From: Candidatus Competibacter sp.
GTDB lineage: Bacteria; Pseudomonadota; Gammaproteobacteria; Competibacterales; Competibacteraceae
Direction: 5' to 3'
Length of the DNA stretch: 56,141 bases
Assembly (NCBI GenBank): GCA_029624815.1
Contig: JARSSH010000055.1
Span: 1-56,141 of the forward strand
Position numbers and translations under genes: made by a program. Position 1 is the first letter of the stretch, and every line of letters begins with the position of its first letter. A model generated the notes under the pieces. That model saw only the letters and a list, made by a program, of their open reading frames with translations, had not been told where the DNA came from and made no database searches. Of the stretch, positions 1 through 56,141 are shown one piece after another.

Positions 1-56
1 GGGAACTGGCGCGGGCGTTGCGGGAACAACGGGAAGCGTTGGACTGGATTCGGTAA
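1..56 (+). CDS. C-terminal tail of an unidentified protein
   Basis: The frame beginning at base 3 reads 17 codons (ELARALREQREALDWIR) and ends in TAA at 54-56. The residues are charged and helical, as at many protein C-termini. The gene starts outside the window, so family and function cannot be given. That it is coding is inferred only from the open frame reaching the edge and the helix-like composition. Confidence 0.4.
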   Translation, partial: ELARALREQREALDWIR

Positions 57-181
57 ACCGGCGGCGCCGTATTCCTGGCCTAGCGCATCCAGTATTACCA
101 AGCTGGGCCAGCAAACTATGTTGTGGACAATCGCGGTTGCTTGCCAGCAAGTGGACAATCAGTGGACAACGAACAAAAGGA

Positions 182-209
182 AAGGGGCTAGACTTTCGTC
201 TAACCCCTT
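182..209 (-). terminator. Intrinsic terminator behind tRNA-Asn
   Basis: Two 12-nt arms flank a 4-nt loop that reads GAAA on the - strand. On the - strand all 12 positions pair, one of them G-U; on the + strand the same position is a C/A mismatch. The stem therefore suits the tRNA direction. TTTCCTTTTG follows on the - strand. It begins 8 nt past the tRNA 3' CCA. Confidence 0.8.
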
Positions 210-217
210 GTTTTATC

Positions 218-293
218 TGGCTCCCCAGCGCGGACTCGAACCACGGACCCGGTGATTAACAGTCACCTGCTCTACCGACTGAGCTACTGGGGA
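218..293 (-). tRNA. tRNA-Asn (GTT)
   Basis: The reverse complement folds as a complete 76-nt tRNA. The 7-bp acceptor stem pairs TCCCCAG with CTGGGGA. The D-arm carries AGCTCAGTCGGTAGAGC, the anticodon loop reads CTGTTAATC with anticodon GTT, and the T-loop reads GGTTCGAGTCC. Discriminator G and an encoded CCA follow. It decodes asparagine codons AAC/AAU. It has its own promoter and terminator, so it is probably a single-gene transcript. Confidence 0.97.
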
Positions 294-308
294 ATTGAAA
301 GGAGGGAA

Positions 309-337
309 ATCATATTGATCCTCCCTCGTGCTGTCAA
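309..337 (-). promoter_or_regulatory. Sigma-70 promoter of tRNA-Asn
   Basis: On the - strand there is a perfect -35 TTGACA (332-337), a 17-bp spacer and a -10 TATGAT (309-314). Transcription would start near 302, about 9 nt before the mature tRNA 5' end. Confidence 0.85.
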
Positions 338-430
338 TCCTCGCTCAACGACCGTTCAAGGCGATCATGCCATTTGGTCCGGACAGGGCGCGGTATTGGT
401 CGCCTTGAGCGGGTGTGCAGGAGAAATCGT

Positions 431-1276
431 TCAGGCCGCCGCGAAGAACGGCGCGAGCAGGCGGGCGCAGGGTTCCGGGTCTTCCAGATGAGGATGGTGC
501 CCGCCGGGCAAGATTTTCACCGTTAGGTCGGCGATGCGGGCATAGCGCTCTTGCATGTAGGCCCGCTTGACCAGATAGCCGTCCGCGCCGCAGATCAGCA
601 GCGCCGGCGCCGCGATGCATTCCATGTAGGCCAGGATTTGCAGTTCGCTTAGATACAGCGGCGAAACGAAGCGCAGCCGGGGATCGGTGCGCCAGCCGAG
701 GCCGCCATCAGTCGGTCGAAGGCCGCGCTCGACCAGAATGGCCGCCGCTTTCCACGACAGGCCGCCGGCCTCGCAGCGCGCCTGAATCGCGGCTTCCAGG
801 TTCACATAAACCGGCGGGCGCTTGCGCGGCAGGGCGTTCATCTGCTCGATGGTCTGGCGCAGGTTGGCTGGACCGTCGGTGGGGTTGCTGGTCGGCGGTC
901 CCAACCCCTCGATCATCGCCACCCGGCTGATCCGCTCCGGCAGGGTGGCGGCGACGAAGCTGGCGATGCCGCCGCCCAGGGAATGACCGAGCAGGGCGAA
1001 GCGATCCCAACCCAGCGCATCTGCGGCGGCGACCACGTCGGGAATGAAATCCACGAAGTGATAATGAACGCCGGCCGGCCGGTGATCGGAGCGGCCATGC
1101 CCGATCAGGTCCAGCGCCACCAGCCGCGTGTCGGGCAGCAGCGGCGCCAAGGCGTCGAAGCTGGCGGCGTTGTCGAGCCAGCCGTGCAGCGCCAGCACCG
1201 GAACGCCGTCCGGCGGACCCCAGGCCCGCGCCGCCAGCCGCAGATAAGGGGTTTGCAGCTCCAGTTCTTCCGGCAT
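431..1276 (-). CDS. Alpha/beta-fold hydrolase
   Basis: A 281-aa cytoplasmic alpha/beta hydrolase. The HGW oxyanion motif is near residue 31, the nucleophile elbow GHSLGGG near residue 97, and the C-terminal catalytic histidine is probably in GGHHPHLED. The length and the HGWLDNAASFD stretch are like the serine-hydrolase-like (SERHL/MhpC-type) esterases. The substrate cannot be told. It is the last gene of a - strand run ubiC-ubiA-ABM-hydrolase, 13 bp after the small monooxygenase-fold gene. No membrane or signal segment is seen. Confidence 0.85.
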   Translation of the reverse strand: MPEELELQTPYLRLAARAWGPPDGVPVLALHGWLDNAASFDALAPLLPDTRLVALDLIGHGRSDHRPAGVHYHFVDFIPDVVAAADALGWDRFALLGHSLGGGIASFVAATLPERISRVAMIEGLGPPTSNPTDGPANLRQTIEQMNALPRKRPPVYVNLEAAIQARCEAGGLSWKAAAILVERGLRPTDGGLGWRTDPRLRFVSPLYLSELQILAYMECIAAPALLICGADGYLVKRAYMQERYARIADLTVKILPGGHHPHLEDPEPCARLLAPFFAAA

Positions 1277-1289
1277 TGACGGGCGGCGC

Positions 1290-1613
1290 TCAAACGCCGG
1301 GCGGGTAATCCCAACCCGGATCGGTCGGGAATAGATTGGCGTATTTTATGCTGGCGCGCGGTTCCGCCATCATCTCGGCCACCGCATCGCGCCAGCGGGC
1401 ATAGTGGGCGGTTTCCTTGTGTTGGGTCGTGGCCTCGACCGTGCGGTAGACCTCGACCAGCACGAAGCGGGTCGGGTCGTCGGCCTGCTGGATTACATCG
1501 AAGCGGGCGATTCCCGCTTCCCGGGCGCTGTGGCGGGCGTTGTCCAGCGAGGCTTCCTTAAATGCCTCGACGCAATCCGGCTTGACGTGGATGAAGACAT
1601 GGACAATCAGCAT
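1290..1613 (-). CDS. Antibiotic biosynthesis monooxygenase (ABM) fold protein
   Basis: A 107-aa dimeric alpha-beta barrel protein of the ABM/YgiN/LsrG type. It shows an N-terminal beta strand [13 protein letters not shown], a central [12 protein letters not shown] strand and an HxxTAHYARW helix, all typical of the family. The start at 1613 is supported by a strong purine-rich site (AGGGAGGAA) upstream. Members include quinol monooxygenases and the AI-2 phosphate isomerase LsrG; sequence alone does not decide. Its place behind ubiA would fit quinone chemistry, but that is only an inference. Confidence 0.85.
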
Positions 1614-1696
1614 GATGTTTTCCTCCCTTGGCGGAATTCCCCCAACCGTGGGCGGGGAGTGGGATTGAGGGGCGTTGGGATTCGTGCCCGTCCGCC

Positions 1697-2578
1697 TCAG
1701 GTGGCGCCCGCCGGCAGATAATCCAGCAGCAGCCCGCAGAAAATCGCCAGCCCGAACCCGTTGTTGTTGAGAAACGCCTTGAAGCATTCGGCCGGTTCGC
1801 GGTTGCGGATCAGGTATTGCTGGTACAGGGCGAACCACGTCGCCGCGAACAGCCCCAGATAATAGATCCAGCCGCGCCCGGCCAGCAGGCCCACCATGAC
1901 CAGCACCCCCAGCAGCGCCAGTTGCAAGTAGCCGACAATGCGTTTGTCCCGCTCGCCGAACAGGATGGCGGTTGATTTCACCCCAATCCGGCGGTCGTCT
2001 TCCCGATCCACCATGGCGTACTGGGTATCGTAGACCGCCGACCAGAGCACGTTGCCGAGGAACAGCAGCCAGGCTGTCGGCGGCAGGCTGTCGGTCACCG
2101 CCGCGTAAGCCATCGGAATGGCCCAGCCGAAGGCCGCGCCGAGATGGAACTGCGGCAGGAAATGCAGCCGTTTCATGAACGGATAGCTGACGGCCAGCGC
2201 CAGGCCGACGAAGGACAGCTTGACGGTCAGCGCGTTCTGGGTGAGCACCAGGGCGAAGGCCAGCAGGCTCAGCACGGCGGCGAGAACCAGCGCTTCGCCC
2301 GGTTTGACCCGGCCAGCGGCCAGTGGCCGGTCGCGGGTGCGGGCGACATGCGGGTCGAAATCGCGGTCGGCGAAGTCGTTGACGACGCAACCGGCCGAGC
2401 GCATCAGCACCACGCCCAGCACGAAAACGAGCACGACGCCGCGTGGCGGTTGGCCATCGCCCGCCAGCCACAGCGCCCACAGGGTCGGCCATAACAGCAA
2501 ATAAATGCCAATGGGGCGGTGCAGGCGCATCAGCAGGGCGTATTCGCGTAGGCGGTCTTCAAGGCGTTCGATCGTCAT
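1697..2578 (-). CDS. ubiA: 4-hydroxybenzoate polyprenyltransferase
   Basis: A 293-aa membrane prenyltransferase that attaches the polyprenyl tail to 4-hydroxybenzoate in ubiquinone synthesis. The first Asp-rich motif NDFADRDFD (about residues 65-75) and the second, [12 protein letters not shown], bind the Mg-diphosphate. Seven or more hydrophobic helices are visible. I chose the ATG at 2578 because it overlaps the ubiC stop (ATGA) and matches family N-termini; an upstream start would only add 22 unrelated residues. It is translationally coupled to ubiC. Confidence 0.95.
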
Positions 2579-3222
2579 GAGGGAAATCCAGTCCGGTCGA
2601 CAAGAGCCGGAGATACCGGCAAAGCGGGCAGGAAAATCTCGCACACCAACAGCGGGCAGCGGCCGTCGATCCAGAACACCGAACGGCGTCCCCAGATCGC
2701 GTCCGGCGGCTCGGCAAAGCCGGCGAAGGCGCGCTGGTGCAGGTGCTGACCGGCAACGATGCGGGCGATTTCCACCGGGCCGCGGCGGACCTTGGGATCG
2801 GCGAACAGCACCTGCCCCAAGGGCCGGCTACCCAGGCGGGTCAGCCGGCGGCCACGGCCACGCAGGGTGGCGGCCGGGATCAGGGTTCGAGCGAACACCC
2901 AGGGCCGCTCGCCGCACAGCAACTGCACTTCACGGGTCCAGGTCCAGGCATCCAGCCGCAGACCCAGTGCGCTCGTTTCGTCGCGGCCGGGCCGCGCCCA
3001 GCCCTGATGCAGCACATGCACGCGGAAGCGATCCAGGCAGCTCCGGCGCAGTCGTTGGGTCAGGGAGCCGGGGTCGAACAGCCAGCCGGCCAGCCCAACA
3101 GGCAGGGCGGGCGGGCGGGCGGGCGGGCGGGAAGACCAGGATGGCGGATGGTTGGGACAATCGGGGCAATTGGCGCGCAAGACGGTTATTTCGTGAGTTT
3201 GGCGATTTTCGCAACGGGTCAT
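2575..3222 (-). CDS. ubiC: Chorismate pyruvate-lyase
   Basis: UbiC cleaves chorismate to 4-hydroxybenzoate and pyruvate, the first committed step feeding UbiA. The family core is clear: WLFDPGSLTQRLR, WTREVQLLCGERPWVFART, LGSRPLGQVLF and DPKVRRGPVEIA. With the ATG at 3222 it is 215 aa, about 35-40 residues longer than usual. The extra N-terminus runs through a (GGGC)n tract encoding RPPARPPALP. The true start could be further downstream, but no ATG is visible there. It overlaps ubiA by 4 nt. Confidence 0.85.
   Translation of the reverse strand: MTRCENRQTHEITVLRANCPDCPNHPPSWSSRPPARPPALPVGLAGWLFDPGSLTQRLRRSCLDRFRVHVLHQGWARPGRDETSALGLRLDAWTWTREVQLLCGERPWVFARTLIPAATLRGRGRRLTRLGSRPLGQVLFADPKVRRGPVEIARIVAGQHLHQRAFAGFAEPPDAIWGRRSVFWIDGRCPLLVCEIFLPALPVSPALVDRTGFPS
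3105..3131. repeat. (GGGC)n tetranucleotide tract
   Basis: Six full GGGC units plus GGG lie inside the 5' part of ubiC, encoding ARPPARPPA on the - strand. A 4-bp unit is not a multiple of three, so gain or loss of a unit would shift the frame of the long ubiC reading frame. Confidence 0.9.
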
Positions 3223-3376
3223 TATGGCACGGTTGCCGGGCGTCGGGGGAATAAACCCCTCGGGTTCGGCCGTGCCCCGCGCCTGCGCCGTGGTCGAATC
3301 GCTGGTATAGTGATGCGGCGTTGCCGGCATGCTCGGGATGAAGAATCGCCGGCCCATGGTTAGGATCGTCGAGAAA

Positions 3377-4555
3377 ATGCACGCGGTAGCCCAGGACTCC
3401 ATTGTTTTTTCGCTGTTTCTGATTTTCACCGGCGCGGCGCTGTTCGCGACGCTGGCGTTGTACGCGCGTCAGGCGCTGCCCATCGCCTACATTGTGCTGG
3501 GGATTTGCATCGGTCCCTACGGATTCAAACTGATCGACAACGCCGCGGCCATCGAGCAGATGGCCCAGATCGGCATCATGTTTCTGCTGTTCCTGCTGGG
3601 TTTGGATCTGTCGCCGCAGCGCTTGCTGCAGATGTTGCGCAAGGCGACCGTGATCACGCTTGGCACTTCGCTGGTATTCGCGCTACTGGGAGGCGGGGTC
3701 GCCTGGCTGTTCGGCTATGCGCCTGGCGAGAGCCTGCTGGTCGGAGCGGCGATGACGTTCTCCAGCACCATCATCGGCCTCAAGTTGCTCCCGACCCGCG
3801 CCCTGCATCACCAACACACCGGGGAAATCATCATCAGCATCCTGCTGCTGCAAGATCTGTTGGCGATCGCCGTGCTGCTGTTGCTGGAGGGGTTGGGCGG
3901 GCGCGGTTCCTCGCTGCAAGGCCTGGGTCTGTTGATCATTACCTTGCCAATGTTGTTGGGGTTCGCTTACCTGAGCTCGCGTTACATGCTGATCCCGCTG
4001 ATTCGCAAGTTCGACAAGATCCGCGAATACATTTTCCTGACGGCCATCGGCTGGTGTCTGTGCATCTCGCAGGTGGCGGCCCTGCTGGGTCTGTCCTACG
4101 CCATCGGCGCCTTCATCGGCGGAGTGGCGCTGGCCACTAGCCCGATCGCGCTGTACATCGCCGATAGCCTCAGGCCCTTGCGCGATTTTTTCCTGGTATT
4201 GTTCTTTTTCTCGCTGGGCGCCGGCTTCGATCTGGGGATGCTGGGCGCGGTGTTTCTGCCCACCCTGCTGCTGGGCGCGCTGTTGCTGGCGGTCAAGCCC
4301 TGGGTATTTCGCGGCTTCCTGCAATGGGCCGGCGAGCGACCGCGCATCGCCATGGAAGTCGGCGTGCGACTGGGTCAGGTCAGCGAGTTCGCCCTGCTGA
4401 TCGCGGTGCTGGCCCAGCAGAACCAGTTGATCGGTCGGGAGGCGTCGTATCTGGTACAGGCAACCACGCTGTTGACCTTCATCGCCTCCACATATTACCT
4501 GGTGCTGACGTATCCGACGCCGGTGGCGATTTCCGACCGCCTGCGCCGGGATTGA
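3377..4555 (+). CDS. CPA2-family monovalent cation/proton antiporter (KefB-like)
   Basis: A roughly 392-aa inner-membrane protein with about 12 hydrophobic helices and no NAD-binding TrkA domain. It belongs to the Na+/H+ or K+/H+ exchanger family (CPA2). Family marks are LDLSPQRL, the FSSTIIGLKLL helix, LLLQDLLAIAVLLLL with the conserved QD pair, and AIGAFIGGVALATSP. The ion cannot be told. The start is uncertain: in-frame ATGs at 3329, 3338, 3356 and 3377 all lack a strong ribosome site. 3377 puts the first helix near residue 10. It is divergent from ubiC. Confidence 0.85.
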   Translation: MHAVAQDSIVFSLFLIFTGAALFATLALYARQALPIAYIVLGICIGPYGFKLIDNAAAIEQMAQIGIMFLLFLLGLDLSPQRLLQMLRKATVITLGTSLVFALLGGGVAWLFGYAPGESLLVGAAMTFSSTIIGLKLLPTRALHHQHTGEIIISILLLQDLLAIAVLLLLEGLGGRGSSLQGLGLLIITLPMLLGFAYLSSRYMLIPLIRKFDKIREYIFLTAIGWCLCISQVAALLGLSYAIGAFIGGVALATSPIALYIADSLRPLRDFFLVLFFFSLGAGFDLGMLGAVFLPTLLLGALLLAVKPWVFRGFLQWAGERPRIAMEVGVRLGQVSEFALLIAVLAQQNQLIGREASYLVQATTLLTFIASTYYLVLTYPTPVAISDRLRRD

Positions 4556-4610
4556 GCGGCGCGGCCACCCGATCGAGCCTAAACCACGCTGCATTGCCAA
4601 GGAATAATCA

Positions 4611-4639
4611 TTGGCGTTTACCCTGGTTTTTCCTATAAT
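4611..4639 (+). promoter_or_regulatory. Predicted sigma-70 promoter of tkt
   Basis: The -35 TTGGCG (4611-4616), a 17-bp spacer and a perfect -10 TATAAT (4634-4639) precede tkt. The start would be near 4646, leaving a leader of about 185 nt. I see no known riboswitch in that leader. It contains several short GC-rich inverted segments. Confidence 0.7.
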
Positions 4640-4829
4640 CGCCGCCATTTTTCGGCCGAACCGAACCCAAAGGGGCTTTGGCGCGACCGGACATCCTTGG
4701 TGATCTCTCCGGTGAACGTCCCAGCAAGAGCGACGCGCGCGGCGGGGTCGTGGAGCCTGACGATCGGTTTCCACGCGTACCCGGTTCCTTCATTTTTCGT
4801 TGCTGAGTACTGTTATGGAGAGAGAGTTC

Positions 4830-6917
4830 ATGCCCTCGCGTAGTGAATTGGCCGCCCGCCCCATGGTGGATGCGACGACCGCGCCGCTTGCCGCCGCCGG
4901 CACCCCCATTCGGGAAGCCGCCCCTCCCTCGCGCCGGGATCTGGCGAACGCCATTCGCGCCCTGAGCATGGACGCGGTGCAGCGCGCGGAATCCGGTCAC
5001 CCCGGCGCTCCCATGGGCATGGCCGATTTTGGCGCGGTCCTGTGGAATGATTTTCTGCGCCACAATCCAGCCAATCCCAAATGGTTGAATCGCGACCGGG
5101 TGATCCTGTCCAACGGTCATGGCTCGATGTTGCTGTATTCCCTGCTGCATCTGAGCGGTTATGACCTGAGCATCGAGGATCTGCGCAATTTCCGGCGGCT
5201 GGGCTCACGGACCCCCGGACATCCCGAATACGGCCTCACCCCAGGCGTGGAAACCACCACCGGGCCACTCGGACAGGGTTTGGCCAACGGCGTCGGCATG
5301 GCGCTGGCCGAACGGGCGCTGGCCACTCGCTTCAACCGCCCCGGTTTTCCCATCGTCGATCATTACACCTACGTTATCCTCGGCGACGGTTGCCTGATGG
5401 AAGGCATCTCCTCCGAAGCCTGCTCGCTGGCGGGCACCTGGGGACTGGGCAAGCTGATTTGCCTCTACGACAGCAACGACATCTCCATCGATGGCCCGGT
5501 CAGCGGCTGGTTCAGCGAGAATGTCGCCAAACGCTTCGAAGGCTTCGGCTGGCATGTCATTCCCAATGTGGACGGCCACGACGCCGATGCGGTCCACCGA
5601 GCCATCAAGCAGGCGCGCGCTTTCACCGGCAGCCCCACCCTGATCTGTTGCAAGACGACCATTGCTTGGGGTTCGCCCAACAAGGGCGGCAGCGAAAAAT
5701 CGCACGGTGCGCCATTGGGCGCCGCCGAAGTCGCCGCAACCCGTGAGCATATCGGCTGGCGTCATGAACCATTCGTTATTCCCTCCGAGTACTATCGCGC
5801 CTTCGACGCCCGCGCCAAGGGCGCCGACCGGGAAGGCGAGTGGAACGCGCTATTTTCCCGTTACCGGGCCGAGTACCCAGAAGCCGCGGCGGAACTCGAT
5901 CGGCGCTTGGCCTGTGGGTTCCCGCCGGACTGGCAAGAACTGGCCTGGAATTTTATTCAAGCCACCCAGGAGCGGCGCGAGGATATCGCCACCCGGGTCG
6001 CGTCGCAGCGCGCGCTCGAAGCGTTCAACCCCCATTTCCCCAGCCTGGTGGGCGGCTCCGCCGATCTCACCGAGTCCACCGGTATCCCCTGGATTGGCTG
6101 CCGCCCGGTCGACTTTGCGCATCCCGATGGCAATCTGATCTATTACGGTGCGCGCGAATTCGCGATGAACGCGATTATGAACGGGCTGGCGCTGCATGGC
6201 GGCTACGTGCCCTTCGGCGGCACCTTCCTGATGTTCGCCGACTATGGTCGCAGCGCCATTCGCATGTCCGCGTTGATGAAACTGCGTTGCGTATTCATCT
6301 TGACCCATGATTCGATTGGGGTTGGCGGCGACGGTCCCACCCATCAACCGGTCGAGCATGTCGCTAGCCTGCGGATTATTCCCGATCTGTCGGTATGGCG
6401 GACCTGCGATACCACGGAAACCGCCGTGGCTTGGAAGGCGGCGCTGGACCGCACCAACGGGCCGACCGCCCTGATCTTCACCCGCCAAAAATTGCCGCAT
6501 CAGGAACGCACGCCAGAGCAGGTGCGGGCTATTGCTCGGGGTGGCTACGTGCTGCTCGATTGCGGCAATAACCCGGAGGCGATCATCATCGCCACCGGTT
6601 CCGAAGTGCAATTGGCGATGGAGGCGGCCCAGCAGTTAAACAGCCAGGGCCGGCGGGTGCGCGTCGTCTCCATGCCCTCGGTGAATGTATTCGATGCTCA
6701 GGACGCGGCGTGGCGCGAATCGGTGCTGCCGCCGAACGTGACTCGGCGTGTGGTGGTCGAGGCGGGCGTTACCGCGCCCTGGTATAAATACGCCGGCGCG
6801 CAAGGCGCGGTGATCGGCATCGACTGCTTTGGCGAATGCGGCCCGCCGGAAATTATTTTCCAGCATTTCGGCTTTACCGCCGAACGGGTGGCCGCTACCG
6901 TGCGGGCGCTGTTCTAG
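4830..6917 (+). CDS. tkt: Transketolase
   Basis: A 695-aa thiamine-diphosphate enzyme that moves two-carbon ketol units between sugar phosphates in the pentose phosphate and Calvin pathways. Visible marks are [12 protein letters not shown] (near residue 60), the GHGSM and [14 protein letters not shown] substrate loops, the TPP/Mg motif [18 protein letters not shown], and the C-terminal [19 protein letters not shown]. The ATG at 4830 follows GAGAGAGAG. In-frame ATG at 4815 and TTG at 4800 are weaker. The N-terminus is about 40 residues longer than the E. coli form. It heads a tkt-gap-pgk block. Confidence 0.97.
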
Positions 6918-6963
6918 TAAATACTGTTTTTTAACGAATCCGGTCTACACTTGATCGTGTTGA

Positions 6964-8019
<1,056 letters not shown>

Positions 8020-8061
8020 GCGATCGCCGCTCCCTGGCGATTCGCAATTCGGTTGAACCCG

Positions 8062-8107
8062 CCCCCGCCGTCTCGCGCCTTGCGCCCAGTCGGTCGGGGG
8101 TTTTGTT
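8062..8107 (+). terminator. Terminator or attenuator between gap and pgk
   Basis: CCCCCGCCG (8062-8070) pairs with CGGTCGGGGG (8091-8100), with one bulged base, and TTTTGTTT follows directly. The T-run abuts the pgk ribosome site (GGAGGA near 8108-8113). The element could therefore end gap transcripts or tune gap:pgk ratios. Confidence 0.6.
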
Positions 8108-8124
8108 TGGAGGAATTGAAGACC

Positions 8125-9306
8125 ATGAATTTCAAGCGCATGACTGATCTCAACCTCGCTGGCAAGCGAGTGTTTATCCGTTCCGACCTGAATGTTCCGG
8201 TCAAGGATGGCAAAGTGACTTCCGACGCCCGCATCACCGCCTCGATGCCCACCATCGAATTCGCGATGAAAGCCGGAGCCAAAGTGATGGTCACATCCCA
8301 TCTGGGCCGTCCGACCGAAGGCGAATTCTCTGAAAAAGATTCACTGAAGCCGGTCGCCGATGTGATGTCCGCCAAGCTGGGCAAGCCGGTGCGCGTGATC
8401 CGCGACTGGGTCAATGGTGGCTTTGAAGTGGCCGATGGCGAAGTGGTGCTATTGGAAAACTGCCGCACCAACAAGGGTGAAAAGAAGAATGTCGAGGAGA
8501 CGGCGAAGAAATACGCGGCGCTGTGCGATGTTTTCGTCATGGACGCCTTTGGCACCGCCCATCGCGCTGAAGCCTCGACTCACGGCGTCGCCAAGTTCGC
8601 CCCGGTGGCCTGCGCCGGTATCCTGTTGACGGAAGAACTCGATGCGCTGACCAAGGCACTGGCGACTCCGGCTCGGCCAATGGTCGCGATCGTCGGCGGT
8701 TCGAAAGTCTCGACCAAGCTGACCGTGCTGGAGAGCCTGTCCGAGAAGGTTGATCAACTGGTGGTCGGCGGCGGCATCGCCAATACCTTCCTGGAAGCGG
8801 TTGGCAAGAATGTCGGCAAATCGCTGTCCGAGCATGATCTGGTGCCTACCGCGCAAACGTTGCTGGAAAAGATGAAGGCGCGTGGCGCAACCATCCCGAT
8901 CGCTACCGATGTTGTCTGCGGCAAGAAGTTCGACGCGGCTGAACCGGCAGTATTGAAAGACGCTGGCGCAGTCAACGACGACGACATGATCTTCGATATC
9001 GGCCCGAAGAGCGCCCAGGAACTGGCTGACATCATCATGAAGGCCGGCACCGTGGTATGGAATGGTCCGGTCGGCGTGTTTGAATTCGACCAGTTCGGCG
9101 AAGGCACCAAGACGGTCGCCATGGCGATTGCCAACACCAAAGCCTTTACCCTGGCCGGCGGTGGCGACACCATCGCGGCGATCCAGAAATACAATATCTA
9201 TGACAAGGTGTCTTATATCTCCACTGCCGGTGGCGCATTCCTGGAATTCCTGGAAGGTAAGGTGCTGCCGGCCGTCGCCATGCTGGAATCGCGGGCGAAC
9301 GACTGA
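8125..9306 (+). CDS. pgk: Phosphoglycerate kinase
   Basis: A 393-aa enzyme that transfers phosphate from 1,3-bisphosphoglycerate to ADP, working directly after Gap. The signature [20 protein letters not shown] is near residue 16. HLGRP, the [10 protein letters not shown] loop, GGSKVSTKL and the C-terminal [12 protein letters not shown] nucleotide-binding motif are present. The start at 8125 is set by TTTGGAGGAATTG upstream and family alignment. The usual downstream glycolytic neighbours (pyk, fba) are absent here; a decayed phage-type gene on the other strand follows. Confidence 0.97.
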
Positions 9307-9309
9307 GGT

Positions 9310-10684
9310 TCAAGAAATTTTTAAAGAAGACGGGTGGCCGAATAGCCGCCCGTCTTGCGTTGCGGGTGGGGTGTGGGCGATGTTCGCAACCGGCGAAGCC
9401 CTCCAGCATCGTACCCGTGCGGAATGTCCCGCCGCCGGCCAGTAGGCTGGAGCGGTGGGCGATGATCCACTGCCAGAAGCGGTTCAGTTCCCCGGCGCTG
9501 GCGATGGGTTCCAGTGCCTTGCTCAATCCCCGCTTCGTCTCCTGGACATTGAGCGCGCCATCCTCCCACTTCAATCGGCCGTGCAGGAACGCCCCTTCCA
9601 ACGCCCCGTCCGGCGACTTGCTCATCTTGGACGCCACCCAGGCGGACAGCGCGGTATCGGTATCGACCGCATCCCGGCCGAAGCGGGCGATGTCGTTGTC
9701 CAGCAGCCGGGCGAAGCGGTCGATGGTGCCCTGGCGGAGGCGGGTCGGCAGGCTGTCTTTCATTGCGGCCAATCGCTCGGTCCACGGCTTGGGTTCCGCG
9801 CCGATCTTCTCGGCCATCGATTTGACTTCGGGCGCGAGACCGTCGGCCCAGCGGTGGGGGCGGGAGTAGCGGGGTTCCTCCGTCGGGGGTATAGTGGGGT
9901 CGAAGCCCGCTCCCGGAACGGTTTGTGTAGGAGTAGAGCCGCTCTGCGTAGCACTGGTCGCGCCATATCTCGCGCCGGTTGCGCCGGGCTTCAGCTTCCA
10001 CCCGCTCAAAACCCACGCATTGCTCCCTTCCCGCTTGACCAGAACGACCTCGATGTCGCCATGCCCGATAGTCACATTCACGGCTGGCGGCCTGGTCAGT
10101 CGCCGTAGTTCTGTTCCTCTGGCGATGGCTTCAACCAGGCGTTGCGCCAAACTGATCGCTTGCGTTTGAGATGAGCCATCAACCCGCCGCCTGGCTTCCA
10201 GCAGATGCGAAAGGCCCATCGCGCCCCTGGTTTTGCCGGAAGGCGTCACCCGCCCCTCGCTTCCCCAGACGAAATCGACCCACCCCAGCCCGTTGCGGTA
10301 CATGGCGCGATGCACCGAGGTTTTCTCCATCAGCGCCTTGGTGAGGGATTCGTGGCCCCGCCGGATGTTGGCATCGACCGACTTCATGGCGGATTGGCTG
10401 AAACGAGCGCTCCCCGGCGCGCTCGGGGATTGCTGGCGCGCTTGTTGCCCCAGCCCCGCCTGTGCCAGCTACTCCGGCGGCACGTTCTCCTCGATCCATT
10501 TCCGAAGGGGCTGCATCGACGCCGGCCACTACTGGTCCGGGTCCGCCACGGTCAGGAAGATCATCTTTTCTTGGGATGTTTGGATGAATCGATCCCATAT
10601 ATCCGGCGGGATTTGATCCTCTCCCAGCATCTTGGCTCGTTGGAGAATGATCGACGAACCCAACGACTTCTGCTTTGGTTCCAC
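9310..10684 (-). pseudogene. Phage-type polyvalent protein gene with two in-frame amber codons
   Basis: A GTG start at 10684 preceded by GGAGGA opens a frame that reads sensibly for about 450 codons. TAG stops interrupt it at 10529-10531 (codon 52) and 10469-10471 (codon 72). Local readings are VADPDQ*WPASMQ and NVPPE*LAQAGL. The middle part (SHLLEARRR, then VNVTIGHGDIEVVL and WVLSGWKL) resembles the PBECR-type nuclease-like domain of phage polyvalent proteins. The later part (WADGLAPEVKSMAEKIG to LNRFWQWIIAHRSSLLAGGG) is helical and resembles other polyvalent-associated domains. The frame runs on into antisense pgk to 9146, so the natural C-terminus is lost. Family assignment is from memory. 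No other phage gene is nearby. Confidence 0.6.
9327..9356. terminator. Hairpin after pgk
   Basis: AAGACGGGTGGC (9327-9338) pairs with GCCGCCCGTCTT (9345-9356) around a 6-nt loop. All 12 positions pair on the + strand with one U-G wobble. There is no T-run on the + side. On the - side it is followed by CTTTAAAAATTTCTT. It probably ends pgk transcription and may work in both directions. Confidence 0.5.
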
Positions 10685-10988
10685 GTTGGCTCCTCCGCTC
10701 GACGATTTGGGCTTTCAGTCCGGCCCGGTGCATCGATGATTTCGGGGCGTCAACTATTTGGTAGCGGACAGCCACCCCTTCGCGGAGAAAGCCCGAAGCA
10801 GAATCGATTAAGCTGAGGATGGGCTTTACGAAACAGCGCCGGTGGGAAACCGGCGCGAGTATGAGCCAAGAATTTAGGAAACGGCTTGCGAGCCGCTGAT
10901 ATTTCGATGCGTCCTGTTGAATGCGCTGTTGGCCGCGACGACCTGCATGATGAGGAAGCTTCCAATTTGGACGTACGAGATCTGACCG
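10685..10988. other. Gene-poor spacer with two hairpins
   Basis: I see no convincing gene in these 304 bp. A perfect 8-bp stem, GCGCCGGT (10836-10843) with ACCGGCGC (10849-10856), sits in the middle. A second hairpin, CGGCT/AGCCG (10882-10895), lies closer to the RRM gene and is followed on the - strand by TTTCCTAAATTCTT, so it may terminate that gene. The ribosome site of the amber-interrupted gene lies at the left end. Confidence 0.5.
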
Positions 10989-11324
10989 TTAGTACCGGCG
11001 ACCGCCGCCGCCGCCGCCATAGCCTCCACGTTTTCCGCCGCCACCGCCGTAGCCGCCGCCACCGCCACCGCCACTTTGTTGCGGGCGCGCTTCGTTGACG
11101 GTCAGGCCGCGGCCATCAACTTCTTTGCCGTTGAGGGCGGCGATAGCTGCTTGCGCTTCCTGGTCGCTGCCCATTTCCACGAAGCCGAAGCCCTTGGATC
11201 GGCCGGTATCGCGATCCGTGATCACTTGGGCCGAACGCACCGCGCCATGCGTCTCGAACAGGCGCCCCAGCTCGCTGCTGCCGATGCTATAGCTCAAATT
11301 TCCGACATATAACTTCTTGCCCAA
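10989..11324 (-). CDS. Glycine-rich RNA-binding protein (single RRM)
   Basis: A 111-aa protein with one RNA recognition motif: RNP2 KLYVGNL at residues 4-10 and RNP1 KGFGFVEM near residue 43. A tail of nearly pure Gly with Tyr/Arg follows. Such proteins (cyanobacterial Rbp-like) are RNA chaperones often linked to cold. I chose the TTG at 11324 because GAGGAG lies 8-9 nt upstream and homologues begin at this point. An in-frame ATG at 11372 would add 16 residues unlike the family. It is transcribed alone. Confidence 0.88.
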   Translation of the reverse strand: MGKKLYVGNLSYSIGSSELGRLFETHGAVRSAQVITDRDTGRSKGFGFVEMGSDQEAQAAIAALNGKEVDGRGLTVNEARPQQSGGGGGGGYGGGGGKRGGYGGGGGGRRY

Positions 11325-11689
11325 TTGAAAGACTCCTCGATAAGTTCCACCAAAAAACATCAGACAAAACATTCGGACACTTCAAGTACAGATTGGCAGT
11401 TTTACATGAGCCTTATGCCGAGTCAATTTTCGGTTTTCCCCGCCCGGTCGCTCCATACCTTGTTGGAGATGCCGGTCGGCGGGTTGCCATTGCGGGCGGC
11501 CGGAACGATTTGCGTTGGGGTTATGCTATTTGGGCCATGATGGCCATGCTACCTTATGCCAAAAATCGGCGAGTTCCGTGGCGGACTGTTTTGATAGCCG
11601 CCGCCGCGTCGTCGCGCACCCCCGCTTTTGCGGATCAATCCGGATTTTCCCCATAAAGCCATCGAGCCTAGCCAGAAGTTTTTCTTCTA
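11325..11689. other. Divergent intergenic region between the RRM gene and parE
   Basis: These 365 bp hold no reading frame I would support. They must contain both promoters, but no strong -35/-10 pair stands out. Just before parE, AGAAG-TTTTT-CTTCT forms a small inverted repeat that occupies the place of a ribosome site. Confidence 0.5.
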
Positions 11690-13579
11690 ATGAACGTAAC
11701 TGCTTACGACGCCTCCGCGATAGAAGTTCTCAGCGGTCTGGACCCGGTTCGCAAACGGCCGGGCATGTACACCGATACCGCCCGGCCCAACCACCTGGCG
11801 CAGGAAGTCATCGACAATAGCGTGGACGAGGCTATCGCCGGTCACGCTAGCACGGTCATGCTCACCCTGCACGCCGACGGTTCGTTGTCGGTCGAAGACG
11901 ACGGGCGCGGGATGCCGGTGGACATCCATCCCGAGGAGGGTGTTCCCGGCGTCGAGTTGATCCTGACCCGCTTGCACGCCGGCGGCAAATTTTCCGACCG
12001 CAACTACCGCTTCTCCGGCGGTTTGCATGGCGTCGGCGTGTCGGTGGTGAATGCGTTGTCCAGTCATCTCGAAGTCTGGGTCAAACGTGGTGGCAAGGAA
12101 TACAACATGGCTTTCGCCAGTGGCGATAAGGTGTCCGAACTGGAGGAGATCGGCACGGTTCCCCGGCGCATCACGGGCACCACCGTGCGGTTCTGGCCGG
12201 ACCCATGCTATTTCGATTCGCCCAAATTTTCCGTACCCCGGCTCAGGCATGTGTTGCGCGCCAAGGCGGTGTTGTGCCCCGGTCTGAAGGTGGGTTTTAC
12301 CGACGAGGCAGCCGGTGAGCAAGTCGTTTGGCGCTACCAGGACGGCCTGATCGATTATCTCAGAGAGGCTTTGGGAGCAGCGGCGTTGCTGCCCGATCCA
12401 CCGTTCGTTGGCCGTGTCAGCAGCGAGCGCGAGGCCGCCGACTGGGCGCTGGCCTGGCTGCCGGACGGCGGCGAGCCGGTGGCGGAAAGCTACGTCAACT
12501 TGATTCCGACCGCGCAGGGCGGTACCCACGTCAACGGTCTACGCGCCGGACTGACCGATGCGGTGCGCGAGTTTTGCGAATTTCGCAACCTGGCGCCGCG
12601 CGGTCTGCGGATCGCCCCGGAAGACGTTTGGGAGAGTTGCTGCTACGTGCTGTCGGTCAAGCTGCGGGATCCGCAGTTTTCCGGCCAAACCAAGGAGCGG
12701 TTGTCCTCGCGCGAGTGCGCGGTGTTCGTGGCCGGGGTGGTCAAGGATGCGTTGAGCCTGTGGTTGAACCAGCATCCGGAAACCGGCGAGCGCATCGCCC
12801 AACTGGCGCTGGCCAACGCGCACAAACGCCTGCGCGCCAGCCGCAAGGTGGTGCGCAAGCAGGTCACCAGCGGTCCGGCCTTGCCCGGCAAGCTGGCCGA
12901 TTGCAGCGCCCAGGATTTGGGGCGCACCGAACTGTTTCTGGTGGAGGGCGATTCCGCCGGCGGCTCCACCAAACAGGCCCGCAATCGCGAGTTTCAAGCG
13001 GTGATGCCGCTGCGCGGCAAGATTCTGAATACCTGGGAAGTGGATTCCGCCGAGGTGATGGCCTCGCAGGAGGTGCACGACATCGCCGTGGCGATTGGGG
13101 TCGATCCTGGCGCCGGCGATTTGAACGGCTTGCGCTACGGCAAGATCTGCATTCTCGCCGACGCCGACTCCGACGGTCTGCACATCGCCACCTTGCTGTG
13201 CGCGCTGTTCGTGCGGCATTTTCGCCCGCTGGTGGAGGCCGGCCACGTCCATGTCGCCATGCCTCCGCTGTTTCGGGTCGATGTCGGCAAGGAGGTGTTT
13301 TATGCCCTGGACGAGGCCGAAAAACAGGGCATTCTCGACCGTATCGCCGCCGAGAAGAAGAAGGGCAAGCTCAGTGTTACCCGTTTCAAGGGCTTGGGCG
13401 AAATGAATCCGTTGCAACTGCGAGAAACCACCATGGACCCCGCCACTCGCCGGTTGGTGCAACTGACCCTGGAAACCGGCGACGACACCCTGGCGTTGAT
13501 GGATATGCTGCTGGCCAGGAAACGCGCCGGGGATCGCAAGAACTGGCTGGAAGAAAGGGGGAATCTGGCGGAGATTTAG
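11690..13579 (+). CDS. parE: DNA topoisomerase IV subunit B
   Basis: A 629-aa ATPase subunit of topoisomerase IV, which unlinks daughter chromosomes together with ParC. The N-terminus AIEVLSGLDPVRKRPGMY, the GHKL ATP site (EVIDNSVDEAIAG, DDGRGMPV, GGLHGVGVSVVNALS), the TOPRIM EGDSAGGS, the DADSDGLHIATLL metal site and the C-terminal RFKGLGEMNP are all present. The DSDG rather than DVDG form and the RPGMYTDT start favour ParE over GyrB. parC is not in this window. No Shine-Dalgarno sequence is visible. Confidence 0.97.
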   Translation: MNVTAYDASAIEVLSGLDPVRKRPGMYTDTARPNHLAQEVIDNSVDEAIAGHASTVMLTLHADGSLSVEDDGRGMPVDIHPEEGVPGVELILTRLHAGGKFSDRNYRFSGGLHGVGVSVVNALSSHLEVWVKRGGKEYNMAFASGDKVSELEEIGTVPRRITGTTVRFWPDPCYFDSPKFSVPRLRHVLRAKAVLCPGLKVGFTDEAAGEQVVWRYQDGLIDYLREALGAAALLPDPPFVGRVSSEREAADWALAWLPDGGEPVAESYVNLIPTAQGGTHVNGLRAGLTDAVREFCEFRNLAPRGLRIAPEDVWESCCYVLSVKLRDPQFSGQTKERLSSRECAVFVAGVVKDALSLWLNQHPETGERIAQLALANAHKRLRASRKVVRKQVTSGPALPGKLADCSAQDLGRTELFLVEGDSAGGSTKQARNREFQAVMPLRGKILNTWEVDSAEVMASQEVHDIAVAIGVDPGAGDLNGLRYGKICILADADSDGLHIATLLCALFVRHFRPLVEAGHVHVAMPPLFRVDVGKEVFYALDEAEKQGILDRIAAEKKKGKLSVTRFKGLGEMNPLQLRETTMDPATRRLVQLTLETGDDTLALMDMLLARKRAGDRKNWLEERGNLAEI

Positions 13580-13787
13580 GCCGGTCCGGGCGATGGTCGG
13601 GTTCGCAACCGTGCGGCGCCGCCAACCTGTCGGCAGGATTAAAGATAATGAAAAAACCATGATTATTTTATGTCCCGCATCTTGTGGCTCCCGGATTCAG
13701 TGTCTACCTTTTAAGAGCGTTGCGTTCCCCGAACGACGCGATGTAAAACCGAAAATCACAGCGATAATGCACAAAGGAGGTTGATTG

Positions 13788-14285
13788 ATGAACAAGAAAC
13801 TATTGATGGGCGCGACCGCGTTCTGTGTGATGGGACTGTCGGGTGGTGCCTGGGCCGCCGACGCCGCGACGGCGGACGAGGTGGTCGCCAAGGTCAAGGA
13901 AGCCGCTGCGGATGTGAAAGCGCATGCCGATGTTGCCTTGACCGAATTTGACAAGAAAGACGGCAAGTGGGCCTGGAAGGACACTTATGTGTTCGTGCTC
14001 GATTGCTCCAATGGGACGATGAAGGCTCACCCGAGCGAAAAGGTCAAGGGCATGAAGTTGGCCGATCTCAAGGACAAGGAAAGCGGTAAGGAATTCGGCA
14101 GCGCTCTGTGCGACGCCGCCAAGGAGACCAATGGCGGTTGGGTCGAATACATGTGGACCAAGCCGGGCGCCGAGGGCCACCATCGCAAGGTGGCCTACGT
14201 ATTGACGGCTGGCAACTATCAGGTCGCGGCCGGCGTCTATGACGACAAATTGACCGCCAAGGAGCTAGAGGCCAAAGCCAAGTAA
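13788..14285 (+). CDS. Secreted cache-domain protein
   Basis: A 165-aa protein with a signal peptide ([21 protein letters not shown], cleavage near AWA-AD). A single cache-type sensing domain follows, with the motifs [26 protein letters not shown] and GWVEYMW. Such stand-alone periplasmic cache proteins bind small ligands, and many sit near chemotaxis or signalling genes; none is adjacent here. The ATG at 13788 follows AAAGGAGG. The two Cys residues could form a disulfide. It is a single-gene unit. Confidence 0.8.
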
Positions 14286-14440
14286 CATCCCCTGACACCG
14301 TCGCGCCCGCGCCTGATCCATCGGGCGGCGAGGCACGGCGGTTCTCGAACCCCGCCTTCATTGCTTTCTTCTATCCCCGATCATCCCGCTCTCTCGTTTA
14401 TACTGACCTGGTTTTTCCACGATATACGGAGGAGAACCCG

Positions 14441-14965
14441 GTGATCTACTCTCTCGGCGACCGCAGGGTCGAGTTTCACGGCGAGGACTGGTTTATCGCC
14501 GATAATGCGACCGTCATCGGCTCGGTGGTGCTCAAGCAGAACGCCAGCATCTGGTTCAACGCCGTGGCGCGCGGCGACAACGACGTCATTACCATCGGCG
14601 AAAATTCCAACGTCCAGGACGGCTCGATCCTCCACACCGACCCCGGTATTTTGCTGACCATCGGCCGCGACGTTACCGTCGGCCATCTGGCCATGCTGCA
14701 CGGCTGCATCGTCGGCGACAACAGCCTGATCGGCATCAAGAGCCTGATCATGAATCGGGCGGTGATCGGCAAAAACTGCCTGATCGGCGCCAACAGCCTG
14801 ATCACCGAGGGCCAGACCATCCCGGACGGCTCGCTGGTGATGGGTTCGCCCGGCAAGATCGTGAGGATGTTGACCGAGCGGGAGATCGAGGGCCTGCGCG
14901 TGTCGGCGGGCCGCTACGTCGAGAACTTCAAACGCTTCAAGCGCGACCTGCGCCGGCAGGACTGA
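14441..14965 (+). CDS. Gamma-carbonic anhydrase-like hexapeptide-repeat protein
   Basis: A 174-aa left-handed beta-helix protein of the gamma-CA/YrdA/PaaY type. Hexapeptide turns run through residues 20-135 ([42 protein letters not shown]). The three metal-binding His positions of the family fit [17 protein letters not shown]. The start is GTG at 14441 with ACGGAGGAG upstream. It is 4 bp from the moxR start and probably co-transcribed. Many homologues lack measurable CO2 hydration activity. Confidence 0.88.
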
Positions 14966-14969
14966 GCCG

Positions 14970-15899
14970 GTGGCGGCGCTTGAGGATCGGCTGGAACTCA
15001 CCATCCAGCAGGTTGGCACGACCATCCTGGGCAAGGAACGGGCTATCCGGCTGGCGCTGGCCTGCCTGTTGGCGCGCGGCCACCTGCTGATCGAAGATCT
15101 GCCCGGCATGGGTAAGACGACCCTGGCTCACGCGCTGGCGCGCTGTCTGGGCCTGCACTACCAGCGTATCCAATTCACCAGCGACCTGTTGCCGGCGGAT
15201 ATCCTCGGCGCGGCGGTGTACGAACGCCAGCGCGAAACCTTCGTGTTCCATCCAGGGCCGATTTTCGCGCAACTGATCCTGGCCGACGAGATCAACCGCG
15301 CCACCCCCAAGACTCAAAGCGCCTTGTTGGAGGCGATGGAGGAAGAGCAGGTCACGATCGAGGGCGAGACCCGCCAGTTGCCGGAGCCGTTCTTTGTCAT
15401 CGCCACCCAAAATCCCGCCTACCAGATTGGCACTTTCCCCTTGCCGGAGTCGCAGCTCGACCGTTTTTTGATGCGGATCGAGCTGGGCTATCCCGATGCC
15501 CAGGCGGAACGGGCGTTGCTGGAAGGCGAGGACCGCCGCGAGGTTTTGGCCCGACTGCCGGTTTGCATGACCCCGATGCAACTGCACGAGTTGCAGGGAC
15601 GGGTGTCGGGTGTGCACGTCGCCGCGCCGCTGCTGGATTACGTCCAGGCATTGCTGGCATTTTCCCGCCAAACCGGTCGTTTTCGCGGTGGCTTGTCGCC
15701 ACGCGCCGGCCTGGGGCTGCTGCGGGCGGCGCGGGCCTGGGCGCTGCTGCACCGCCGTGGCCATGTGTTGCCGGAAGACGTTCAGGCGGTGCTGCCGGCG
15801 GTGGTGGGCCATCGTTTGCACCCCAGCGACGATCGTCTGGAGCAATCGTCCAGCGCTCTGGTCGGGCAGTTGCTGGGCGCCGTGGCGGTGCCGGCCTGA
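14970..15899 (+). CDS. MoxR-family AAA+ ATPase
   Basis: A 309-aa MoxR chaperone ATPase, GTG start. The Walker A is EDLPGMGKTTLA (residues 43-54), Walker B LILADEINRATPKTQ, and sensor/second-region motifs IATQNPAYQIGTFPLPESQLDRF. A MoxR-DUF58-TgpA gene set is a widespread three-gene unit thought to act on protein maturation or cell-envelope homeostasis. The neighbours here match exactly that unit. Confidence 0.93.
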   Translation: MAALEDRLELTIQQVGTTILGKERAIRLALACLLARGHLLIEDLPGMGKTTLAHALARCLGLHYQRIQFTSDLLPADILGAAVYERQRETFVFHPGPIFAQLILADEINRATPKTQSALLEAMEEEQVTIEGETRQLPEPFFVIATQNPAYQIGTFPLPESQLDRFLMRIELGYPDAQAERALLEGEDRREVLARLPVCMTPMQLHELQGRVSGVHVAAPLLDYVQALLAFSRQTGRFRGGLSPRAGLGLLRAARAWALLHRRGHVLPEDVQAVLPAVVGHRLHPSDDRLEQSSSALVGQLLGAVAVPA

Positions 15900-15911
15900 G
15901 GTTTGGCCGCC

Positions 15912-16937
15912 ATGTTCAGGGTGTTGCGGCAACGCTTCGAGGCTTGGGTAACGCGCGGCCAGCGGCCGGCTCGTCAGCCGGTTCGACTGGACCGCCGCCG
16001 CATCTACATTCTGCCGACCCGCCAGGGTTATGCCTTTGCCCTGCTGTTGCTGGTGTTGTTTCTGTGGTCGGTCAACTACAGCAACAGCATGGGCTTCGCT
16101 TTTACTTTTCTGTTGTCGGCGGTGGCGTTGAACAGCATGTGGCGGGCGCACAATAATCTGCTGGATCTGGCGATTCAGCCGGGTGGCGCCGAGCCGGTGT
16201 TCGCCGGTCAGGACGCGCGGTTCGATTACCGGCTGGACAATCCCGATTCCACGCCGCGCCATGGCATCGCGTTGCAATGGCGAGATCGATCGCCCCGTTA
16301 TGCGGATGTGTCGGCACAGGGTTCGGCGACCGTCGTTCTGGCGGTTCCCACCGAGCGGCGCGGTCGGCTGCGGCCGGGCCGGCTGCGCGTGCTGACCCGC
16401 TTTCCCCTCGGCTTGTTGCAAGCGTGGAGTTGGGTGGAGTTCGAGCAGGATTGTCTGGTCTATCCCCAACCTCGCGGCGGGCGACCGCTGCCGGCAGCGA
16501 TGGCGGGCGGCGCCGGCGGCGGCTTGGGCGAGCAAGGGGCGGGCAGTGAGGATTACGCCGGGTTCCGACCCTACGCGCCCGGCGATTCACCGCGCAGGAT
16601 TGCCTGGCGGGCCGCGACCCACACCGATCGCCTGTTGGTCAAGCGTTTTACCGATCAGGCCCGGCCGGAGCTGTGGCTGGATTGGCGATTGCTCGGATCG
16701 GAACCGCTCGAATCGCGCTTGGAACAGCTCTGTCAATGGGTGTTGAAGGCGGAGAGCGAAGGGTGCGAGTACGGTTTGCGCCTGCCGGGTCGAAAAATTC
16801 CGCCCGCGCATGGCGAAGTCCAGCGCCGCCGCTGTCTGGAAACGCTGGCGCTGTTTGCGCCGGCCGATGGAATGCCGCGCCGCGATGAAATCGCCATGGA
16901 ATCGAACGAGATCGCCAGGGCGCAAGCGACTGGTTGA
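15912..16937 (+). CDS. DUF58 domain protein, possibly with an altered C-terminus
   Basis: A 341-aa membrane-anchored protein. Two adjacent hydrophobic helices (about residues 38-80) precede a large domain with the DUF58 motif EDYAGFRPYAPGDSPRRIAWRAATHTDRLLVKRF. It is the partner of MoxR in this operon type. Downstream, 32 bp of its 3' end recur about 830 bp later, beyond vsr. The last 30 or so codons may thus not be ancestral. ATG at 15912 is preferred over TTG at 15903. Confidence 0.9.
   Translation: MFRVLRQRFEAWVTRGQRPARQPVRLDRRRIYILPTRQGYAFALLLLVLFLWSVNYSNSMGFAFTFLLSAVALNSMWRAHNNLLDLAIQPGGAEPVFAGQDARFDYRLDNPDSTPRHGIALQWRDRSPRYADVSAQGSATVVLAVPTERRGRLRPGRLRVLTRFPLGLLQAWSWVEFEQDCLVYPQPRGGRPLPAAMAGGAGGGLGEQGAGSEDYAGFRPYAPGDSPRRIAWRAATHTDRLLVKRFTDQARPELWLDWRLLGSEPLESRLEQLCQWVLKAESEGCEYGLRLPGRKIPPAHGEVQRRRCLETLALFAPADGMPRRDEIAMESNEIARAQATG
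16824..16855 (+). repeat. Left copy of imperfect direct repeat flanking vsr
   Basis: 32 bp of the DUF58 3' end, encoding RRRCLETLAL. It matches 17655-17686 at 30 of 32 positions. The spacing between copies is 831 bp and encloses vsr and the methyltransferase stub. Confidence 0.85.
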
Positions 16938-16977
16938 GAGTCCAATCTGGGTGTGCGCTGACGACGGCGTCAGCGTT

Positions 16978-17520
16978 ATGGAACAAGCAAAGATGGGCAA
17001 AGACAGCGGCGAATGCGAAGTGGAAACTGGCGCGGCGGTGGTAAAGGAGAGCGCTCTGGCCGAATATCGGATCGATTCGGCCCCGCTCGTCGACATTCCC
17101 CGCCGTACCGATACCTTGACTTCCGCTGCCCGGAGCGAGCGGATGAGTCGAATCCACGGAAAGGATACCCAGCCGGAAATGAAGATTCGCCGTCTCGTGC
17201 ATGGCATGGGTTACCGGTATCGCCTTCATCGGCGGGATCTTCCCGGGAAGCCCGATCTGGTTTTTTCCTCGCGCCGCAAGGTGATATTCGTGCACGGTTG
17301 TTTCTGGCATCGTCATCCCGATGCTCGTTGCAAGCTGGCCAGACTGCCCAAGTCCCGCCTGGATTTTTGGCAACCGAAGCTGGAGAACAACCGGGCGCGC
17401 GATCTTGAAAAGCAGAAACAGCTTGTCGAAGACGGTTGGCGAGTACTGGTTTTGTGGGAATGCGAATTGCGTGACGCTTCCGGTCTTGAGCAAAGACTCA
17501 GGAGCTTTTTGGATGATTGA
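16978..17520 (+). CDS. vsr: Very short patch repair (Vsr) endonuclease
   Basis: Vsr nicks next to T:G mismatches that arise when 5-methylcytosine deaminates, protecting genomes with a cytosine methyltransferase. The family core RSERMSRIHGKDTQPEMKIR, then YRLHRRDLPGKPDLVFSSRR with the catalytic Asp, HGCFWHRH and the metal Cys/His set are intact. With ATG at 16978 it is 180 aa; homologues begin near the RTDTLTSAAR segment, so the first 40-50 residues are extra. It overlaps the start of a methyltransferase stub by 8 nt. It interrupts a conserved MoxR-DUF58-TgpA operon. Confidence 0.9.
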   Translation: MEQAKMGKDSGECEVETGAAVVKESALAEYRIDSAPLVDIPRRTDTLTSAARSERMSRIHGKDTQPEMKIRRLVHGMGYRYRLHRRDLPGKPDLVFSSRRKVIFVHGCFWHRHPDARCKLARLPKSRLDFWQPKLENNRARDLEKQKQLVEDGWRVLVLWECELRDASGLEQRLRSFLDD

Positions 17521-17620
17521 TAAAATCAAGGCCATAGAACTTTTCGCGGGGGCAGGCGGCCTTGGCATGGGGGTAAGTCGTTCCGGGTTCGAGACAGTCG
17601 CCGCGATTGAAAGGAAATAG
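17513..17620 (+). pseudogene. Truncated C5 cytosine-specific DNA methyltransferase
   Basis: Thirty-five codons read MIDKIKAIELFAGAGG, then LGMGVSRSGFETVAAIE, followed by RK and a stop. This is motif I (the SAM-binding FAGAGGLGMG loop) and the start of motif II of a Dcm-type enzyme, cut off before every catalytic motif (PCQ, ENV, QRR absent). It overlaps vsr by 8 nt, the normal vsr-dcm arrangement. It cannot be active. Confidence 0.85.
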
Positions 17621-17621
17621 C

Positions 17622-17718
17622 GGATCATGGTTCATCCCAAGCAACGAAATTCGACGCCGCCACTGTTTGGAAACGCTGGCGCTGTTGGTCGGCGGCGAGA
17701 GCTGGAAGGAGATCGATC
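17622..17718 (+). pseudogene. Remnant of a DUF58 3' end
   Basis: Read in frame, this gives WFIPSNEIRRRHCLETLALLVGGESWKE. It parallels the DUF58 tail IPPAHGEVQRRRCLETLALF at lower identity. No start codon or stop bounds it. It is best explained as a diverged second copy of the DUF58 end left after the vsr segment entered. The ribosome site for the next gene (GGAAGGAGATC) lies within it. Confidence 0.6.
17655..17686 (+). repeat. Right copy of imperfect direct repeat flanking vsr
   Basis: 30 of 32 positions match 16824-16855. The two differences are transitions (G/A and C/T). Confidence 0.85.
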
Positions 17719-19728
17719 ATGCGGTGGATCTGGAAAAACCGATCAGAACGGGCCAAGCCGTCGGAAGAGCCGCTGAGCCCGCTGGCGCTGACCTGGCTGC
17801 TGGCGGCGCTGGTGCTGGCCGCGATGCCGCATGTCGCCGAGCTGCCGGTTTGGCTAAGCGTTCTGTTCGCCGCCGGGGCCGGTTGGCGCGGATTCATCGC
17901 CTTGCGCGGCCAATCGTTGCCGCCGCGCTGGTTGCTGCTGGCGCTGGCGTTACTGGCCGGCGCCGGGGTGTTGATCGACTACCGAACCTTGTTCGGTCGC
18001 GATGCCGGGGTGGCGCTGATGGTCGCGATGACTGCCTGTAAATTATTGGAGACACGTGGGCTGCGCGACGGCGTGGTGTTGGTGTTTCTGGGGTATCTCC
18101 TGGTGATGAGCAACCTGCTCTACAGTCAGGAAATCCTGATGGCGCTCTATCTGTTTACGGCGGTGCTTGTCATGCTGGCGGCGCAGGTGCTGATTCACCG
18201 CCCGCACGCCGGCTTGCGGGGGCTGGCCCCGCTACGGCTGGTTGGGGGGATGGTGCTGCAAGCCATCCCGGTCATGCTGGTTCTGTTTATCCTGTTTCCA
18301 CGTATCCCCGGCCCGCTATGGGGTCTGCCCAAGGATGCCTACCAGGGTCGCACCGGTCTGTCCGATGAGATGATGCCCGGCACGGTCAGCGAGCTGGTTC
18401 GGTCCGATGCCGTGGCGTTTCGGGCGCGATTCGCCGGCGTCGCTCCCCCGCCGAACCAGCGCTACTGGCGCGGACCGATCCTGTGGCGCTTCGACGGCCG
18501 CCGCTGGACCCGCCTCGACGAGTTGCCCGCCAACACCCCCGCGACGTTCGTGCCGGAAGGGGCGGCGGTGGACTATTCGGTCATTTTGGAGCCGAGCAAC
18601 CGGCGCTGGCTGTTCGCGTTGGACCTGCCCGCCAGCATACCGCCGCGCGCCGGGATGACCGCCTCGTTTCAATTGTTGCGCGATCAGCCGGTCAACGAGG
18701 TGTACCGCTACGAGATGCGGTCTTTTCCGAACTATCGGACCGGCGAATTGACGGCGGCGGAGTGGCAGCGGGGCTTGCAACTACCGGCGCGCGGCAATCC
18801 TCGCGCCCGGACGCTGGCGGCGCAGTGGAGCGAGCACATGACCCGTCCCGAGGATCGGATTGGCGCGGCGCTGGCGCTGTTTCGGGAACAGGCGTTTTAC
18901 TACACGCTGACGCCGCAGTTGCTGGGTATCGACAGCGTGGACGATTTCCTGTTTCGAACCCGTCAGGGCTTTTGCGAGCATTACGCCAGCGCCTTTGTCT
19001 TTCTCATGCGAGCGGCCGGCGTGCCGGCGCGGGTGGTAACCGGTTACCAGGGTGGGGAAACAAACGATCTGGGCGGGTATTTCATCGTGCGTCAGTCCGA
19101 CGCCCACGCTTGGGCCGAGGTCTGGCTGGCGGAGCGCGGTTGGGTGCGGGTCGATCCCACGGCGGCGGTGGCGCCCGGCCGGGTGCGGGAAGGGCTGTAC
19201 GCCGCCGTGGCCGATCCGGGACTGCTGCCGTTTCTGGCGCGGCGGGGCGGCGGTGGGGAGTACGAGTGGTTGCGGCAACTGGCGCTGAGCTGGGATACGC
19301 TAAACAACGGTTGGAACGAATGGGTGCTGGCCTATGGTCCCGACCGGCAGAAGGAGTTTCTATCGGGGCTCGGTTTCGGGCCGGTGGACTGGGCCGAAAT
19401 GACGGTGGCGATGACCGTGGCCCTGGGCGGGTTCGGCCTGCTGGTCGCCGGCTGGCGCTGGCGAAAACGTGGCGCCCGCGACCCGGTGACGCGGGCCTGG
19501 CAGCGGTTCTGCGCCCGGCTGGCCCGGCGCGGCCTGGCTCGTGGCCCGCACGAAGGGCCGCTGGATTTCACCGAGCGGGTGGCCGCCAGCCGGCCGGAAC
19601 TGGCCGCTCCGGTGCGGGAGATCGGCCGGCTTTACGCCATCCTACGCTATGGACCGACGGGGTCGCCGGCCGATGTGCGCCAGTTGCGGCGGCTGGTGTG
19701 GCGGTTTCGAGTCCAAACGTCCCGGTGA
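17719..19728 (+). CDS. tgpA: TgpA-type transglutaminase-like membrane protein (DUF3488)
   Basis: A 669-aa inner-membrane protein. An N-terminal block of about six helices (residues 22-205, DUF3488) precedes a periplasmic transglutaminase-fold domain and a further helix near residue 560. The Cys-His-Asp triad is visible in GFCEHYASAF, DAHAWAEVW and VRVDPTAA. It is the third member of the MoxR-DUF58-TgpA unit; in Pseudomonas TgpA is needed for growth. ATG at 17719 with GGAAGGAGATC upstream. The DUF4129-like C-terminal part is normal. Confidence 0.93.
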   Translation: MRWIWKNRSERAKPSEEPLSPLALTWLLAALVLAAMPHVAELPVWLSVLFAAGAGWRGFIALRGQSLPPRWLLLALALLAGAGVLIDYRTLFGRDAGVALMVAMTACKLLETRGLRDGVVLVFLGYLLVMSNLLYSQEILMALYLFTAVLVMLAAQVLIHRPHAGLRGLAPLRLVGGMVLQAIPVMLVLFILFPRIPGPLWGLPKDAYQGRTGLSDEMMPGTVSELVRSDAVAFRARFAGVAPPPNQRYWRGPILWRFDGRRWTRLDELPANTPATFVPEGAAVDYSVILEPSNRRWLFALDLPASIPPRAGMTASFQLLRDQPVNEVYRYEMRSFPNYRTGELTAAEWQRGLQLPARGNPRARTLAAQWSEHMTRPEDRIGAALALFREQAFYYTLTPQLLGIDSVDDFLFRTRQGFCEHYASAFVFLMRAAGVPARVVTGYQGGETNDLGGYFIVRQSDAHAWAEVWLAERGWVRVDPTAAVAPGRVREGLYAAVADPGLLPFLARRGGGGEYEWLRQLALSWDTLNNGWNEWVLAYGPDRQKEFLSGLGFGPVDWAEMTVAMTVALGGFGLLVAGWRWRKRGARDPVTRAWQRFCARLARRGLARGPHEGPLDFTERVAASRPELAAPVREIGRLYAILRYGPTGSPADVRQLRRLVWRFRVQTSR

Positions 19729-19758
19729 GCGGTCCATTGGGCAGATGATGGAGTGGGT

Positions 19759-20235
19759 TCAGTAGATCGAATCGCCTGCGTTCGGTTGCACGAACATGTC
19801 CACGGCCATGGCGCCGGAGTGCTCGAAGTGAAGCACGACAGGAAAGTGCCGCCCTTCCTTCAAAGGCTGCTTGAGACCCATCAGCATCAGATGCGATCCG
19901 CCGGGTTGCAGCCGGACTTCCCCGCCGGCGGGGATTTCGATGGCGTTCGTTTGACGCGCGATGGGGGGATGGCTCGTTTTGTCGGAGAAACGCAGTTCGA
20001 CCTTGCTGGCGATTGCCGTCGAAGCGGAAAGCAGTTTGTCGGGTTTGTCGCCGGTGTTCCGTAGCACCAGATATCCAGCACCGCTGGTGTCATGGGTGAG
20101 CGAGGGAGCAATGGACATGATCCAGGGATGAACGATTTTGATGTTGCCCAATCGATAACCGTGGCCACTGGCGGGGAGCGACCCGCCGATCAATATCAGC
20201 ATGGCCAGCAAGGAAGGTAGTCTTTTCGGGTTCAT
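19759..20235 (-). CDS. PCu(A)C-family periplasmic copper chaperone
   Basis: A 158-aa exported protein with a signal peptide (PSLLAMLILIGGSLPASGHG). The PCuAC fold motifs follow: VHPWIMSIAPSLTHDTSGAGYLVLRN, VELRFSDK and SHLMLMGLKQPLKEG. In the family, Met and His of this region bind Cu(I) for delivery to cytochrome oxidase. The usual first Met/His pair is modified here: VELRFSD stands where ELHxM is common. ATG at 20235 follows GAGGAG. It is the last gene of a five-gene copper operon. Confidence 0.88.
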   Translation of the reverse strand: MNPKRLPSLLAMLILIGGSLPASGHGYRLGNIKIVHPWIMSIAPSLTHDTSGAGYLVLRNTGDKPDKLLSASTAIASKVELRFSDKTSHPPIARQTNAIEIPAGGEVRLQPGGSHLMLMGLKQPLKEGRHFPVVLHFEHSGAMAVDMFVQPNAGDSIY

Positions 20236-20283
20236 CGGGCTCCTCTGGGGATCGATCCGCGCGATCTTGGTCAATATCTTGTT

Positions 20284-20673
20284 TCAGAGATTGCATTCGG
20301 CGGGGATAACCCGACAATTCGAGTCGGTGCGCCGGCACTCCCCAAGGGCGGCGGTCTCGGCAGCCTCGAGGCTATCTCCCTTGCCCACTCCGTATCCACT
20401 TTGCCCCAGTGCCAGCGTGCCGCATTGCCCCGGACCAAACTCCAATACTATCTGACAATCAGCGGCGGCGCAGTCCGCCAATGCGGTTTGCCGCGCTCGT
20501 CGCGGATCGGCCGCTTGCCATCGCAAGCGCCAATCCTGAGTGCTGGGGGCGTAGGCCGCGGCACCGTAGCTATTCCCTCGGTGCGCCGCGTTCGTTGCAT
20601 CCAGACTGGCACAGCCGCCGCAGATGCCGAGCACCGTCATTGGAACAAGCAATAGGCTTGGCGATGTCCTCAT
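20284..20673 (-). CDS. DUF4189-like secreted (lipo)protein
   Basis: A 129-aa protein with a hydrophobic leader ending in a Cys-containing GICGGCAS segment that may be a lipobox. The mature part has the DUF4189 pattern YGAAAYAPSTQDWRLRWQ, A.....ALADCAAADCQIV, then CGTLALG, ALGECRR and CRVIPAEC, with six or more Cys for disulfides. Function is unknown. Its start overlaps the stop of the preceding gene (ATGA) and follows GGAGGATTG, so translation is coupled. Its place inside a copper operon suggests a periplasmic accessory role. Confidence 0.75.
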   Translation of the reverse strand: MRTSPSLLLVPMTVLGICGGCASLDATNAAHRGNSYGAAAYAPSTQDWRLRWQAADPRRARQTALADCAAADCQIVLEFGPGQCGTLALGQSGYGVGKGDSLEAAETAALGECRRTDSNCRVIPAECNL

Positions 20674-20951
20674 GGTTTCAATCCTCCATGGCCGCGCCCA
20701 CCTTTGCCGTAACCACCTTCGGGCGCGGACCGAATTGCGCCCGACTTGTCGGATTTGATGACCCCGTCGCCCTTGCCGCCGCTACCGCCGCTACCGCCGC
20801 TACCGCCGCCATGATGGGCATGGGCCGCTGACAGGATGAACGAGTGGTTCCCAATCGGTAAGCCAAGACTCAAAACCAAGGCGGTGCCGACGAGAAGACA
20901 GCGTCGACCGTATCGGAGAGAGCGGAGGGGTTGCATGGTTTTTTTCGACAT
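20670..20951 (-). CDS. Small secreted Gly/His-rich protein of unknown function
   Basis: A 93-aa protein with an N-terminal export segment (RRCLLVGTALVLSLGLPIG) and a mature region AHAHHGGGSGGSGGSGGKGDG followed by a Gly/Lys tail. The Gly-Gly-Ser part is encoded by a 9-bp tandem repeat near 20777-20811. Histidines after the leader could bind metal. I do not recognise a family. The start at 20951 (or ATG 20936) is uncertain. It lies 20 bp after mbnH and overlaps the next gene by 4 nt, so it belongs to the operon. Confidence 0.6.
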   Translation of the reverse strand: MSKKTMQPLRSLRYGRRCLLVGTALVLSLGLPIGNHSFILSAAHAHHGGGSGGSGGSGGKGDGVIKSDKSGAIRSAPEGGYGKGGRGHGGLKP

Positions 20952-20971
20952 GAGAACGGTGATTTCCACGA

Positions 20972-22168
20972 TCATTGGTGGCAATGGGAATGCGCTTCGA
21001 AGTTACCGAACGGATCGGCGAAGCGTGGGTCGCACAGGAATGCCCAGTCGGTTAGGCTTTGCAGGAACGCGATGACATCCTGTTTTTCCCGCGTGGTCAG
21101 CGAGAAGCCAACGATGAGTTCGCTTTTGAATGGATTTTTCGCTCCGTCTCCGGCCAGCGGTCCTTCGGCGATCAGCCGCCCGCCGCGTGAGTAGTGATCA
21201 AGCACTTCCTCCAGGGTGGCAATGGAACCATCGTGCATGTAGGGCGCGGTTAGTTCGATGTTGCGCAAGGTGGGGGCGCGAAACCGCCCCATGTCGGCGG
21301 ATCGATGAGTGAATTCCCACAAGCCTCGGTTGCTTAGGGGGTAGTCGCCCGTGCCGTTGATGTTGTAAAGGCCGTTGTTATGGAACTCGGCTTGCGCAAG
21401 CGTTATGTTCGAATGACTGACCGCTTGGCTGAAATTGAAACCGCCGTGACAATGAAAACATTCCATGCGTTCGGAGAAGAACAATTCTTGACCGCGTCGC
21501 GCCGCCTCGCTCATGGCGTTGCGGTTGCCTTGATAGGTGGACTGATCGTAAGGCGAGTTGCCCGAGATCAGAGTTGACCCGAAGGCGGCGATGGCTTTGG
21601 CGACCCGGTCGGCGTCGAAGGGATCGGATTCGCCCGGATAGGCATCGGCGAACAGTTGTCGATACAGCGGATCGTGGCGAAAACGATCCAGGATCTCGGC
21701 TTCGCGGTCGCTCCAACCCAATTCCACCGGAAACTCGCCGAACATCGGGATCAGTGCCTGTGCGTGGAGTGTGGCGAGTCCCGGATTGGCCCAGTTAAAG
21801 GTGGCGTTGTAGACCACGTTGCTCAAACTCATGGCATTGCGCGGATGGTTCTCGCCGGTGGCGCCGATGGAAGTCGGCCGACCGTCGCTAAAAGCGCGAG
21901 CCGGTTGGTGGCAGGAGGCGCAGGCCATGGTTTGGTTGACCGACATCCGCGGGTCGTAAAACAAATGACGGCCTAGTTCGATCTTGGCGTTGGTCAGTGG
22001 GTTATCGACCGATTCCTTGGGCGTGGGGAAGCCTGGTGGCAGCGACTCGAAGTAACCCGAACTGGTGGTGGTCGACGGTGACGAGGCGTCGTCGCCGTCG
22101 TCGCCACCACAACCTCCCGCCGCCAGTGATAGCCCTAGCGCGACGGCCCAACCAAGCACTCTATTCAT
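20972..22168 (-). CDS. mbnH: MbnH/MauG-type di-heme peroxidase
   Basis: A 398-aa exported di-heme protein. Both heme c sites are visible, CASCH (C83-H87) and CFHCH (C237-H241), with later residues HRSADMGRFRAPTLRNIELTAPYMHDG typical of the cytochrome c peroxidase/MauG family. The leader ends in a lipobox-like AAGGC (Cys20). Its gene overlaps mbnP by 8 nt. In characterised pairs MbnH oxidises a Trp of MbnP to kynurenine, forming a Cu(I) site. The pairing supports MbnH rather than ordinary CcpA. Confidence 0.85.
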   Translation of the reverse strand: MNRVLGWAVALGLSLAAGGCGGDDGDDASSPSTTTSSGYFESLPPGFPTPKESVDNPLTNAKIELGRHLFYDPRMSVNQTMACASCHQPARAFSDGRPTSIGATGENHPRNAMSLSNVVYNATFNWANPGLATLHAQALIPMFGEFPVELGWSDREAEILDRFRHDPLYRQLFADAYPGESDPFDADRVAKAIAAFGSTLISGNSPYDQSTYQGNRNAMSEAARRGQELFFSERMECFHCHGGFNFSQAVSHSNITLAQAEFHNNGLYNINGTGDYPLSNRGLWEFTHRSADMGRFRAPTLRNIELTAPYMHDGSIATLEEVLDHYSRGGRLIAEGPLAGDGAKNPFKSELIVGFSLTTREKQDVIAFLQSLTDWAFLCDPRFADPFGNFEAHSHCHQ

Positions 22169-23096
22169 GGTTGCCCACGCTGAACAAGCGCTGGGGAACC
22201 GTCTTGGGATACTGTTCCGGCGTCGTGTCGGCCCCAGCGATATAGGTGAAATCCAGATTCAAACGCGGCATGATGGGGATACATTCGGGGTCGGAATTGG
22301 CCGACATGCAGCCCGAGGCGGTATCCGGGGTGTTGAACGCAACATTGGATGCCTCCAGTGCGGTCCCGATGTCCATGACGATGGTGTCCTGATCCACGTC
22401 GAATTTGTCCAGGCAGAACTCGGCGATGTTCGGATAGCCGCAAGCAGCGCTGGGGGGCGCGTTGGGATCGGAGCCAGGGCACTGGGTACTGCCCAGATGA
22501 ATGTGGAATGCCGTTGCCCGATCGACATCGCCGGGGGCTCCCATGCCGTCGATCCGAATGAATTTGCGTCCACCCCGCCAGTTCCACAGCATCCCGGAAT
22601 TGTTCAGCGGGGAGGGCGCGGTGGCGTCGTTGACATGATTGAGTTCGTAGGGAATTCCGACCTTGAAACAGATACCGGTGTAACGATCGTTGGGTATGGT
22701 TCCCGCCACGAACGCGTTGGTGGGCAGCGCACCGTTGCCGCAGTCTCGTCTCAGATCCAGCAGAGCCACATTTTGGTATTGCCAAGCGCCGTCCTGATTC
22801 AATTCCAAGGCTTGGCGAGCACCGTCGACCGTGACCAACTCCACGTTATGGACGTAGAAGCGCCAGTCGGTGACTTGATAAGTGCCGGGTTGACCGACGC
22901 CCACATTGCTGTAAGTCGCGCCGCAGCTAAAGTCCTGACCGTTTACCTTGCCCTGGAATTCGATGACGGCGCGGCGTTGGCCCGGACCATCGTCGTCGTC
23001 GCCACCGCCGCAGCCGGCCAGCAATGCCAGCGCGCCACTCAGGGCCATGACACCGCGAGTGGGAACCGAAAAACGTGGGTGGCGAGGAGGGGCCAT
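22161..23096 (-). CDS. mbnP: MbnP-family copper-binding protein
   Basis: A 311-aa lipoprotein (lipobox LAGC, Cys29) of the MbnP family. Recognisable parts are VIEFQGKVNGQDFSC, VTDWRFYVHNVELV, IPYELNHVNDATAPSPLNN, MLWNWRGGRKFIRID, AFHIHLGSTQC and a Cys-rich C-terminal half. The conserved Trp region MLWNW is a candidate for the kynurenine-forming residue. ATG at 23096 follows CAGGAGAAC; longer frames upstream look non-coding. It heads the operon mbnP-mbnH-small-DUF4189-PCuAC, 100 bp after a RegA-like box. Confidence 0.85.
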   Translation of the reverse strand: MAPPRHPRFSVPTRGVMALSGALALLAGCGGGDDDDGPGQRRAVIEFQGKVNGQDFSCGATYSNVGVGQPGTYQVTDWRFYVHNVELVTVDGARQALELNQDGAWQYQNVALLDLRRDCGNGALPTNAFVAGTIPNDRYTGICFKVGIPYELNHVNDATAPSPLNNSGMLWNWRGGRKFIRIDGMGAPGDVDRATAFHIHLGSTQCPGSDPNAPPSAACGYPNIAEFCLDKFDVDQDTIVMDIGTALEASNVAFNTPDTASGCMSANSDPECIPIMPRLNLDFTYIAGADTTPEQYPKTVPQRLFSVGNHE

Positions 23097-23195
23097 TTGA
23101 GTTCTCCTGAATTGAGCAGGTTTAGGATAGAGCCACGAAAGGAATGTCGCTTCGTGTGATCCGTTCATGCTAAATCCTTGGAGAGCGAGACGGGA

Positions 23196-23214
23196 ATGCG
23201 ACAAATTGTCGCAT
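23196..23214. promoter_or_regulatory. RegA/PrrA-type operator upstream of mbnP
   Basis: A perfect 19-bp inverted repeat, ATGCGACAAATTGTCGCAT. It contains GCGAC-N5-GTCGC, matching the RegA/RegR consensus GCGNC-N5-GNCGC. It lies 100 bp before the mbnP ATG, and regBA is the next unit but one. Confidence 0.75.
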
Positions 23215-23337
23215 CTCTCAGGAGTGGGGGAGCCGCTACAATGAAATCGTCGTGATGCCGAAGGCGAACGATGGGAAACGGCACTGTCCAGGAAGGCTAC
23301 GAAAAGCTCCGTTGACGTGGAGTCGAAAAGGCTGCGG

Positions 23338-23940
23338 CTATAAGACGCCCCCGGCGTTTTCGAACTCGGCGTATAGAGTCGCTTGCCGCGATGGATCAAT
23401 GTTCAACCCCAGTCGCAAGCTAATCTGTGACAGTGAGAAAATACCACGCACCGCTGGCTTGCGGGTTTCGGGATCGCGATCCAGCACCAGCGCGTGTTGG
23501 CGATCGACCTGTCGCAAGGTCGCGATGAGGTCGCCGACCCGGACGCGCCGGACGTCTTCCATCGACAACACGTCCAATTTTGGTCTGAGCGTCATGATGT
23601 CGGAGACTCGCAAATCCTCTCGGACTCCGCCGGCTTTGGCCAGAATCCGGTGGGATTTGTCGCCGGCGATGTCGCGACTGGTGAGTAGGCCGATGATGTT
23701 GTCATCGGCGTCGCACACCAGCAGTATGCGGATTCCACGCTTGATCATGATTTCCAAGCCCTTGTCAAGTGGGGTTGACAGTTCGACGATGAAAGCGGTG
23801 ACTTGGCTGAGATCCGTCATGACCGACAAGGCGGGATCGTCGAGGGTGACGCGCCAGGGTAGTTCTTGCTTGGGGTGAAAATACCGAGTCCCCTGTTCCA
23901 ATCGGTGCAGTGGGAGCGGTTGATAAAGGCGATGGCTCAT
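23338..23940 (-). CDS. CBS-domain pair protein
   Basis: A 200-aa cytoplasmic protein with two CBS motifs (SQVTAFIVELSTPLDKGLEIM, then IRILLVCDADDNIIGLLTSRDI; and VSDIMTLRPKLDVLSMEDV, then HALVLDRDPETRKPAVRGIFSLSQI). CBS pairs sense adenine nucleotides or similar ligands. ATG at 23940 follows TGGAGATCG. It is divergent from regB, with a RegA-like box between them. No effector domain is fused, so its partner is unknown. Confidence 0.85.
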   Translation of the reverse strand: MSHRLYQPLPLHRLEQGTRYFHPKQELPWRVTLDDPALSVMTDLSQVTAFIVELSTPLDKGLEIMIKRGIRILLVCDADDNIIGLLTSRDIAGDKSHRILAKAGGVREDLRVSDIMTLRPKLDVLSMEDVRRVRVGDLIATLRQVDRQHALVLDRDPETRKPAVRGIFSLSQISLRLGLNIDPSRQATLYAEFENAGGVL

Positions 23941-24032
23941 CGAAGCGATCTCCAGGAGAAGACACTGACGACGACCACGGTCGCTATGTCCGAGAATCGT
24001 CACATCCTACGAGATCGTCGAGCGGCATGGAA

Positions 24033-24049
24033 TGCGGCATATTGTCACA
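24033..24049. promoter_or_regulatory. Second RegA/PrrA-type operator, between CBS gene and regB
   Basis: TGCGGCATATTGTCACA fits GCGNC-N5-GNCGC with one mismatch (GTCAC). Its place in the divergent region suggests control of regB-regA and the CBS gene. Compared with the copy upstream of mbnP it is weaker. Confidence 0.55.
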
Positions 24050-24124
24050 CTCTATATTCTGCTTAAGATTGTGGAAATCCGATGATTGTCCCTTAAAACC
24101 ATTGATCGAGTCGAACCTTGCCAG

Positions 24125-25360
24125 ATGGAAGATTTACGACGTCTGTTGTTACTCCGTTTGCTGGTGATCTTGGGACCGGGCGTCATGCTGCTCTGGTTGT
24201 ATTTTGGGCTGACGCCGCCGCAACCGTTGCCGCCGTGGTCCATCGTGTCGTTCCTGGGGTTGATGGCATTGGCCTTTATTGCGTTGCGGCTGCGATCCCG
24301 GCTTTTGAAGCCGGTGGCGGCCTGGGAGTTGTTCGCCTGTTTGCAGCTCGATGTGCTGGCCTTGGCGATGCTGTTGTATTTCGGTGGTGGGGCCAGTAAT
24401 CCATTTGTTTCCATGCTGCTTTTGCCCCTGATCGTGAGCGCGGCGTTGTTGCCGGCCGTCTATGTCTGGGCAATGGCGGGCGTGACGACGGCGGTGTATA
24501 CGGCGCTGATGTTTCGTTACCTGCCCTTGCCCGGCATGCTCAGTGGTCACGGTCCCGGCTTTCACGCCCATCTGTGGGGAATGTGGCTGGTGTTCGTGAT
24601 CAGCGCCTTGCTCATCGCCGGTTTCGTGGCGCGGTTGGCGGCGACGCTGCGCAATCGGGATCGTGAAGTAGCCCGCCTGCGGGAAAAGGCGTTGCGTGAC
24701 GAGCAGATTCTGGTTCTGGGCATGTTCGGGGCCGGCGCGGCCCACGAGCTAGGTACGCCCCTGTCCACTATTGCCGTATTGGCTAGGGAACTGGAACGCG
24801 AATATGGTGAGGACTCGTCGCTGGGCGACGATTTGCGAACCCTGCGTCGACAGGTGGAAGCATGCAAATCCATTCTTGGGGATCTACTGCGCGGCGCCGA
24901 TCTATTGGCCGACCGCGATGCCGCGCAAACGCTGGACGTATTATTGGAGCGCACGCGCGACCGCTGGCAACTGCTTCGTCCCTGGGTGCCGCTGCGGGTC
25001 AACTGCGCGGGACCGCTGCCGCCACCGGCCGTGGTTTCGCCGCAGACCATCGGCCAAACCTTGATCAGTCTGCTCAACAACGCGGCCGACGCCTGTCCCG
25101 AGGGGGTGGAACTGGCGGGGCGCTGGGATCGGCGGCAGGTCGTGATCGAGATTTGCGATCGGGGACCGGGCCCTCCGTCGGAGGTGGTGAATCGTGTTGG
25201 CGAAGCATTCTTGTCCACCAAGGATGGCGGCATGGGCATCGGATTGTTGCTCGCGAACGCCGCTTTGGAGCGATTGGGAGGGCGAGTGAGCTTGTCGCGC
25301 GATCCGCAAGGAGGAACCTGTACCCGCATCGATTTACCTAACCGACTTGAGGCCGCATGA
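24125..25360 (+). CDS. regB: Redox sensor histidine kinase RegB/PrrB
   Basis: A roughly 411-aa membrane kinase with about six N-terminal helices. The ubiquinone-binding GGxxNPF motif is present as GGGASNPF (residues 87-94), and the H-box reads GAAHELGTPLSTIAV (His207). The redox-box Cys is in RRQVEACKSILGDLL (Cys247). N-box LLNNAADA and G-box GMGIGLLLANA complete the ATPase. These three marks together define RegB, which senses quinone and redox state. An in-frame TTG at 24086 is an alternative start. It overlaps regA by 4 nt. Confidence 0.95.
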   Translation: MEDLRRLLLLRLLVILGPGVMLLWLYFGLTPPQPLPPWSIVSFLGLMALAFIALRLRSRLLKPVAAWELFACLQLDVLALAMLLYFGGGASNPFVSMLLLPLIVSAALLPAVYVWAMAGVTTAVYTALMFRYLPLPGMLSGHGPGFHAHLWGMWLVFVISALLIAGFVARLAATLRNRDREVARLREKALRDEQILVLGMFGAGAAHELGTPLSTIAVLARELEREYGEDSSLGDDLRTLRRQVEACKSILGDLLRGADLLADRDAAQTLDVLLERTRDRWQLLRPWVPLRVNCAGPLPPPAVVSPQTIGQTLISLLNNAADACPEGVELAGRWDRRQVVIEICDRGPGPPSEVVNRVGEAFLSTKDGGMGIGLLLANAALERLGGRVSLSRDPQGGTCTRIDLPNRLEAA

Positions 25361-25902
25361 CGGTTTCCACCGCACCGTCCAGCCTGCTTCTGGTGGATGA
25401 CGATCCCACTTTCTGCCGGGTGCTGGGACTCGCCTTGGGTCGGCGCGGCTTCGCCGTGGCCACGGCGCACAGCGGCGCGGCGGCCTTGCGACAGGCGCGA
25501 ATCGAGCCGCCGGAATACGCCGTGCTGGATCTCAATCTGGCCGGCGATTCGGGGTTGAGTCTGATCCCCAGCCTGCTGGCGCTCGACCCCGACACGCGCA
25601 TCGTGGTGTTGACCGGCTATGCCAGCATCGCCACGGCGGTGGAGGCTATCAAGCTGGGTGCGTTAAATTATCTGGCCAAGCCCGCCGACGCGGATCAGGT
25701 GCTGGCGGCGTTTGTCACCATGGAGGGTGATCCCACCACGCCGGTCAACGTGCGCCCCTTGAGCGTAAATCGCCTGGAATGGGAACACATTCAACGAGTC
25801 CTGCGCGATAACGATGGCAACATCTCCGCTACCGCTCGGCAGTTGGGCATGCACCGTCGCACCTTGCAGCGTAAGCTGGCCAAGCGGCCAGTCCGGTTCT
25901 AG
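25357..25902 (+). CDS. regA: Redox response regulator RegA/PrrA
   Basis: A 181-aa response regulator with Asp58 as phosphoacceptor (LDLNLAGDSG), the conserved VLTGYASIATAVEAIKLGALNYLAKP stretch and a Fis-type helix-turn-helix (GNISATARQLGMHRRTLQRKL). Length and architecture match RegA/PrrA/ActR, which controls respiration, CO2 fixation and nitrogen genes. It is coupled to regB by an ATGA overlap. Two candidate RegA boxes are in this window. Confidence 0.95.
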   Translation: MTVSTAPSSLLLVDDDPTFCRVLGLALGRRGFAVATAHSGAAALRQARIEPPEYAVLDLNLAGDSGLSLIPSLLALDPDTRIVVLTGYASIATAVEAIKLGALNYLAKPADADQVLAAFVTMEGDPTTPVNVRPLSVNRLEWEHIQRVLRDNDGNISATARQLGMHRRTLQRKLAKRPVRF

Positions 25903-25973
25903 CCCATCCAAGGGGGGCACGGTTTGGTTTTTGCCTCCACCTTAAACCTCCTACCTTAACGAAGCGGCCTGTC

Positions 25974-28628
25974 ATGTCGAACAACACTCCCAAGACCACC
26001 TATCTCAAGGATTACACTCCGCCCGCCTATCGCCTGCCGGCCATCGACCTGCGCTTCGAATTGGGCGAGGATTTCGCCATGGTTCGTTCCCGCCTGCGGG
26101 TCGAACGCGCCGACACCATACCGGCCAATACGCCGCTGGTGCTGGACGGCCAACACTTGGAACTGATCGCGCTGGAGTTGAACGGCACGCCGCTGGCGGC
26201 CGACCGTTATCGGGTGGAAGAGGATCGGCTGACGCTATTCGAGCCTCCGGCAGCGTTCGATCTGGCGGTCGTGACTCGCATCCGCCCCCAGGACAACGCC
26301 TCGCTGGAAGGGCTGTACCAATCCAGTGGCAATTTCTGTACCCAGTGCGAGGCGGAGGGATTCCGCAAAATCACCTACTTTCTCGACCGGCCGGACGTGA
26401 TGGCGGTGTTCACCACCACCCTGGTGGCGAACAAGGCGCGCTATCCGGTACTGCTGTCCAACGGCAATCCGGCCGGTGGCGGCGAGTTGGACGACGGCCG
26501 GCACTGGGCTACATGGCACGATCCCTTTCCCAAGCCCTGCTATCTGTTCGCCTTGGTCGCCGGCCATCTCCGCCATCTCGAAGACACCTTCGTCACCCGT
26601 TCCGGACGCGAGGTGACGCTGCGCATTTACGTCGAGCCGGAGAACCTCGACCAGTGCGGGCACGCCATGTACTCGCTCAAGCAGGCCATGGCTTGGGACG
26701 AGCAGTGTTTCGGGCTGGAATACGACCTTGACTTGTATCAGATCGTGGCGGTCGGCGATTTCAACATGGGCGCGATGGAGAACAAGGGTCTCAACATCTT
26801 CAACACCAAGTACGTGCTGGCCAAACCGGACACCGCCACCGACGCCGATTACCAAGGCATCCTCGGCGTCATCGGCCACGAGTATTTCCACAACTGGACC
26901 GGTAATCGGGTCACCTGCCGCGACTGGTTCCAACTCAGCCTCAAGGAAGGACTGACCGTGTTCCGCGATCAGGAATTTTCCTCCGACCTGGGCTCGCGCG
27001 GGGTCAAGCGCATCGAGGATGTACGGGTTCTGCGCGGCAGCCAGTTCCCTCAGGACGCCGGACCGATGGCCCATCCGGTGCGGCCGGACGCCTATATCGA
27101 GATCAACAACTTCTATACCGTGACCGTCTACAACAAAGGCGCCGAAGTGATCCGTATGATGCGGACCCTGCTGGGCCGGGACGGCTTTCGGCGCGGCATG
27201 GATCTATATTTCCGACGCCACGACGGCCAGGCGGTGACCTGCGACGATTTCGTGGCGGCGATGGCCGACGCCAACGACTTTGATCTAAGCCAGTTCAAAC
27301 GCTGGTACCATCAGGCCGGCACCCCGGAACTGACCTTCAGCGACGATTACGATGCGGCGGCTTGCGTCTACACGCTGACCGTGCGCCAGTCCTGTCCGCC
27401 GACCCCGGACCAGCCCGACAAGGAGCCGTTTCACATTCCCCTGGCCTTGGGTCTGCTGGACGCCACCGGCCGCGACCTGCCGCTGCAACTGGAGGGAGAG
27501 GACGGCCCGCGCGGGACGACCCGAGTGCTGGAACTGCGCGAACCGGAGCGCACTTTTCATTTCGTCACCATCCCGGCCCGGCCCGTGCCGTCGCTGCTAC
27601 GCGGTTTTTCCGCCCCGGTCAAGCTGAACAGCACCGAGGGCGACGCTGACTTGAGGCTCCGCTTGGCCCACGACAGCGACGATTTCAATCGCTGGGATGC
27701 CGGCCAAACGCTGGCGGTGCGCGCCATCCTGGCCCTGATCGAGGATCGCCGTCAGGGGCGAGCCTGGACCTTGCCCGAATCGTTCGGCGGCGCCTTCGGT
27801 CAGGCGCTGGAGTCCGGGGCCGATCCGGCGCTGCTGGCCCTGGTGCTGACCCTGCCCAGCGAAATATATCTGGCCGAACAGATGGAGGTGGTGGACGTGG
27901 ACGGTATCCATGCCGCCCGAGTCTTCGTCCAGCGGGCGCTGGCGCAAAGCGTGCGTGAAGTCTTGCTGACGACTTACGAGACCTTGCATGCCGATGGGCG
28001 GAGCGGTTACCGCGCCGATGCCGAAGCCATCGGCCGGCGGGCGCTCAAGAATGTCTGTCTGGAATACCTGATGCAGCTCGAAGAAGATCGTCCGCTCGAC
28101 CTTTGCCTCAAACAATTCCACGAGGCCGGCAACATGACCGACCAACTCGGCGCCCTGACCTTGCTCGCCAATCACGATGGTCCGGAGCGGGCCACCGCCC
28201 TGGCGGCATTTTACGAACGTTGGCGGCGCGAGGCCCTGGTGGTGGACAAATGGCTGGCGTTGCAGGCGACTTCCCGTTTGCCCGGCGCCTTGGAGGTGGT
28301 CAAGGCATTGATGGCGCACGAGGCGTTCAATCTCAGGAATCCCAACAAGGTCCGGGCCTTGATCGGCGCGTTCTGTCAGGCCAACCCCGTTCATTTTCAC
28401 GCCCGCGACGGCAGTGGCTATACTTTCCTTGCTGATCAGGTTCTGGCTCTGAACGCCTTCAATCCCCAGATCGCCGCGCGGCTGATCGCCGCGTTCACCC
28501 GCTGGCGCAAATTCGATCCGGCCCGCCAGCAGGGGATGCGGGATCGGCTGGAGCGAATTCTGGCGGCGCCGGGACTGTCGCCGGATGTCTACGAAATCGC
28601 CGCCAAGAGTTTGGGGCGGCGAGAATGA
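25974..28628 (+). CDS. pepN: Aminopeptidase N (M1 zinc metallopeptidase)
   Basis: An 884-aa cytoplasmic aminopeptidase of the bacterial PepN type. The exopeptidase motif GAMEN lies at about residues 266-270 and the zinc motif HEYFH at 302-306, with the third ligand in LKEGLTVFRDQEF. The C-terminal helical DUF3458 domains fill the second half. It removes N-terminal residues in protein turnover. It is 71 bp after regA without a visible terminator, so some read-through is possible. Confidence 0.97.
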   Translation: MSNNTPKTTYLKDYTPPAYRLPAIDLRFELGEDFAMVRSRLRVERADTIPANTPLVLDGQHLELIALELNGTPLAADRYRVEEDRLTLFEPPAAFDLAVVTRIRPQDNASLEGLYQSSGNFCTQCEAEGFRKITYFLDRPDVMAVFTTTLVANKARYPVLLSNGNPAGGGELDDGRHWATWHDPFPKPCYLFALVAGHLRHLEDTFVTRSGREVTLRIYVEPENLDQCGHAMYSLKQAMAWDEQCFGLEYDLDLYQIVAVGDFNMGAMENKGLNIFNTKYVLAKPDTATDADYQGILGVIGHEYFHNWTGNRVTCRDWFQLSLKEGLTVFRDQEFSSDLGSRGVKRIEDVRVLRGSQFPQDAGPMAHPVRPDAYIEINNFYTVTVYNKGAEVIRMMRTLLGRDGFRRGMDLYFRRHDGQAVTCDDFVAAMADANDFDLSQFKRWYHQAGTPELTFSDDYDAAACVYTLTVRQSCPPTPDQPDKEPFHIPLALGLLDATGRDLPLQLEGEDGPRGTTRVLELREPERTFHFVTIPARPVPSLLRGFSAPVKLNSTEGDADLRLRLAHDSDDFNRWDAGQTLAVRAILALIEDRRQGRAWTLPESFGGAFGQALESGADPALLALVLTLPSEIYLAEQMEVVDVDGIHAARVFVQRALAQSVREVLLTTYETLHADGRSGYRADAEAIGRRALKNVCLEYLMQLEEDRPLDLCLKQFHEAGNMTDQLGALTLLANHDGPERATALAAFYERWRREALVVDKWLALQATSRLPGALEVVKALMAHEAFNLRNPNKVRALIGAFCQANPVHFHARDGSGYTFLADQVLALNAFNPQIAARLIAAFTRWRKFDPARQQGMRDRLERILAAPGLSPDVYEIAAKSLGRRE

Positions 28629-28647
28629 CCGATTCGGGACGGATTGC

Positions 28648-28656
28648 TGCATTGCA
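28648..28656. promoter_or_regulatory. PhaR-like site 1 (TGC-N3-GCA)
   Basis: TGCATTGCA, immediately upstream of the predicted phaP -35. The TGC-N3-GCA form resembles the CTGC-N3-GCAG site described for the PHA regulator PhaR. phaR itself is not in the window. Confidence 0.45.
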
Positions 28657-28666
28657 AAAATTTTGT

Positions 28667-28696
28667 TTGACTTCCAGAATTGCCCGATGCAGAATA
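28667..28696 (+). promoter_or_regulatory. Predicted phaP promoter
   Basis: TTGACT (28667-28672), a 17-bp spacer and CAGAAT (28690-28695) fit sigma-70 with a good -35 and a moderate -10. Start would be near 28702, leaving a leader of about 50 nt. Confidence 0.6.
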
Positions 28697-28709
28697 CACG
28701 CACTGATGT

Positions 28710-28718
28710 TGCAGTGCA
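28710..28718. promoter_or_regulatory. PhaR-like site 2 (TGC-N3-GCA)
   Basis: TGCAGTGCA, just downstream of the predicted phaP start. It and site 1 bracket the promoter, as expected for a repressor. Confidence 0.45.
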
Positions 28719-28752
28719 CAAATCGTAAGCCCCCATTTGAGGAGAGAACGTA

Positions 28753-29226
28753 ATGTCGACCAACAACCCCTTCAATCCCTTCGCCAGCATGGATTTCAGC
28801 AAGTTCGACATGAGCAAGTTCGACGTGAGCAAGATGCTGGGCGACATCAAGATCCCCGGCTTCGACATGACCGCCATGATGGATGCCCAGCGCAAGAATA
28901 TCGAAGCGCTGACCGCCGCCAATCAGGCCGCGGTGCAGGGCATGCAGGCGGTGGCGCAGCGCCAGGCCGAAATTCTCAGCCAGGCCATGAGCGAAGTGTC
29001 CTCCGTCGCCCAGCAATTGGCCAGCGCGGGCAACAACCCGCAGGAAATGACCGCCAAGCAGGCTGAACTGGCTCGCAAGGCATTCGAGCAGGCCTTGGCC
29101 AACATGCGCGAACTGGCCGAGATGGTCAGCAAGTCCAACACCGAGGCGTTCGCCATCATCAACAAGCGCGTTACCGAAAGCTTGCAGGAACTGAAGAGCG
29201 TGGTGTCGAACACTGTCGCCAAGTAG
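28753..29226 (+). CDS. phaP: Phasin (PHA granule-associated protein)
   Basis: A 157-aa phasin. The first 40 residues carry a short repeat (DFSKFDMSKFDVSKML), then a long amphipathic helix (residues 45-150) rich in Ala, Gln and Glu with the QRKNIEALTAANQAAVQG phasin signature. Such proteins coat polyhydroxyalkanoate granules. ATG at 28753 follows GAGGAGAGAACG. phaC lies 175 bp downstream behind a terminator, so levels can differ strongly. Confidence 0.92.
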   Translation: MSTNNPFNPFASMDFSKFDMSKFDVSKMLGDIKIPGFDMTAMMDAQRKNIEALTAANQAAVQGMQAVAQRQAEILSQAMSEVSSVAQQLASAGNNPQEMTAKQAELARKAFEQALANMRELAEMVSKSNTEAFAIINKRVTESLQELKSVVSNTVAK

Positions 29227-29259
29227 GATCCAAACTGCTGCTGGTGGTTTCACGCGGGT

Positions 29260-29309
29260 GGGCAGGCCATGCGGGGTTTCCGTGGTGGCCTGTCCGCTCG
29301 TTGTTTTTT
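29260..29309 (+). terminator. Terminator between phaP and phaC
   Basis: GGGCAGGCCA (29260-29269) pairs over 10 bp, one G-U, with TGGCCTGTCC (29286-29295). GCTCGTTG and a T6 run (29304-29309) follow. GGTGGCC (29284-29290) can instead pair with GGCCACC (29311-29317), which would break the terminator stem. Confidence 0.7.
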
Positions 29310-29400
29310 AGGCCACCGCTGATGACGCTGGATAATGAGCATGGCTAAAATAGATAGGTTATTGTCCAGCGAACCACCATAACGACGAGAGGAATTACGC

Positions 29401-31215
29401 ATGGCTGAGAAGAAATCCCCCGAACTCAAGGCGCCGGAACTCAAGATGCCCGATCTGGCGCAGATGACCCAGCTCTTCTCGCATGTGGCCGAGAAGAGCC
29501 AGGTGATCGTCAAGGAATTCATGAACCGCCAGAAGAACGATGGCGCGTTTGACATGCAGGACAAGATGGCGCTCGGCAAGTCCTTCATGGAGATGACCCA
29601 GAAGATCTTGGCCGATCCGGCCAAGCTGGCGCAGGCCCAGTCGGCGCTATGGCAGAACTATTTGGAATTGTGGCAGAAGACGCTGCCGGCGATGTTCGGC
29701 CAGCCGATGGATCCGGTGGTGCGCGAGGAGAAGGGCGACAAGCGCTTCAAGCACGACGACTGGCAGGACAATGTCCTGTTCTCCTACATCAAGCAATCCT
29801 ATCTGCTGACCGCCGGCTGGATTCAGGATATGGTCGCCGACGTCGAGGGTTTCGACGACAAGACCAAGAAGAAGCTGATGTTTTACACGCGCCAGTTCAT
29901 CGATGCCATGGCGCCCAGCAACTTCGCGCTGACCAATCCGGAAGTGGTGCGCGCCACCATCGAATCCGGCGGCGAGAATCTGATCAACGGCCTGAAGAAC
30001 ATGCTCGGGGATCTCGAGCGTGGCAAGGGCAAACTCAGCATCCGCATGACCGACCTCGATGCGTTCGAACTGGGCAAGAACGTGGCCACCACGCCCGGCA
30101 AGGTCGTCTATCAGAACGAGATGATTCAGTTGTTGCAGTACGATCCCAGCACGCCGGAAGTATTCAAAAAGCCATTGCTGATTTTCCCGCCGTGGATCAA
30201 CAAGTTCTACATCATGGATCTGCGGCCGAAGAATTCGCTGATCAAATGGGCGGTGGATCAGGGTTTCACGGTGTTTCTGATGTCCTGGATCAACCCGGAC
30301 GAGAAGATGGCCGACAAGGCTTTCGACGACTATCTCAAGGACGGTCCGCTGGCGGCGCTGGATGCCATCGAGCAGGCGACCGGCGAGCACGAGGTCAACG
30401 CGCTGGGCTACTGCCTGGGAGGCACCCTGCTGGCGGTCACCAACGCCTATCTGGCGGCGCAGGGCGATCCGCGCATCAGCTCCGGCACCCATCTGACCAC
30501 CATGCTGGATTTCTCCCAGCCGGGCGAGCTGGAGGTATTCATCGAGGAAGAACAGATCTCCTCGTTGGAGAAACGGATGGAGCAGCGCGGCTTTCTCGAC
30601 GGTAGCGAGATGGCAAGCACCTTTAGCATGCTGCGCGCCAATGATCTGATCTGGTCGTTCTTCATCAACAATTACCTGCTCGGCAAGGATCCGTTCCCGT
30701 TCGACCTGCTGTATTGGAACTCGGATTCCACCCGCATGCCGGCGCGGATGCACAGCTTCTACCTGCGTAACATGTACCAGCATAACCGACTCAAGGATCC
30801 GGGTGGCATCACCCTGCTGGGTACGCCCATCGATCTGGGTAAGGTCAAGGTTCCGACTTACTTTCTGTCGGCGATCGAGGACCATATCGCTCCCTGGAAA
30901 TCCAATTACGCGGGCACCCTGCTGTTCAGCGGGCCGGTGAAGTTCGTGCTGAGCGGTTCCGGTCACATTGCCGGCCCGATCAATCCGCCGGCGGCCAACA
31001 AGTACTTCTTCTGGACCAATCCCAAGCACATCGCCGATCCGGACGAGTGGCTGAAGGAAGCCAAGCAGACCGAAGGCTCCTGGTGGCCGGATTGGCAGAA
31101 GTGGTTGAGCAAGAACTCGGGCGAAAAGGTGCCGGCCCGCGTGCCCGGCACCGGCAAGCTGCCGGTGATCGAGGATGCGCCGGGTTCCTATGTCAAGATG
31201 CGTTTGATCAAGTAA
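29401..31215 (+). CDS. phaC: Class I poly(3-hydroxyalkanoate) synthase
   Basis: A 604-aa PHA synthase that polymerises hydroxyacyl-CoA on granules. The lipase-like box is GYCLGG with nucleophile Cys338. The catalytic His is probably in GSGHIAGPINPP and the Asp in SAIEDHIAPW. PhaC N-terminal domain features (DWQDNVLFSYIKQSYLL, NLINGLKNMLGDLERG) are present. A short N-terminal repeat (PELKAPELKMPDLAQM) is unusual. Length matches class I enzymes. ATG at 29401 follows GAGAGGAATTACGC. A terminator separates it from phaP. Confidence 0.97.
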   Translation: MAEKKSPELKAPELKMPDLAQMTQLFSHVAEKSQVIVKEFMNRQKNDGAFDMQDKMALGKSFMEMTQKILADPAKLAQAQSALWQNYLELWQKTLPAMFGQPMDPVVREEKGDKRFKHDDWQDNVLFSYIKQSYLLTAGWIQDMVADVEGFDDKTKKKLMFYTRQFIDAMAPSNFALTNPEVVRATIESGGENLINGLKNMLGDLERGKGKLSIRMTDLDAFELGKNVATTPGKVVYQNEMIQLLQYDPSTPEVFKKPLLIFPPWINKFYIMDLRPKNSLIKWAVDQGFTVFLMSWINPDEKMADKAFDDYLKDGPLAALDAIEQATGEHEVNALGYCLGGTLLAVTNAYLAAQGDPRISSGTHLTTMLDFSQPGELEVFIEEEQISSLEKRMEQRGFLDGSEMASTFSMLRANDLIWSFFINNYLLGKDPFPFDLLYWNSDSTRMPARMHSFYLRNMYQHNRLKDPGGITLLGTPIDLGKVKVPTYFLSAIEDHIAPWKSNYAGTLLFSGPVKFVLSGSGHIAGPINPPAANKYFFWTNPKHIADPDEWLKEAKQTEGSWWPDWQKWLSKNSGEKVPARVPGTGKLPVIEDAPGSYVKMRLIK

Positions 31216-31251
31216 TCCCGTCGCCTGTCCAGACGGTTGCCAAACCCCCGA

Positions 31252-31282
31252 AACGGTCACCACGATAGCGGTGGCCGTTTTT
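31252..31282 (+). terminator. Intrinsic terminator of phaC
   Basis: AACGGTCACC (31252-31261) pairs with GGTGGCCGTT (31270-31279) over 10 bp with one U-G, followed by a T-run to 31282. It begins 36 bp after the phaC stop. Confidence 0.85.
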
Positions 31283-31317
31283 ATGTTGTATGGCGCATGG
31301 CAGAGGCGCTAGAACCC

Positions 31318-31788
31318 ATGAGCAAATTTGTCGAGTGGTCCAACGAACTCAGTGTGGGCATCGAGGAAATCGATGCCCAACACAAGGTGCTGGTGGATTT
31401 GTTGAATCAAATGCATGAGGCGATCCAGCAACGGCACGCCACGCAAGTGACCAGCAGCATCATCGATCAATTGGGCGAATACACCCGGGTGCATTTCGCT
31501 GTTGAAGAGAGCCTGATGCGCATTCTGCATTATCCAGAGTATGAACGGCACAAGGAGGAGCACGAGCAGTTGATCGGGCAACTGTCCGAACTGCGCGCGA
31601 AGCTGGATACGGGGAAAAGCTCGGTCAGCTTCGAACTGGCGCATTTTATGAAGACCTGGCTGACCAAGCACATCATGGAATCCGACAAGCAGTACACCAG
31701 CCATTTTTTGGCCCAAGGCATCCGGCCCGAATTGTCGGACGATTCCTCTTGGACGAAGCGGTTTTGGCGATCGCTGCAGGGTTCTTGA
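31318..31788 (+). CDS. Bacteriohemerythrin
   Basis: A 156-aa four-helix di-iron protein that binds O2 reversibly. All expected ligands are visible: His22 (IDAQHK), His59 and Glu63 (HFAVEE), His78 and His82 (HKEEH), His118 and Asp123 (HIMESD). ATG at 31318 follows AGAGGCG; an ATG at 31297 is possible. It stands alone between two terminators. It may serve O2 storage or sensing. Confidence 0.93.
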   Translation: MSKFVEWSNELSVGIEEIDAQHKVLVDLLNQMHEAIQQRHATQVTSSIIDQLGEYTRVHFAVEESLMRILHYPEYERHKEEHEQLIGQLSELRAKLDTGKSSVSFELAHFMKTWLTKHIMESDKQYTSHFLAQGIRPELSDDSSWTKRFWRSLQGS

Positions 31789-31804
31789 GCGTGGCGCGGC
31801 AACG

Positions 31805-31838
31805 AAAAACCGGCCACGCGTAGCGCGGCCGGTTTTTT
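31805..31838. terminator. Bidirectional terminator, hemerythrin / pccA
   Basis: AAAACCGGCC (31806-31815) pairs perfectly with GGCCGGTTTT (31827-31836), with A5 on the left and T6 on the right. It serves the convergent hemerythrin and pccA transcripts. Confidence 0.9.
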
Positions 31839-31889
31839 GACGATGCCGGGATACGCGACCGCCTCCGATGGAGTCGGCCGCGGGGGCGA

Positions 31890-33875
31890 TCACTCGAACT
31901 CGATGATCGCCTGATCGACCGCCAGACTGTCGCCCGGCGCGGCCATGATCTTGGCCACCTTGGCGTCGTGATCGGCTCGCAGTACGTTTTCCATCTTCAT
32001 CGCCTCGATGACCGCCAGCACCTCGCCCGCCTTGACCTCCTGGCCAACCTGGACGCTGAGTTTGGTCAGCAGACCCGGCATCGGCGACATCAGGAACTTG
32101 GACATGTCCGGCGCTTCCTTGACCGGCATCAGCGCCTGCAATTCCGCTACCCTTGGCGACAACACCATCACATCGGCCTGCGAGCCCCAATGGAACAGCC
32201 GGTAGATCATGTCGCGGCGCTCGACCTGAATGCAGATCTCGGTACCGTTCAAGGTGCCTTTGAACAGCGGATAACCGAACTGCCATTCGCTGCGCACCTG
32301 ATAGTTTTCACCCATGTACACCACATCGTAACCACCCTCTGCCGGGTCGATGTGAACCGGGTATTGCTCGCCACCCATCAGTACGACCCAGTCGTTCTTG
32401 ACGACGCGCTCATGACCGAGCAGTTGGCCGCTGATCTCGGCGGCGCGATCCATGTAACGGCGATGCAGGAAAGCCGCGACCGCGATCAATAGCGCCGGGT
32501 CATCGTGCGGCACGTCAGCGGCGTGAAAGCCATGGGGATATTCCTCGGCGATCATGTTGGTACTGATGCGCCCGGTCATGAATCGAGTATGCACCATCAG
32601 CGCCGCCAGGAAACTGATGTTGTGCGCCACTCCGCGAATGAAGAATTCGTTGAGGGCGTCGCGCATGTGAGTGATGGCGCGGTCGCGGGTCGCCCCGTAG
32701 GTGATCAGCTTGGCGATCATCGGGTCGTAGTACATCGAGACTTCGCTGCCTTCGTAGATGCCCGTATCAACGCGCACCACATCGGTTTCCTTGGGCGGCA
32801 TGTACTTGACCAGCCGGCCAATCGATGGCAGGAAGTTGCGGAACGGATCCTCGGCATAGACGCGCGCTTCGATCGCCCAGCCCTTGAGCTTAACCTCGTC
32901 CTGGGTAAGGTTCAGTCGCTCGCCCGCGGCGACCCGGATCATCTGCTCGACCAGATCCAGCCCGGTGATGTACTCGGTGACCGGATGCTCGACCTGCAAG
33001 CGGGTGTTCATCTCCAGGAAGTAGAAGTTGCGCTTGGAATCGACGATGAACTCGACCGTGCCGGCGGATTGATAATCCACCGCCCGGGCTAGCGCCACGG
33101 CCTGTTCGCCCATCGCCCGGCGGGTTTTCTCGTCCAGGAACGGGGAAGGCGCTTCCTCGATGACCTTCTGATGACGGCGTTGCAGGGAGCACTCGCGCTC
33201 GCCCAAGTAGACAATGTTGCCGAAACCATCGCCGAGCACCTGGATTTCGATGTGACGCGGCTCTTCGATATATTTCTCGATAAAGATCCGATCGTCGCCG
33301 AAGGAAGAGCGGGCTTCGTTCGTGGTGCGTTCAAAGCCGTCGGCGCAGTCGGCATCGTTCCAGGCGATGCGCATCCCCTTGCCGCCGCCGCCGGCGCTCG
33401 CCTTCATCATTACCGGATAACCGATGTTCCGAGCAATCTCCAAGGCATGCTCGGTATCCTTGATCACATCGGTGTGGCCAGGCACGGTATTGACCCCGGC
33501 TTCCTTGGCTAGGATCTTGGAGGTGATCTTGTCGCCCATGGCCTCGATGGCGCGCACTTTCGGGCCGATGAACGCAATCCCTTCCTTTTCCAGCGCATCG
33601 CAGAAGGCCGACCGTTCGGACAGAAAGCCGTAACCCGGATGGACGGCGTCCGCGCCGGTGTCCTTGCACGCCTGGAGAATGCGCTCCATGACCAGATAGC
33701 TTTGGGCGGTGGGCGGTGGGCCGATCAAGACGGCTTCGTCGGCCATTTCGACATGCAGCGCGTCCCGATCCGCTTCGGAATAAACAGCCACGGTTTGGAT
33801 GCCCATCTTGCGGGCGGTTTTGATGACCCGGCAGGCGATTTCGCCGCGGTTGGCGATGAGAATTTTCTTGAACAT
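31890..33875 (-). CDS. pccA: Propionyl-CoA carboxylase alpha (biotin carboxylase/biotin carrier) subunit
   Basis: A 661-aa subunit. The N-terminal biotin carboxylase reads FKKILIANRGEIACRVIKTAR; the ATP-grasp glycine loop is KASAGGGGKGMRIAW, and EMNTRLQVEHPVTE is present. A PCC-type linker (BT) domain follows. The C-terminal biotinyl domain carries EAMKMEN with Lys627 as biotin site. With PccB it makes methylmalonyl-CoA from propionyl-CoA. ATG at 33875 follows GGGAGAAGCGAG. It is 14 bp after pccB. The BT domain and PccB partner favour propionyl- over acetyl-CoA. Confidence 0.93.
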   Translation of the reverse strand: MFKKILIANRGEIACRVIKTARKMGIQTVAVYSEADRDALHVEMADEAVLIGPPPTAQSYLVMERILQACKDTGADAVHPGYGFLSERSAFCDALEKEGIAFIGPKVRAIEAMGDKITSKILAKEAGVNTVPGHTDVIKDTEHALEIARNIGYPVMMKASAGGGGKGMRIAWNDADCADGFERTTNEARSSFGDDRIFIEKYIEEPRHIEIQVLGDGFGNIVYLGERECSLQRRHQKVIEEAPSPFLDEKTRRAMGEQAVALARAVDYQSAGTVEFIVDSKRNFYFLEMNTRLQVEHPVTEYITGLDLVEQMIRVAAGERLNLTQDEVKLKGWAIEARVYAEDPFRNFLPSIGRLVKYMPPKETDVVRVDTGIYEGSEVSMYYDPMIAKLITYGATRDRAITHMRDALNEFFIRGVAHNISFLAALMVHTRFMTGRISTNMIAEEYPHGFHAADVPHDDPALLIAVAAFLHRRYMDRAAEISGQLLGHERVVKNDWVVLMGGEQYPVHIDPAEGGYDVVYMGENYQVRSEWQFGYPLFKGTLNGTEICIQVERRDMIYRLFHWGSQADVMVLSPRVAELQALMPVKEAPDMSKFLMSPMPGLLTKLSVQVGQEVKAGEVLAVIEAMKMENVLRADHDAKVAKIMAAPGDSLAVDQAIIEFE

Positions 33876-33889
33876 GTCTCGCTTCTCCC

Positions 33890-35422
33890 TTACAGCGGAA
33901 TGTTGCCGTGCTTGCGCCACGGATTTTCGAGTTCCTTGTCCCGCAGCATCGCCAGCGAGCGGCAGATGCGCTTGCGGGTGCCGTGCGGCATGATCACGTC
34001 GTCGATGAAGCCGCGATGACCGGCAATGAAGGGGTTGGCGAATTTCTTGCGGTATTCCTCGGTGCGGGCCTCGATCTTGGCCGGATCGCCGATATCCTGG
34101 CGGAAGATAATTTCCACCGCGCCTTTCGGTCCCATCACCGCGATTTCGGCGGTCGGCCAAGCGAAGTTGACATCGCCGCGCAGGTGCTTGGAACTCATCA
34201 CGTCATACGCGCCGCCATAGGCTTTGCGGGTGATGATGGTGACCTTGGGTACGGTGCATTCGGCGTAGGCGTAGAGCAGTTTGGCGCCGTGCTTGATGAT
34301 GCCGCCGTATTCCTGCGCGGTGCCGGGCATGAAGCCGGGCACATCGACGAAGGTGATGATCGGAATATTGAAGGCGTCGCAGAAGCGCACGAAGCGGGCC
34401 GCCTTGATCGAGGACTTGATGTCCAGGCAACCGGCCAGCACCATCGGCTGGTTGGCGACGATGCCCACCGGCCAGCCGTCCATCCGCGCCAGGCCGACGA
34501 TGATGTTCTTGGCGTTGTCCGGCTGGATTTCGAAGAAATCCACATCGTCCACGACCTTGAGGATCAATTCCTTCATGTCGTAGGGCTTGTTGGCGCTGTC
34601 GGGGATCAGGGTATCCAGCGAGAAATCCTGCCGGTCCGCCGGGTCGGGCGTGGGTCGGAAGGGCGGTTTTTCCCGGTTGTTGGCCGGCAGGAAATTAATG
34701 AAGCGGCGCAGCATCAAGAGCGCCTCGATATCGTTCTCGAAGGCCCGGTCGCACACGCCCGACTTGATCGAATGCGATATGGCGCCGCCCAGCTCCTCGG
34801 CGGTGACTTCTTCATGAGTGACGGTTTTGACCACCTCGGGGCCCGTCACGAACATGTAGGAGGTGTCCTTGACCATGAAGATGAAGTCGGTCATGGCGGG
34901 GGAGTACACCGCGCCGCCGGCGCAAGGGCCCATGATCATGGAAATCTGCGGAATGACCCCTGAGGCCATGACATTGCGCTGAAATACGTTGGCGTAACCG
35001 GCCAGGGAGTCCACGCCTTCCTGGATGCGCGCGCCGCCGGAGTCGTTCAGGCCGATCACCGGCGCACCGACCTTGATGGCGTGATCCATGATCTTGCAGA
35101 TTTTTTCGGCGTGAGGTTCGGACAGCGAACCGCCGAATACCGTGAAATCCTGGCTGAAGACAAAGACAATGCGGCCATTGATGGTGCCGTAGCCGGTGAC
35201 GACCCCGTCGCCGGGGATCGAGGTGTCGCCCATGCCAAAATCGGTGCAGCGATGCTCGACGAACATATCCCATTCTTCGAAGCTGCCCGGATCGAGCAGC
35301 ACCTCGATGCGCTCGCGCGCGCTGAGCTTGCCCCGTTTGTGCTGTGCATCGATGCGACGCTGTCCGCCGCCCAGGCGGGCGGCGGCCCGTTTTTGTTCTA
35401 ATTGATGGATGATGTCATGCAT
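33890..35422 (-). CDS. pccB: Propionyl-CoA carboxylase beta (carboxyltransferase) subunit
   Basis: A 510-aa carboxyltransferase with the two crotonase-like halves: [23 protein letters not shown] and [16 protein letters not shown] (CoA oxyanion loops) in the first, [28 protein letters not shown] and [15 protein letters not shown] in the second. The latter motifs are characteristic of PccB. It is first in the pccB-pccA operon. A methylcrotonyl-CoA enzyme is less likely given these motifs. Propionate and PHA metabolism is consistent with nearby phaC. Confidence 0.95.
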
Positions 35423-35837
35423 GGACGCTCTACTCCTTAAAAATATCGGGCGCCGCCAGTGCGCCGGCGGCGAGGGAGCTCGAAAGCCCGCCCGAACGGG
35501 TGGGCGGACCGGTTGAAATCCGAGTTGTGTTCCGGAAAGAGATAGCCAAGGCGTTAATGTTGTTCTGTTTTTGGGACGAATGGGCGGCGAGCAAGACCAC
35601 TGGCCACCGGCGTCAGCTTCGCCAATTATAATAAGGTTTTTAGCGATTCCGCGCTATGCGCGCGGGGCTAATTTTACCGGGCGCCCACAAGCCTCCGACA
35701 TCCCGAAATCGGGAACGGAGGGGTGGCGTCGTGTCGAGGTCGTGCTTGGAGCAGAGTGGGCCCGTTGTTGGCCCGGCTGCATCGGCGGATGCGTTGCGGG
35801 CTTCTGCCCGCCCGGTAAAAACGTTGCGGGATCGGCG
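35423..35837. other. 415-bp intergenic region upstream of pccB
   Basis: No gene is supported. On the - strand a TATAAT -10 (35625-35630) could belong to pccB, but no good -35 lies 17 bp upstream. A stable-looking imperfect hairpin, CCTCCG-ACA-TCCCG/CGGGA-AC-GGAGG, sits near 35693-35722. Several GC-rich inverted segments (GCCCGCC/GGCGGGC type) lie close to each gene end. The Nif3-like gene ends here, so its terminator should also be in this stretch. Confidence 0.5.
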
Positions 35838-36596
35838 TCAAACCGGGTTGTCGATATCGACGAACGCGAATCGCAAGCCGAATTCTTGCGCCAGATGCGC
35901 GCCCAGCGCCTGTACCCCATAACGTTCGGTGGCGTGGTGACCGGCGGCAAAAAAATGCAGACCGTTCTCACGGGCGAAATGGACGGTCTGTTCCGACGCC
36001 TCGCCGGTCAGGAAGGCATCCGCGCCCGCCTCGACGGCGGTGGCGATGAAGGACTGCGCGCCGCCGGTGCACCAGGCCAGTCGACGGATCGGCGCGTCGT
36101 TGCCGGCGATGTGCAGGGGTTGCCGGCCGAGGCGGGTGCTTAGGTGGTTGGTGAATTCCGCGCCGCTGACTGGCGCGGCCGGTTCGCCCAGCATCACCAG
36201 GTCGGGCGTGCGGCCGTCGCCGCCGATGGTGCCGGTGACGGTCAGATCCAGCACCCGGGCAAGTTGGGCGTTGTTGCCGAGTTCAGGGTGGGCATCCAAT
36301 GGCAGATGATAGGCAAGCAGTCCGATCTCATGGCGGAGCAGGGTGGCGAGTCGTCGGTATTTCATGCCGGTCAGGCGTGGATCCTCGCCCTTCCAGAAAT
36401 AGCCGTGATGCACCAGCACGGCATCCGCCCCTTGTTCCACCGCCGCCTCCAGCAACGCTTGGCAGGCGGTGACACCGCCGACCAGCGTGCGAATCTCCGC
36501 CCGGCCTTCGACCTGCAAACCGTTCGGGCAGTAGTCGCTGAAGCGGTCGATGACCAGCAGGCGGTTGGTGTGGACGACCAGTTCGCGCAGCTGCAC
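35838..36596 (-). CDS. Nif3-like dinuclear metal centre protein (YbgI family)
   Basis: A 252-aa hexameric toroid protein. Metal-binding motifs are visible: VLVHHGYFWKG (HHG near residue 63), YHLPLDAHPELGNN and the C-terminal GHHATERYGVQALG. The biochemical role is debated (GTP cyclohydrolase 1 type 2 naming is historical). GTG start at 36596, 4 bp after hisC, so it is almost certainly co-transcribed with hisC. Confidence 0.92.
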   Translation of the reverse strand: MQLRELVVHTNRLLVIDRFSDYCPNGLQVEGRAEIRTLVGGVTACQALLEAAVEQGADAVLVHHGYFWKGEDPRLTGMKYRRLATLLRHEIGLLAYHLPLDAHPELGNNAQLARVLDLTVTGTIGGDGRTPDLVMLGEPAAPVSGAEFTNHLSTRLGRQPLHIAGNDAPIRRLAWCTGGAQSFIATAVEAGADAFLTGEASEQTVHFARENGLHFFAAGHHATERYGVQALGAHLAQEFGLRFAFVDIDNPV

Positions 36597-36600
36597 CGGT

Positions 36601-37704
36601 TCAGCCCTCCGCCAGGATTGCGGCGAGCGCGGCCAGCAGCACGGCGTTCTGGTCCGGGTGGCCGACCGTGATGCGCAAAAACTGCTCGATGCGCGGCAGG
36701 CGGAAATGGCGCACGATCACGTGACGTTTGCGCAAGGCGGCGGCCAGCGTGGCGGCATCGCGCGCCGGGTGGCGGGCAAACAGGAAATTCGCCGCCGAAG
36801 GCAGAACGTCGAAGCCGAGCCGGCCCAGCGCCGCGACCAGCGCGGTGCGGCTAGCGATCACCGCCCGCCGGGTGCGCTCGAAGTGCTCGCGGTCTTCGAA
36901 CGCGGCCACTGCCCCGGCGATGGCCAGCCGGTCCAGCGGGTAGGAATTGAAGCTGTTCTTAACCCGCTCCAGCGCTTCGATCAATCCCGCATGGCCGATC
37001 GCTAGCCCCACCCGCAGCCCGGCCAACGAGCGCGACTTGGACAAGGTTTGCACCACCAGTAGGTTCGGATGGCGATCCACCAGGGCGATGGCGGTGTCGC
37101 CGCCGAAGTCGATATACGCCTCGTCCACCACCACCACCGAGTCGCGGTTGCGCTCCAGCAGCCAGGCAATGTCGGCCAGCGGCAGCAGGCGGCCGGTGGG
37201 CGCGTTCGGATTGGCGAAGACGATGCCGCCGTTCGGCCGCGCGTAATCGGCGACCCGCAGCGTGAAATCGTCGGCCAGCGGCACGGTGGCAAAGTCGATG
37301 CCGTACAGCCCGCAGTAGACCGGGTAGAAGCTGTAGGTGATATCCGGGAACAACAGCGGTTTCGGATGGTGGAGCAGGGCCTGAAAGACCAGGGCCAGCA
37401 CTTCGTCCGAGCCGTTGCCGACGAACACCTGCTCCGGCGCGACGGCGTAGTAATCGGCGATGGCCTGTTTCAATCGTTCGGCGTTCGGGTCCGGGTACAG
37501 GCGCAGAGTGTCGGACAGTTCGGCGCGGATCGCGTCCAGCACCCTGGGCGACGGGCCGTAGGGGTTCTCGTTGGTGTTGAGCTTGACCAAGCGACTCAGC
37601 TTCGGCTGCTCGCCCGGCACATAGGGCGTGAGCCGATGCGCCACGGGACTCCAGTAGGCATTGGGCGGGCGGACGGACGCGGGGTTGGCGGTCTCGACGG
37701 TCAT
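36601..37704 (-). CDS. hisC: Histidinol-phosphate aminotransferase
   Basis: A 367-aa class II PLP aminotransferase. Substrate and cofactor motifs are [47 protein letters not shown] and the PLP-lysine segment [14 protein letters not shown]. The family makes histidinol phosphate from imidazole-acetol phosphate; some act on aromatic amino acids. Other his genes are not in the window. It lies between an EEP phosphatase and the Nif3-like gene on the same strand. Confidence 0.93.
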
Positions 37705-37777
37705 GACGGATTGGCTTCGATGGGTAGGGTCAGAGACATGGACGGTTGGTCGGTGTCCGGTTCGCGCGCGGGTGCGC

Positions 37778-38734
37778 TCAGGCGGGTTCCAGGTCTGCCC
37801 ACGCGGGCAGGATCGCCAGCACCGGATCGTGATCGCTGGCCGGCTCCGGTTTGCCGGGGGCGGCGTCGCTGTTGACGTGGGGGATATGCGCCGTCGCCCC
37901 GAGCCGCAGCGCCGGGCTGATCAGGATATGATCCAGCGCCTGCGGCCGGCCGCCGTGCCGGCGGGTATAGCCTCGCCCGCGCGGCAAATCCTCCAGCAGA
38001 TTATGGAACAGATCGCCTTTAAGGAGTTTCAGGGTCTTGGAACCCGGCACGTCGTTCAAATCGCCCAGCACCACGATGGCCGCTCGCGGGTCGCAAGCCA
38101 GCAGGTCGGCGGCGAAACAATGGACGATTTCGGCCTGGGCGTGACGCTGTTTCTTGGCATAATCTTCCTCGCGGCGGGTCAGCGAGCGCATGGATTTGAA
38201 ATGACAGACGATCACGAACAACCGTTGTCCGCGCAGCTCGAACTCCGCCGCCAGGGTTTTGCGGCTGGGCATCCAATGATGACGGCAATCGCCGGCAAAG
38301 GCCGGATGCAGAGGAGCGATGCGGCCAGGGTTGAGCGTCAGGCTGGGGCGTCCGGCGTTGAGGCGGATACCGGTGCTGTCCTCCGGGCCGGCGTGGCCCT
38401 GGTCGGGAAAATTGACTCGCAGCGGGTTGAAGAGCAGCCCGACCCGAATATTGGCGCCGGCCATGCCGCCATCCCGATGAGCCCGTGGCGGAACCTCCCG
38501 AAACTCGTAGTGGGGACCACCGGCGCTGGCAACGGCGGCGCTCAGCGCCCGATAGGCCAGATTGGCCGGAACCCATCCATCCGGTGACGGCGGGGTTTCC
38601 GCCACGATCTCCTGCACCGCCAGAATGTCCGGTCCGCTCAGATCGCGGGCGACGATCGCGCCCAGTTGCGCCAGTCGGGCCGGCGGCGCGTCGGCGCCCA
38701 GATTGCACAGGTTGAACGTGGCGATGGACAGCAT
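37778..38734 (-). CDS. Endonuclease/exonuclease/phosphatase (EEP) family protein
   Basis: A 318-aa EEP-fold hydrolase. Family motifs: IATFNLCNL at the start, ILAVQEI with the metal Glu, [21 protein letters not shown] and the terminal ASDHDPVLA with the catalytic Asp-His. No signal peptide or DNA-specific domain is seen, so substrate (phosphodiester, sugar phosphate, nucleic acid) is open. ATG at 38734 follows CAGGGAATC. It precedes hisC by 73 bp. Confidence 0.88.
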
Positions 38735-38816
38735 GACGATTCCCTGATTTTAGCGTGTCTGTTTCCGGAAAGATTAGCGTGAAATTCGGAGCGACATGGG
38801 TCACGGTGGCCGGATT

Positions 38817-40211
38817 TTACTCGCGGCTCCCTCGGCCGTTGGCTTGGTGAAAACGCAATTGCGCCCGCACCAGTGCGCCGCCGAGCGAGCCGCGACCGAT
38901 GTCAAGCTGGCCGTAATAGACCTCTTCGACCAGAACCCGCACCACCGCCAGACCGATGCCATGTCCGGCCACGCTCGGGTCGGCGCGTCGGCCGCGGTCG
39001 AGCAGCAGCGGCGCCTGGTCGGGTGGAATGCCAGGTCCATCGTCCTCGACCTCCACCACCAGTTCGGCGCGCTCGCCGCGATCGACGGGGTAAGCGCGCA
39101 CCACCACCCGCTGTCGGCACCATTTGCAGGCGTTGTCGGCCAGGTTGCCGAGGATTTCCATCAGGTCGCCCTCGTCGCCATAGAATACCGTGGTTCTTTC
39201 GACTTCGCTGCTCAGCCGCGGGGCACGGTCGGCGTAGACCTTGGCCAGCGAGCCCAGGATCTTGCGGGCGACCGGCGCGACCGGCAACGGCGTGCTCAGG
39301 GCGATGCGCCCGGAGGCGGCGGCCCGCTGCAACTGGTAGTCCACCGTGCGGTTCATCCGCTCCAACTGCTCTTGCAGGGTGTCCCGCAGCTCGGCGTGGT
39401 CGGCCCCGTTGTCCAGGGCGCCGCGCATGACCGCCAGCGGTGTCTTCAAACTGTGGGCCAGATCGCCCAGGGCGTTGCGATAGCGCTCTAGGTGGGCATG
39501 GCCCTGGCGCAGCAGGGTGTTCAAATTGGCGGTCAGCGGTTGCAGTTCCTCGGGATAGTCGCCGCCGAGTTCGGCGCGCCGACCGGCTTCGATTTCGGTC
39601 ACTTCGGCGGCGACCCGCCGCAGCGGTTTCAGGCTCCAGCGCAGGATCAAGCCCTGCGCCGCCAGCAACACGCCGGTGGCCGCCAGCAGCCAGCCCCACA
39701 GACCGCGGCGGAAGCTCCAGAGCTGGTCGAGGAAATTCCACTGAGTCTCGGCCACCCGGAAGGTATAAAGCCGGTACTGGTTGACGGCGATCTCCCAACT
39801 CACGGTGAAGGCCAGCACGAACAGCGGGGTTGCGGTCTCATCGGAAGAGTCCAGCGGCGCGAACTGGGTGTCGCCGGGCGTGCGCACCGCCGGAAAGAAG
39901 GGCAGCGCCATGCCCAGCAGTGACGGCGAGCGCCAGACCAGATTGCCCTGACTGTCCATGACGTCGGCGTACAGGCCGGAATCCGGGGTGGAGAAGCGCG
40001 CCTCCGGCAAGGCCTGCGGCAAGGTCAGGCGGTTGAAGGCGTCCAGATTGGCCGCGCCCAGCAGCATGTAGACCTGGGCTTGCAGGCGGTCGCGGACGGC
40101 GGCCAGGGCGCTGTCGCGAAAGGCCCGGTCCAGCGTCAGGCCGGTCAAGCCGAGGAAGGCGGCCAGCACCACGCTGGCGGCGATGCGCAGGCGACCGCCG
40201 AGGGATTTCAT
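38817..40211 (-). CDS. PhoQ-like sensor histidine kinase
   Basis: A 464-aa inner-membrane kinase with one helix at residues 8-28, a periplasmic sensor region and a second helix near residue 175. HAMP and the H-box LGDLAHSLKTPLAVM (His near 252) follow. The ATPase has LGNLADNACKW, DDGPGIP and AGHGIGLAVVRVLVEE. The AHSLKTPLAV box is that of the PhoQ group. It starts 1 bp after the response regulator stop. Signal unknown; the PepSY protein may be part of sensing. Confidence 0.9.
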   Translation of the reverse strand: MKSLGGRLRIAASVVLAAFLGLTGLTLDRAFRDSALAAVRDRLQAQVYMLLGAANLDAFNRLTLPQALPEARFSTPDSGLYADVMDSQGNLVWRSPSLLGMALPFFPAVRTPGDTQFAPLDSSDETATPLFVLAFTVSWEIAVNQYRLYTFRVAETQWNFLDQLWSFRRGLWGWLLAATGVLLAAQGLILRWSLKPLRRVAAEVTEIEAGRRAELGGDYPEELQPLTANLNTLLRQGHAHLERYRNALGDLAHSLKTPLAVMRGALDNGADHAELRDTLQEQLERMNRTVDYQLQRAAASGRIALSTPLPVAPVARKILGSLAKVYADRAPRLSSEVERTTVFYGDEGDLMEILGNLADNACKWCRQRVVVRAYPVDRGERAELVVEVEDDGPGIPPDQAPLLLDRGRRADPSVAGHGIGLAVVRVLVEEVYYGQLDIGRGSLGGALVRAQLRFHQANGRGSRE

Positions 40212-40212
40212 G

Positions 40213-40896
40213 TCAGCCGGTGGACCGTTCCAGCCGGAGTCGGTAGCCGCGGCCCCGCAGCGTTTCGATCGGGTTGAGCGTCCGGTCGGGATCGAGCTTG
40301 CGGCGCAGCCGGCCGACCAGCACCTCCAGTACGTTGCTGTCGCGGTCCTCGTCTTCCTGGTAGAGGTGCTCGGTCAGTTCGGTCTTGGAAATCACGGCGC
40401 CGGCGTGCAGCATCAGGTATTCGAGCAGTTTGTACTCGTAGGCGGTGACCTCCACCGGCTGGCCGGCGAGGGTGACCAGTTGCGCGCCGGTGTCCAGGGC
40501 GACCGGCCCGCAGCTCAACACCGCCTGAGTCCAGCCGCCGGTGCGGCGAATCAGCGCCCGCAGCCGCGCCAACAGCTCTTCCATATGGAACGGCTTGACC
40601 AGATAATCGTCGGCGCCGGCTTCCAGTCCCTGGACCTTGTCCTGCCAGCGACCGCGGGCGGTGAGGATCAGGATGGGAAAGCGCCGCCCGGCGGCCCGCC
40701 AGCGACCGATCACTTCGATCCCCGACAGATCCGGCAGACCGAGATCCACCACCGCCGCGTCCAGCGGGTATTCCTGGCCAAGGTACAAACCGGTGCGGCC
40801 ATCGGCGGCGGTGTCCACGGCATAGCCCTGTGCGCGCAACTGGGCGGTCACGCGCTCCAGTAGCGGGGCTTCGTCTTCGATGATCAAAATACGCAT
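40213..40896 (-). CDS. OmpR/PhoP-family response regulator
   Basis: A 227-aa regulator. Receiver domain with Asp51 (VVDLGLPDLSG), Thr in ILTARG and Lys in YLVKPFHMEELLARL. The C-terminal winged helix reads TAYEYKLLEYLM, then SNVLEVLVGRLRRKL and ETLRGRGYRL. It follows the PepSY gene by 26 bp and precedes its kinase by 1 bp. Tandem half-sites upstream of the PepSY gene are a plausible autoregulatory target. Confidence 0.93.
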   Translation of the reverse strand: MRILIIEDEAPLLERVTAQLRAQGYAVDTAADGRTGLYLGQEYPLDAAVVDLGLPDLSGIEVIGRWRAAGRRFPILILTARGRWQDKVQGLEAGADDYLVKPFHMEELLARLRALIRRTGGWTQAVLSCGPVALDTGAQLVTLAGQPVEVTAYEYKLLEYLMLHAGAVISKTELTEHLYQEDEDRDSNVLEVLVGRLRRKLDPDRTLNPIETLRGRGYRLRLERSTG

Positions 40897-40922
40897 GGGG
40901 TCGTCCGCTTGAAAGAGAAAAT

Positions 40923-41231
40923 TCAGTCGCGTACCGCGCCGCTATCGGCGTCGTAATGCAGGCTGCGCACGCGGCCGTCCGGTTGCAGGATGCGAACCCG
41001 ATACCCCGGCTGGCCGTCGCGTTCGGAGCCCTGCACCCCCAGCACCCGCCCGCCGGTGGCGCGGCGCGCGGCATTGGCGGCGCGGTCGGGATCGGCGAAC
41101 TGACGGGGCGGCGGACCGCGCTCGTCCCCCCGCTGTCGGTAACCGGACTGCGCCTGCGCGCCACTGGCGATCAACGCGCCGGCTAGCACGAGGAGGGGCA
41201 GGCGCCACAGTGGCTGGAGAGGGTCGGACAT
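40923..41231 (-). CDS. Small secreted PepSY-like protein
   Basis: A 102-aa exported protein: signal peptide PLLVLAGALIASGAQA, Arg/Pro-rich linker, then a PepSY-type module (AANAARRATGGRVLGVQ, then GYRVRILQPDGRVRSLHYDADSG). PepSY proteins are often encoded just before PhoPQ-type pairs and may modulate proteases or the sensor. ATG at 41231 follows AGGGAAG. It heads the three-gene operon. Confidence 0.82.
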   Translation of the reverse strand: MSDPLQPLWRLPLLVLAGALIASGAQAQSGYRQRGDERGPPPRQFADPDRAANAARRATGGRVLGVQGSERDGQPGYRVRILQPDGRVRSLHYDADSGAVRD

Positions 41232-41263
41232 GAGTAGACAACTTCCCTATAAGTTTTAAATTA

Positions 41264-41304
41264 GCTTACAGCTTAACTGCTTAAGAATGAATCAGGACTG
41301 AATC
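41264..41304. promoter_or_regulatory. Candidate OmpR-type operator (tandem direct repeats)
   Basis: TGAATC at 41288-41293 recurs at 41299-41304, an 11-bp period as expected for head-to-tail binding of OmpR/PhoB regulators. Next to it GCTTA occurs three times (41264, 41271, 41279) at 7-8 bp spacing. It lies between the PepSY operon and the divergent secreted-protein gene. Confidence 0.5.
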
Positions 41305-41454
41305 GCGACCGATTTCGTCCGGGGTGGCGGGAGTGAAAAAATGGGCAAGGTGTTCAGTAGGGATTCAGCCGCCTCCTCTTAGGCTGGATCGCATGACGAG
41401 AAAGGCGGGATTTGGAAACCGCGGTTCGATAACAACCCATCGGGAGCAGGTTCG

Positions 41455-42291
41455 ATGAAGATGAAATGGCAAATAGGACTGATGGCGACATTAGCGCTGC
41501 TGGCGCCGGCGCTGGCTGGGGCGCAGCGCCTCGATACCGGCAACGTGGAGGTGGAGGTGGTCAACGATCGCGGCCGGCCGTATCCCCAGTATCCGCTCGA
41601 CGGGCGGGGATCGCGAGTATTCAAGGCGTATTTGGAGGCGACGCGCGGCCAGAACTATTCGATCCAGATCCGCAACCGCACCAACCAGCGGGTCGGCGTG
41701 GTGATCGCGGTGGACGGCCGCAACGTCATTTCCGGCGACCGCTCCAACCTGCGCCCGGACGAGCGGATGTACGTGCTTGGGCCCTACCAGCAGGAGACGT
41801 ATGAAGGCTGGCGGACCGGCAAGAATCGGGTCAACCGCTTTTATTTTACCGACGCCGGCGATTCCTACTCCGGCGCCTGGGGCGATTATTCGGCGATGGG
41901 GGTGATCGCGGTGGCGGCGTTCGGGGAGCGGGCGCCCTACAGGCCACCGCCGCAGCCGTGGGCTCAGGACGGGCCGGGTTACAGCGATCAGCGCGGGTTG
42001 CGGTCGGAGAAGTCCGCGCCGCTCGGCACCACGCCGGGCGGGCGGGCGGAGCCGGGCACCGGCTACGGCGAGAGCGAATGGTCGCCGTCGCGACGGGTGG
42101 AGTTCGAACCGTTGCCGCGGCCGTTCGCCCAATATTTCCTGAAGTACACTTGGCGCGATACGCTGTGCCGCCAGGGCGTGATCGACTGCGACGGCGGGCG
42201 GCGTCCTCCGCGCAACCGATTCTGGAAGGAGGACGACGATGACTACGCGCCGCCCCCGCCGCGCTACGACCGTGGCGAGGAATGGCGGTAA
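41455..42291 (+). CDS. Secreted protein of unknown function, divergent from PepSY operon
   Basis: A 278-aa protein with a clear signal peptide (GLMATLALLAPALAGA). A domain NVEVEVVNDRGRPYPQYPL, then YLEATRGQNYSIQIRNRTNQRVGVVIAVDGRN resembles beta-sandwich proteins. The C-terminal part is rich in Pro/Arg/Asp, ending in EDDDDYAPPPPRYDRGEEW. I do not know a function. Divergence from the PepSY-regulator-kinase operon across shared half-sites suggests it is a target of that system. A strong terminator follows. Confidence 0.75.
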   Translation: MKMKWQIGLMATLALLAPALAGAQRLDTGNVEVEVVNDRGRPYPQYPLDGRGSRVFKAYLEATRGQNYSIQIRNRTNQRVGVVIAVDGRNVISGDRSNLRPDERMYVLGPYQQETYEGWRTGKNRVNRFYFTDAGDSYSGAWGDYSAMGVIAVAAFGERAPYRPPPQPWAQDGPGYSDQRGLRSEKSAPLGTTPGGRAEPGTGYGESEWSPSRRVEFEPLPRPFAQYFLKYTWRDTLCRQGVIDCDGGRRPPRNRFWKEDDDDYAPPPPRYDRGEEWR

Positions 42292-42328
42292 CAACCGCGA
42301 CGGTAATCCGTTGCTGGCTGAACCCGCG

Positions 42329-42359
42329 CCCTCCTTGGCGACAAGGGGGGTGTTTTTTT
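42329..42359 (+). terminator. Intrinsic terminator
   Basis: CCCTCCTTG (42329-42337) and CAAGGGGGG (42342-42350) pair over 9 bp with a GCGA loop and one U-G. TG and a T7 run follow. It ends the secreted-protein gene. Confidence 0.9.
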
Positions 42360-42449
42360 GCGTGTGGATTGAACGTGGCGGCCGGGACGGCGACACTTGG
42401 GAACATCATGCGATGAATGATGCGGTTGGTTTACCGAAGGATTTTGCGG

Positions 42450-43673
42450 ATGGCGTTTCACTCGAACTGGCCCGACTACTGGCATCGTTTGCGCGATGCC
42501 TTGTTGCACCCCCGCGTCGATGATGAGGCGCTGGACGCGGCCTTGCGCGAGGCGCGGGCGCGGCAACCGTTGCCGGTGCTGTGGCTGATCGGCAAGGCGC
42601 AAGCTGGCAAAACCTCGATCGTCCGCGCCCTGACCGGCAGCGAGACCGCCGAAATCGGCAACGGTTTCCAGCCCTGCACCCGCACCGCCCGTTTCTACGA
42701 TTTTCCCGCCGAAGCGCCGGTGCTGCGCTTTCTCGATACCCGCGGGCTGGGCGAAGTCGCCTACGATCCGGCCGAGGACATTCGCTACTGCGAGTCGCAA
42801 GCTCATCTGCTGCTCGGAGCGATCAAAGCGACCGATATCCGTCAGGACGCGGTGTTCGAGGTGCTGCGCCAGGTCCGCAAGCGCCATCCCGAATGGCCGG
42901 TGCTCGTTGCCCAGACCGGCTTGCACGAAGCCTATCCGCCCGGTGGCGAACATATCCTGCCCTATCCCTATGATCGGCAACCGTGGCCGCCGCAGGCGCC
43001 CCACGATCTGACTCGCGCCCTGCGCACGCAGCGCGACCGATTGGGAGAGTTGCCCGGCGTGGCGCCGGTGCGCTGGGTTCCGGTCGATCTGACCCTGCCC
43101 GAGGATGGTTACGAACCGGCAAACTACGGCCTGGAGGCCTTGTGGAGCGCCATCGAGGCAGTTTCAGCCCTGGGTTTGCAAGCGATGCTGCGGGGCGATG
43201 CCGGTGTCCGCGATGTCTACGAACGCGCCGCCCACCCTCATATCGTCGGCCATGCGCTGGCGGCGGCCGGCGTCGGTGCGTTGCCGCTGGTGGATCTGGT
43301 CGGCGTGCCGGCGGTGCAGGCCAAGTTGTTGCACGGTCTGGCCGCGCTGTATGGACAGATTTGGGATCGGCGAGCGGTTTCCGAGTTTTTCGGCCTGCTG
43401 GGCGTGGGCATTGGCGCATCCTATGTCGCGCGGCTGTTGGGCCGGGAAGTAGTGAAATTGATTCCTGGATGGGGGCAAACGGTCGGGGCGATGTGGGGCG
43501 CGACCGCCAGCGGCGCGACCACCTACGCACTCGGCAAGGCGGCCGGTTATTACTTTGCCATCCGGCGGCAACACCGTTTGGTGGACGCCGAGATGCTGCG
43601 CCGGGTTTACGCCGAGGCGCTGGCCAGCGGTGCGAATCTTTTCAAGAAGTCGCCGGGGGAAGATCAGTCGTGA
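42450..43673 (+). CDS. Era/dynamin-like GTPase with DUF697-type membrane region
   Basis: A 407-aa GTPase. P-loop GKAQAGKTS at residues 48-56, G3 DTRGLG, and a C-terminal hydrophobic part (HALAAAGVGALPLVDLVGVPA, FGLLGVGIGASYVARLLG) like the DUF697/YcjF-type membrane region. ATG at 42450 follows GAAGGA. The G4 NKxD motif is not obvious; VAQTGLHE stands in its place. It overlaps the next GTPase gene (GTGA). Function unknown; such pairs are linked to envelope or stress functions. Confidence 0.82.
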   Translation: MAFHSNWPDYWHRLRDALLHPRVDDEALDAALREARARQPLPVLWLIGKAQAGKTSIVRALTGSETAEIGNGFQPCTRTARFYDFPAEAPVLRFLDTRGLGEVAYDPAEDIRYCESQAHLLLGAIKATDIRQDAVFEVLRQVRKRHPEWPVLVAQTGLHEAYPPGGEHILPYPYDRQPWPPQAPHDLTRALRTQRDRLGELPGVAPVRWVPVDLTLPEDGYEPANYGLEALWSAIEAVSALGLQAMLRGDAGVRDVYERAAHPHIVGHALAAAGVGALPLVDLVGVPAVQAKLLHGLAALYGQIWDRRAVSEFFGLLGVGIGASYVARLLGREVVKLIPGWGQTVGAMWGATASGATTYALGKAAGYYFAIRRQHRLVDAEMLRRVYAEALASGANLFKKSPGEDQS

Positions 43674-45214
43674 AAACCCTGTTCAACCGGTTTGATCGCC
43701 TGCGCGTGCTGGCGCTGTTGCTGTGGGCGCTGCCGGTCGTCGCGCTGGTTCCGCTGGGGTTGTTTTGGTTGTGGCGGGCAGAGGCTTTGCCGTGGTGGCT
43801 GCTGGCCATGGTGTTGTGCAGTGCCGCCGGTTACGGTTTACAAGTCTGGCTGTTGCGTCGGGATCGTCGCCTGCTGGCCGGCGCCGCGACGGCCCCCGAT
43901 CCGCGCTGGCCGCCCAAAGCGGACGGGGCCTGGGCGGTGGTGGAACAATTGGCGGAAACCGTGAAACCGGAAGACTGGCCGTTGAACGATGGCGGCCGGC
44001 TGTGGAGCTTGGGCCAGACTACGTTGGATGCCGTCGCCCGCTACTACCACCCGGAGGAAGAACGGCCGTTGCTGGAACTGACCGTTCCACATACCTTGTC
44101 GATCGTTGAGCGGGCCAGCCGCGACCTCCGCGCCACCGTCACCGATCGCATTCCACTCAGCCACCAGTTGAAGATCGGCGATCTGCTCCACGCCTGGCGC
44201 TGGAAGGATACCGCCGAGCGGTTGATGAACCTCTATCGCGCCGGTCGGCTGGTCGTCAATCCACTGGATGCCCTGTTGAGCGAGGCTGGGGGTCGCTTGC
44301 GTGGTCAGGCGTATGGTCAGGCATGGACGGAGATTCGGCGCTGGTTGTTGCGGGAATATGTCCGCAAGGTTGGCTATTACGCGGTTGCGTTGTACAGCGG
44401 GCGGCTGACCCTGACCGAGGGCGACCCGGACGCCAAGCCGACGCCCGTCTCCCGCGCCGATTTGGCCAGGGTCGCCGAAGAGACCATCGGAACGGGCGAG
44501 CCCTTGCGCATCGTGGTGCTGGGTCGGACCAACGCCGGCAAGTCCAGCCTGATCAATGCGCTCTTCGGCCGCTTGACCGCCGCCACCGATGCGCTGCCGG
44601 ACACGACGATGGGATTGCGGCCCTATCGATTGGAGCGTGAAGGACTGACCGCCGCGCTGATTTTCGACACGCCGGGATGCGATACCGAATGGCTGGGTGA
44701 AAAAGCCTTGCGGAAAGCGGCGATGGAGTCCGATCTCATTCTATGGGTGTGCGCCGCCCATCGTCCCGACCGCCACTTGGACCGGTTGCGCCTGGATGCT
44801 GTGCGCGCCGGATTCGCCGAACGCCCGGATCGCCGCCCGCCGCCCGTGCTGGTCGCGGTCAGCCATATCGACCAGTTGCGCCCGCCGCGCGAATGGCAAC
44901 CGCCCTACGATCTGCTGAATCCCCAGGGAAGCAAGGCGACGAATATCCGCGCGGCGGTGGAGGCGGTAGCGGGGGATTTGGCGGTTCCGGTGGAGACCGT
45001 CATTCCCGTCTGCCTGGCGGAAGATCGGACGTACAACGTGGACGACGCCTTATGGGCGGCGATGCTCGACCAGCGGGATGGAGCGATCAAGGCGCGGTTT
45101 CTGCGCTGTCTGGACCGGCGGATACGGGAAGAAAACTGGACGCTGCTGCGTCGGCAGTTGGCGAACGCCGGACGGTTGTTGCTGAAGTGGCCGGGACGAG
45201 CGGCGAATGAGTGA
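43670..45214 (+). CDS. Membrane-anchored GTPase (YfjP/Era-like)
   Basis: A 514-aa protein with two N-terminal helices (about residues 12-60) and a GTPase domain in the second half. The P-loop is VVLGRTNAGKSSLIN (about 281-295); DALPDTTMGLRPY is the switch region, DTPG is G3, and VSHIDQLRPP is a variant of G4 (NKxD as SHID). The GTG start overlaps the stop of the preceding gene, so the two are coupled. Its own stop overlaps the start of the lasso-B2-like gene by 8 nt. Confidence 0.82.
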   Translation: MKTLFNRFDRLRVLALLLWALPVVALVPLGLFWLWRAEALPWWLLAMVLCSAAGYGLQVWLLRRDRRLLAGAATAPDPRWPPKADGAWAVVEQLAETVKPEDWPLNDGGRLWSLGQTTLDAVARYYHPEEERPLLELTVPHTLSIVERASRDLRATVTDRIPLSHQLKIGDLLHAWRWKDTAERLMNLYRAGRLVVNPLDALLSEAGGRLRGQAYGQAWTEIRRWLLREYVRKVGYYAVALYSGRLTLTEGDPDAKPTPVSRADLARVAEETIGTGEPLRIVVLGRTNAGKSSLINALFGRLTAATDALPDTTMGLRPYRLEREGLTAALIFDTPGCDTEWLGEKALRKAAMESDLILWVCAAHRPDRHLDRLRLDAVRAGFAERPDRRPPPVLVAVSHIDQLRPPREWQPPYDLLNPQGSKATNIRAAVEAVAGDLAVPVETVIPVCLAEDRTYNVDDALWAAMLDQRDGAIKARFLRCLDRRIREENWTLLRRQLANAGRLLLKWPGRAANE

Positions 45215-45683
45215 GGGTGCGATGCGTATTTGCGGGTCTCGATTGCGGCGGCATGGCTTGATCGTCTGGCGGCTGTCGTGGGCCGAGCGCGGGCGGCTGA
45301 TGCAAGCGTGGTTCATGTTGCATGGCGTTGCGCTGGCCTTGCGCTGGGCGGGCTTTCAGCGTGTGTACAGGTTCCTGGAGCGCGGGATCGGGACAATCGC
45401 TCCAACCGTCGGCGATGAAATGCAGCGTGCGGATCAAGCCTGTGTTTTGGCTCGTTTGGTACAGGGCGCGGCGGTGTGGAGCCTGCACGCTCCCACCTGC
45501 CTGCATCGCTCGCTGACGCTGTGGTGGCTGCTGGGGCGTCAGGGCATCGCCAGTGAATTGCGGATTGGGGTGCGCAAGGAGCAGGGACGGTTCGAGGCGC
45601 ATGCCTGGGTGGAGCGCGAAGGGGTGGCGTTGAACGGTGAGTTGGATGTAGGTTCGCGCTTTGCGGCTTTTCGGGGTCTTTGA
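45207..45683 (+). CDS. Lasso-peptide-B2-like transglutaminase-fold protein
   Basis: A 158-aa protein of the microcin J25 McjB C-terminal/lasso B2 type. The papain-like triad residues Cys98 (HAPTCLHRSL) and His132 (FEAHAWVE) are in place; the acid is probably Asp147 or a nearby polar residue. In lasso pathways B2 cleaves the leader. It begins inside the GTPase gene end. No lasso cyclase (asparagine-synthetase-like) gene is in the window. Two PqqD-type and other peptide-tailoring genes follow within 7 kb, which suggests a role in the same pathway. Confidence 0.8.
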   Translation: MSEGAMRICGSRLRRHGLIVWRLSWAERGRLMQAWFMLHGVALALRWAGFQRVYRFLERGIGTIAPTVGDEMQRADQACVLARLVQGAAVWSLHAPTCLHRSLTLWWLLGRQGIASELRIGVRKEQGRFEAHAWVEREGVALNGELDVGSRFAAFRGL

Positions 45684-45750
45684 CCGTTTGCACAAAATCC
45701 GCAACCGAATTGGCTTATTCTCGAACAGATGAATTCAGGAGAACGCCGCG

Positions 45751-46188
45751 ATGACAACCGTTGTTCACCACGACCACGATTTCTACTCGTGGGCCATGCA
45801 TAACGCCCAGTTGCTGCGGGAAGGCCGATGGGCGGAAATCGATTGCGAGTACGTCGCCGAGGAACTGGAAGACATGGGCGCGACTAAAGAGCGAGAGCTG
45901 GAGAGCCGATTGGGCGTGTTGATGGCGCATTTGCTGAAGTGGATTTTCCAGCCGGAACGGCGCGGCAATAGCTGGATTGCCACCATCAAGGAGCAGCGGC
46001 AGCGGATCGCGCGCCTTTTGAGGAAAAATCCGGGACTGAAATCCTGCCTGAATGAAGCGTTCGTGGATGCCTATGCGGATGCGCGCCTGATCGCCGTCCG
46101 CGAAACCAATTTGCCGGAACCGACCTTTCCGGAAACCGCGTCGTTCTCACTGGAACAGGTTTTGGATGATGGGTATTGGCCTGGGTAG
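45751..46188 (+). CDS. DUF29 family protein
   Basis: A 145-aa protein with the DUF29 pattern DFYSWAMHNAQLLREGRWAEID, then YVAEELEDMGATKERELESRL, WQP-like WIFQPERRGNSW and LPEPTFPETASFSLEQVLDDGYWP. DUF29 proteins are common in cyanobacteria and some proteobacteria, often in many copies. Function is unknown. ATG at 45751 follows CAGGAGAACG. It may be unrelated to the peptide system on either side. Confidence 0.88.
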   Translation: MTTVVHHDHDFYSWAMHNAQLLREGRWAEIDCEYVAEELEDMGATKERELESRLGVLMAHLLKWIFQPERRGNSWIATIKEQRQRIARLLRKNPGLKSCLNEAFVDAYADARLIAVRETNLPEPTFPETASFSLEQVLDDGYWPG

Positions 46189-46222
46189 GAAGGGACGCGC
46201 CTGCGTTTCAATGACTGTTCCC

Positions 46223-46244
46223 GCCGCGCGATCGATCGCGCGGC
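46223..46244. repeat. 22-bp perfect palindrome
   Basis: A perfect inverted repeat centred on GCGATCGATCGC with GCCGC/GCGGC flanks, without loop bases. It is followed by ATTTTCC. It lies in the 261-bp gap between DUF29 and the Uma2 gene, where I see no gene. It could be a weak terminator or a protein-binding site. Confidence 0.7.
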
Positions 46245-46449
46245 ATTTTCCCTGGACGCAAGCGGCTTGAGGGGATGTTTTCGAACTGAGCCGATTCATT
46301 ACCGTCTCGATTATCCAAGGCGGTTCGAGGATTTGGCGCATGTCCGGGAGGCCATCGTGGAACACGCACGCCATGAGGGCGATGGCGTATGATTTCCCGG
46401 AGGTACGACCATGTGTGGGTAGTGTGTGGTAAGTTGGGGAGAGGTTGAC

Positions 46450-47049
46450 ATGACGAATCTGGCCGTCCAAACCGCTTTCGGTGTCGAAGCTTATCTTGCC
46501 TGGGAAGAGCGGCAAGAAGAAAAGCATGAGTTTATCGCCGGTGAAGTGTTCGCCATGGCGGGCGCGCGACGCGAGCATGTAGTGGTGTCCCTAAACCTAG
46601 CCGCCGCTTTCAAGCAACGGTTGCGCGGCGGACCCTGTCAGGCCTATGTCGCGGATTTGAAATTGCGGGTGGAAGCGGCGGATGCCTTTTTCTACCCGGA
46701 TGTGGTGGTGTCGTGCGATCCGCGCGATCACGCGGCGAGTCAGTTCATTGCCCATCCGACCTTGATCGTGGAGGTGTTGTCGGAGTCCACCGCCGCCTTC
46801 GACCGGGGCAACAAGTTCGCGGCTTACCGCACGCTGCCGTCCTTACGGGAGTATGTGTTGGTGGATATCGAAGCGCGCCGCGTGGAAACATTCCGGCGCA
46901 CTCCGGAAAACGACTGGTTGTTTCACGAATCTCTTCCGGGTTGCGGGGAATGCGTGTTTCCGGCCTTGAACATTTCGATCCCGTTTGAAGAGATCTTTGA
47001 AAACCTGGTTCCCCAGGCGGCAGGGAATGACGCTTCCGCAACCGAATGA
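46450..47049 (+). CDS. Uma2 family (DUF820) restriction-like endonuclease-fold protein
   Basis: A 199-aa PD-(D/E)XK-fold protein. Family motifs: EEKHEFIAGEVFAMAGARREH, then YPDVVVSC (catalytic Asp), PTLIVEVLSESTAAFDRGNKF (catalytic Glu-Val) and Y.LVD...RRVE. Many genomes carry numerous copies; the role is unresolved. ATG at 46450 follows GGAGAGG. The first PqqD gene starts 3 bp downstream, so it may share a transcript with the peptide system by position alone. Confidence 0.9.
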   Translation: MTNLAVQTAFGVEAYLAWEERQEEKHEFIAGEVFAMAGARREHVVVSLNLAAAFKQRLRGGPCQAYVADLKLRVEAADAFFYPDVVVSCDPRDHAASQFIAHPTLIVEVLSESTAAFDRGNKFAAYRTLPSLREYVLVDIEARRVETFRRTPENDWLFHESLPGCGECVFPALNISIPFEEIFENLVPQAAGNDASATE

Positions 47050-47052
47050 TGG

Positions 47053-47355
47053 ATGGCAACCACAGTGGAAAGCCGCTCGATGTTGACCCGCGACGCGCGT
47101 TTGCAAATTCCCGAGCAGGTAGTCACTCGCCAGGTCGGCGATGAGACCGTCCTCCTCAATCTCGAATCCGGAATCTACTTTGGTCTCGATCCGGTGGGCA
47201 GCCGCTTTCTCGAACTGCTCGAAGCGGAAGGCACGCTGGCGGCGGTCCTTGCCAAGATGTTGGAGGAGTTCGACGTGACCGAAACCCAACTGGAGGCCGA
47301 TCTCCTGCGGCTTGCGGACGAGATGCTCGCCAGCGGTTTGCTCGAAGCGGCCTAA
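47053..47355 (+). CDS. PqqD-family peptide chaperone (first copy)
   Basis: A 100-aa winged-helix protein of the PqqD/RiPP recognition element type. The typical pattern is PEQVVTRQVGDETVLLNLESGIYFGLDPVGSRFLELL, then a helical half ending in LLRLADEMLASGLLEA. PqqD proteins bind leader peptides and hand them to modifying enzymes; lasso B1 proteins are the same fold. It begins directly after the Uma2 gene and is 50 bp before the nucleotidyltransferase. Confidence 0.88.
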   Translation: MATTVESRSMLTRDARLQIPEQVVTRQVGDETVLLNLESGIYFGLDPVGSRFLELLEAEGTLAAVLAKMLEEFDVTETQLEADLLRLADEMLASGLLEAA

Positions 47356-47405
47356 CGGTCGGGAATCGGCGCGTGGTTCGCCCGCATCGCCACGAGGAGA
47401 TTGGG

Positions 47406-48659
47406 TTGGAAATAACGACTTGCGCAACCCTGCTGGACTGCTTGCACCGGGATGAACATCGGCTCGATCCGGCTGCTTTGTCGGTTTTGACCGACGAGGG
47501 ATGGACAGCCCTGATCGAGATGGCGACCCGGCACGGCGTGGCGCCTCTGCTGTATCGGCGCTTGAAGGCGCCCCCACTGGCCGGGTGTGTGCCGGATGGC
47601 GTTCGGAAGCGACTGCGCGGTTTGTATCTCAATACCGCGGCGTGCAATATGCGTCTTTACGAAGAACTGCGACCGCTGTTGTTGGCGCTGCGCGCGGCCG
47701 GAATTCCGGTGGTCGTATTAAAGGGCGCGTATTTGGCCGAGCAGGTTTATCGCAATATCGCCCTGCGGCCGATGGGCGATATCGATCTGCTGGTTCCCGC
47801 AAGCCAGGCGCGGGAGGCGTGGCGGGTGGTGAAGGAACTGGGCTATCGGTTGCTTTATCCCGCGACCGAGACCCTGATTCCATCGTTCGGCAAGGACTTC
47901 GTTTGCCGGAAGCCGGGTGGCTTCGCGCCGGTGGAAATACATTGGACGATCAGGATCGCCGGGATCTCCGACAAAAAGGACGGCATGGATGACAAGGAAC
48001 TGTGGCAAAACGCCCGGACGATCCGCATCGCCGAGATCGACGCCATGACACTGTCGATTGAGGATTTTCTGCTGCATCTTTGCCTGCATGCGTCCTACCA
48101 GCACGAATTCGCTTTCGGATTGCGAGGGTTGTGCGACATCGCGATTTTCATCGAACGGTTCGAGCCGGAGATCGATTGGTCGGCGTTGCGCGCGCGGGTT
48201 TCGCGCCATCGCTGGTGCAAGGGCGTCTATTTGATCCTTTATCTGGCCAGCGTCCGAATGGGCGCCGCCGTGCCGGAGGAAGTTCTGTCCGCGCTGAAGC
48301 CAGTCGATCCGCCGGCCGGGGTGATCGAACAGGTCGAACGGCGGCTGTTCGGCGCGGGCGCGGAGACGATGGCGATGACCTCGAACACAATCGACTTTTT
48401 CAAGCCGGGACGGCTTGGCGATTGGGCGAGGGTGCTGTGGCGGCGCTTGTTCCCCAGCCGGGAAGAAATGACCTATATGTATCCGATTCCCCCAGGATCA
48501 TGGGTGCTGTATGGGTATTATCTGGTGCGAATAAGGGACTTGATGCGACGCCATGGGGCGGTGGCATGGCGTCTGCTGCGCGGCGACCGGGAACTGACCG
48601 AAACCGTGCGCCGACGCGCCGCGCTGCGGGAGTGGTTGTTTAAAGCGGATGCCCAGTAG
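47406..48659 (+). CDS. Nucleotidyltransferase family protein
   Basis: A roughly 417-aa protein of the large nucleotidyltransferase family often found with PqqD and HPr-kinase-like genes. The catalytic pattern is VVLKGAYLAEQVYRNIALRPMGDIDLLV, where D-I-D binds metal; later VEIHWTIR and IEDFLLHLCLHASYQHEFAFGLRGLCDI are family marks. TTG at 47406 with GAGGAG 6 nt upstream is preferred; GTG 47373 has no site. In the paeninodin lasso cluster a homologue accompanies a kinase. Its substrate here is unknown. Confidence 0.85.
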   Translation: MEITTCATLLDCLHRDEHRLDPAALSVLTDEGWTALIEMATRHGVAPLLYRRLKAPPLAGCVPDGVRKRLRGLYLNTAACNMRLYEELRPLLLALRAAGIPVVVLKGAYLAEQVYRNIALRPMGDIDLLVPASQAREAWRVVKELGYRLLYPATETLIPSFGKDFVCRKPGGFAPVEIHWTIRIAGISDKKDGMDDKELWQNARTIRIAEIDAMTLSIEDFLLHLCLHASYQHEFAFGLRGLCDIAIFIERFEPEIDWSALRARVSRHRWCKGVYLILYLASVRMGAAVPEEVLSALKPVDPPAGVIEQVERRLFGAGAETMAMTSNTIDFFKPGRLGDWARVLWRRLFPSREEMTYMYPIPPGSWVLYGYYLVRIRDLMRRHGAVAWRLLRGDRELTETVRRRAALREWLFKADAQ

Positions 48660-48691
48660 CGGCGGCGAATGCAGTCTCGGCGACTGAAGGC

Positions 48692-50545
48692 ATGTCGAAT
48701 CGTACCGCCTATTTGACCGAGCGGTTCCGCAAGGCGCTGGCGCAGTTGCCTCATCTGCCGTGGGCGCTGGGACTGATCTGGCGCGCGACCCGCGGTTGGA
48801 CGCTGGCTTGGGCGGTGCTGATGGTGGCGCAGGGCTTGCTGCCCGTCGCGGTGGTGCTGCTGACCCGCACTCTGGTGGATAGCCTGGTCGCCACGGTGCA
48901 AGCGCCGGGAGACGGGCCGGCGCTGCGGCAAAGCCTGGTTTGGGTGGCGCTGATGGCGGGATTGCTGTTGCTTACGGAGGGCTTGCGCAGTATTTCCGCC
49001 TGGGTGCGCACCGCTCAGGCCGAGTGGTTGCGCGATGATCTCGATGATCGGATTCATGCTCAAGCCGCCCATTTGGACCTGAGCTATTACGAAACCCCCG
49101 AATACTACGATCAGTTGCACCGGGCGCGGGTGGACGCGCGCGACCGTCCGCGGGCGCTGCTGGAAAACATTGGCAACCTGACCCAGAACGGCCTAACCTT
49201 GCTGGCGATGGCCGGCATATTGTGGGGGTACGCGCCCTGGCTGCCGCTGGTATTGATCGGCGGCGCGCTGCCGGCGTTGTGGGTGGCGGCGCGCACCATC
49301 ATGCGCTTTCATCGATGGCGGGTTCGCAATACCGGCCACGAACGCCGCGCGAACTATTACGATTGGATGCTGACCTGGGACCGGGCGGCGGCGGAACTGC
49401 GTCTGTTCGACCTCGGCGACTCGTTTCGGACCGCCTACCGCGCCGTGCGGGCCAGACTGCGCGGCGAGCGCTTGCAACTCGCCCGCCAGCAGATGTGGGC
49501 CGAATTGGGTGCGGACGCCGCCGCATTGCTGGCGATGGGGTTGACCATCGCCTGGATGGTCGGACGGCTGATGCAAGGTTTGGCCAGCCTGGGCGATCTG
49601 GCGTTGTTCTATCAGGTCTTCAGCCAAGGGCAAAAATTGTTGCGCACCGCGCTGGGCAGCGTCGGCGAGATGTACAGCAACCTCCTGTTTCTAGGTAATC
49701 TTTACGAATTCCTGGCCTTGCGTCCTCTGATCGCGGAGCCGCGAGATCCCTCGTCCCCGCCGTCGGATGCGCCGGGCACGATCCGCTTGGAAAAGGTGAG
49801 TTTCCGCTATCCCGGCAGCCAGCGCTTGGCGTTGGACAGCTTCGATCTTACCCTCCCCGCCGGCCAGATCGTGGCCATCGTCGGTGAGAACGGCGCGGGC
49901 AAGAGCACGCTGCTCAAGCTGCTGTGCCGTTTGTACGACCCGGAGGCGGGCCGGGTCAGTTGGGATGGGATCGACCTGCGCGAACTGGCGCTGGCCGACT
50001 GGCGCCGACGGATCACGGTGCTGTTTCAGGAGCCGGTCCATTATCATGACACCGTCGCCTACAACATCGCCTGTGGCGATCTGGCGGTCGCGTCGGATGA
50101 GGCGGCCATGGTCGCCGCTGCCGAGGCCGCCGGAGCCGAGAAGTCGATCCAGCGCTTGCCCCACGGCTATGAGACGGTGTTGGGCAAATGGTTCGGCGGC
50201 GCGGAGCTGAGCGTGGGCGAATGGCAGCGGCTGGCGCTGGCGCGGGCTTTTCTGCGGCGATCCGCGCTGCTGATTCTGGACGAGCCGACCAGCGCCATGG
50301 ATTCCTGGGCGGAAGCCGACTGGCTGGCGCGGTTTCGCGATCTGGCCGCCGGCCGCACCGCCCTGGTGATTACCCACCGCTTCACCACCGCCCTGCACGC
50401 CGACGTCATCCATGTCATGGGGCAGGGCCGCATTCTCGAATCCGGCGGTCACGCCGAATTGCTGGCGCGAGGCGGGCGCTACGCCCAGTCGTGGACGCAA
50501 CAACTGCGGGAGACCGGGAAAGGTCGGATGGAGGGCGCATCGTGA
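48692..50545 (+). CDS. ABC transporter, fused permease/ATPase (peptide exporter type)
   Basis: A 617-aa half transporter with five or six N-terminal helices (residues 30-310) and an ATPase. Walker A is VGENGAGKSTLLK (about 396-404), the signature is the unusual ELSVGEWQRLALARA (LSGGQ replaced by LSVGE), and Walker B is LLILDEPTSAMD (about 525). No C39 peptidase domain is at the N-terminus, so leader cleavage must be done elsewhere. It is within the peptide operon and probably exports the product. Confidence 0.92.
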   Translation: MSNRTAYLTERFRKALAQLPHLPWALGLIWRATRGWTLAWAVLMVAQGLLPVAVVLLTRTLVDSLVATVQAPGDGPALRQSLVWVALMAGLLLLTEGLRSISAWVRTAQAEWLRDDLDDRIHAQAAHLDLSYYETPEYYDQLHRARVDARDRPRALLENIGNLTQNGLTLLAMAGILWGYAPWLPLVLIGGALPALWVAARTIMRFHRWRVRNTGHERRANYYDWMLTWDRAAAELRLFDLGDSFRTAYRAVRARLRGERLQLARQQMWAELGADAAALLAMGLTIAWMVGRLMQGLASLGDLALFYQVFSQGQKLLRTALGSVGEMYSNLLFLGNLYEFLALRPLIAEPRDPSSPPSDAPGTIRLEKVSFRYPGSQRLALDSFDLTLPAGQIVAIVGENGAGKSTLLKLLCRLYDPEAGRVSWDGIDLRELALADWRRRITVLFQEPVHYHDTVAYNIACGDLAVASDEAAMVAAAEAAGAEKSIQRLPHGYETVLGKWFGGAELSVGEWQRLALARAFLRRSALLILDEPTSAMDSWAEADWLARFRDLAAGRTALVITHRFTTALHADVIHVMGQGRILESGGHAELLARGGRYAQSWTQQLRETGKGRMEGAS

Positions 50546-50721
50546 AGGCGGACAGGTGGTTTCGTGATCTGGCTGTACGATATACATCCGCTGGTACAGG
50601 CCATGACCGTCGGAGAGTGCGGAAGTTTATCGAACTCGCGGATGTCAATCGCTGGCTACCGCCGTGGCTGTACGTGCGCCGGGTCGTGGCGGACGTCTGG
50701 AAATTTTTCAAAGATTCTTAG
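50542..50721 (+). CDS. Small unknown protein between ABC exporter and S24-like gene
   Basis: A GTG at 50542 overlaps the ABC stop (GTGA) and opens 59 codons that fill the whole gap to the next gene. The product is basic, with an aromatic C-terminal half (NRWLPPWLYVRRVVADVWKFF). I recognise no family. The coupling and exact fit argue that it is translated. It could be a membrane-bound accessory or a second peptide substrate; it has no Cys and no obvious core. Confidence 0.5.
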   Translation: MKADRWFRDLAVRYTSAGTGHDRRRVRKFIELADVNRWLPPWLYVRRVVADVWKFFKDS

Positions 50722-50733
50722 GGGGTTGTATTG

Positions 50734-51156
50734 ATGGCGTTTGTTTCCACCCGTATCGTTCGCGGGCTGCGCGAACTGGCGGTCGAGTCGCCGGTGAGCT
50801 TGCGGGTCAGCGGTGAGTGTATGGTGCCCCTGCTTGCGAACGGGGCGATGATCCAGGTGGTTCGCCAGCGGTTTTACTGGCCCGGTGATCTAATGGTCGT
50901 CCATGCGCCGGATGGTCGCTTGCTGGTTCACCGGCTGTTGGGCTGTTATTCCAAGGGGCGGGGATGGCGCTGGTTGACTCAGGCCGATAATGCCCGCTGG
51001 CCTGATGCCGCCTTGCCTACGGAACGGATCATCGGCAAAGTATGCGGTGGGGACTGCTCCGAGTGGCTGGTTCGGGTGCCGCTTGCCCACCGGGTGAAGG
51101 CTGTGCTCCGTTTCTTCCGGTTCGTTTTGATCCACATGAGAATCTTGTGCCGATGA
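50734..51156 (+). CDS. S24/S26 peptidase-like protein with altered dyad
   Basis: A 140-aa protein of the signal peptidase/LexA fold. The region SGECMVPLLANGAMIQV corresponds to the nucleophile box (normally G-x-SM-x-P): Cys29 stands where Ser is expected. RFYWPGDLMVVHAPDGRLLVHRLLG corresponds to the Lys box, with His66 in place of Lys. Activity could be thiol-based or lost. ATG at 50734 follows TTAGGGGG. Its stop overlaps the HprK-like start (ATGA). Confidence 0.78.
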   Translation: MAFVSTRIVRGLRELAVESPVSLRVSGECMVPLLANGAMIQVVRQRFYWPGDLMVVHAPDGRLLVHRLLGCYSKGRGWRWLTQADNARWPDAALPTERIIGKVCGGDCSEWLVRVPLAHRVKAVLRFFRFVLIHMRILCR

Positions 51157-52082
51157 GTTTTGGCGAGAGTTTCCTGAACTATCCCGACTTGTTCCCAGCC
51201 CGGTCTAGCGGCGAGCCATGGGGGGACGAACAGGTAATGATCCGCTTTGCGGGCAATGTCTATGCTTGGGTGGGTCTAAGCGCAATCCAAGCGACTGCGG
51301 CGCGCCAACGGTTCGGCGAATTGTGTTTGCCGCCAGACGAGGAATCGCCAGCGGCGGTGGAGATCCAGGTTTTCCGCGCGACGGCCGATGATTTTTTTGA
51401 TAACGGGCGAGTCTGGTCGTTCGAACTCGATTTGGACTACGCGCCGGACGCAGTGAGCATCGCCGGCTTTCATTTCATGGCTCGACTAGACTGGATGCCT
51501 GGGTTGCGGGCGGCGCTGTGGACATCGGAAGACAGTCGGCTGGTGTCTCATTCTATTTTTGAAAACTTTTTCCGGGTCGTCGTCGCCTACCATCTATTCG
51601 AACAGGGCGGTGTGTTGCTGCATAGCAGCGCGGCGGTGGTAAACGGTGACGACGCCTATGTGTTCTTTGGACCATCTGGGGCGGGCAAGTCCACGATTTC
51701 GTACTTGAGTTTCGCCGCCGGCCACGCGGTTTTGAGCGATGACATGAACGCCCTACGGGTGACGTCAGCCGCCGTGATGGTGGAAAAATTGCCCTTCGCG
51801 GGCGATTTCGGCCAGACGGTGGGCGGGGCCGATGGGTTCTATCCAGTACGTGCGCTGTGCCGCCTGGAAAAAGGGCCAGACCCCACATTGCAGATCCTGC
51901 GGCCCGCTGCGGCCGTCGCTGCCTTGCTTGGCTGCGCGCCGTTTATCAATCGCAATCCTTATCGTCGCGATCAATTGTTCGATCAACTGCAAGTTTTGAA
52001 CGCCAGGTTGCCGGTTCGGACGCTGACCTTTGCGCGGGATGACCGATTTTGGGCTTTGCTGCGGAGTGGAGAAAATTCATGA
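51153..52082 (+). CDS. HPr-kinase-like protein (HprK/PadeK type)
   Basis: A 309-aa protein. The N-terminal half is variable; the C-terminal half is the HprK fold with VLLHSSAAVV, P-loop FFGPSGAGKST (residues 173-181), VLSDDMNALR (metal/catalytic Asp) and FPYP-like PVRALCRLEKG. Homologues in lasso clusters phosphorylate the peptide's C-terminal Ser; others sit in exosortase loci. The precursor candidate in this locus ends in serines (SNSS). It is coupled at both ends by ATGA overlaps. Confidence 0.82.
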   Translation: MSFGESFLNYPDLFPARSSGEPWGDEQVMIRFAGNVYAWVGLSAIQATAARQRFGELCLPPDEESPAAVEIQVFRATADDFFDNGRVWSFELDLDYAPDAVSIAGFHFMARLDWMPGLRAALWTSEDSRLVSHSIFENFFRVVVAYHLFEQGGVLLHSSAAVVNGDDAYVFFGPSGAGKSTISYLSFAAGHAVLSDDMNALRVTSAAVMVEKLPFAGDFGQTVGGADGFYPVRALCRLEKGPDPTLQILRPAAAVAALLGCAPFINRNPYRRDQLFDQLQVLNARLPVRTLTFARDDRFWALLRSGENS

Positions 52083-52360
52083 TAGAAGCGAACGTGATAT
52101 TGAAGCGATGTGCCGATACCCGTTACCGCAATATCGGGGATGAGGGGGTCGTGGTCCGGCAGACAGTGGGCGAGGTGCTGGTGCTGAACGAGATCGGAAT
52201 TCGGGTACTGGAATTGTTGGAGGCAGCCGTTTCGGTGAGCGGTCTGCTGGACGCGCTGGATGCCGAATATGATATCGACCGGGTTACCCTGGAACGGGAC
52301 GTGTTGGCTTACCTGCAGGAGTTGGTGGACGCGGGAGTGATTGAGCAGGTCGCCGCTTAG
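52079..52360 (+). CDS. PqqD-family peptide chaperone (second copy)
   Basis: A 93-aa PqqD-type protein: KRCADTRYRNIGDEGVVVRQ, EVLVLNEIGIRVLELLEAAV, and a helical end DVLAYLQELVDAGVIEQV. Its start overlaps the kinase stop (ATGA) and it is 70 bp before the radical SAM gene. It is the likely leader-binding partner of that enzyme. Distinct from the first copy (few identical residues beyond the family pattern). Confidence 0.88.
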   Translation: MIEANVILKRCADTRYRNIGDEGVVVRQTVGEVLVLNEIGIRVLELLEAAVSVSGLLDALDAEYDIDRVTLERDVLAYLQELVDAGVIEQVAA

Positions 52361-52430
52361 CGCGTGCTGCGCCACTCTTCCACCTAAGGGAGAAGAACAC
52401 CCCCCTTTAACCCACTGCGAGGCCCCTCCC

Positions 52431-53468
52431 ATGGCGTTTACCGATACGCTTCAGCGCACTTGGCGGGAAAACATTCTGTTTTCGGTGTTGGTCGAGTTGA
52501 CCTACCGTTGCAATCTGAATTGTTTCTTTTGCTACAACGATCCTCATCTTCGGGGCGTTCCGCTTGGTACGAAACAATATATCCGTTTTTTCGAGGACTT
52601 GCGTGCACTCGGCACTTTGAGTCTGACGTTTTCCGGCGGCGAACCACTTGCGCGCGCTGACTTCTTCACATTGGGCCGTCAAGCGCGTGATTTGGGCTTC
52701 ATGGTGCGGGTGAAATCCAACGGTCATGCCCTGAATGACCGGTTGGCGCGGCGGTTGCTAAGGGAAGTGGACCCCTTCATCGTCGAAGTCAGCCTGCATG
52801 GCGCCCACCCAGAAACTCACGACCGCCAAACTCGGGTACCGGGCAGTTTTGGGAAACTATTGGCCAACCTGCGCGAAATGCGGGCACTAGGCTTGAGGAT
52901 CAAGCTGAATAGTCCGCTGACCGCTTGGAACGAATCAGAGATAGAAGCAATGTTCGCACTGGCGGACGATTGGGGTTTGCCGATCCAATTCGATACGCAG
53001 ATCACGCCGCGCGACGATGGGGATTTTGGCCCGTTACAGATTGCACCGTCCCACGCGGGTGTGGCACGACTATTCGCGCTTCAGCGGCAGCGGGCTACCA
53101 CGCACCGGATTGATCAGGAACCGCGCCCGGCGGACGCCACCGCCGAGACCATCGGCGCCAAGCATTGCGGAGCCGGTTCCGCCACGGTGACCATCGATCC
53201 CTTCGGCAATGTCTATCCGTGTGTGCAGTGGCGGCGGCGGGTGGGCAATCTGCATGAGCAGTCCATTCAAACCATTTGGCGACATTCCGGGGCGTTGGCC
53301 GAGGTCCGCCGGCTGGCGGTGGAGGTCAAGCAGGGGATTCGCCAGCATGGCACGCCGGGGTTTGGGTTTTGCCCCGGTTTGGCGGAGCAGGAAACCGGCG
53401 ATCCCGCCAATCTCTATTCCGCTGCCCGACGGTTGCTGGAACTGCGCCAGCGAGCTTCAGTAAGCTAG
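52431..53468 (+). CDS. Radical SAM enzyme with SPASM-like C-terminus
   Basis: A 345-aa enzyme with the [4Fe-4S]-SAM motif CNLNCFFC (Cys27, 31, 34), the GGEP motif in LSLTFSGGEPLARAD and VEVSLHGAHPETHD on the barrel. The C-terminal cysteines Cys246, Cys264 (DPFGNVYPC) and Cys314 (FGFCPGL) resemble a reduced SPASM auxiliary-cluster site. PqqE/AlbA-type enzymes of this form modify ribosomal peptides. ATG at 52431 has GAGG upstream. It follows PqqD directly and faces the precursor candidate. Confidence 0.9.
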   Translation: MAFTDTLQRTWRENILFSVLVELTYRCNLNCFFCYNDPHLRGVPLGTKQYIRFFEDLRALGTLSLTFSGGEPLARADFFTLGRQARDLGFMVRVKSNGHALNDRLARRLLREVDPFIVEVSLHGAHPETHDRQTRVPGSFGKLLANLREMRALGLRIKLNSPLTAWNESEIEAMFALADDWGLPIQFDTQITPRDDGDFGPLQIAPSHAGVARLFALQRQRATTHRIDQEPRPADATAETIGAKHCGAGSATVTIDPFGNVYPCVQWRRRVGNLHEQSIQTIWRHSGALAEVRRLAVEVKQGIRQHGTPGFGFCPGLAEQETGDPANLYSAARRLLELRQRASVS

Positions 53469-53475
53469 AAAAACC

Positions 53476-53497
53476 GCGCCCGCCGGGAGGCGGGCGC
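53476..53497 (-). terminator. Terminator of the precursor-peptide transcript
   Basis: GCGCCCGCC (53476-53484) pairs perfectly with GGCGGGCGC (53489-53497) around a 4-nt loop. On the - strand GGTTTTTCTAG follows, so it terminates the - strand transcript. It has no T-run on the + side but may also slow radical SAM transcription. Confidence 0.85.
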
Positions 53498-53513
53498 TCA
53501 ACAAATTTAAAAG

Positions 53514-53702
53514 TTAGGACGAATTAGAGGTACAAGGAAGGCCGCTTTTGCCAGGTGGTGATGGCGAACAGACCCCCGCCATTGCTTCCAGCGGCGCCCG
53601 CGAGAGAATCTGTGGCCGTTGATATGCTTTTCTAATTCTTCCATCTGGCGGTTGCGCAGTCTGGCACATTGGATCTTTAGAAGTGGATTCGTCAACAATC
53701 AT
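53514..53702 (-). CDS. Putative RiPP precursor peptide (62 aa)
   Basis: ATG at 53702 with TAAGGAATACCCA upstream, 10 bp after the C25 protease stop. The product has an acidic start (MIVDESTSKDPM), a middle segment KAYQRPQILSRAPLEAMAGVC and a tail SPSPPGKSGLPCTSNSS with two Cys. A leader-like helix followed by a Cys/Pro/Ser/Gly core is typical of ribosomal precursor peptides. From memory, small proteins with ILSREPLE-like segments before a Cys/Gly tail occur beside PqqD and radical SAM genes; I could not verify this. An upstream in-frame start at 53861 would run through the protease gene and is unlikely. Confidence 0.7.
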   Translation of the reverse strand: MIVDESTSKDPMCQTAQPPDGRIRKAYQRPQILSRAPLEAMAGVCSPSPPGKSGLPCTSNSS

Positions 53703-53712
53703 TGGGTATTCC

Positions 53713-56141
53713 TTACGGATGAATATGCAGGGCTGGATCGCCAAACACTTGGTAAATATCCAGCATATAACGCTGACCGCCCTTTCTGGCCAAGTTAGTG
53801 AGGGCAGCGTTGGTCGCATCTCCCAAGGTAGAGTTTGCGCCGCCGCTGAACAGCGCATCAACGATGCTCAGGTTCAGGATATGTGCTTGGTCATTATCGG
53901 ACATCCCCACGGGGGCCAAGGCGGCGACGATGCCTCCATCTTGTTGCCACAATAAAGTCTCGGCTAGGGAATCAAACCCCGGAAAGCTACCATTACCCAT
54001 GTAGCAGGTTAATCCCAAGAATAAAGGCAACTGGCTGCTGTTGGTAAGTTGACTGACGTCACTGATGCGCAGCAGTCCTTCGTGGGCAAGCTGAGTGACT
54101 GCGGCGTGGCCAACGTAATTGATTATCCCCACGCCGGCGTTGACGTCATCGATGATCCTTTGGCGCGTTGTGTCGGCCGGTGTCCCACTTTGGTAATAGA
54201 TCAGTTTGGTCGCAACCTTCTTAGCGCGAAGCGATCGCGCCACCGCGTCGCTGTTAGCAGCGAAATCGCCGGCGCTGTCGGGGTTATCAGCCACCAGTAG
54301 CGCCGTGGCGGAAGAGCGGCCGCTTTCGTAGGTTTGCAGCTTGGCGACATATTGCGTCACGTCATCGGCCGTCAATGCGGGAATCCGACCGATGGCGAGT
54401 TCTGGCACGCCGTTGTTGTCGAGATCGGCGTAGCGGCTGTCGGTGGCGAACAGACCGTCTGGTGTTACCGTCATCAGTACCGGGAACAGATTGGTGCCAA
54501 GGTGTTGGTAGTCTTTCGGGTCGATGGTGCCCTTGCCTACCAGCACTACATAGCGCGGCTTCGGTTGCCAGCTGCGATAGGCGTAGCTTAGAAAGTCACG
54601 GATGGCGTTGGGGTTGACGATGCCATTGTTGAACGTGTCGTAGATGTCTTGCAACTCTACCACCTTGCCGCCACGATGGGTCGCCAAGGTATCGGCACCG
54701 GTTCGCAGGGAACTAGGCGCGAGTACCAGGTAATTGGTTCCGCTGTTCTGGGTTTTCAGGGTGGGTGCGGCGGTGCCGTCCACCGACACAGGAGTTGCCG
54801 CGATGGCGGCGATATAGTCGTCGGCACGCGTGGCCGGAATGAAGCTAACCATTCCACCGGCTAATGGGATGGTGGTGGCCGCCAGCCACTGCGGTTTGCG
54901 CGGGTCGCTGATATTTAGCACCGCGATATTGGAGCCGCTGAAACCGTCGACCGTGACCACGAAGTTGCCCGCGCCGCGCAGCCGCAATTGATTATCGACT
55001 GCCTGGTAGGCGCGCGGGTAATCGAGGTCGAAGCCGTTTACCGCGAATGTGCTCAAGGATATGTTCGGGTCGAGGGCGCCGCTCACCGTTACCGTATTAT
55101 TACCATCGACAAGCAAAGATGCATCGAAGGTGGTGGTCAATACATAGGGCGTGATGCCTTCCCACACGGCGTCACCGACCTCCACACCGTTGACCAACAC
55201 ATGTGCATGATGGTGGTGGCCGGTAACCAGATCAGTTCCCCCTTGCAGGTAGGCGCGGAGCGTCGCGGTGCCCGCCACCGCTCCTGGCGTGGGTACCGCG
55301 AACGTCGGAGTATAGCCACCCGCCACGACATAATCCCAGTACCAGAAGTCGGCATCGGGATCGGTGATCAAATACGGGAACGCGTAGCGGTTTTCTTCCA
55401 CATGGATGCTGGACTGGAAGGGCTGCATGCTGGTGGTCGGAATTGGCGCCTTTCCTTTTAACACGTTCATCGTCAGGCCGTTCGCTTGATCCAGCCAGTA
55501 GACGTTGAAGCGGGTGTAGGCGCTATCGGTGCCCTGGAGCGGCTGGCCGTAGAAATACAGTTGATTACCGCTAGGATCCGCCATCCAGGCAACCGACTGG
55601 CCTTTATTCTGAAGACGTAGCTTACCTTGGGCGATCCAGGTCTGTATCTGCCGTGGATCGACGTCTAATGCGGTGGCGATTTGGTTAGCGTCCACGACAT
55701 ACAAGCCTTCCCGCTCAATGCGGATGCGGACCGCCGCCTTGGGCGTTTTCGCCTGAGTTGTGGCTTCCAATCGTCGCATTGCGCGCGATGGAATCGTACG
55801 TCCAGTGGGGACGTGGGCAGCGCGTTCGTAGCCATCAGCGCGTGGAGTGGCTTCGGCTGCGGCGAGCGATTGCGCCTGTTCGGTGCGGGCGAGTTGCTTG
55901 CCAACGCCGGCAGTAACGGTGAACGGGCCGTAGCTGCGGATGGCGCCGCGCGCCTCTATTTCTTGCAACCGATAAGTATAGGTTTCGCCCGGCGTCACCG
56001 CCCGATCCGGGTAGCGGTAAACGCCGCCTTGCGGGGCGGTCAGCAACCCCGGCAACAAGTGATCGTTGATCTGGACAAACTCACCGCTGGCCGGATCCTG
56101 GCGCAGTAGGTTGAAGCCAACCGTGCCCATCTCGGAAACCG
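53713..56141 (-). CDS. Gingipain-type C25 cysteine protease, N-terminus outside window
   Basis: At least 805 residues, open to the right edge; the frame continues upstream of the ATG at 56130, so the start lies outside. Order: fibronectin-like segment (GVYRYPDRAVTPGETYTYRLQEIEARG), a long beta-rich region with PGAVAGTATLRAYLQGGTDLVTG and an HHHH cluster, and the C25 protease domain. Catalytic His is in INYVGHAAV (codon at 54106-54108) and Cys in GLTCYMGNG (codon at 54004-54006). No C-terminal sorting domain follows. It is co-directional with and 10 bp upstream of the precursor peptide. Confidence 0.88.
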   Translation of the reverse strand, partial: VSEMGTVGFNLLRQDPASGEFVQINDHLLPGLLTAPQGGVYRYPDRAVTPGETYTYRLQEIEARGAIRSYGPFTVTAGVGKQLARTEQAQSLAAAEATPRADGYERAAHVPTGRTIPSRAMRRLEATTQAKTPKAAVRIRIEREGLYVVDANQIATALDVDPRQIQTWIAQGKLRLQNKGQSVAWMADPSGNQLYFYGQPLQGTDSAYTRFNVYWLDQANGLTMNVLKGKAPIPTTSMQPFQSSIHVEENRYAFPYLITDPDADFWYWDYVVAGGYTPTFAVPTPGAVAGTATLRAYLQGGTDLVTGHHHHAHVLVNGVEVGDAVWEGITPYVLTTTFDASLLVDGNNTVTVSGALDPNISLSTFAVNGFDLDYPRAYQAVDNQLRLRGAGNFVVTVDGFSGSNIAVLNISDPRKPQWLAATTIPLAGGMVSFIPATRADDYIAAIAATPVSVDGTAAPTLKTQNSGTNYLVLAPSSLRTGADTLATHRGGKVVELQDIYDTFNNGIVNPNAIRDFLSYAYRSWQPKPRYVVLVGKGTIDPKDYQHLGTNLFPVLMTVTPDGLFATDSRYADLDNNGVPELAIGRIPALTADDVTQYVAKLQTYESGRSSATALLVADNPDSAGDFAANSDAVARSLRAKKVATKLIYYQSGTPADTTRQRIIDDVNAGVGIINYVGHAAVTQLAHEGLLRISDVSQLTNSSQLPLFLGLTCYMGNGSFPGFDSLAETLLWQQDGGIVAALAPVGMSDNDQAHILNLSIVDALFSGGANSTLGDATNAALTNLARKGGQRYMLDIYQVFGDPALHIHP

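Follow-up and report, generated by a model that had tools for sequence, protein, structure and literature searches.

The window (the whole stretch of DNA analysed, positions 1-56,141), from a bacterium that is probably a relative of wastewater Competibacter, ends in a run of genes that starts with a lasso-type block and closes with a large protease. Every gene named in the sequence-only reading of this DNA is present at approximately the position given there; DUF29 and Uma2, which lie between the B2 and PqqD1 genes, were absent from its list. The features are:

45207-45683, + strand: lasso B2-type leader peptidase (NF033537, 73.6 bits against a cut-off of 33; PF13471)
45751-46188: DUF29 gene
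46223-46244, + strand: terminator-like hairpin between DUF29 and the remaining genes, one of nine such matches in the region, a number not above shuffled sequences (mean 10.4)
46285-46380, + strand: remnant of an HprK-like kinase, its last 32 residues (78% identity to residues 349-380 of 380 in locus L019)
46450-47049: Uma2 gene
47053-47355, + strand: PqqD1, lasso B1-like (domain search)
47373-48659, + strand: NTP_transf_5 nucleotidyltransferase (PF14907, 211.8 bits)
48692-50545, + strand: MsbA-like ABC exporter, a lasso-type neighbour
50542-50721, + strand: 59-aa ORF, probably what is left of the C-terminus of an NTP transferase (tblastn pieces at 50552-50695)
50731-51156, + strand: S24/S26 (Sec11-type) peptidase with a Cys nucleophile, predicted leader peptidase (Cys29/His66/Asp91, model numbering)
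51153-52082, + strand: HprK-like kinase (P-loop GxSxxGKxT, conserved SD; weak HprK_rel_A match, 21.5 bits against a cut-off of 200)
52079-52360, + strand: PqqD2, the cassette's discrete RiPP recognition element (PF05402)
52431-53468, + strand: radical SAM/SPASM peptide maturase (domain search)
53476-53497, - strand: terminator-like hairpin after the C25-precursor unit, nine G-C pairs followed by a T run (z -3.44), another of the same nine matches
53514-53702, - strand: precursor peptide, 62 aa (YxxPxIL...LExxA leader motif; predicted core GVCSPSPPGKSGLPCTSNSS; AAGGA before the ATG)
53713-56139, - strand: C25 (gingipain/PorU-type) protease (PF01364, 240.3 bits against a gathering score of 23), 808 aa seen, its N-terminus missing where the contig ends (56141) and cuts the 5' end

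The S24/S26-like, HprK-like, PqqD2 and radical SAM/SPASM genes at 50.7-56.1 kb lie on the + strand, and the precursor and C25 genes are convergent to them on the - strand. The sequence-only reading had tied the genes from the exporter through PqqD2 together by stop/start overlaps and had placed the radical SAM gene 70 bp further on. The 70-bp gap is correct and overlaps of a few bases join the ABC gene to the 59-aa ORF, S24 to HprK, and HprK to PqqD2, but about 10 bp separate the 59-aa ORF from S24. The segments at 45.2-50.5 kb and 50.7-56.1 kb look like two adjoining systems rather than one.

The nucleophile column of the S24 family holds Cys in 32/37 members and Ser in 5/37, and the His and Asp are present in 37/37; the structure model of the window's enzyme (pLDDT 94.4) has the human signal peptidase complex as its top fold match. 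The P-loop Gly, Lys and Thr of the HprK-like proteins are conserved in 58/58. The radical SAM family retains the cysteines of CxxxCxxC in 65/65 sequences and three C-terminal cysteines in 63/63, and its tree contains a 62-row clade with support of 100/99. Among solved structures, the window's radical SAM enzyme matches PqqE and SkfB best; like the maturases PqqE, SkfB and CteB (presumably structure entry 5wgg), it combines a radical SAM with a SPASM-type domain and has a PqqD partner. The locus has the radical SAM/SPASM enzyme, recognition element and Cys-containing precursor of sactipeptide- and ranthipeptide-type systems. The SynChlorMet cassette likewise has radical SAM, PqqD and HprK-related members by its NCBIfam names (we take ScmC to be the HprK-linked one), and scores here fall far below the NCBIfam cut-offs for ScmC (12.5 against 125 bits), ScmD (16.6 and 19.1 against 100), ScmE (78.3 against 400) and ScmF (58.1 against 400).

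The earlier reading asked whether these genes recur elsewhere with a small peptide, and they do. Among 64 loci chosen by radical SAM similarity alone (the window included), HprK is found in 58, PqqD in 58, the precursor in 50, C25 in 40 and S24 in 37, and the set of S24, HprK, PqqD and radical SAM with precursor and C25 is seen again in loci whose titles name Acidobacteria, Gammaproteobacteria and other groups. This grouping is beyond chance. No dedicated exporter recurs (an ABC gene lies in 10 of the 64), and B2 is found in only four. No precursor was detected in 14/64 loci and no C25 in 24/64; contig ends explain some of these cases but not all, since five loci (L035, L044, L045, L065 and L066) extend roughly 10 kb or further past the precursor on one or both sides and show no C25. 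The locus with the window's nearest radical SAM relative (L028) has no HprK, PqqD or S24 in the 10 kb upstream. Because HprK is present in four and S24 in one of the seven loci with a second architecture, the kinase and S24 may be non-obligatory.

The precursor HMM family comprises 60 ORFs in 55 loci and matches no Pfam or NCBIfam model. A Cys stands three residues past the leader Ala (motif position 19) in 58/59 precursors, and a Lys lies between two Cys in 57/59. The C-terminal residue is Ser in 57/59, against 8.4% of 689 ORFs. Exactly one Lys is present in 54/59 cores and Arg is absent from 49/59. Ala 16, Glu 13 and position 4 are also conserved, in part because the counting pattern itself requires them.

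The C25 stop lies 10 bp before the precursor ATG. Of 41 catalytic C25 ORFs, 33 are followed immediately by a precursor in the same orientation, with 142-382 nt from one stop to the other. Three loci (L036, L048 and L076) carry two C25 genes and two precursors each, and the window's C25 is the sole one detected in its own genome. Conversely, 23/60 precursors lack a C25 in the 1 kb directly upstream. The C25 proteins have Sec-type N-termini, whereas none is visible on the precursor. In a survey of 252 genomes of the window's class, the precursor is found in 5, C25 in 15 and both in 5 (hypergeometric 3.7e-7), although four of the five precursor-bearing genomes belong to the family loci, so that only one (G057) is new. 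Among 247 genomes of another locus's phylum (that of L033), the precursor is found in 43, C25 in 92 and both in 39 (Fisher 1.3e-15). Of the 53 precursor places in these genomes, 8 follow a C25 domain on the same strand at no more than 1.5 kb and 22 precede one by up to 4 kb; the other 23 have no adjoining C25 on the same contig and strand. Gene-set recurrence, C25-precursor adjacency, genome co-occurrence and residue conservation are established by computation. No description of this pairing of a modified peptide with a protease was found in the literature searched.

The closest parallel in leader handling is that of the linear polyphosphorylated peptides (LPP), in which, as described in the consulted parts of Popov et al. 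2026 (PMC13381572), an SpI-like peptidase with a Ser/His/Asp triad cuts after T-1. To the extent covered there, LPP systems and the present cassette both have a discrete PqqD-type recognition element, an HprK-like kinase, an NTP transferase (in the window, this and the exporter are only a remnant or neighbour) and an archaeal-type signal-peptidase-like leader peptidase. Both also have a YxxPx[VI]L leader motif with equal spacing to the cut site, a His-Asp spacing of 25 in the peptidase and paeninodin-type lasso clusters as frequent neighbours (PMC13381572). By eye, Ala 16 and Cys 19 align with T-1 and S3 of the LPP motif. In contrast to LPP systems as presented in these parts, the cassette peptidase has Cys in place of the Ser nucleophile (the His and Asp are present); LExxA rather than the end of YxxPxVLxHQxIxFET stands at the cut, and core position 3 is Cys, not the phosphorylated Ser3. 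The cassette further differs in its radical SAM/SPASM enzyme, its C25, a core with two Cys, a Lys and a Ser at the C-terminus, and the lack of a constant exporter. The main text of the LPP paper (PMC13381572) contains no mention of radical SAM, rSAM, SPASM, C25 or gingipain, and its systems are from Bacillota, unlike the taxa in the titles of the cassette loci. In paeninodin and pseudomycoidin lasso clusters, an NTP transferase accompanies the HprK-like kinase, whose target is a C-terminal Ser (PMC8498205, portions consulted), and a [Y/W]xxP leader motif is recognised by a discrete recognition element (PMC13381572, same parts). The cassette resembles these clusters in its kinase, C-terminal Ser, NTP transferase and leader motif with discrete recognition element; unlike them, it has no lasso cyclase that could be found and no regular B2.

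Taken together, the 50.7-56.1 kb segment is probably a RiPP cassette that makes its product specifically for a C25 protease of the secreted type. In the proposed pathway, the YxxPxIL motif would be bound by PqqD2 and the short core modified by the radical SAM/SPASM enzyme, the likelier product being a thioether or another cross-link that involves Cys, the single Lys or both. The HprK-like kinase would then phosphorylate the core; the near-invariant C-terminal Ser is the leading candidate site, at about even chances, and the NTP transferase, where present, might add to that phosphate. The S24/S26-like peptidase, a Cys/His form of the LPP leader peptidase LppS, would cut after the conserved leader Ala and quite probably release a core of 19-34 residues with Cys at position 3. 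The mature Cys-Lys-Cys...Ser peptide would act on or with the adjoining C25, and we tentatively favour a dedicated partner or inhibitor-like ligand over a peptide that C25 merely trims. It is more doubtful that the whole pathway makes a cross-linked, phosphorylated ligand for a single secreted C25, be it as inhibitor, as latency peptide or as sortase acceptor, with its own peptide for each protease.

The strongest rival, possible if rather unlikely, makes C25 the final maturation protease, which would cut the exported peptide, for example at the single core Lys, and release the active product. The C25 relatives RgpB and Kgp cleave after Arg or Lys, which suits cores with a single Lys and mostly no Arg, just as adjacency and pairing suit an enzyme and its substrate, and the catalytic His and Cys of C25 are conserved in 41/41. 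However, S24 is already a candidate leader peptidase, C25 ORFs whose start is visible mostly measure 700-1,800 aa, large for a trimming enzyme (that of L063 adds GEVED and pectate-lyase-like adhesive domains), and the three loci with doubled genes pair two C25 with two precursors instead of one C25 with several.

The cassette C25 shares fold and catalytic His/Cys with gingipains and PorU but its gene adjoins that of a RiPP precursor. It might be a PorU-like sortase that attaches the peptide, as an anchor or tag, to other surface molecules by way of the single Lys amine or another group. The conserved single Lys suits this role, PorU is the best PDB sequence match of the C25 profile (3.7e-39, against 1.8e-26 for RgpB), and the C25s of two relatives (L173 and L033) match the NCBIfam T9SS_sortase model (NF033707) at 191.2 and 199.5 bits. 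Yet these scores fall short of the cut-off of 420, and the PorU profile is covered over no more than about one half. In Foldseek, gingipain RgpB comes first for the model of the catalytic part (pLDDT 94.8), and no sorted substrate is known, which leaves this role improbable.

The sequence-only reading was right to set this apart from a working lasso cluster and to see another kind of ribosomal-peptide system in the radical SAM enzyme, the kinase, PqqD, C25 and the small peptide with Cys; its treatment of the whole 11 kb as one tailored system, with B2, PqqD1, the NTP transferase and the exporter serving the radical SAM enzyme and C25, is quite improbable. The genes do lie side by side, and the exporter, a plausible exit route, may also carry the cassette peptide out. 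Close to the cassette, two loci from another phylum (L030 and L032) likewise carry PqqD-B2-HprK-NTP transferase genes, so that a functional link is possible; no cyclase was noticed in the ORFs listed for them. Against a single system stand the rarity of B2 and ABC genes among the loci, the hairpin at 46223-46244 and the kinase remnant. A relative of the same genus carries B2, DUF29, an Asn-synthase gene with lasso-cyclase similarity, kinase, Uma2, PqqD1 and ABC, in that order with other ORFs interspersed, beside the same cassette. Because the relative has the cyclase-like gene and the kinase while all that is left of the kinase in the window is its final 32 residues, B2, PqqD1, the nucleotidyltransferase and the exporter look like a decayed lasso cluster neighbouring the cassette. 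The block retains B1 (PqqD) and B2. A search of the window's own genome with the relative's cyclase-like protein found no lasso cyclase; the sole match, a 643-aa open frame on contig C31 (two pieces, E 1.2e-13 and 6.4e-5), we take for an ordinary asparagine synthase. For a lasso precursor with a YxxP leader, a simple pattern gave five matches at 42-51.5 kb, all chance-looking. The 59-aa ORF is 55-58% identical over 19-20 aa to NTP transferase ends in L018 and L027 (E 0.002-0.003), where that transferase directly precedes S24 and HprK, respectively.

That the small ORF is never modified and acts as a small regulator of C25 or as its chaperone, while the radical SAM system has a different substrate, is very improbable: the precursor lies on the C25 strand, convergent to the maturation genes, in the window and many loci, but its leader motif suits PqqD-type recognition elements, it stands in one run with HprK-PqqD-radical SAM in L063 (= L020), L086 (= L021), L067 and L071, and the second-architecture loci place it between radical SAM and C25 on one strand.

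The preferred reading, a cassette dedicated to its C25, adds a widespread peptide-modification system, with the precursor profile in 43/247 and 5/252 genomes of the two surveys. In this system, a tiny peptide encoded beside a large secreted-type protease would be the common target of the radical SAM enzyme, the HprK-like kinase and the signal-peptidase-like enzyme of Cys type. The leader handling resembles that of LPP RiPPs, but the peptidase is of the Cys/His form and both radical SAM and an adjoining C25 are present; the system would carry the newly described SpI-like leader peptidases beyond Bacillota. The conserved C-terminal Ser offers a testable kinase site, and the role of such RiPPs is directly testable because the protein partner is encoded beside the peptide. 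If the ligand reading is true, a modified micro-peptide would control a protease rather than being a natural product released to the environment.

The window covers all of contig C55 (56141 bp) from a genome of 3.63 Mb, and as a result the C25 gene is cut at its edge and the sequence past 56141 cannot be seen. Two groups of genes lie side by side in its last part:

45.2-50.5 kb, block of lasso-type genes
50542-50721, 59-aa open reading frame (ORF) resembling the end of an NTP transferase
50764-51114, + strand, S24/S26-like peptidase (S24), part of a RiPP cassette at 50.7-56.1 kb
same cassette, + strand, HprK-like kinase (HprK), PqqD2 and radical SAM/SPASM enzyme
same cassette, - strand, 62-residue precursor peptide and C25 protease

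The gene inventory of the sequence-only reading stood gene by gene, except that the 59-aa ORF and the S24 gene fall slightly short of overlapping and that DUF29 and Uma2 genes also lie inside the block. That reading had further treated the whole 11 kb as a single system, a view displaced by a kinase remnant and by comparison with a relative of the same genus (G276), which point to a decayed lasso-type cluster and a separate cassette. The order in G276, with other ORFs between, is B2, DUF29, Asn synthase, kinase, Uma2, PqqD1, ABC, S24, HprK, PqqD2 and radical SAM, after which the contig ends. The best match of its Asn-synthase protein is the lasso cyclase model (223.6 bits, below the cut-off of 525). 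Both the cyclase and the kinase of this arrangement are missing from the window, where 46285-46380 has 78% identity to the last 32 residues of the G276 kinase. The window's own genome yielded no lasso cyclase, and a pattern search of 42-51.5 kb returned no convincing lasso precursor. Given the kinase remnant, the lack of a cyclase or lasso precursor and the likeness of the 59-aa ORF to an NTP transferase end, the 45.2-50.5 kb block reads as a decayed lasso-type cluster adjoining an intact second cassette. An NTP transferase gene directly precedes S24 at one related locus (L018) and HprK at another (L027). Two proteins with GTPase domains (42417-45214) are encoded immediately upstream of B2, and in G276, too, B2 is preceded by a frame that ends in the same way. 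Genes for PqqD, B2, an HprK-like protein and an NTP transferase lie close to the cassette at loci L030 (13455-15316, following a secreted-looking protein) and L032 (11374-13034); no lasso cyclase was noticed among the printed ORFs near them.

The cassette recurs in other genomes. The first relative, G110, carries S24, HprK, two PqqD genes and radical SAM on one strand and the precursor and C25 on the opposite strand, with an NTP transferase also present. A five-row alignment of the radical SAM enzyme was scanned against 84,980 species, each represented by one genome; 380 stretches were confirmed and the best 80 loci were kept. Of these, 63 together with the window make up the family (64 loci) and the other 17 serve as outgroup. 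Since many contigs are short, the gene counts are lower bounds: radical SAM 64, HprK 58, PqqD 58, precursor 50, C25 40, S24 37, NTP transferase 15, ABC 10 and B2 4 in the family, and radical SAM 17, PqqD 14, HprK 10, NTP transferase 9, S24 8, ABC 6, precursor 5 and C25 1 in the outgroup. Outside the core, NTP transferase and ABC were the only neighbor clusters to stand out by eye, and the remaining large clusters gave the overall impression of shadow frames of core genes. Viral contigs held no confirmed relative of the radical SAM enzyme. A role as a defense system was dismissed, as PADLOC run on five proteins returned only viperin-type matches of the radical SAM enzyme.

Four outgroup loci (L095, L099, L100 and L105, from Lentisphaerota, Omnitrophota, Myxococcota and Elusimicrobiota) encode short YxxP precursors, hinting at a much wider family; among them C25 occurs at L099 only. 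A related but different cassette is found within the genus (L022, G276:C106, ~520-3010), with HprK-like, radical SAM and PqqD genes and a 57-aa ORF containing two Cys and a leader with the motif YSPP. In Thiocapsa marina 5811 (L075), a 6.7-kb contig carries PqqD, radical SAM and a partial match to HprK, with neither precursor nor C25 seen on it.

The radical SAM tree (83 rows) places 62 rows in a single clade with support of 100/99, and the one family-locus row outside it is the extra radical SAM of L088. Strong support (100/98 and 100/100) unites the window with L028, from Competibacteraceae, and L027, which is labelled Betaproteobacteria. These three sit in a ten-row group (94/94, not starred) in which Acidobacteriota supply the remaining seven rows, and this nesting suggests horizontal transfer. 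Other copies from Competibacteraceae (L063 and L086) are placed elsewhere in the tree. The three cluster Cys of the enzyme are kept in 65/65 sequences and three C-terminal Cys in 63/63; its closest solved structures are PqqE and SkfB.

The precursor gene of the window begins with an ATG 10 bp past the C25 stop, preceded by AAGGA. Beyond its own stop lies a terminator-like hairpin (53476-53497), one of 9 such hits in a scan that did not exceed shuffled sequence (mean 10.4). Because a single-query search of the window's class reached only 2/274 genomes, profiles were used instead. Among the family and outgroup loci, 55 contain 60 precursor ORFs, 59 of them with the complete motif at nearly constant spacing: with Y/W as position 1, it runs P4 (58), E10 (53), E13 (59), A16 (59) and C19 (58), the Cys of L084 lying one residue further on. 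The search pattern partly requires positions 4, 13 and the Ala; Cys 19 is outside it. A Lys between the Cys residues and a C-terminal Ser (each 57/59) were counted, like the second Cys, as features that form no part of the pattern. The Ser also lies beyond the stretch modelled by the 41-position HMM, and its background frequency is 8.4% of 689 ORFs. The cores after Ala 16 are 19-34 residues long, with one Lys in 54/59 and no Arg in 49/59. Twelve more precursor ORFs from survey loci (L178 repeats L042), read from the printed sequences, all end in Ser and all but that of L174 have the Lys between Cys, a weaker test since the profile that found them covers the C terminus. No NCBIfam or Pfam family matched the precursors (45 rows scanned).

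A precedent for maturation is offered by the linear polyphosphorylated peptides (LPP) of Bacillota. According to Popov et al. 2026 (PMC13381572), an SpI-like peptidase (S29/H68/D93), aided by an RRE, cuts the leader after T-1 of the motif YxxPxVLxHQxIxFET/xxS, and an HprK-like kinase phosphorylates core Ser3. When the family is aligned by eye with that motif, no gap is needed for Ala 16 to fall opposite T-1 and Cys 19 opposite Ser3. The window S24 protein has Cys29, His66 and Asp91, and its His-Asp spacing of 25 equals that of the SpI-like peptidase in that account. In the family, the S24 proteins are signal-peptidase-like, with Cys replacing the catalytic Ser in 32/37 and Ser retained in 5/37; His and Asp are each present in 37/37. 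This His stands where bacterial signal peptidases have a Lys. The S24 model (pLDDT 94.4) matched the human signal peptidase complex first, followed by LexA-type domains. The motif register, the conservation and spacing of Cys, His and Asp, and the model match together support a predicted Cys-type leader peptidase, in which Cys29/His66/Asp91 would cut the precursor leader after Ala 16. A kinase site is less certain than leader cleavage, because LPP Ser3 is Cys here while the C-terminal Ser, on which the paeninodin kinase acts (PMC8498205), is conserved. The kinase of another lasso system targets Ser3 (PMC10368454).

The precursor gene is closely associated with the C25 gene. For 37/60 precursors there is a C25 ORF on the same strand at most 1 kb upstream, measured from stop to stop. 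Of the 41 catalytic C25 ORFs, 33 are followed immediately by a precursor on their own strand, with the two stops 142-382 nt apart; the other eight are at L030, L060, L047, L097, L053, L037, L042 and one of L088. Three loci (L036, L048 and L076) have two of each gene, L041 and L049 each have two precursors and one C25 counted as catalytic, and L088 has two C25 and one precursor. No convincing precursor-C25 fusion was found; the single strong long-frame match, at L047, was a precursor frame overlapping C25 in another frame.

In the window's class (252 genomes), the precursor profile is found in 5 genomes and PF01364 in 15, including all 5, although four of these (the window's own genome, G110 = L069, G227 = L061 and G186 = L058) are family-locus genomes originally found via radical SAM, not C25. 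The only new one, G057, has adjoining precursor and C25 genes. In the phylum of L033 (titled Acidobacteria; 247 genomes), 43 genomes have the precursor, 92 have C25 and 39 have both, at least 5 of the 43 also being family genomes (G309 = L033, G310 = L036, G383, G345 and G545); G338, G425, G492 and G516 have the precursor without C25. There, 30 of 53 precursor places adjoin a same-strand C25 and 23 had none found adjoining. In a second architecture the precursor is ahead of C25; the seven such loci examined (L169-L175) all have PqqD, radical SAM and a precursor adjoining C25, with HprK in 4 and S24 in 1.

The C25 proteins keep His and Cys in 41/41, have a fold like that of gingipain RgpB and are nearest to PorU by sequence profile. 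Those with visible starts (the window copy is cut) mostly have hydrophobic, Sec-like N termini in a simple hydropathy scan. At L067 (294-12352) several tandem C25-profile ORFs, matched over short parts of the profile, surround one cassette, and at L005 (G110:C26, 3679-8108) the C25 gene is split over two frames, because of either a frameshift or a mistake in the assembly.

Since the precursor pairs and is co-oriented with C25 and not with the maturation genes, in the window and at many loci, the preferred reading is that the peptide is a dedicated partner of C25; that it is instead a C25 substrate follows close behind. No description of the cassette was present among the literature matches listed or in the main text of the LPP paper (PMC13381572), which has no hit for radical SAM, rSAM, SPASM, C25 or gingipain. 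Judged from sequence, the cassette is a RiPP system distinct from lasso, LPP and SynChlorMet, because for each of these a test of one defining feature turned out negative. Its parts are known; what appears to be new is that an LPP-like front end is joined by a radical SAM enzyme and an adjoining C25.
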